Positions 1-23,098 of a stretch of DNA of 23,098 bases are shown here, one piece after another. Each line of letters starts with the position of its first letter. Within the stretch, counting starts at the first letter, position 1. Source of the stretch: a virus; the IMG/VR virus record IMGVR_UViG_3300020281_000131, positions 1 to 23,098 of that record; one strand, given 5' to 3'. Position numbers and translations under genes: made by a program. The notes beneath the pieces were generated by a model that searched no databases, had not been told where the DNA came from, and worked only from the letters and a program-made list of their open reading frames with translations.

Positions 1-2007
1 TTTACGTAGAGTAGGATCTGTTATTCTGTCTTCTTGTCTACCACCAGATATTTGATTTTCACCTTTGGCAGTAGCAGCCAAGTCTTTTTTGTTTCGCCTG
101 TTTTCAAGTTGCGGAACTGTAGACGGAGCAAACTCTGTCTTTGACTGCGGTATATTATCAGTCAGTGGTTTAGCAGGAGGTTTTTGCTTCGGTGCTTCCT
201 CTGGTGTAAACAGAGGTAGCTGTGTCTCTCTAGGTGGTGGAGTTGTTACCGTATCTGGTTGATCTTCAAATGGTAAATCCAGTTGGTTAGGATCAGAAAG
301 TATTGATGGTGGAGGTAGAACAGGAGTAGTGTTCTGCTGTGTACCTAGATTCTGATTAACTTCATTTAATGTTGTAACTTCGGGTGTTACATTTAATGCG
401 CCTTGTGGTTGTTCTGCAGTTCCTGGAAAAAATGCACCCTGAATATTAACAGGCTGATTCATAGGATCAAAAGTTTGTTGGCTAGGATCAACTGTTCCAT
501 CAGAAGCAACAGTAAAATCAGGGAAAACAGGAGCCACTGTAACAGGTCTGTTATCTTCTAATGTGGGCTCTTGAAACTCTACTTGGTTAACTGGAGTTAT
601 AGTAAAGTTTGGATCTACACCGCCCCCCATACGATCAGTAGGCCCTGTCTCTGGGGCTATAGGAGCAAGAGCAGTTCCTGTATCAGATACACCACTATCA
701 TTATCTAGCATATTAATTGGTTGGCTGTTATCACTTCTGATACCACTAAGACCTGCTATTGGGCCACCAACAGCTGCACCTGCAGCTATAGCATTGATAA
801 GACGTATACCGTTTTGTTCTGTAGCAATTTCTTTATCGTTTAATAATGCATCTGTACCTATTACAGTAGATTCTTGTACACCTTCTGCCGCACCCTCTGC
901 TACAGCACCAGCTCCTGCAGCTTTTAAAATCCTTTTAAACATTCTTGATGTGCCAACAGGATTTAAAAATTTACTTACAACAAATGCTTCTGATAATGTT
1001 TCAGCTGCAGCGTACGGTATACCTGCAGCTAATGCAGCAAGACGTTGTCCTGCTCCTGGGTCTTTCATCTCTGCAGACTCAAGAAGCTCTAGATATACAT
1101 CACTAACACCTGTTCTGTAGTTGTTTCCAATAGCAGCAGCTATACCAGCTACACCTCTTACTAACGCTTGGTCACCTGCATCTAGTGGTTGCCCACGTTG
1201 TTTTTTAGCTACTGCATTCATCAACCGTTTTTTAATTTGTCCTTTACCAAGAGCAGTACCAACACCTGTTAAAACACCAGTTAGTGGATTGCCTTGAGCA
1301 ATCGAAGCTCCTGTAGCACCAACTAAAAACGCAGCCAGTGACTCAAGTAAATTTGGCCCTTGTTGTGCTAGGTTTGCTAAAAACCAATCACTAAGTTCAC
1401 CTTCTTTTACTACGTCATCTGTAAATGTTTTCTGGAATGGTTCTTTACGTCTTAGATCTTCTTGTTGTTGCTCAATAATATCTCTACCAAGACCACTAAT
1501 AGTTTCAGATCCAAGACTATCACCAGCAAAAGCTAGCCCAGCACCACCTAACATCTGTAGGTTATCAAAACCAATACCAAGGTTTTTACCTATAAGCCTA
1601 AACTTGCCTGGGTTTCTAATGCTATCAATATATGAACCGTATGCCTCTGGACTTAGTCGTCTAAATCCGTCAGGCAAACCTGTAGGTGTACGTGTAAGAT
1701 ATTCTTCACTGGCAGATCTGTCAGCTGTCTGATAGTCATCAGCATCAAACGTAAGACCATTTACAAACACTTGGTTTGTGGTCTCGTTAAATCCAACGCT
1801 AGGCTCATTTATAGGGCTTACATCATTAAGTGCTTGACCTAAAGTTGCTGCATCTACAGAAGCTAAACCTAATTGGTTTACTCCAAACCCTGCGTAATTA
1901 TCATCAACCCTTGGAATATCTGGGCTTGCATCCATGGCGCTGAGAGTTCGAGATCCAAAAGATTTAAGTCCTGCTGCACCATAAGGATTTAGATCCTCTA
2001 TTGCCAT
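1..2007 (-). CDS. Large internal virion / DNA-ejection protein candidate (partial, C-terminus off window)
   Basis: An open frame starts at an ATG at 2007, directly after the TAA of the transglycosylase gene, and stays open for 669 codons to the window edge, so the protein is longer than this. AGGTAG lies a few bases before the ATG. Roughly the first 110 residues are polar; about 140-430 are rich in Ala and Gly with several long hydrophobic helices (for example near LESLAAFLVGATGASIAQG and RLINAIAAGAAVGGPIAGL); after about 440 the chain becomes Pro-, Gln- and Thr-rich linker. I recognise no enzyme domain. Very long proteins of this build follow the SLT protein in many short-tailed phages, where T7 gp16 is the functional comparison: they are packed in the capsid and ejected to form a conduit across the envelope. 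The role is inferred from position and composition, not from a clear family match. Confidence 0.7.
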   Translation of the reverse strand, partial: MAIEDLNPYGAAGLKSFGSRTLSAMDASPDIPRVDDNYAGFGVNQLGLASVDAATLGQALNDVSPINEPSVGFNETTNQVFVNGLTFDADDYQTADRSASEEYLTRTPTGLPDGFRRLSPEAYGSYIDSIRNPGKFRLIGKNLGIGFDNLQMLGGAGLAFAGDSLGSETISGLGRDIIEQQQEDLRRKEPFQKTFTDDVVKEGELSDWFLANLAQQGPNLLESLAAFLVGATGASIAQGNPLTGVLTGVGTALGKGQIKKRLMNAVAKKQRGQPLDAGDQALVRGVAGIAAAIGNNYRTGVSDVYLELLESAEMKDPGAGQRLAALAAGIPYAAAETLSEAFVVSKFLNPVGTSRMFKRILKAAGAGAVAEGAAEGVQESTVIGTDALLNDKEIATEQNGIRLINAIAAGAAVGGPIAGLSGIRSDNSQPINMLDNDSGVSDTGTALAPIAPETGPTDRMGGGVDPNFTITPVNQVEFQEPTLEDNRPVTVAPVFPDFTVASDGTVDPSQQTFDPMNQPVNIQGAFFPGTAEQPQGALNVTPEVTTLNEVNQNLGTQQNTTPVLPPPSILSDPNQLDLPFEDQPDTVTTPPPRETQLPLFTPEEAPKQKPPAKPLTDNIPQSKTEFAPSTVPQLENRRNKKDLAATAKGENQISGGRQEDRITDPTLRK

Positions 2008-4215
2008 TTATCTACCTATTCCTACAGCTCTCATATAATTATTTACGCCAAAGTTAAATACTTGCACAGGCGGCCCAGCAGGTAGGAATACTTCCCTTTC
2101 TACTTCTTCGCCTGTATCAGGTACTTTTTCTTTTACTGTTTGAAGTGTGTAATCTTGTTTAAAATTACCTTGGAATAAACTATAAGCCTCGTCATTTATC
2201 TTCTCAAATCTAAATCCTTTTAATTCAGCATCTTTCTTAATCATATCCATGTTAGTTTCAAAATTTTTCTCGAATGTAAACTTGGAACGTTCTGCAGCTG
2301 CTGCCTCAACGGATGCTTTATACTTACTATCAAATAATTTTCTAGCATTTACTGAAACAGTTTGTAGATTTAAGCCTGTCATGCCCTGAACAGGTTTACC
2401 ATCGGCACTAATAAAATCAAACAAACCATCAGTCCTAGGTCGAATTCTAAGTGCCCCGCCTGTAAAAGCATCAAGCACTGCATTCATACGGCTAGGATTT
2501 CCTGAGTAAGTAAACTTATTCAGAGCATCATAAGCTTGCATGACGTACAATGTTGTATCTAAGATTTGCAAATCTAATATTTGTTTTTTAAAATTATCTG
2601 AGTTTGTAAGTCCGTTACGCCTGTCAATCTCAGCAAATTGAGCTAATATATTACGAGCTTGCAATGCTCTTTGAAACTCAAAACCTAAACGATCTGGATT
2701 ACTACCTAGCTCAGTTATAGGATCTGTAATTTGTTTTGCTGTAGTTCCTTTTAAAGATTTATCTACTACCGAATCAGTAACGTTTTGGGGGACTACACCA
2801 ACCACTGTGTTTTTATTATCCAGCTTAGTAGGGACAGTGCTTGCAGCTGCATTTGCAGTGCCACCAGTATTACCTGTAGTTGTAGTACTCGTTCCTACTT
2901 GTGCTGAGCCAATGGTGGGAACATTAGCTGTTACTGTTTGTCCGCCAGATACGGGATAAAAATAATTACCTACCTGAGTTAGATAATCTTGTAGGCTTAC
3001 AAACGCTCTGTTGTATGTGTTTACTGAATTATAGTCATGGTTCTTAGCAAACTTCTTTACATCTCGTAGAGAGTTAATACCTATAAATTTACCATATCCA
3101 TCGTTATATGCAGCACCTTGAAACTTAGGGTCTACACCTTTGTATTTAATTAGTTTTAGATATAGTAATGAAGCTGTGATCTGATCTCTGTTATCAGTCA
3201 ACCCAGAAAAATTCTTTGGTAAACTAGCAGCAATACCTTTTAGTTTTTGCCATTCAGCTGAGTCTGCACCCGCTGGCATCTTACCAGCGTAAAATTGTTT
3301 TACATCTGTATACGCAGGAGCTTCTATCTGCAAAGCACCTTTAGCTTGACCACCTGTAAATGGCACGTTACCAAAGTTAGATTCTATAGCTAGCAATGCG
3401 AGAGCTTCACCCTCAGGTATACCAACCAACCTAGCTTGCTCAATAGTTAACTGTGATTGTATGTTTCTAAATCTGTCGTTTTTTACAGATGCGACTGCGT
3501 TATCTATAAATTTGTTTTTAGTAGGTGCTTGAGGTGTAGGTACATTTGTATCCACATCCCCTGGGTTTATCTCTGTATTTACAATTCCTTGAATACGACC
3601 TTTGGTAAATGCATCTGTTAAAGGAAAGTTAGGACGCCCGTTTCTATCTACAAGCTGAAGACTACTACCATCGCCAAATACATCTTTGATGTCGAACTCT
3701 TGACCATTATATACTACTACCTGTCCATTACCTTTAGGCACTACTTTCCAAGGCAGCCCGTTTACATGTAACGCTTCTTTTTCTTCAGCTTGTGCGTCAG
3801 TGTTTTCTGTAACGCCTTCTGGAAACATACCTGAAAGATCAGGTTGTTCAAACTCAGGAAAAGTAATCTGACCTGGGAAAGGGTTTTCTTTTGTTATAGC
3901 CCCTGGAATAGGTTGAGCTTTTGGTAATTCATCATATGTTATATCATCTTGACCTTGGCTAATACCTCCGTCCATATCTAAAGGTTGAGGAGGAGTATAC
4001 AAAGGTACTTCTATATCCGCACCAAATGCATTCTTATCAAAAGGTTGAACCCCTATACCCATACGTTCTATACGAGCTTGCTCTTCTCGGTTCATCTGTT
4101 GATTTTCTGCGCCTAAGCGCCTACGCTCCATGAACTGCTGTGCACCTCTATGAAACGCATCTACCTCTGCTGTATTAGATGGTAGAGCACGTTGTAGAAA
4201 ATCTAATAAAGCCAT
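2008..4215 (-). CDS. Internal virion protein with SLT-type lytic transglycosylase domain
   Basis: 735 residues. The N-terminal 60 residues are helical and charged; 60-235 are Pro-rich and low complexity and include DMDGGISQGQ at 80-89. About 255-415 carry a soluble lytic transglycosylase fold: catalytic Glu278 in AIESNFG, the GALQIE strand at 293-298 and AAYNDGYGK at 368-376, the usual three SLT landmarks in order. After a Thr/Gly-rich linker (about 425-460) comes a helical C-terminal region. The domain cleaves the glycan strands of peptidoglycan, here most likely during DNA entry rather than lysis, since it sits in a large protein between two other ejection candidates. In T7 the equivalent domain is at the N-terminus of gp16; here it is in the middle protein of the set. 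AGGTG lies upstream of the ATG, and the preceding gene ends 8 bases before it. Confidence 0.87.
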   Translation of the reverse strand: MALLDFLQRALPSNTAEVDAFHRGAQQFMERRRLGAENQQMNREEQARIERMGIGVQPFDKNAFGADIEVPLYTPPQPLDMDGGISQGQDDITYDELPKAQPIPGAITKENPFPGQITFPEFEQPDLSGMFPEGVTENTDAQAEEKEALHVNGLPWKVVPKGNGQVVVYNGQEFDIKDVFGDGSSLQLVDRNGRPNFPLTDAFTKGRIQGIVNTEINPGDVDTNVPTPQAPTKNKFIDNAVASVKNDRFRNIQSQLTIEQARLVGIPEGEALALLAIESNFGNVPFTGGQAKGALQIEAPAYTDVKQFYAGKMPAGADSAEWQKLKGIAASLPKNFSGLTDNRDQITASLLYLKLIKYKGVDPKFQGAAYNDGYGKFIGINSLRDVKKFAKNHDYNSVNTYNRAFVSLQDYLTQVGNYFYPVSGGQTVTANVPTIGSAQVGTSTTTTGNTGGTANAAASTVPTKLDNKNTVVGVVPQNVTDSVVDKSLKGTTAKQITDPITELGSNPDRLGFEFQRALQARNILAQFAEIDRRNGLTNSDNFKKQILDLQILDTTLYVMQAYDALNKFTYSGNPSRMNAVLDAFTGGALRIRPRTDGLFDFISADGKPVQGMTGLNLQTVSVNARKLFDSKYKASVEAAAAERSKFTFEKNFETNMDMIKKDAELKGFRFEKINDEAYSLFQGNFKQDYTLQTVKEKVPDTGEEVEREVFLPAGPPVQVFNFGVNNYMRAVGIGR
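3949..3979 (-). repeat. Copy 1 of 31-base repeat encoding the DMDGG..QGQ motif
   Basis: This 31-base stretch matches 5136..5166 at 28 of 31 positions by eye. It encodes DMDGGISQGQ (residues 80-89) of the SLT protein. The surrounding protein sequences are otherwise not alike, so the match is not explained by general gene duplication. Confidence 0.75.
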
Positions 4216-4223
4216 GCTAGCAC

Positions 4224-5600
4224 CTATGATATTCTAGTTGGAACCAACTTAAATGTATCATAGCGATCATTACCATCGCCTTGATCTACTCCAAAAGCTC
4301 CAAACATTTGATTTAACCCAGCTCTAGCATCTGATCTTTTCTTAGCCAGATTTGCGTATGATTGTTGTAGTCCTGTTAATGCTTGACTATACCCTGTAGA
4401 TTTAGGGAAAGCAGTGATTGCTTTGTTATACAATCCTGATTGTGTGTTTAGACCTGCTATCATACCCGAATCATATGCAGTAGCTGCATTTGCTGCAGTC
4501 TGTAAATCAAACCTACGTTTTTCTGCTGCTCTTAACCCAGGGTTGTTGTAGTCAATAGAAGCTAGAGCATCCCGTTTAGCAAGCGCACCTTTGTTTTTTG
4601 CTGTTTGATATGCTGTTCTTGCTACTTGATTAGGATCAAAGTTTTCAGCAAGACCTAAATATCTCTTAGCCTGCGCCATAGCAAAATCGTATGCTTCTCT
4701 ATTATTTTTCTTGAGTTCTTCTAGCTGTGCTTTCTGTTCATTTAGCAGTGCTTTTTCTTCGTCAGATGGTTCACCTACACCTAAAAGCTCAGAGCCCAAT
4801 ACATTCACAGCTAACTGAGTGGTTACATCTGCTATAGCCATAGGACTAGTAAACTTACTTTTTAACAGAGCCCCAGTATCCGCAAGCCTGTCACCTGTTA
4901 GCTTAACATCGTATATACCTGCATTTTGAATACCTGTAGTGCTTCCAGTGTTAACACCTGTCTTACCTACAGTGTTCATTACTGATGCATCTGTACCTAA
5001 GTTGGTTTGACTGACTGCACCTGAACCATCAACAACAGTACCTGTACCATCAACTCTAGTATTAGATAGTTTTTCACCAACGGTAGAGCCAGCTCCAGGA
5101 TCATTGAGAGTCTGAACATCCTGAACATCAAAATTTTGACCTTGGGTAACACCTCCATCCATATCTATATTTATGGGAGTATTAGTACCAGGAACTACGC
5201 CTGCTTGAAAATTCTGAGTGTATCCAGCGTCTGGTCTAAATTGAGAACCTGAAAATCTTGCATTATCAAATGTTCTACCTGGTAATTCAGTTTGTCCTGG
5301 CCTAAAGAAACCTGCAAGACCACCTGATATACCACCATATAACGCACCTCTACCTACACCTTGTCCTGTGACTGATCCTGCTACAGCACCTAGTCCAGCA
5401 CCAACCAAGGCACTACCCATAACTGAACCAATGGCTGCAGACAAACCAATACTGCTTGCAATCATAGGAGCAGCTATAGGTATAGCTACTGCTGCAACAA
5501 CAGCTACAACTTTCTTAAATCCGCCACCGCCGTGTTCGGTATATGGTTCTAAGTTTATGGGCGTTAGCCCAGTGTTTGCTACATAATCAATTTGTCTCAT
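4224..5600 (-). CDS. Internal virion protein candidate (glycine/alanine-rich membrane-active, T7 gp14-like position)
   Basis: 458 residues. Residues 28-100 are strongly hydrophobic, with a run of Val/Ala (VVAVVAAVAIPIAAPMIASS) followed by Gly-Ala repeats (GSALVGAGLGAVAGSVTGQG) that resemble membrane-inserting glycine-zipper segments. Residues 101-245 are a polar Thr/Gly/Asn-rich linker containing DMDGGVTQGQ at 146-155. From about 278 to 440 the chain is helical and charged, probably coiled coil. The start at 5600 is supported by GGAGG a few bases upstream, and it overlaps the end of the preceding gene by 14 bases. Position just before the SLT protein and the membrane-active N-terminus fit an ejection protein that forms a pore in the outer membrane, as proposed for T7 gp14. 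I cannot see a sequence match to gp14, so the role is inference. Confidence 0.72.
   Translation of the reverse strand: MRQIDYVANTGLTPINLEPYTEHGGGGFKKVVAVVAAVAIPIAAPMIASSIGLSAAIGSVMGSALVGAGLGAVAGSVTGQGVGRGALYGGISGGLAGFFRPGQTELPGRTFDNARFSGSQFRPDAGYTQNFQAGVVPGTNTPINIDMDGGVTQGQNFDVQDVQTLNDPGAGSTVGEKLSNTRVDGTGTVVDGSGAVSQTNLGTDASVMNTVGKTGVNTGSTTGIQNAGIYDVKLTGDRLADTGALLKSKFTSPMAIADVTTQLAVNVLGSELLGVGEPSDEEKALLNEQKAQLEELKKNNREAYDFAMAQAKRYLGLAENFDPNQVARTAYQTAKNKGALAKRDALASIDYNNPGLRAAEKRRFDLQTAANAATAYDSGMIAGLNTQSGLYNKAITAFPKSTGYSQALTGLQQSYANLAKKRSDARAGLNQMFGAFGVDQGDGNDRYDTFKLVPTRIS
5136..5166 (-). repeat. Copy 2 of 31-base repeat encoding the DMDGG..QGQ motif
   Basis: Matches 3949..3979 at 28 of 31 bases. 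It encodes DMDGGVTQGQ (residues 146-155) of the 458-residue ejection candidate. Of the three differences, the one nearest each middle is silent or conservative, which keeps the peptide nearly unchanged. Confidence 0.75.
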
Positions 5601-6087
5601 TTTGGGCCTCCGTTAAATCTAATCTCATATGTGTGTAAATAGGTTTAAAACCTAATCGTTTAATTATACGTTCCATAGCTGGGTTACCTACTAATCCTTC
5701 TATAGCTCTAACACCATTCATGTAAGCCCAACCTAAAAGTTTTTCCCAGTATTTATCTGACAAAGACTTTAGATCAGAACCACCTATGGCTAACAAATTA
5801 AGAGCAGGTAAATTAGGATATACCCTAGGTTCAAACACTAATACTAGCTTTACTTCTGGCTCTGGCCCAGCATCTGATTTAACTACAATAACGTAGTTTT
5901 GAGCTGCCAAGCCTCTTTCGTATATATGACTAGTGTCTATTTCACCGTGTGTTGTTTCATCAAGACACTTCTTAATGTACGGTTCTGCATACGCCCAGTA
6001 TTTATCGTAATGCTCCTTAGTGCTAAGAAGCAAAGGCTCGAAAGAATTTTCTGGAAATTCTATTATATTAGCTGACTTTTGAACCAT
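5587..6087 (-). CDS. GNAT-like acetyltransferase-fold protein (T7 gp13-like position)
   Basis: 166 residues. The first part (STKEHYDKYWAYAEPYIKKC) is helical; strands follow at about 64-87; LNLLAIGG at 96-103 resembles GNAT strand 4, followed by a helix from the LKSLSDKYWEKLLGWAYMNG region and the typical C-terminal NPAMERIIKRLGF ... YTHMRLDL pattern (135-158). No clear acetyl-CoA pyrophosphate loop (Q/RxxGxG/A) is visible, so enzymatic activity is doubtful. T7-like phages place a small GNAT-like gene (gp13) just ahead of the internal virion genes, and the order here (this gene, then two ejection candidates) agrees. The start overlaps the previous gene's end by 20 bases, suggesting translational coupling. 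Likely a virion assembly factor; family placement is moderately sure. Confidence 0.7.
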   Translation of the reverse strand: MVQKSANIIEFPENSFEPLLLSTKEHYDKYWAYAEPYIKKCLDETTHGEIDTSHIYERGLAAQNYVIVVKSDAGPEPEVKLVLVFEPRVYPNLPALNLLAIGGSDLKSLSDKYWEKLLGWAYMNGVRAIEGLVGNPAMERIIKRLGFKPIYTHMRLDLTEAQNETN

Positions 6088-7066
6088 TGTTTGCCTGTAT
6101 TAGTTTGTCGAAAAATTCTGTACCTTTTCTCTGCACAACTTCTTTAGGTATCACGTACTCACCTTCATGGGCCATAATAGGGATACCACCACCTGGGTTA
6201 GGGCTTTCTTCTGGTAGTGCTCCACCAGATCTCATGCTAGGCATACCTTGCTGCATAGGCTGTCCCATCCCAGGAACTGGCATACCTAATGCAAGTCTAC
6301 ATCCAAGTATAATTGTAAAGATCAACCCTTCGTCATATTCCATAGGTAGATCTGCTTCCTCTGCTAGACCTTGCTGAACTGCATACTGACGTAGTTGTGG
6401 GTAAAGGTTTGGATCTTGCAATGCAGATTGTGCTAACTGTAACCCCATGTTAACTTGGTCAGCATTAAGTTCACCACTAGCTATAGCATTTTGTAATTCT
6501 GTAGCTAAAGCTTGAACTCTTTGTGGATCGTTCTGAACAGTCTGAGCCATTTGACCTTCCATTTGTTCTGGAGTCATAGGCATTGTGTTCTGAGGCTGTG
6601 GCATACCACCTTGTATTGGCATACCTCCAGGCCCAACCATACCGCCTTCTTCAAACACATATGGCTGTAAACGGAAATCTAAGGCTGAAGCTTGTTTATT
6701 ACTTGGATTCGTACCAGTAGGAATAGTACGGTTAACAGCAGCCAAGTTGATGGTGGGGAGGTTACCACCTTCGATTAAGTTTTTGAGCGCTGGAGGTATA
6801 TCTAAAGTAGAGCCTAGATCTGGGGCTTGTGAACCCATAGGTCTTTGTTGAGCAGCAGGAGATGCAATCTGAACAGTAGAGGCAGTTACACCTGTTGGAT
6901 TTGCCAAAGTAGGTGGATTAGCTGCCGAAGGTCTAATTGTACCACTTAGCGTATTAACATTAGGTTTTTGAGTTGCCGTGTTGCCACCGCCTAAATTACT
7001 AAGACGTTCATTTACAGCGCCTAACCTTTTTTTAAATCTTCGCTTCATCCTTCTTCTAAAGCCCAT
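6068..7066 (-). CDS. Structural or assembly protein with C-terminal HEGEYVIP motif
   Basis: 332 residues. It opens with a very basic stretch (MGFRRRMKRRFKKRLG), continues with a Pro/Ala/Thr-rich low-complexity region to about 130, then Gly/Pro/Met/Gln-rich segments (EEGGMVGPGGMP). A helical, Gln-rich section spans roughly 160-235. The end holds AHEGEYVIPKEVV followed by a short helix ending in FFDKLI (about 299-323). Similar AHEGExVIP endings occur in many phage proteins close to tail or internal-protein genes; to my knowledge their function is not known. The start is fixed by AGGAGG seven bases upstream of ATG 7066, within the end of the 119-residue gene. A scaffold, minor tail or ejection-related role is possible; I do not assign one. 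Confidence 0.7.
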   Translation of the reverse strand: MGFRRRMKRRFKKRLGAVNERLSNLGGGNTATQKPNVNTLSGTIRPSAANPPTLANPTGVTASTVQIASPAAQQRPMGSQAPDLGSTLDIPPALKNLIEGGNLPTINLAAVNRTIPTGTNPSNKQASALDFRLQPYVFEEGGMVGPGGMPIQGGMPQPQNTMPMTPEQMEGQMAQTVQNDPQRVQALATELQNAIASGELNADQVNMGLQLAQSALQDPNLYPQLRQYAVQQGLAEEADLPMEYDEGLIFTIILGCRLALGMPVPGMGQPMQQGMPSMRSGGALPEESPNPGGGIPIMAHEGEYVIPKEVVQRKGTEFFDKLIQANNGSKVS

Positions 7067-7075
7067 ATTTACCTC

Positions 7076-7435
7076 CTATGCTCTACCTTTTAGTTGCGCT
7101 ATTAAAGAATTAAGCGCATTCCTTGTTTCTGCTAAATCATTAGCTAAAATCTGTACATCGTTTATTAACTTTACAAAATCGTTAAAATCAGCAACCTCTT
7201 GACTACTGATTGTATAACCAACACCTTTGGCAGCTACCTGAGCCATATTTTGTCTGTCTAATACATTCTGCTGTATTTGATCTATAGCTACTGCTTTACT
7301 AGCTAAATCATCTTCACCTCTAGTGCCTGTAAGTAATTCAACATTTTCTTTCAATGCTGTAATAAGCACGACAGTAGCGGCTCCAGAAAGTTGCCCTTGT
7401 GGTACGGCAGGTATTGCAGCGTAGCGTGTTGCCAT
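7076..7435 (-). CDS. Small helical phage structural protein, unknown role
   Basis: 119 residues, mostly helical. It begins ATRYAAIPAVPQGQLSG, then contains ALKENVELLTGTRGEDD (28-44) and a C-terminal helix rich in Leu, Asn and Asp that could form a coiled coil (about 80-116). A small gene with an ENVELLTGTRG-type segment commonly sits between the large tail protein and internal proteins in marine podovirus-like genomes, in my recollection; no function is known to me. The ATG at 7435 shares a base with the TAA of the upstream nozzle candidate (TAATG), indicating coupled translation and probably matched output. Coding status is well supported by this overlap and by composition; function is open. 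Confidence 0.7.
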   Translation of the reverse strand: MATRYAAIPAVPQGQLSGAATVVLITALKENVELLTGTRGEDDLASKAVAIDQIQQNVLDRQNMAQVAAKGVGYTISSQEVADFNDFVKLINDVQILANDLAETRNALNSLIAQLKGRA

Positions 7436-9825
7436 TATGATGCCCTCAATCCGAATGGCGTCTCACCCAAGTGTATACTTCTTATCCTAGCAGATCCCGC
7501 CACTCCTACCTCAAATGTATCACTTCTGTAACCTGTAGGCAATCTAAATATGTTGTCAGATGATATTGTGTTTTCATAAACTAACACTTTGTTTACCCAC
7601 AACCTAAACGTAACAGGCAATGCACCTGGAATATCCAGTAAATATGATGTCAAGTTATCTTCATGAATAGGTGCAGAGTTTAATGTACCAAGCTCTGTTA
7701 TACTGCTATTAGTAGCATTTGCAGTAGGCCCATTAATAGTTCCTATCTCTGCATTGTTTGACCACACGGTAGCGTTAGTTATAGGTACTTGAACGTTTAA
7801 AGCAATAATAGCATTAGTTTCTACATCTGGTGTTGCGTAGTCAGCTATAACTCTAGCTGCTCCCAGATTAAGATAGTCCTTAGTTGTAATTGTTTTTGAC
7901 TTCCATTCTAATGGAGCAAGTGGTTCTGTGCCTTTATCCCACTCAAACAAGTCACCTTGTTGTCCAGCTGCAAAATAAAATTTATTAGTATCTGGGTCTG
8001 TATACGCAGCTGTAAATGTATAATCAATAGATGTAAAGTAACCACCTATACGTTCGTCCTGCTCAAATATAAAAGACCCAGCTGAATGTGATCCAAAATA
8101 TTTACCATTGTAATAAGAGCCAACAATAGTTTTAGGATCAACTGTGGCGTTCCATGTATCCCAGTCGTGAACAAACTTGGTAATGAGTGTTAAACCAGCG
8201 GCTGGACTATATACAGCCATACCAGCGTAGGTAGAATACATTACACCAAATCCCATGTTTACAACTGAGTCTTTAGACAAACATGGATACGGCGTATCAA
8301 TCCTAGCAATGTCCATATTCTCAGGTGTACTACCTGTAATTTGGTACGCATACTCTTCAGTAAATGCTACAATAAAACCAGAAGATACACCTAAGGCTAC
8401 AATATTATATTCAGTAGTAAGTCTGTATTTAGACGGCCATGCATATGGTTTATAAGGTAAAGAAAAACAAATTTGGTTACCAAAAAATCCCACGTATATA
8501 CCATTAGCAGCAAGTGCTAAACCCTGCATATTTTCAGGTGGTGCATCATTATCAGCACTACCTAATATTGTAAGTAGATTACTATACAGAAAATCATCTA
8601 CAAAATGAAACGGGTTGCTAAGCGCAGGATCACCAAAATATCTAGCTGGATCATCAGGAGCCTCAGCTACATCATGGTATTTTTTGCCTGTAGTATCTGC
8701 TGTAGTAGCTTTATCTGAACCAGAACTTGCATATGTAATAGTCTGGTGTCCAGTTACTGACAAAACAATACCATCTGTAACGTTAAATGATGTATCTGTG
8801 CATCCAGATATTTTAAACCTATCACCTTCTGATAAGTTGTGGTAGTCAGCAAACTCAACCGTTGCTACGTTAGTAGTTCGACTAACTGTAGCTATAGAAA
8901 CAGGATACCAAGCATCAGTAAGTTTGTAGTACGCTGTTCCTGATGCTGTAGGTATTGTACGATACAACCTAATCCCACGTATAAAATTATATGTAGGAAC
9001 AGCAGGCGGGGCTGTAGGTAAGTTAGTAAGGGTTACAACTTGACCTTCTTTTAAAAAATCTGTTTCTGAAGGTGCTGAAGGAATTGATTCTTCTTGCCAT
9101 GGAGTAATCCAACTATACACATAATTACGTGCTTGTGTTGTACCAGCAAGCTCTACTTTACCATTAGTATTGTTTGTTACTGCTACATTATTTCCAGTGC
9201 TAAAATACTGAAGACTTGTATCACTAAGCTTTGTGGCTGTTACGTTAGTAGCATTAAATGTTTCTGGGGTAGTGCCTGTAAAATCACGAACAGTTATGAT
9301 ATTTCCTGTTTTAATATTATGGTTACCGTTTGTTACAATAGTAGCTTGGTTAGCTGAATCCCTAGAAAAAGATACAGTATCAAGAGTAGTAAACGCTGTT
9401 ACTGATGTAATAGGTTTAGTATCTGGTAAAGGAAGTCCAAGCTGATAATGCCCACCAGTAGTAGGATAAGGGCCGCTTCCTGAGGTAGCCAAGTCATAAG
9501 TTGAAACTTTGGGTGCGCCATCGCCTGTATAATAAAATCTTTGTTCATCATCATCAAACTCATCTCCTTGTGATGCTTTAACAATATCAACACTTGTATT
9601 CCATGCTAGCCATCTAACAACACCTGTAGGGCTAGTCAAAGGGTATACAGTTTTTATAGTACCTGTACGCCCTAAATTTCGATCAAAGACAGGTTTTCGG
9701 TAAGGTATTAAATCTCCAGAGTATAGCTTAGTATTATATGCAATCTGCGCTGCACCATCAGGTAACAACTCTGAAGTAATACGTGGTGCTTCACCTAAAA
9801 ATTTTAATAACTTAACTGACGCCAT
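7435..9825 (-). CDS. Large tail protein, tail-nozzle (T7 gp12-like) candidate
   Basis: 796 residues, close to the 794 of T7 gp12. It begins KLLKFLGEAPRITSELLPDG, then NTKLYSGDLIPYRKP, an N-terminal pattern I associate with large structural tail proteins of marine short-tailed phages. The body is beta-rich, with repeated strand-turn units (for example LALAANGIYVGFFGNQICFS at about 437-456, followed by IVALGVSSGFIVAFTEEYAY) consistent with a beta-propeller. Two inserted beta domains, about 150-228 and 310-378, share an N..GN/DYHNL..G-type pattern and FN[AV]T. The gene is TAATG-overlapped at both ends, by the endolysin upstream and the 119-residue gene downstream. A nozzle role fits length, fold and the internal-protein genes that follow, but I cannot align it to gp12 by eye. 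Confidence 0.72.
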   Translation of the reverse strand: MASVKLLKFLGEAPRITSELLPDGAAQIAYNTKLYSGDLIPYRKPVFDRNLGRTGTIKTVYPLTSPTGVVRWLAWNTSVDIVKASQGDEFDDDEQRFYYTGDGAPKVSTYDLATSGSGPYPTTGGHYQLGLPLPDTKPITSVTAFTTLDTVSFSRDSANQATIVTNGNHNIKTGNIITVRDFTGTTPETFNATNVTATKLSDTSLQYFSTGNNVAVTNNTNGKVELAGTTQARNYVYSWITPWQEESIPSAPSETDFLKEGQVVTLTNLPTAPPAVPTYNFIRGIRLYRTIPTASGTAYYKLTDAWYPVSIATVSRTTNVATVEFADYHNLSEGDRFKISGCTDTSFNVTDGIVLSVTGHQTITYASSGSDKATTADTTGKKYHDVAEAPDDPARYFGDPALSNPFHFVDDFLYSNLLTILGSADNDAPPENMQGLALAANGIYVGFFGNQICFSLPYKPYAWPSKYRLTTEYNIVALGVSSGFIVAFTEEYAYQITGSTPENMDIARIDTPYPCLSKDSVVNMGFGVMYSTYAGMAVYSPAAGLTLITKFVHDWDTWNATVDPKTIVGSYYNGKYFGSHSAGSFIFEQDERIGGYFTSIDYTFTAAYTDPDTNKFYFAAGQQGDLFEWDKGTEPLAPLEWKSKTITTKDYLNLGAARVIADYATPDVETNAIIALNVQVPITNATVWSNNAEIGTINGPTANATNSSITELGTLNSAPIHEDNLTSYLLDIPGALPVTFRLWVNKVLVYENTISSDNIFRLPTGYRSDTFEVGVAGSARIRSIHLGETPFGLRAS

Positions 9826-10277
9826 TATGTCACCTCAAAATGTGGGGCATCTATAAATGGACGTTTACCTTGTCGCCTACGTAAATCAATATACGCAAGC
9901 ATAAGTTCTTCCATAGTTCCGTGCCATTCTCTTATGTCATCAATATGCCATGCTGCACCCCAACGTATTGACAGATCATGTTCCATAGCTGCTGTTTTCA
10001 TAGCTTCGGCAACATCATCATAAACATTCAACTCCCAACTTATTTTGGGGCCTACGTATGCAACAAGATCAACAGCATTACCATCAAGATGTTTGCTGTT
10101 CATTGTCATTGATGCACCTGACTCTACTAACTCTTTTTGTTCTTCTACAGTTCTGAGTCCACAGGTAACACCAAAGTCAACTTTTGTGTAATCAATGGCT
10201 GATTTTACAACTTTAATTAACTTATCATTTATACCTTCTAGTCTACTAAGACTTCGCTCTGATAATACATAACTCAT
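9825..10277 (-). CDS. M15-family peptidase endolysin (L-alanyl-D-glutamate endopeptidase type)
   Basis: 150 residues with no signal peptide. The zinc site is complete: SKHLDGNAVD gives His63 and Asp70, and DAPHFEV near the end gives His146, with Asp143 in the catalytic acid position. GVTCGLRTVEEQKELV (36-51) is the conserved segment ahead of the first zinc motif in VanY / phage T5 endolysin relatives. It hydrolyses peptide stems of peptidoglycan and, lacking its own export signal, needs a holin to reach the wall. An unusual Trp/His/Asp stretch (WGAAWHIDDIREWHG, 106-120) sits between the zinc motifs. Start ATG 10277 overlaps the TGA of the holin gene by four bases (ATGA). This is the lytic enzyme of the cassette; assignment is strong. 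Confidence 0.92.
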   Translation of the reverse strand: MSYVLSERSLSRLEGINDKLIKVVKSAIDYTKVDFGVTCGLRTVEEQKELVESGASMTMNSKHLDGNAVDLVAYVGPKISWELNVYDDVAEAMKTAAMEHDLSIRWGAAWHIDDIREWHGTMEELMLAYIDLRRRQGKRPFIDAPHFEVT

Positions 10278-10669
10278 TTAGTAAGTCCTTTCTGCTTCTC
10301 ATAGGTTCTGAGTCCTCCGATTCCGAGCATGCCGCCAAGAACCGTGAGAAGTGTACCCATGTCAAATTCAGGTAGCTCTGGTAATTCTGCACCAGCAAAT
10401 GATGCACCAAATATAATTAAGTCTTTTAAGATAAAATGGTATGCAAAAGCAATCGCACAAACCCAACCAACAGCTGGTCTCCAGCCGCCTTTGAACAATG
10501 ACCCAGATGCTGCTTCAGCCTTATTAACTTCAATTTGGGCGAGCGCAAGCTGTTGGGCATGTTTCTCAGACATCGTTGCCAACTCGTGGGCAATTCTTGC
10601 CTTCTCATCTGCGTCAGGTATAAATTTATCTAGTAGCCCTGTAACTGGGCCAATCAATGCTTGTATCAT
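10274..10669 (-). CDS. Holin of the 3TM GTA-release type
   Basis: 131 residues. An amphipathic N-terminal segment (MIQALIGPVTGLLDKFIPD) is followed by a charged helix (DEKARIAHELATMSEKHAQQLALAQIEV, only its character matters) and then GGWRPAVGWVCAIAFAYHF at 61-79, the hallmark of the holin family first described for gene transfer agent release (Pfam GTA_holin_3TM). Hydrophobic segments lie at about 66-90 and 104-120, with RTYEKQKG at the C-terminus. It should oligomerise in the inner membrane and let the M15 endolysin through. Both ends overlap neighbours by four bases (ATGA), between the EF-hand membrane protein and the endolysin, which is the expected order for a lysis cassette. Confidence 0.9.
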   Translation of the reverse strand: MIQALIGPVTGLLDKFIPDADEKARIAHELATMSEKHAQQLALAQIEVNKAEAASGSLFKGGWRPAVGWVCAIAFAYHFILKDLIIFGASFAGAELPELPEFDMGTLLTVLGGMLGIGGLRTYEKQKGLTK

Positions 10670-10980
10670 TTTCTAGCCATCCATGCTGTAGTTCCCATAT
10701 ATGCGCCTACAATACCAGCGCCTGATATATAGAAAAGGTTACTTATATCTGCGAGAGCTTCTACTCTCTCCAGAGGTACGAAAAACATGGCTGCAGTGAA
10801 TGCGCCCATAGCAATAAGGGTATACCTTGCCATACGCAACTGCGCTAAGTTTTTCCGTAATGCTGTTTCGGTTTCTTTAATGGCTTTTACATGGGATAAT
10901 TCTTCATCGCTCACAATGCCATCTCCGTCTTCATCATATTCAGCGTATTTAGATTCTTTTTGTAATTTTTTCTGCGCCAT
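10666..10980 (-). CDS. Small two-TM membrane protein with EF-hand calcium-binding loop
   Basis: 104 residues when started at ATG 10980. I prefer this start to one 75 bases upstream because it overlaps the preceding TAA (TAATG) and has AAGGA about nine bases upstream. Residues 16-27 read DEDGDGIVSDEE, a full EF-hand loop with Asp at 1, 3 and 5, Gly at 6, a hydrophobic residue at 8 and Glu at 12. A charged helix follows, then two membrane segments (about 54-70 and 81-101) ending in ISGAGIVGAYMGTTAWMARK-like sequence. I recall similar small EF-hand/TM proteins in marine phage genomes, without known function. Placed directly before the holin and overlapping it, it may be an antiholin, a second holin or a calcium-responsive lysis modulator; only the EF-hand and membrane topology are actually seen. 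Confidence 0.85.
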   Translation of the reverse strand: MAQKKLQKESKYAEYDEDGDGIVSDEELSHVKAIKETETALRKNLAQLRMARYTLIAMGAFTAAMFFVPLERVEALADISNLFYISGAGIVGAYMGTTAWMARK

Positions 10981-11447
10981 TATGAATATCCTTCTGCTCT
11001 TGCAGATTTTAAAAAAGCAACCCACCAAGCAAGAAGAAGAACTCCACCGATGCACACTAGAATTGCTACCCCTATAGCAACATATTCCATCATTTTTGCT
11101 CTTTGTTTTTCTCGCTCTTCTCTTTCTTTTAGTCTTCGTTTTCTAGCATCAGCCTGAAACCTTTGCCAATCCATCCAAAGACCAGGGCGTCCACAGTAAA
11201 TCATTATCTGCTTCAATTCTTCTTCTTGCTGATGTATTTTCTCTAGAGCCATAAACTCTTCTAAATCATCCTCAGTACTAGAGTGAAACCAGCTTCGTTT
11301 CTTTTTCTCGCCCTTGTGCCTTAGGTCTTCTTTAGCGTGGACAAATTGCCCTATAGATTTAGCACAGTCAGCAATCTCTCTACCGTTTTGAACGGCTCTT
11401 TTAATAACCGCAAATGCGGCGTTTGCTGCTGCTAACTCTGCTAACAC
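10980..11447 (-). CDS. Coiled-coil protein with C-terminal transmembrane helix, lysis-cassette member of unknown role
   Basis: 155 residues, with a GTG start at 11447 that begins one base after the TAG of the 25-residue gene; GAAAGG precedes it. Residues 1-35 are an Ala-rich helix, 40-55 are strongly basic (KGEKKKRSWFH), and 58-118 are charged and helical with a central IYCGRPGLWMDWQRFQADAR segment. A transmembrane helix spans about 123-146 (VAIGVAILVCIGGVLLLAWW), leaving a short tail. I recognise the EExELKxxMIYxGRPGLWxDW pattern as recurring beside phage lysis genes, but know of no function. The layout resembles an inverted spanin (helix first, anchor last), so an Rz-like role is possible but a standard i-spanin has its anchor at the N-terminus. 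Coding is secure; function is open. Confidence 0.78.
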   Translation of the reverse strand: MLAELAAANAAFAVIKRAVQNGREIADCAKSIGQFVHAKEDLRHKGEKKKRSWFHSSTEDDLEEFMALEKIHQQEEELKQIMIYCGRPGLWMDWQRFQADARKRRLKEREEREKQRAKMMEYVAIGVAILVCIGGVLLLAWWVAFLKSARAEGYS

Positions 11448-11448
11448 G

Positions 11449-11526
11449 CTACTTTTTGCCTTTCTTCAGGCACTTATTTGCTTTTTTACAAGCTGCTTTT
11501 GATTTACATCCTTTACAATACTTCAT
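11449..11526 (-). CDS. 25-residue Cys/Lys-rich microprotein
   Basis: A short frame translates as MKYCKGCKSKAACKKANKCL plus KKGKK and ends in TAG. It has four Cys (4, 7, 13, 19) and eleven Lys in 25 residues, with no acidic residue. An AGGA lies upstream, inside the end of the 53-residue gene, and the stop is one base from the GTG of the 155-residue gene, so it fills its gap exactly. The CxxC...C...C layout could bind a metal or form disulfides. Such small genes are easily missed; I believe it is translated because of the tight spacing and ribosome binding site, but there is no family evidence. A role in lysis or nucleic-acid binding is conceivable and unproven. Confidence 0.55.
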   Translation of the reverse strand: MKYCKGCKSKAACKKANKCLKKGKK

Positions 11527-11527
11527 T

Positions 11528-11689
11528 TTATGCCATCCTTTTTTTACTTGAATAACCAGAGCCACCAGTTTTTTTCTTCATTATTTTAGCTTGTAGCTGC
11601 TTTGGTAGCGTTTTTTGAGCAGCTGTTAAGCCATTACCATTGCCATTTTTCTTTTTGGCTTTGGGTTTGCTTTTCACCGTGTATGCCAT
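11528..11689 (-). CDS. 53-residue basic protein, unknown role
   Basis: A frame from ATG 11689 to TAA 11528 gives 53 residues: MAYTVKSKPKAKKKNGNGNG, then a helix-prone middle (LTAAQKTLPKQLQAKIMKKK) and a Gly/Ser/Lys tail. It is extremely basic and lacks hydrophobic segments, Cys and acidic residues. A perfect AGGAGG five bases before the ATG (11695-11700) is one of the best ribosome binding sites in the window, which argues strongly for translation at high level. It sits between the 60-residue membrane protein and the Cys/Lys microprotein. The composition suits a nucleic-acid- or membrane-surface-binding peptide, but nothing more specific can be said. Confidence 0.72.
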   Translation of the reverse strand: MAYTVKSKPKAKKKNGNGNGLTAAQKTLPKQLQAKIMKKKTGGSGYSSKKRMA

Positions 11690-11690
11690 A

Positions 11691-11873
11691 TTAGCCTCCT
11701 AATCTAAAAATTATAGCGGTTAACACTGACCCTGATCCCACAATCAAGATCCCTGCACAAGCGATCAGAAGACGTTCCAATCGGTTGATTCTGAATAAAA
11801 TCATTTCATAACGCTCAGCACATACTGCTTCATGCGTTGCTAAATCTTTTTCCACTTCACTAACCCTAGCCAT
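11691..11873 (-). CDS. Small membrane protein, XhlA-like coiled coil plus TM helix
   Basis: 60 residues: a charged N-terminal helix (ARVSEVEKDLATHEAV), a second amphipathic stretch (ILFRINRLERLL) and one transmembrane helix at about 36-57 (LIACAGILIVGSGSVLTAII). This short coiled coil followed by a C-terminal membrane helix is the layout of hemolysin XhlA-like proteins, which accompany holins in many phages. The ATG at 11873 overlaps the previous TAA (TAATG). Placed at the head of the membrane-protein cassette, it is a plausible holin partner. The family match is by pattern only; it could also be an unrelated single-pass protein. Confidence 0.68.
   Translation of the reverse strand: MARVSEVEKDLATHEAVCAERYEMILFRINRLERLLIACAGILIVGSGSVLTAIIFRLGG
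11695..11700 (-). promoter_or_regulatory. Perfect Shine-Dalgarno for the 53-residue gene
   Basis: AGGAGG on the minus strand, five bases before ATG 11689 and lying within the last codons and stop of the 60-residue gene. It decides the start of a gene short enough to be overlooked and couples it to the gene before. Confidence 0.8.
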
Positions 11874-12256
11874 TAATCACCTACCAATGCATTCTTTTTA
11901 GCTGTATGTGTAGCTACAATATCACCGATAGCAGTAAGCACAGCTGTGTCATTTATCCTGTGTGCTTTCAACTCATCGGTCAAACTATAGCTAGCACGTA
12001 TAGCCTCCTGACAATCTTTATTAATTTGTTTGGCATATGGCGAGTTTTGCTTTACCCATGTCTTTGCTGCTTGAGCTGTTGTTGCTGCAAAGTCATCATT
12101 AGAAGAAGTGCATAGAGCTGCATAGCGTGTATCTAAAGTTCCATAAGAATTGCCAGTAGCATGATCTGTTCCATGCCATATAGGAGCTTCATACTCTGAA
12201 TCCCATTCTACAGGTTCGCCTAATTCACCCGTCCATTTATATAATTTTTGTGCCAT
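11873..12256 (-). CDS. 127-residue protein after the fibre block, unknown role
   Basis: Starts at ATG 12256 with AGGAGG four bases upstream, overlapping the TAG of the RCC1 gene. The protein begins AQKLYKWTGELGEPVEWD, has a Gly/Asn/Thr-rich middle and two helices rich in Ala, Asn and Lys (about 55-120), with no membrane segment or signal peptide. Two Cys occur (49 and 82 by count). Genes of this size directly behind receptor-binding proteins are often fibre chaperones or attachment proteins, so that is the leading guess by position only; no family is recognised. Its stop overlaps the start of the next gene (TAATG), tying it to the lysis cassette as well. Confidence 0.7.
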   Translation of the reverse strand: MAQKLYKWTGELGEPVEWDSEYEAPIWHGTDHATGNSYGTLDTRYAALCTSSNDDFAATTAQAAKTWVKQNSPYAKQINKDCQEAIRASYSLTDELKAHRINDTAVLTAIGDIVATHTAKKNALVGD

Positions 12257-12264
12257 AAAACCTC

Positions 12265-14277
12265 CTAATTAAGCTGTATCCAGCCTTCGACAAAGCCATC
12301 ACCTTCGTCTAACTGGCCGACTCCGTTATATCCGCAACCCATAATTGTTCCATCAGACATCCATGCTAACTGTATTCCTTCACTGTTATAGGAATACCCA
12401 GCGCCAGTCATATGAACAATTTTCTTTTGGGTTTCTCCTGCCCAATGGTAATTAGCAGTAGTAGCACTAGTTTGCGCCCACGGCCCCCAATCTAATCGGA
12501 TATTACTAAGTGTAACGTTACCTGTGCTATTTCTGTAATAATTCATATTGCTGTTATACCCAAACTTCCACAGCCTACCTTCGGTATCTTCGTGGTATGC
12601 TTGAGCTGTGCTTTGTCCGTTTATACCTCTAGTAGTGAAAATCTTTGCAATACTAGTACCTGGGTATGTAAGAGCAGTTTGAGGAGAAGCAGCAGTGGCA
12701 TCTGTAGATGTTGTGGTATTACTATATAGGGTAGTAGTAGATGGATTAGTGGGAGCAAACTGGTTAGTTGTATTACCTAGACCAAGTACCCCTGTACCAT
12801 TGTAGCCCCAAACCCAAGGTGTAGAACCTGGAGAATTTGGAGTTCCATCAAGTGCATGCATAGACATGTCACGACTATTATCACCAACATAATAGAACTG
12901 AGAATAGGTGGTAGCACCACCAATGGCTGTCCATGCGTTTTTCTCAACACTAGTGCCGTCACCCAAGAAACCTATACCTGCGTAACCAGCACCAAATAAA
13001 TTACCAGCTGTAGTTAAATAATGAGCTGTACCAACATAAGTCCATGAAGAAGTAAGATAAACATGAGTAGTACATTGAGCTTGGTATGCATTATTTACGC
13101 CAGTTACTTGTATGGGTGAGGTATGGTTTGTACTAATTGCAGGGCCACCCATCCAACCGTTAGCATTGTACCCCCATACAAACAACTCTCTATTTGTGTT
13201 AATAGCTATTGTGCTTAGGTAACTACTTTGTATAGACATAATGTTACCTACACCAGATATAAGCACAGGGAGTGAGGTGCTAGATGTAGTTCCATGTCCT
13301 AAAACGCCGTTAGCGCCGTAACCCATTGCCCATAGTCTGTACTGTTCATCAATGAAAAACACTCGGTGATAGTTTGGATATCCGTTACCACCAGATGCAA
13401 CATGAATACCTATAACTCGTGTACCTGTACCAGAGTGAGTACGACCTGGCCCAAACTGTGGGATTTTAGTAAGGCCATGCATATTAGTTGTATGACCTAA
13501 TCCGCTTTCTCCGTATCCGTTATAACCAGCAAAAAAGACTGATCCTTTATTTGTAAGACACCAGATACTAGAATATTCTACCCACAATCTTACAAAGTAT
13601 TCGCCTTCTTCAAGCGTACCGTTTTCAGGATTAATTGGTACGCTATAACCACCTTTATGTTTGTTATTACCTGTAAATGAGTTCCACTGGTAAGTATCAG
13701 TACCCCATTTGATAACTTCGTGATTTTCATTTAGATAAACCACAGACCTATAACCACAATAGTTATGGCTAGTAGGATACATAACAGGCCCCATAGCAGG
13801 GTTAGGTATTCCGCTTTCAGGTATCCAGTTATTTGCATAATCAGCTAGCCAAGCTCTTTGTCCTGAAGCTCCATAGGTAGTACCTGAAGTAGCAGTAATC
13901 ACACGATCATAATTAGGCTGTAAGTATTTATTAGCTGATACGTTAACTTGATCTGGGCTACCCCATGCAACATTGTTTCCACTAACTACTAAGGTTTGCC
14001 CAGCAGAACCTCTTGGTAATCGAACAGACTGAGAACCATTATGAGTAACGATGTCACCCTGTGTAGTCATAGGGTTAGCACCATCGGCCATAAGATCCCA
14101 GTGTGCACTATTACTAGAGCTAGGCACTCCAGCGGCTGAGCCTGTTTTATTTGTAGCGTTTACATAAACCCAAGAAGATGGTGGATAAAAGACAACGTCA
14201 TCTTTTTCGTAGGTATCGCTACTGGCAAAAGTACCTCTCCAATTAAATTTGATTTTTCCTAAATCTATCGTTGCCAT
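12265..14277 (-). CDS. Receptor-binding tail protein with RCC1-type beta-propeller
   Basis: 670 residues. The N-terminal domain (about 1-68) begins ATIDLGKIKFNWRGTFA and continues with a TYEKDDVVFYPPSSWVYVN segment, resembling the GxW..T.Y...D.V carbohydrate-binding-like modules at the front of marine phage tail proteins. A linker follows (GDIVTHNGSQSVRLPRGSAG). From about 180 to the end at least six blades of an RCC1/Alpha-tubulin suppressor propeller repeat a GYN/GYGxxGxLGxGT signature: FFAGYNGYGESGLGHTT, LWAMGYGANGVLGHGTT, LFVWGYNANGWMGG, LFGAGYAGIGFLGDGT, VWGYNGTGVLGLGNTT, LWKFGYNSN and IMGCGYNGVGQLDEG. Propellers of this kind bind partners on one face; here probably a host surface molecule. 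It is last in the fibre block; AGAGGAG precedes the start. Confidence 0.85.
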   Translation of the reverse strand: MATIDLGKIKFNWRGTFASSDTYEKDDVVFYPPSSWVYVNATNKTGSAAGVPSSSNSAHWDLMADGANPMTTQGDIVTHNGSQSVRLPRGSAGQTLVVSGNNVAWGSPDQVNVSANKYLQPNYDRVITATSGTTYGASGQRAWLADYANNWIPESGIPNPAMGPVMYPTSHNYCGYRSVVYLNENHEVIKWGTDTYQWNSFTGNNKHKGGYSVPINPENGTLEEGEYFVRLWVEYSSIWCLTNKGSVFFAGYNGYGESGLGHTTNMHGLTKIPQFGPGRTHSGTGTRVIGIHVASGGNGYPNYHRVFFIDEQYRLWAMGYGANGVLGHGTTSSTSLPVLISGVGNIMSIQSSYLSTIAINTNRELFVWGYNANGWMGGPAISTNHTSPIQVTGVNNAYQAQCTTHVYLTSSWTYVGTAHYLTTAGNLFGAGYAGIGFLGDGTSVEKNAWTAIGGATTYSQFYYVGDNSRDMSMHALDGTPNSPGSTPWVWGYNGTGVLGLGNTTNQFAPTNPSTTTLYSNTTTSTDATAASPQTALTYPGTSIAKIFTTRGINGQSTAQAYHEDTEGRLWKFGYNSNMNYYRNSTGNVTLSNIRLDWGPWAQTSATTANYHWAGETQKKIVHMTGAGYSYNSEGIQLAWMSDGTIMGCGYNGVGQLDEGDGFVEGWIQLN

Positions 14278-14289
14278 TTACATCTCCTC

Positions 14290-15684
14290 TTAAACATCTT
14301 CAGTATTCGTGGCAGGGTAAGCTCTATTGGAACCCCATATAATTCTAGCGGCTCCATTTCCACCATCAGCACCACTTTGTCCTGAATCATCTTCAGCTCC
14401 ACCTCCGCCCCCACCAGGGGTTTTACTTTTTAGTGTAAAGGGTGAAGCTAATGACCCTTTATGTCCTTGAGTAGTGGAGTTTCCTGCTGTGTTGTTACTT
14501 GTTGATGCAGCACCGTCAGCGCCTTCGCCAAAAATACTTACGCCTCCGCCACCTGATGTGACTGCTGCTGTATAGCTGTTAATAGCTCCGCCGCCGCCTC
14601 CGCCGCCTCCAGATTGAGCATTTGTAGGATTGACATTATACCTACCACCAGTGCCGCCTCCGCCTGAATATCCAGCAGCACCGCCTCCGCCGCCACCACC
14701 ATTTCCGTTAGCGCCTGGGCCGCCATTTCCGCCGTTACCACCGCCGTCTGCTTCTGTCCCTTGGCTACCTACTCCGCCACCAGCAGCATTAACTCCGCTT
14801 TGATTGTATGAACCTTTAGCACCACCAAAGGCTTGAAGTAATATTGTAGTACCTCTTTTTATCTCTGAAGTGCCTCCTGCTGTAGCGTTATTATTTCCAG
14901 CACCTGTTCCGCCTGTACCCCCAGCACCAACAATTACAGTTAATGTTTCGCCTGCGGTTACAGAAAATGTTCCATATGAAAGGCCACCGCCTCCACCTCC
15001 GCCACCTGAAACACCATTACTAGCTAGTGTTGACGCAGATCCACCTCCGCCCCCACCAACAACTACAGCAGAAACGGTTGTAACTCCAGCTGGTACAGTA
15101 AATGTAGTAGTCCCAGGAGTTGTAAATGCTTGTTGTCCTGATACTACTCCTGTGCCACCAGTAGTAATCATTTCTAAATGGCCATCATCTTCATGGTCAT
15201 CTTCATAACGTATCTGAAGTTGTATATCTCCAGGAAGAAACAACGCTTCATCATAGTCAGATTCTTGAAGTAATTCTGTACTACCAGCTGATGTGTAATC
15301 TGCTTTTAAATTACCTGCAGAACTTTTATAAAAACCATAATACTCTGAACGTTGCCCCCCTCCACCTGACGTTTGCGTAAACAAGTCGTTAACTAATGCA
15401 GCTACAACACGCATCTCAATTCTGCTGCCTGCGCTAAACGTTTTAGCTGTGCTATTATCTTGAGCACGAGTTATAGTAAGAGTATCACCAGCTACGTTTG
15501 TAACTTTTACAATTTCTGTATTCAAAGCTGTGTCAATTAAAGTAGCATAAAAATAATCTGTGCCAGAAGTACTAACCGCAGGAAAAAGTGCGCCATCACC
15601 ACTAGTTACGTCTACTGTAAGAGCAGTGGAGCTTATCCCTCCTGTTATCTGACTTTTGACATTATTTTTAGCTACAGCGACCAT
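14290..15684 (-). CDS. Tail fibre 3: shared N-terminal anchor plus glycine-rich (polyglycine) tip
   Basis: 464 residues. Residues 1-102 are the same anchor domain as in the two genes before it: NNVKSQITGGIS, then GALFPAVST, YFYATLIDT, NTEIVKVTNVAGDTLTITRAQ and SAGSRIEMRV. A linker with DDHEDDGHLEM leads to TFTVPAGVTTVSAVVVGGGG (194-213), the usual opening of glycine-rich tip domains, and then about 240 residues dominated by Gly with Asn, Ala and Ser (GGGGGGGG, GGNGGNGGPGANGNGG). It ends RIIWGSNRAYPATNTEDV. Gly-rich phage adhesins such as S16 gp38 fold as polyglycine-II sandwiches whose loops bind the receptor, so this is probably a receptor-binding fibre. The coding strand has dense GGN tracts (about 14390-15060). 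ATG 15684 overlaps the preceding TAA. Confidence 0.87.
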   Translation of the reverse strand: MVAVAKNNVKSQITGGISSTALTVDVTSGDGALFPAVSTSGTDYFYATLIDTALNTEIVKVTNVAGDTLTITRAQDNSTAKTFSAGSRIEMRVVAALVNDLFTQTSGGGGQRSEYYGFYKSSAGNLKADYTSAGSTELLQESDYDEALFLPGDIQLQIRYEDDHEDDGHLEMITTGGTGVVSGQQAFTTPGTTTFTVPAGVTTVSAVVVGGGGGGSASTLASNGVSGGGGGGGGLSYGTFSVTAGETLTVIVGAGGTGGTGAGNNNATAGGTSEIKRGTTILLQAFGGAKGSYNQSGVNAAGGGVGSQGTEADGGGNGGNGGPGANGNGGGGGGGAAGYSGGGGTGGRYNVNPTNAQSGGGGGGGGAINSYTAAVTSGGGGVSIFGEGADGAASTSNNTAGNSTTQGHKGSLASPFTLKSKTPGGGGGGAEDDSGQSGADGGNGAARIIWGSNRAYPATNTEDV

Positions 15685-16862
15685 TAAGAGTTCACCTCCA
15701 ACGGAGCATCAGTAGATACCTTTGTTGTACCTATGCCATCTAATTCTGTTACAACAAAGGACGCCATGCCTGTGTGAGGGAAGTAGATGTAGTTATTATT
15801 ATCATTACTAAAATGTATACAGTATCTTACAAAATCTGTTGTATTAGGTTCATCATAAGAAGCAAACCCACCCATATGAACATGAGCATTGGCATGCCAT
15901 CCTGCTATACCATCAGCTACGGCTGTACTTGTACCGTCTCCCCCTCGTCTAAGATGACCTACATTTAATGTCGATGATGCAGCTGTAGTACCTGCTGCAG
16001 TAGATGCTATAGACCTTCCAAAAGTTGCGTAAGTATAACTTGAGTTATTATAAAAAGTTCCGCTGACTTCTAATAAGAAAATACTGTCAGTAGACATTGG
16101 TTTTAATATTACAGACAATATGTTGTGCGTTCCGTTATTTACAGGAGTTAACGGAAATTGATTTACAGTAAACCCTGCAGCAGTCCATTTACTGCCATCA
16201 CTAGGAAACCTACCATTATTATCTGTTGAAAATCCTGATGCTGTAGATGTAGCACATATTACATATTTATTTAATATAGGTGAGTTAAGAGGTAGCCACT
16301 CCCCGCTTTGAGCATAATACTCTGGTCTAGCACCACCATAATGATCGGTGTTATACCGCAGATAACCAGCATTACCAGATCCTGGTCGTTGTGCTGTAGT
16401 TCCTTTTGGTAAACTGAAAAATCCTGTAGCTGTATTGTTAGTGCTACTAAAATCAGTAACGTTCAATGCATCAAAAGCTGCATTACTACCATTACTAGTT
16501 ATTACTTTACCACTAGCAGACGATTGATCTGGTAAAATCTCATCTAAATCTGATAATACACCTAGGCCCCCAGCTGTAATACGTAACTCTATTCTATCGT
16601 TAGTAGCAAAAGCCCTAGCAGTAGTAGCTTCTTGTGCCCTTACTATAGTAAGAGTATCGTTAGTACGAGCTGTAACCTTTACTATTTCTTGGTTATTTGA
16701 TGTGTCTAATAACGTAGCAAAAAAATACTGACTACCTGTCAGTGTAGGAAATCTAGCTCCGTGACCCGTTGTTAAAACTATATTTGTGTCAGTTGCAGAA
16801 TAACCCTGAGACAGAGTGCCATAAGCGTTATTTGCAAATTTTATGTCGTGATAATTTGTCAT
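15684..16862 (-). CDS. Tail fibre 2: shared N-terminal anchor plus jelly-roll-like C-terminal domain
   Basis: 392 residues from ATG 16862, which overlaps the TGA of the preceding fibre (ATGA); an ATG eight codons earlier is less likely because it would overlap deeply and dilute the shared N-terminus. The anchor reads FANNAYGTLSQGYSATDT ... GARFPTL ... YFFATLLDT ... QEIVKVTARTNDTLTIVRAQ ... RIELRITAGG (about 8-100). The C-terminal half carries ILSVILKPMSTDSIFLLEV (about 257-275) and ends with MASFVVTELDGIG, the strand pattern of C1q/TNF-like or jelly-roll phage tips, and it matches the corresponding part of the 738-residue fibre. It is a receptor-binding fibre candidate and a paralogue of its neighbours. 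Confidence 0.84.
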   Translation of the reverse strand: MTNYHDIKFANNAYGTLSQGYSATDTNIVLTTGHGARFPTLTGSQYFFATLLDTSNNQEIVKVTARTNDTLTIVRAQEATTARAFATNDRIELRITAGGLGVLSDLDEILPDQSSASGKVITSNGSNAAFDALNVTDFSSTNNTATGFFSLPKGTTAQRPGSGNAGYLRYNTDHYGGARPEYYAQSGEWLPLNSPILNKYVICATSTASGFSTDNNGRFPSDGSKWTAAGFTVNQFPLTPVNNGTHNILSVILKPMSTDSIFLLEVSGTFYNNSSYTYATFGRSIASTAAGTTAASSTLNVGHLRRGGDGTSTAVADGIAGWHANAHVHMGGFASYDEPNTTDFVRYCIHFSNDNNNYIYFPHTGMASFVVTELDGIGTTKVSTDAPLEVNS

Positions 16863-19075
16863 GCGTCTACTATGTTCCCATTCCAATGTGCGGTAGTATC
16901 AAGCCCACCTGGTATATCAAACCCAAATGATCCATAAGGATGTATGTGTTCTTCTACAACCAGACATGCTGAATGCCCGTCAAGATAATTTAAATAAGCT
17001 GTGCCGCTGTTATCTTCCCTATAAAACTGCAACCGAAACCTTACTTTATCAGTAACCCCAGGTCTAAAATATTGAGCTGCAGTCAAAGTACTATAAACAT
17101 GAACTAAGTTATTCCAGTGGCCTGCAAAATACTGATTTTCAGCAATATTACCTACGGCAGTGCCATCAACGTGAGTGACATAATCAACAGAAGCTGTTTG
17201 GGTCATAGTTTGTTGGCTTATTATTGTATTCCCAGGATCGTTAGGCCACGTTCCAGGGGTAACTTGTCCAGTAGAAAAAGAATAATAATACCCTTCGTTA
17301 CTTGCGTTATTTTTTCTTGTAAAATTACCATTAAACTCAGGCTGTAAAAACCTGTCAATATGCATATGCCGACCTATTAAAACTACTGCTTTAGCAGTAT
17401 CAAGATCGCCAGTGTTTTTAAAATTCCTTGTGCTGAGGGGCTGCGGATCATTTTCAATATAATCACAATAAAACGCTATAGCTCCGTATGCACTTCCAGT
17501 ATCTTTATAACACCCAGTGTAAAGTTTAATAGTAAATACAGAATTTGTACTTACAGGCTTAACAGTTATGCCAAAATCACCACCCGCTTGTGTTGGAAAG
17601 TCACCGTTTGATTGGTTTGTTTCATATTGAAAATAATACTGGGTAGAGCTAATTCTTCCTGAAGCACTAGCTCCACCATTAGAGTGTGGGCTGTTAGCCG
17701 TACAAATATATACGTTACCTATATTACCTGACACAGGCAGATAAGAACCTTGGTTCACATTTGTTATGTTTGTGTCGCTGTTTACTGTTTGAGGAGAAGG
17801 GGCTAAATCGTCACGCTTGTAATAGACAGTGCTTTTTGTAGAAGCACTGTAGTGTTTGCCCAACTGAAGAAATCTATTTTTATAAAACTGTACTCTGTAA
17901 GTAGCAGGAAGGATTACATTATTATTTAGTGTAGCACTAACTGAGTAGGTATTACCAGAACCTGACACAGTGCATTCTGTTATGTATGTCCCAGTAGGTA
18001 TGTTTATGTAACCAGCAGGTACTGCAGGTGGAAACAGATAAGCACCTACATATACAAATGCATTCCAATCTTGATCTGGGCTAGCCCCTAATGGATACGG
18101 ACTATGAGGAGGGAAATAACGTCCGCCTGTAGTGTCATAATGGATTTTTATATCGTTAAAAGTTATAATGTTTGCACCAACAGTGTTAGATGTAGTGTAC
18201 GCTATAAAATTCTCACCATAGGAAGTTGTTTGGTAACTAGAGGTAGAAGGCTGAGGGCCACTAGCTGTGCTAGCATCAACTACATCAGCTACATTATCAA
18301 GATATACTAACGAGCCTGCCTGTATAGGCATATCATGGCCTTCACCCATTAAGTATAAATTACCATTAGTGCTTTGGTTTTGTTCAACCCAGCTCCCCAC
18401 ATAAGGGCCACTTGGAAAGTTAATAGTAGTGAACTCTCTTTCATACATCTCATTGCCACGTACATGAGCCATATAAGGATGCGCCCTTACAGGAAGAGAG
18501 ATAAAACTAGTATTAGTATTATTATCGTCAGATATATCGCTAGGGTTAAGAGGCTGGTAGGTGGTGTTTGTTCCATCGGACTTTAAAGCAAACGATCTAT
18601 GTTTTTCATTTTCACTGTGTGTACCATCAAGCTGACCATACCGTCCAAGATACCTAATTAAGGTATGTCCAACAGGAGGTCTGTAAAAAGAAAACCTCTG
18701 TCTAGAGGGGTCAGTATCTGGTGGTATGCTAGGTAGTAAGATGTCTAAGTCAAATAAATCAGTAAGAGCATTTTCAGTAATTCGCAACTCTACAGAATCA
18801 CCTGCGGAAAACGTATTGTTAAAATTTCTAGCAGTTCCATCAGGGCGAGTAATTGTAAGGGTATCGGCAGATCTACTAGTGACACGCATAATCTCCGTAT
18901 TAGTAGCAAGCGCTGAGGAGGTAACAGTTATATAAAAATACTCACCTGTATTTAGAGTAGGAAATTTTGCACCCTCTCCACCTATTAGAGATAAAGAACC
19001 TTGATTAGCAGAAATACCTCCTGCTAAAGAAGCTCTAGCGTTATTAGCTACCTTTACCTCTGAATAGCTTGTCAT
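16859..19075 (-). CDS. Tail fibre 1: long fibre with shared N-terminal anchor and jelly-roll-like tip
   Basis: 738 residues. The N-terminal 105 residues (VANNARASLAGGISANQG ... GAKFPTLNTGEYFYITV ... NTEIMRVTSRSADTLTITRP ... SVELRITENALTDLFD) are the same domain as in the next two genes. The middle is beta-rich with many Tyr, Thr, Asn and Pro, including a His-rich segment (IGRHMHIDRF). Near 510-530 FGITVKPVSTNSVFTIKL matches ILKPMSTDSIFLLEV of fibre 2, and the protein ends with a CLVVEEH strand near GHSACLVVEEHIHPYGSFGF, comparable to MASFVVTELDG of fibre 2. So both ends are paralogous and the middle is longer. The ATG directly follows the TAA of the 146-residue gene. A role in host recognition is inferred from these features. 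Confidence 0.84.
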   Translation of the reverse strand: MTSYSEVKVANNARASLAGGISANQGSLSLIGGEGAKFPTLNTGEYFYITVTSSALATNTEIMRVTSRSADTLTITRPDGTARNFNNTFSAGDSVELRITENALTDLFDLDILLPSIPPDTDPSRQRFSFYRPPVGHTLIRYLGRYGQLDGTHSENEKHRSFALKSDGTNTTYQPLNPSDISDDNNTNTSFISLPVRAHPYMAHVRGNEMYEREFTTINFPSGPYVGSWVEQNQSTNGNLYLMGEGHDMPIQAGSLVYLDNVADVVDASTASGPQPSTSSYQTTSYGENFIAYTTSNTVGANIITFNDIKIHYDTTGGRYFPPHSPYPLGASPDQDWNAFVYVGAYLFPPAVPAGYINIPTGTYITECTVSGSGNTYSVSATLNNNVILPATYRVQFYKNRFLQLGKHYSASTKSTVYYKRDDLAPSPQTVNSDTNITNVNQGSYLPVSGNIGNVYICTANSPHSNGGASASGRISSTQYYFQYETNQSNGDFPTQAGGDFGITVKPVSTNSVFTIKLYTGCYKDTGSAYGAIAFYCDYIENDPQPLSTRNFKNTGDLDTAKAVVLIGRHMHIDRFLQPEFNGNFTRKNNASNEGYYYSFSTGQVTPGTWPNDPGNTIISQQTMTQTASVDYVTHVDGTAVGNIAENQYFAGHWNNLVHVYSTLTAAQYFRPGVTDKVRFRLQFYREDNSGTAYLNYLDGHSACLVVEEHIHPYGSFGFDIPGGLDTTAHWNGNIVDA

Positions 19076-19516
19076 TTACGACACCGTTACTGTCCATGAT
19101 ACCGTTAGCGTATCTGCTGCACCTTTGTTAATTACACTAAACACTGTACGACAGAGCATAGTGCCACCAGAGCTAGCATTAAATAAGCCAGCTTCTGTAA
19201 TAGCTCCTGTTCCATTACCTGCTCCAAATGTAGCTGAATAAGTTACAGCGGCTGCGTTTACATTAGTACTAGTGAGCGTTTGCCTGTTTGCTTCTGTTAC
19301 CAGAGTAGTCTGACCTGCAGCAGCTGCTGTAGTTCCTGTACCAATAGCCATATGACTCATGGCTGTTGCTGTAGCATCTTTCATACGTGACGCTATGTAA
19401 CCTTTTCCTGCGGTTACTACTAGGTTATCAAAGTCGTGTTCTTCTTTGACAATACCCATTTGGTCAACAAGTATAACATTTAGCTTACCTGTTACCGTAA
19501 TTTCATCTTTAAACAT
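19076..19516 (-). CDS. Conserved small phage tail structural protein
   Basis: 146 residues, beta-rich, no Trp except near the end (VSWTVTVS). The run MSHMAIGTGTTAAAAGQTTL (54-73) and the AVTYSATFGAGNGTGAITEAG ... GGTMLCRTVFSV segment are typical of a small virion protein widespread in tailed phages, usually found among fibre and tail genes; I know no precise function. The start at 19516 has AGGAGG four bases upstream and follows closely on the repeat protein. Its neighbour order, between a repeat fibre-like protein and three fibres, fits a tail-fibre-associated or baseplate-type protein. Coding status is secure, role is only broadly known. Confidence 0.78.
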   Translation of the reverse strand: MFKDEITVTGKLNVILVDQMGIVKEEHDFDNLVVTAGKGYIASRMKDATATAMSHMAIGTGTTAAAAGQTTLVTEANRQTLTSTNVNAAAVTYSATFGAGNGTGAITEAGLFNASSGGTMLCRTVFSVINKGAADTLTVSWTVTVS

Positions 19517-19524
19517 AATACCTC

Positions 19525-20775
19525 CTAGTTACTAAAAGCTTGCAATGCAAACTCCTCATTAAAAGGTGGAGAAGAGCCTATAAGCGTGGCGCTATTGAAT
19601 AAACCCCCGTCACCCTCAAAAGCTGCACCTATCTCATACGTGTTGTCAGATGCACTAATTGAATCTAACACGCTTTTGTTAGGCTGTAAAACTATATTTT
19701 GAGAAACTGACACACTGTCCGACAGCCCGTTTAACCCTATGTTAAGTACTGGTGCGTCTGTAGCTTGTGGAAAGTCTGAAAAACCTTTGGTGGCAGCAAA
19801 TGTAGGTACATCTGTTACTGTAAAGTTATCAGCTAAACTATTTAATCCTACGTTAAATACTTGTGTATCTGTAGCATGTGGAAAATCTGTAAAACCTTTA
19901 GTTACAGCAAACGCTGGTGAATCTGTAGCGCCAGCTGAATCTGATAAACTGTTAAGCCCAAACGTCATAGCAGGAATGTCAGACATTGTTACTGGATCTG
20001 GATCTACTGCAGCTGTAGATAAATCAGTATCAATAGGTTTTGTAACAGTGGGCGCAAACTGATCAAACATAGACACACTGTCAGTAAATTGTCTGCTGAA
20101 TAACATGGTCGGACTGAACACATCCGACATACCAAAAGAATCACTAAGATTAGTATCTACATTAAATATTGGTACATCTGTAAGGTTAATTGAATCACTA
20201 GGATTAAACCCTACACTAAATACTGGTGCGTCTGTAAGACTAAACAAATCACTAAAATTAACACCTACATTAAAGACTGGTGTGTCTATAAGACTAAATG
20301 AATCAGTAAGTACAGACTCTATAGTGAACGGCCCAATAGAATCAGACACAGAAAAACTATCATCTAGGGGACGCCCTAATTCAAACGCTGGTAAGTCTGC
20401 AAGAGAAAATGTGTCGTCTGGTATAGAGTTAAATGTAAAATCAAACGCAGGGGCATCCACGATTATAGGTGTATCTGTAGGGTTAAACCCTATAATAAAT
20501 GGGCCTATAGAATCTGAAGTAAGTACAGTTTCTGCTGGTAGGTTAACAACTGGTATAGCTTCATAAGTCATGTAAATCTCATGACTCAAAGCATTTGCAG
20601 AAACTCTGAATATGTTCTGCGTTATAATAGGATCGGCAGCTAAAGCTATTTCGCTATCTTGAGGTTCAGCATTAAGAGCTATGCCAATTACTGGATGAGT
20701 GCTAGAAGCAGTTCTGGCTAGTACATCTAAAGCCAGCCCACCATTAGTAGCGGCTTTTAGACGTATATTAGGCAT
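19525..20775 (-). CDS. Repeat-rich fibre-like protein (DSFSLTDxPVFNVG repeats)
   Basis: 416 residues. The N-terminal part (1-80) is unique (NIRLKAATNGGLALDVLART). Residues 85-378 are built of 18- to 20-residue units with consensus [LS]-S-D-S-x-S-[LVM]-[ST]-D-x-P-x-F-x-V-G-x-N. Three run at exactly 18 residues (157-210: DSFSLIDTPVFNVGVNFS and two more), and a later pair has a 37-residue compound period with the insert TKGF[ST]DFP[HQ]ATD (275-348). The unique C-terminal tail starts near 380 (EIGAAFEGDGG). No Cys, almost no Lys in the repeat part. The alternation of small polar and hydrophobic residues suggests an extended beta structure, such as a shaft or fibre. TAATG overlap with the gene before. 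Role as tail fibre shaft is inferred from context. Confidence 0.76.
   Translation of the reverse strand: MPNIRLKAATNGGLALDVLARTASSTHPVIGIALNAEPQDSEIALAADPIITQNIFRVSANALSHEIYMTYEAIPVVNLPAETVLTSDSIGPFIIGFNPTDTPIIVDAPAFDFTFNSIPDDTFSLADLPAFELGRPLDDSFSVSDSIGPFTIESVLTDSFSLIDTPVFNVGVNFSDLFSLTDAPVFSVGFNPSDSINLTDVPIFNVDTNLSDSFGMSDVFSPTMLFSRQFTDSVSMFDQFAPTVTKPIDTDLSTAAVDPDPVTMSDIPAMTFGLNSLSDSAGATDSPAFAVTKGFTDFPHATDTQVFNVGLNSLADNFTVTDVPTFAATKGFSDFPQATDAPVLNIGLNGLSDSVSVSQNIVLQPNKSVLDSISASDNTYEIGAAFEGDGGLFNSATLIGSSPPFNEEFALQAFSN
19642..20523 (-). repeat. Coding tandem repeats, 18-20 residue units
   Basis: This stretch encodes residues 85-378 of the 416-residue protein, with a repeating D-S-x-S-x-[ST]-D-x-P-x-F pattern. 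Three consecutive copies have an exact 54-base period at residues 157-210 (about 20146-20307). Other copies vary by one or two codons and are interrupted near residues 211-262. Confidence 0.8.
19732..19953 (-). repeat. Two 111-base compound repeat units
   Basis: Residues 275-311 and 312-348 are direct repeats of 37 residues (111 bases each) that share NSL[SA]D, the TKGF[ST]DFP[HQ]ATD block and F/LN[VI]GL. The DNA is visibly more alike than in the 18-residue units, suggesting a more recent duplication. Confidence 0.8.
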
Positions 20776-21107
20776 TAGAAGTTATCCCGTACTCTAAACT
20801 TAATTAAATCATATACAGTTTGTAATGAACCATTAAAATCTATGTTTACTTCACCCTCATACATTCCAGCATCTACATTAAGAACACCACCAGCAAAATC
20901 AAACTGAACCTGTCCTGTAGCTCCACCACTAACTTTGTTAGCGTTTATTGTGGATAATACAGTAGTCGTATTTTGTTTGCGAAACTTTACAGTTACAGTT
21001 GTTGTTGGCGCACTTAAATCAATAGCACCACCTGTGCCATCATCTGTTAAAGTGAGTATTATGTCGGGTTTACTATTACCTTTTACTAATCTAATTACAT
21101 CTGCCAT
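20775..21107 (-). CDS. Small tail protein with BppU-N-like / Ig-like fold
   Basis: 110 residues. It begins ADVIRLVKGNSKPDIILTL, then shows GGAIDLSAPTTTVTVKFRKQ, GQVQFDFAGGVLNVDAGMYEGEVNIDFN and a final FRVRD strand, all short beta strands. This resembles the N-terminal domain of baseplate upper protein (BppU family) and the Ig-like tail proteins with a D(L/V)xxxTTVT...GxYEGE pattern. The start at 21107 has GAGGTG upstream. It stands between the connectors and the repeat protein, so it may join the fibre structures to the tail. The match is by pattern alone; another Ig-like domain is as likely. Confidence 0.62.
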   Translation of the reverse strand: MADVIRLVKGNSKPDIILTLTDDGTGGAIDLSAPTTTVTVKFRKQNTTTVLSTINANKVSGGATGQVQFDFAGGVLNVDAGMYEGEVNIDFNGSLQTVYDLIKFRVRDNF

Positions 21108-21115
21108 AATTCACC

Positions 21116-21766
21116 TCACCCAAAAGCCACTGGTTTAACACGTAGTGTATTTCTAGCAGCACCAAGATTAGTTCTAGCTCTACGCTCTGCAGCTTTATAT
21201 AAATATTGCTTGGCATGGAATGCAGCTAACTCTCTATCCGACCATGTTCGCTCAGGTAGAATAAGTAAGTTCTGAAGTGCTCCATGCATTATTAAATCTT
21301 CTAATTCATCAAAAGTTGTAGTATCCATATCTATGGATGTACGCAATGGTTTTACTGCAATAACCATACGGATTTCATATGTTTTAAGTGCATCTGGGGT
21401 AGGTGTAACAATAAATGTATCAGCATCTAACTGTGATAAATATTTAGGACAACCATACTCAGAAGGTAAAAAATCAGGCCATTTAGGGAATCTATCTTGA
21501 AATGATTCTAATGGTAGAGAAGTCATAGGACTACCATCAATAGACGCACTTAACACAGCGTGTACTTCTGTGTTTGTAGGTGGGTCATATGGATAGTCAT
21601 AGACGCCTGTAGTTAAAGGTATTTTACTTTGGACATGTCTGTACGCTAGTGTTTTTTCGCAAGCGTTAATAGCAGCATCACGAACGTATTGCTCTATGAC
21701 TGGCTGAGGACAACCTGGTACACTAGGTGACAAACGTGGCACTAAACTGTCGAATCTTTTTGGCAT
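21116..21766 (-). CDS. Head-tail connector / tail gatekeeper candidate (T7 gp11-like position)
   Basis: 216 residues. It begins PKRFDSLVPRLSPSVPGCPQ, then VIEQYVRDAAINACEKTLAYRH (24-45), a long helix, followed by a beta section (IPLTTGVYDYPYDPP...EVHAVLSASIDGSPM) and a C-terminal helical part with Arg-rich helix (YKAAERRARTN). The helix-then-beta build, the Cys-Pro and VRDAAI patterns and length near 200 suit connector or gatekeeper proteins of short-tailed phages, such as T7 gp11 (196 residues). It is coupled to the upstream connector by a TAATG overlap, and preceded by GAGGAGG. The role is inferred; I cannot align it to gp11 by eye. Confidence 0.62.
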   Translation of the reverse strand: MPKRFDSLVPRLSPSVPGCPQPVIEQYVRDAAINACEKTLAYRHVQSKIPLTTGVYDYPYDPPTNTEVHAVLSASIDGSPMTSLPLESFQDRFPKWPDFLPSEYGCPKYLSQLDADTFIVTPTPDALKTYEIRMVIAVKPLRTSIDMDTTTFDELEDLIMHGALQNLLILPERTWSDRELAAFHAKQYLYKAAERRARTNLGAARNTLRVKPVAFG

Positions 21767-22413
21767 TAAACAACCTCCTCTTCAGGTAACCCACCACCTT
21801 CTGTATCGGTAATCTGCCTTGTCTGTGATGAAACACCAAGTGCCTGTGAGAAGGACTGCTGGAAAAGTGCAGCTCTATTTGAGTTAACATGCTCATTATC
21901 TATAGACTCCGCTAAAAACACCGTACCGTCTACGATAGCAGGGAAATAAGCATCTGGTAGTAGAGCTACCTGTGTAGTACCATCATATGTAGGTGGGGTT
22001 TGTGCATACTCAATTACAATTTGATGAGCTGCAGGAGCCTTAGGGTATATAAAAAATTTATTTGGGTTACGTATGTTTCTAATCCAATTAATCGTAATAG
22101 CAGCATCATCAGTCATCCACGTAGGGTACGCTTGATCCAAAACTTCTCTCGTGGTTTCTATGATTCCTTTACCAGTTACATTATAATAAACTTCCATTAA
22201 TCTTATGGAATCTGCAGGAGCTGATTGCACCACAGTATCAGCAACACAAGTAAGGTTTGCTTGGAGAGAAAACAAATCAGGTCTAAATATAGATGTTCGT
22301 CTTAATACCTGATTAGCAAAGTTTAGTAACATAGCGTCACTATAACGATACCCTGTAGAATCTGTGTCCTGAATTAAATTTCGGACTTGTGTTATTACAT
22401 CATTTAGAATCAT
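21766..22413 (-). CDS. Phage head-tail adaptor protein (DUF6682-like)
   Basis: 215 residues. The start ILNDVITQVRNLIQDTDSTG followed by YRYSDAMLLNFANQVLRRTSI...RPDLF (about 23-46) is the recognisable N-terminal pattern of a phage adaptor family that binds beside the portal. The middle is beta-rich (KFFIYPKAPAAHQIVIEYAQ), and the end is acidic (EGGGLPEEEVV). It starts at ATG 22413 and overlaps the end of the acidic 104-residue gene by 14 bases. The neighbouring connector candidate supports a role in closing the head after DNA packaging. Family placement is fairly likely. Confidence 0.72.
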   Translation of the reverse strand: MILNDVITQVRNLIQDTDSTGYRYSDAMLLNFANQVLRRTSIFRPDLFSLQANLTCVADTVVQSAPADSIRLMEVYYNVTGKGIIETTREVLDQAYPTWMTDDAAITINWIRNIRNPNKFFIYPKAPAAHQIVIEYAQTPPTYDGTTQVALLPDAYFPAIVDGTVFLAESIDNEHVNSNRAALFQQSFSQALGVSSQTRQITDTEGGGLPEEEVV

Positions 22414-22714
22414 CTACCCAAGCCTCATTTTCAGGCGTATCTGGATCATCAGCTATATAATGGCCTTTATCATTTCTAGCTCTAGTTAAACCTTTAGTCG
22501 CCTCTTCTTCTATTTCTGCGGCTACCTTTGGTTTATCATCTACAACCTCAGTTTCTAAATTAACTTTAGCTTTACGCCCTTTTTGTTTTTTAGGCATAAA
22601 TTTTTCTGGGAATGCTTCTTCCTCAGTAATTTCTTTAGTCAAAGGGTTAGCAGCTAGGATTTCATCCCACTCATAAACTTCGCCGTCCCTAATATTTTTT
22701 AACCATCTTGTCAT
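22400..22714 (-). CDS. Acidic small protein, unknown role
   Basis: 104 residues. TRWLKNIRDGEVYEWDEILA (2-21) is the only well-structured segment; it is followed by TKEITEEEAFPEKF and a long disordered, charged region with Lys and Glu (KKQKGRKAK, IEEEATKGLTRARNDKGHYI) ending DDPDTPENEAWVDDSK. The start overlaps the TGA of the DUF5872-like gene by four bases (ATGA). I recall small TRWL...Y.W...A.NP proteins in this place in phage morphogenesis clusters, without known function. Its disorder and charge suit a head or scaffold accessory protein, but this is guesswork. Confidence 0.7.
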   Translation of the reverse strand: MTRWLKNIRDGEVYEWDEILAANPLTKEITEEEAFPEKFMPKKQKGRKAKVNLETEVVDDKPKVAAEIEEEATKGLTRARNDKGHYIADDPDTPENEAWVDDSK

Positions 22715-22986
22715 TTCTTTCTCCTTACTGATTTAACTCTTCTAGGCTTACCTGCTGGCTGTCCGAGTCGTTTTTTCTGTGCGATCCTGCTTCTTTTTTC
22801 GGATGCACTAAGTTCGCTAGATGTCTTGGGAGTCTTAGAACTGACACGCTTGGATGGGCGGCAATATGGAGTACCCCGTTTTTCACCTTTACGTCTGCCA
22901 CATGCTTTCCCCGTACGAACGTCAACCCATTTCTCCTTGAACCATCGTTTTAAGTCTGCTCCCTTCTTTGTTTTTCTGACCGCCAT
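22711..22986 (-). CDS. Small very basic DUF5872-like protein
   Basis: 91 residues. LKRWFKEKWVDVRTGKACGR (12-31) followed by RRKGEKRGTPYCRPSKRVSS is the DUF5872 pattern found in phages and some large eukaryotic viruses: a KRWFKEKWVD core, then paired Cys (29 and 42) in a CGR...YCRPS frame. The tail is Ser/Lys/Arg-rich (RLGQPAGKPRRVKSVRRKK). The protein is strongly basic with hardly any acidic residue, so nucleic-acid binding is plausible. Its function is not known. The ATG at 22986 sits one base after the previous TGA, with only weak purine-rich sequence upstream; translation is probably coupled. Confidence 0.82.
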   Translation of the reverse strand: MAVRKTKKGADLKRWFKEKWVDVRTGKACGRRKGEKRGTPYCRPSKRVSSKTPKTSSELSASEKRSRIAQKKRLGQPAGKPRRVKSVRRKK

Positions 22987-22987
22987 A

Positions 22988-23098
22988 TCATTTTTTCTTT
23001 CTGGTGGTCTTTCTAACTTTAGAGTTGCCCCAATTAGAAGCGCCTACTTTCCTACATTTAGCCAAGGCTCCTGATGCATATGCTGAAGGCCAAACTTT
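22988..23098 (-). CDS. C-terminal part of a WPSAYASGA-type small basic phage protein (5' end off window)
   Basis: The last 36 codons of a frame that enters from the right edge and ends at TGA 22988. It reads KVWPSAYASGALAKCRKVGA and then SNWGNSKVRKTTRKKK. The [VY]WPSAYASG..[AV]KCRK.GA.NWG segment is a recurrent motif of small phage proteins related to, or fused with, the DUF5872 family. The two modules stand next to each other here as separate genes. No function is known; the basic tail again suggests nucleic-acid binding. Confidence 0.78.
   Translation of the reverse strand, partial: KVWPSAYASGALAKCRKVGASNWGNSKVRKTTRKKK

What the first reader, a model, noticed from the sequence alone, without database searches (positions are those of the whole stretch)
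14290..19075. Three tandem fibres sharing one anchor domain but with different tips
The 738-, 392- and 464-residue proteins share a roughly 100-residue N-terminal domain (patterns A.FPxL, YF[YF][AI]T, EI[VM][KR]VT.....DTLTI.R and [RS][IV]E[LM]R). The first two also share a jelly-roll-like C-terminal piece with [IV]xxKPxST[ND]S[IV]F; the third carries a polyglycine tip. This is what duplication plus domain swapping at one anchor point would produce, giving a virion with several receptor specificities or a phase- or strain-variable fibre set.
Basis: seen in the sequence. Interest (0 to 1): 0.7.

Follow-up and report, generated by a model that had tools for sequence, protein, structure and literature searches.

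The report
Phage fibre array with hidden adaptor
A virus of bacteria known only from sequence data carries three neighbouring tail-fibre genes that plug into the tail with the same anchor; two are true fibres with sugar-binding-type heads, and the third is mainly a socket that appears to hold a separately made fourth fibre, an arrangement this virus shares with unrelated marine phages.

Summary
A (738 aa), B (392 aa) and C (464 aa) share a ~100-residue N-terminal anchor (25-31 s.d. above shuffles). It is a known module: PHROG tail-fibre families, and the fibre base in the cryo-EM tail of podophage GP4 (8JOV chain 1, Z 14.2). The A/B jelly-roll tip is also real (TNF/C1q-like, Z about 10-11). 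Tandem fibres with one anchor are published for Bcep22-like (Lessievirus) phages, with the same host-range idea, so that core is not new.

The interpretation needs correcting. A and B are paralogues along their length, not an anchor with swapped tips. Each slot is its own clade across relatives, so no recent duplication is visible. There is no sign of phase variation. C is chiefly an adaptor: after the anchor it has a ~65-residue domain ("dock") without a Pfam or PHROG match. The same domain ends T7-type fibres and small stand-alone proteins of marine phages, directly upstream of a gene with D's N-terminus (73 of 78 loci; 9 of 730 other ORFs). D, an RCC1-propeller fibre, probably plugs into C. 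The polyglycine tip is peculiar to this window: eleven relatives' C genes stop at the dock. Virion presence and receptors are untested.

The parts
16859..19075 (-). Fibre A, 738 aa: anchor (res 1-108, 18752-19075), variable middle with ~300 extra residues, C-terminal tip (res 428-738) related to B's tip
   Evidence: 8 of 8 complete arrays of close relatives have it in first position
15684..16862 (-). Fibre B, 392 aa: anchor (res 1-98, 16569-16862), linker, TNF/C1q-like jelly-roll tip (res 195-378, 15729-16280)
   Evidence: 64-78% identical over full length in close relatives
14290..15684 (-). Adaptor C, 464 aa: anchor (15370-15684), dock domain (res 106-175, 15160-15369), Gly-rich extension (res 176-464, 14293-15159)
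   Evidence: relatives' C ends at the dock (168 aa)
15160..15369 (-). Dock domain inside C; no Pfam or PHROG family for the relatives' dock
   Evidence: C168-only profile hits it at E 8.6e-18; 0 families for the isolated 69-aa dock of L005
14293..15159 (-). Gly-rich extension of C (PF21722), 33% Gly, ending RIIWGSNRAYPATNTEDV; elsewhere a stand-alone 260-300 aa protein
12265..14277 (-). D, 670 aa: conserved N-terminal domain DN (res 1-108, 13954-14277) and RCC1-type beta-propeller; predicted to be carried by C's dock
11873..12256 (-). g127, 127 aa, unknown; travels with one subtype of D, candidate fibre chaperone
   Evidence: no family match
19076..19516 (-). g146, 146 aa, collar-fibre-like protein always directly upstream of A
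   Evidence: PF12571 E 7.5e-6, PF23140 (GP4 fibre I gp80) E 2.7e-4; 65-97% identity in relatives
7435..9825 (-). g796, hub protein; homologue of GP4 8JOV chain A (6 copies), predicted docking ring for the anchors
   Evidence: E 1.4e-56 to 8jov_A; phrog_511

Best explanation
The locus is the host-recognition cassette of a Bcep22-like podovirus. Shown by sequence and fold: A, B and C carry the anchor domain that attaches fibre trimers in the GP4 tail; A and B are full-length paralogues ending in a TNF/C1q-like jelly roll; C is anchor plus a dock domain, here with a Gly-rich extension; D starts with the domain that follows a dock in many marine phages. Inferred: A and B are homotrimeric fibres whose jelly-roll heads bind surface glycans. 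C is a trimeric adaptor whose dock holds the N-terminus of D, so that D's RCC1 propeller is a separately encoded receptor-binding head, swappable without touching the anchor. In this phage C has also gained a Gly-rich head, so it may present two binding elements. Whether A, B and C sit on one virion (mixed trimers at six sites, or separate rings) is open.
For: Anchor: PHROG tail-fibre families; 8jov_1, Portal-tail complex of phage GP4, sequence E 2.4e-24, fold E 1.6e-9, TM 0.81, Z 14.2, present as 18 chains beside 6 chains of the g796 homologue. Jelly roll: Z 10-11 to trimeric TNF-like lectins PLTL and BC2L-C. Array conserved: 3 anchors in 8/8 complete arrays of close relatives, 2 in 26/26 of the wider group, and nowhere else in the long contigs searched with a B profile. 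Dock: a profile made only from relatives' C proteins finds T7-type adaptor L090 at E 4e-11. At scale, dock in 73/78 genes directly upstream of DN, 9/730 other ORFs; seed-only model 45/78 against 1/730; 20 of 23 clusters at 70% identity; the dock ends 0-3 residues before the C-terminus in all 73. In L014, whose C has no dock (S74 tip instead), no DN gene follows.
Against: No binding, virion or receptor data. The A model failed (mean pLDDT 34), so its tip fold rests on homology to B. Gene adjacency plus a shared terminal domain does not prove contact. Loci were collected by DN, so docks without DN are under-sampled, and some small dock ORFs lie near but not directly before DN. JC1 mass spectrometry lists only one of its three fibres. 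The window is a 23-kb fragment with no host known.
Confidence: 0.68

Rival explanations
1. One reading: three interchangeable fibres made by duplication and tip swapping at one anchor, giving mixed virions with several receptor specificities.
For: Shared anchor; wider-group tips dissimilar while anchors stay similar; the same proposal is published for Lessievirus, including different fibres on different virions (PMC10269572).
Against: Slots are separate old clades; B is full-length conserved; A and B are homologous over their length; C's conserved form has no tip.
Confidence: 0.2
2. C's Gly-rich tip is the real receptor binder of this phage and D is a leftover or independent fibre; the dock is just a linker.
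For: The window's dock has an insertion (about res 159-167) and is more diverged than the anchor (51-60% against 71-75% identity); Gly-rich tips act as adhesins in T4-like phages (general knowledge).
Against: D is intact, closely follows C with its own ribosome site, and the dock is still recognised at E 9e-18; the dock-DN linkage holds across phage groups.
Confidence: 0.12
3. A phase-variable or diversity-generating fibre set.
For: Multiple related fibre genes in tandem.
Against: No suitable inverted repeats, no reverse transcriptase or serine recombinase in six related contigs, invariant order and orientation in relatives.
Confidence: 0.03

Closest known systems
Lessievirus (Bcep22-like) multiple tail-fibre genes: BcepIL02 gp58/59/61/62, DC1, JC1 gp56/57/59, BcepMigl, CSP3
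   Same: Same anchor domain in 3-4 tandem genes, same place just before the hub/internal virion protein
   Different: Tips unrelated to A, B or C at tblastn level where tested (B tip, Gly tip); no dock or DN match reported in these phages by tblastn; ~300-aa fibres against 392-738 aa here
Ralstonia podophage GP4 tail (8JOV)
   Same: Anchor sequence and fold, hub protein homologue
   Different: Among the chains of the solved tail one protein matched the anchor, in 18 copies; here three genes share the anchor
T7-type marine phages (Pelagibacter phages HTVC024P, HTVC025P, HTVC031P, Gjalp, Eistla)
   Same: Dock at the C-terminus of the fibre or adaptor, followed directly by a DN gene
   Different: Their anchor is the T7 tail-fibre N-terminal domain or none; their DN proteins are 240-305 aa, too short to hold D's RCC1 head
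Branched receptor-binding systems of Klebsiella podophages and Ackermannviridae
   Same: Works alike: one anchored protein carries a second, separately encoded binder
   Different: No sequence match of the dock to any family, including branching domains, in Pfam or PHROGs

Membership tests
Bcep22-like (Lessievirus-type) multi-fibre array | 3-4 tandem fibre genes sharing the N-terminal anchor | tested here: met
Bcep22-like (Lessievirus-type) multi-fibre array | Array precedes the internal virion/head-closure protein; acetyltransferase-type gene follows | tested here: inconclusive
   g796 matches phrog_511 and Lessievirus gp63-type proteins at ~30% identity; lysis genes (holin, M15 peptidase) lie between, unlike BcepIL02; the 166-aa candidate acetyltransferase gave no Pfam or NCBIfam match
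Bcep22-like (Lessievirus-type) multi-fibre array | Giant DarB-like protein downstream | not tested
   A >1400-aa ORF lies downstream in relatives but was not identified
GP4-type fibre anchor | Sequence and fold match to 8JOV chain 1 | tested here: met
GP4-type fibre anchor | 18 copies (six trimers) on the tail hub | not testable with these tools
   needs virion structure
TNF/C1q-like jelly-roll tip | Jelly-roll fold in C-terminal part | tested here: met
   B: Z 10-11, local pLDDT about 65-75 in strands; A only by homology
Klebsiella/T7-like branched receptor-binding system | T4 gp10-like branching domain in the anchored protein | tested here: inconclusive
   dock matches no Pfam or PHROG family; no structure comparison made
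Phase-variable or DGR fibre system | Inverted repeats with recombinase, or template/variable repeats with reverse transcriptase | tested here: not met
   (related contigs; the window's own genome is incomplete)

The most novel reading that the evidence does not exclude
The dock/DN pair is a general, so far unnamed plug-and-socket joint of marine podoviruses that lets phages with unrelated tail anchors (GP4/Bcep22-type, T7-type, or a stand-alone socket protein) exchange whole receptor-binding fibres; in this window the socket protein has also acquired a second, Gly-rich head, making a two-headed adaptor.
Probability: 0.45. Interest if true: 0.62.

Novelty: new variant of a known kind. Interest (0 to 1): 0.45.

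Why it matters
Multi-fibre arrays with one anchor are already known. The new part is that one 'fibre' looks like a socket for a separately encoded fibre, and that the same socket-plug pair occurs in marine phages with a different anchor. If true, host-recognition modules can move between unrelated phages without re-fitting to the tail. It gives a sequence signature for finding cognate receptor-binding proteins in uncultured marine phages, including those of SAR11 bacteria, and a joint that can be tested with two small purified proteins.

Tried and rejected
Structure of A from 8 orthologues: mean pLDDT 34, not used. Isolates related to B's tip or C's Gly tip by tblastn: none. Host through genome contigs with the hub protein: no relative. 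AU tests on anchor phylogeny do not decide whether A, B and C arose by duplication within this lineage: A+B+C p 0.28, A+B 0.74, B+C 0.37, A+C 0.42, 106 columns only; so origin by in-lineage duplication is neither shown nor excluded. Phase variation/DGR: no support. Separate translation of the Gly-rich part from an internal ATG at codon 172: the upstream sequence has no clear ribosome site, so one fused protein is preferred. Assembly chimera at the C extension: not excluded by reads, but its GC3 (0.23) matches the rest of C and D follows in the usual place. GP4 genome record and the GP4 structure paper were not held.

Full report
What was checked. Their first ~100 residues are homologous far beyond chance (profile comparison, reversed controls) and match known tail-fibre families phrog_8469, phrog_6427 and phrog_30299. 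No Pfam or NCBIfam family covers this domain.

What the anchor is. A profile of B and its orthologues finds one solved structure in the whole PDB by sequence, 8JOV chain 1, a 439-aa putative tail fibre present as 18 chains; a profile of A finds the same one. The model of B, built on 51 sequences, has a confident anchor (pLDDT 84-93) that matches the same chain, from the GP4 portal-tail complex, by fold (Foldseek E 1.6e-9, TM 0.81, 47% identity; Z 14.2). The 796-aa protein downstream matches 8JOV chain A, six chains, at E 1.4e-56. So the anchor is very probably the part that attaches fibre trimers to the six-fold tail hub. This is known structure applied by homology; copy number here is not known.

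Relatives. Forty-eight IMG/VR loci share the hub protein. Close relatives (72-88% identity in the hub) keep the order g146-A-B-C; all complete arrays have three anchor genes (8 of 8), while the wider group (~55%) has two (26 of 26). In six long contigs a B-profile search finds anchors only in the array. Lessievirus isolates have three or four: BcepIL02 and DC1 four, JC1 and BcepMigl three. The CSP3 paper describes multiple fibre genes with a core homology in this genus and argues that not all are on each virion (PMC10269572). JC1 virion proteomics lists gp56 but neither gp57 nor gp59 (PMC9144972). The core of the finding is therefore already known in kind.

History of the slots. On a tree of 92 anchors, the A, B and C anchors of close relatives are separate groups (support 100, 100, 99); L014's C falls outside the C group. 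In the window the anchors are 55-60% identical as DNA and share exact matches of at most 15 nt. So the three slots predate the clade, with no sign of recent duplication or of gene conversion. Whether they arose by duplication within this lineage cannot be settled with ~100 columns.

A and B. Beyond the anchor, A and B share a middle segment (E 1.6e-7) and their C-terminal parts (57 columns, E 9e-13; 186 columns globally, E 2e-14; controls). They are diverged full-length paralogues, A carrying some 300 extra residues. Among close relatives A's anchor is 75-84% identical and its middle (res 200-350) 27-44%, while B is 65-87% throughout (L014 lower). B's tip model (strand pLDDT about 65-75) matches trimeric TNF/C1q-like proteins, including the lectins PLTL and BC2L-C and the Chlamydia Pgp3 C-terminal domain, at Z 10-11. 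A's own model failed.

C is different. In eleven relatives found with the C anchor, C is 168 aa and stops right after a ~63-residue domain; in L014 C instead has an S74 chaperone tip. Only the window adds 289 residues of Gly-rich sequence after that domain. The addition is a complete known module (PF21722), found elsewhere as stand-alone 260-300 aa proteins with the same beginning (GQQAFTTPGT) and ending (RIIWG..RAFPSTNTG).

The dock. D homologues turned up in two contigs, L089 and L090, where the gene before D is a different, T7-type adaptor (PF03906 weak match in L089; T7-type tail PHROGs in L090). The last ~65 residues of those adaptors resemble the terminal domain of C (18 s.d. for L090, 9-10 for L089, against shuffles). 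A profile from the relatives' C proteins alone finds the window's C at E 9e-18 and L090 at E 4e-11. An isolated dock matches no PHROG family, and the 168-aa C protein matches no Pfam family. Pelagibacter phage isolates show the same arrangement: a fibre gene ending in a dock, then a DN gene.

Test at scale. Eighty loci were collected by D's N-terminal domain (DN) alone. In 73 of 78 with a readable upstream gene, that gene carries a dock; among 730 other ORFs nine do, and these are themselves 97-106-aa ORFs ending in a dock. With the stricter model from C proteins only, the counts are 45 of 78 and 1 of 730. Upstream C-termini fall into 23 clusters at 70% identity, 20 with a dock, and in all 73 genes the dock ends 0-3 residues from the C-terminus. 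The upstream proteins have two unrelated anchors (Bcep22-type 11, T7-type 41) or were classed otherwise or cut by the contig end. D's N-terminal 108 residues are 64-72% identical between phages whose propellers are 29-54% identical. Caveat: many loci are related, the second-round model was trained partly on such genes, and collection by DN under-samples docks without DN.

Interpretation. The simplest reading is a plug and socket: the dock on an anchored protein holds the N-terminus of the next gene's product. The Bcep22-like clade carries the pair at its third anchor slot. In the window the socket protein has gained a Gly-rich head as well, the only case among those examined where the dock is not terminal. 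That resembles in function the branched receptor-binding systems of Klebsiella and Ackermannviridae phages, but no sequence relation to their branching domains was found. Physical docking, the role of each head, and presence in virions are inferences.

Phase variation. No suitable inverted repeats were found in the array and no reverse transcriptase or serine recombinase in six long related contigs; gene order and orientation are constant. A ribosome site is clear for C and D, while A and B start at or next to the preceding stop codon, which suggests coupled expression rather than alternatives.

Verdict. Observation confirmed; interpretation partly supported. The multi-fibre array is a known kind; the adaptor role of C and the dock-DN joint shared with unrelated marine phages is a new variant worth a test.

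Noticed in passing
window 19525-20775: 416-aa protein made of repeats (54-nt and 111-nt tandem units, DSFSLTDxPxFxVG-like); homologues in relatives range from 258 to 621 aa, so repeat number varies.
   Followed up: partly
window 11873-14277; L005, L006, L008, L009 against L010-L013: D comes in two subtypes (RCC1 part ~29% or ~54% identical to the window) and the gene after it changes with it (127-aa type or an unrelated 139-159-aa protein), as expected of a fibre and its own chaperone.
   Followed up: partly
window 9825-10669: A lysis pair (GTA_holin_3TM holin, M15-type peptidase) sits between the fibre genes and the tail-hub gene, unlike in BcepIL02 where fibres directly precede the hub gene.
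   Followed up: no
L020, L029, L043 (positions ~2988-4470): Slot-1 anchor protein is a 167-aa stub followed by ~200-aa proteins starting MSTLxVENxxGPxSGSNANKVxIPSG; the stub's end resembles that start, possibly another socket-plug pair.
   Followed up: no
L191 3-7871: A 2623-aa open frame of collagen-like QGIQGVQG repeats interspersed with many copies of a segment matching the DN profile.
   Followed up: no
L014 4663-6039: The third anchor gene ends in a Peptidase_S74 endosialidase-type chaperone domain instead of a dock, and the next gene is a Gly-rich protein without DN.
   Followed up: partly
L162, L164, L169-L171, L173, L175, L179: Stand-alone 103-106-aa ORFs ending in a dock occur near, but not directly upstream of, DN genes; they may serve other fibre genes.
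   Followed up: no
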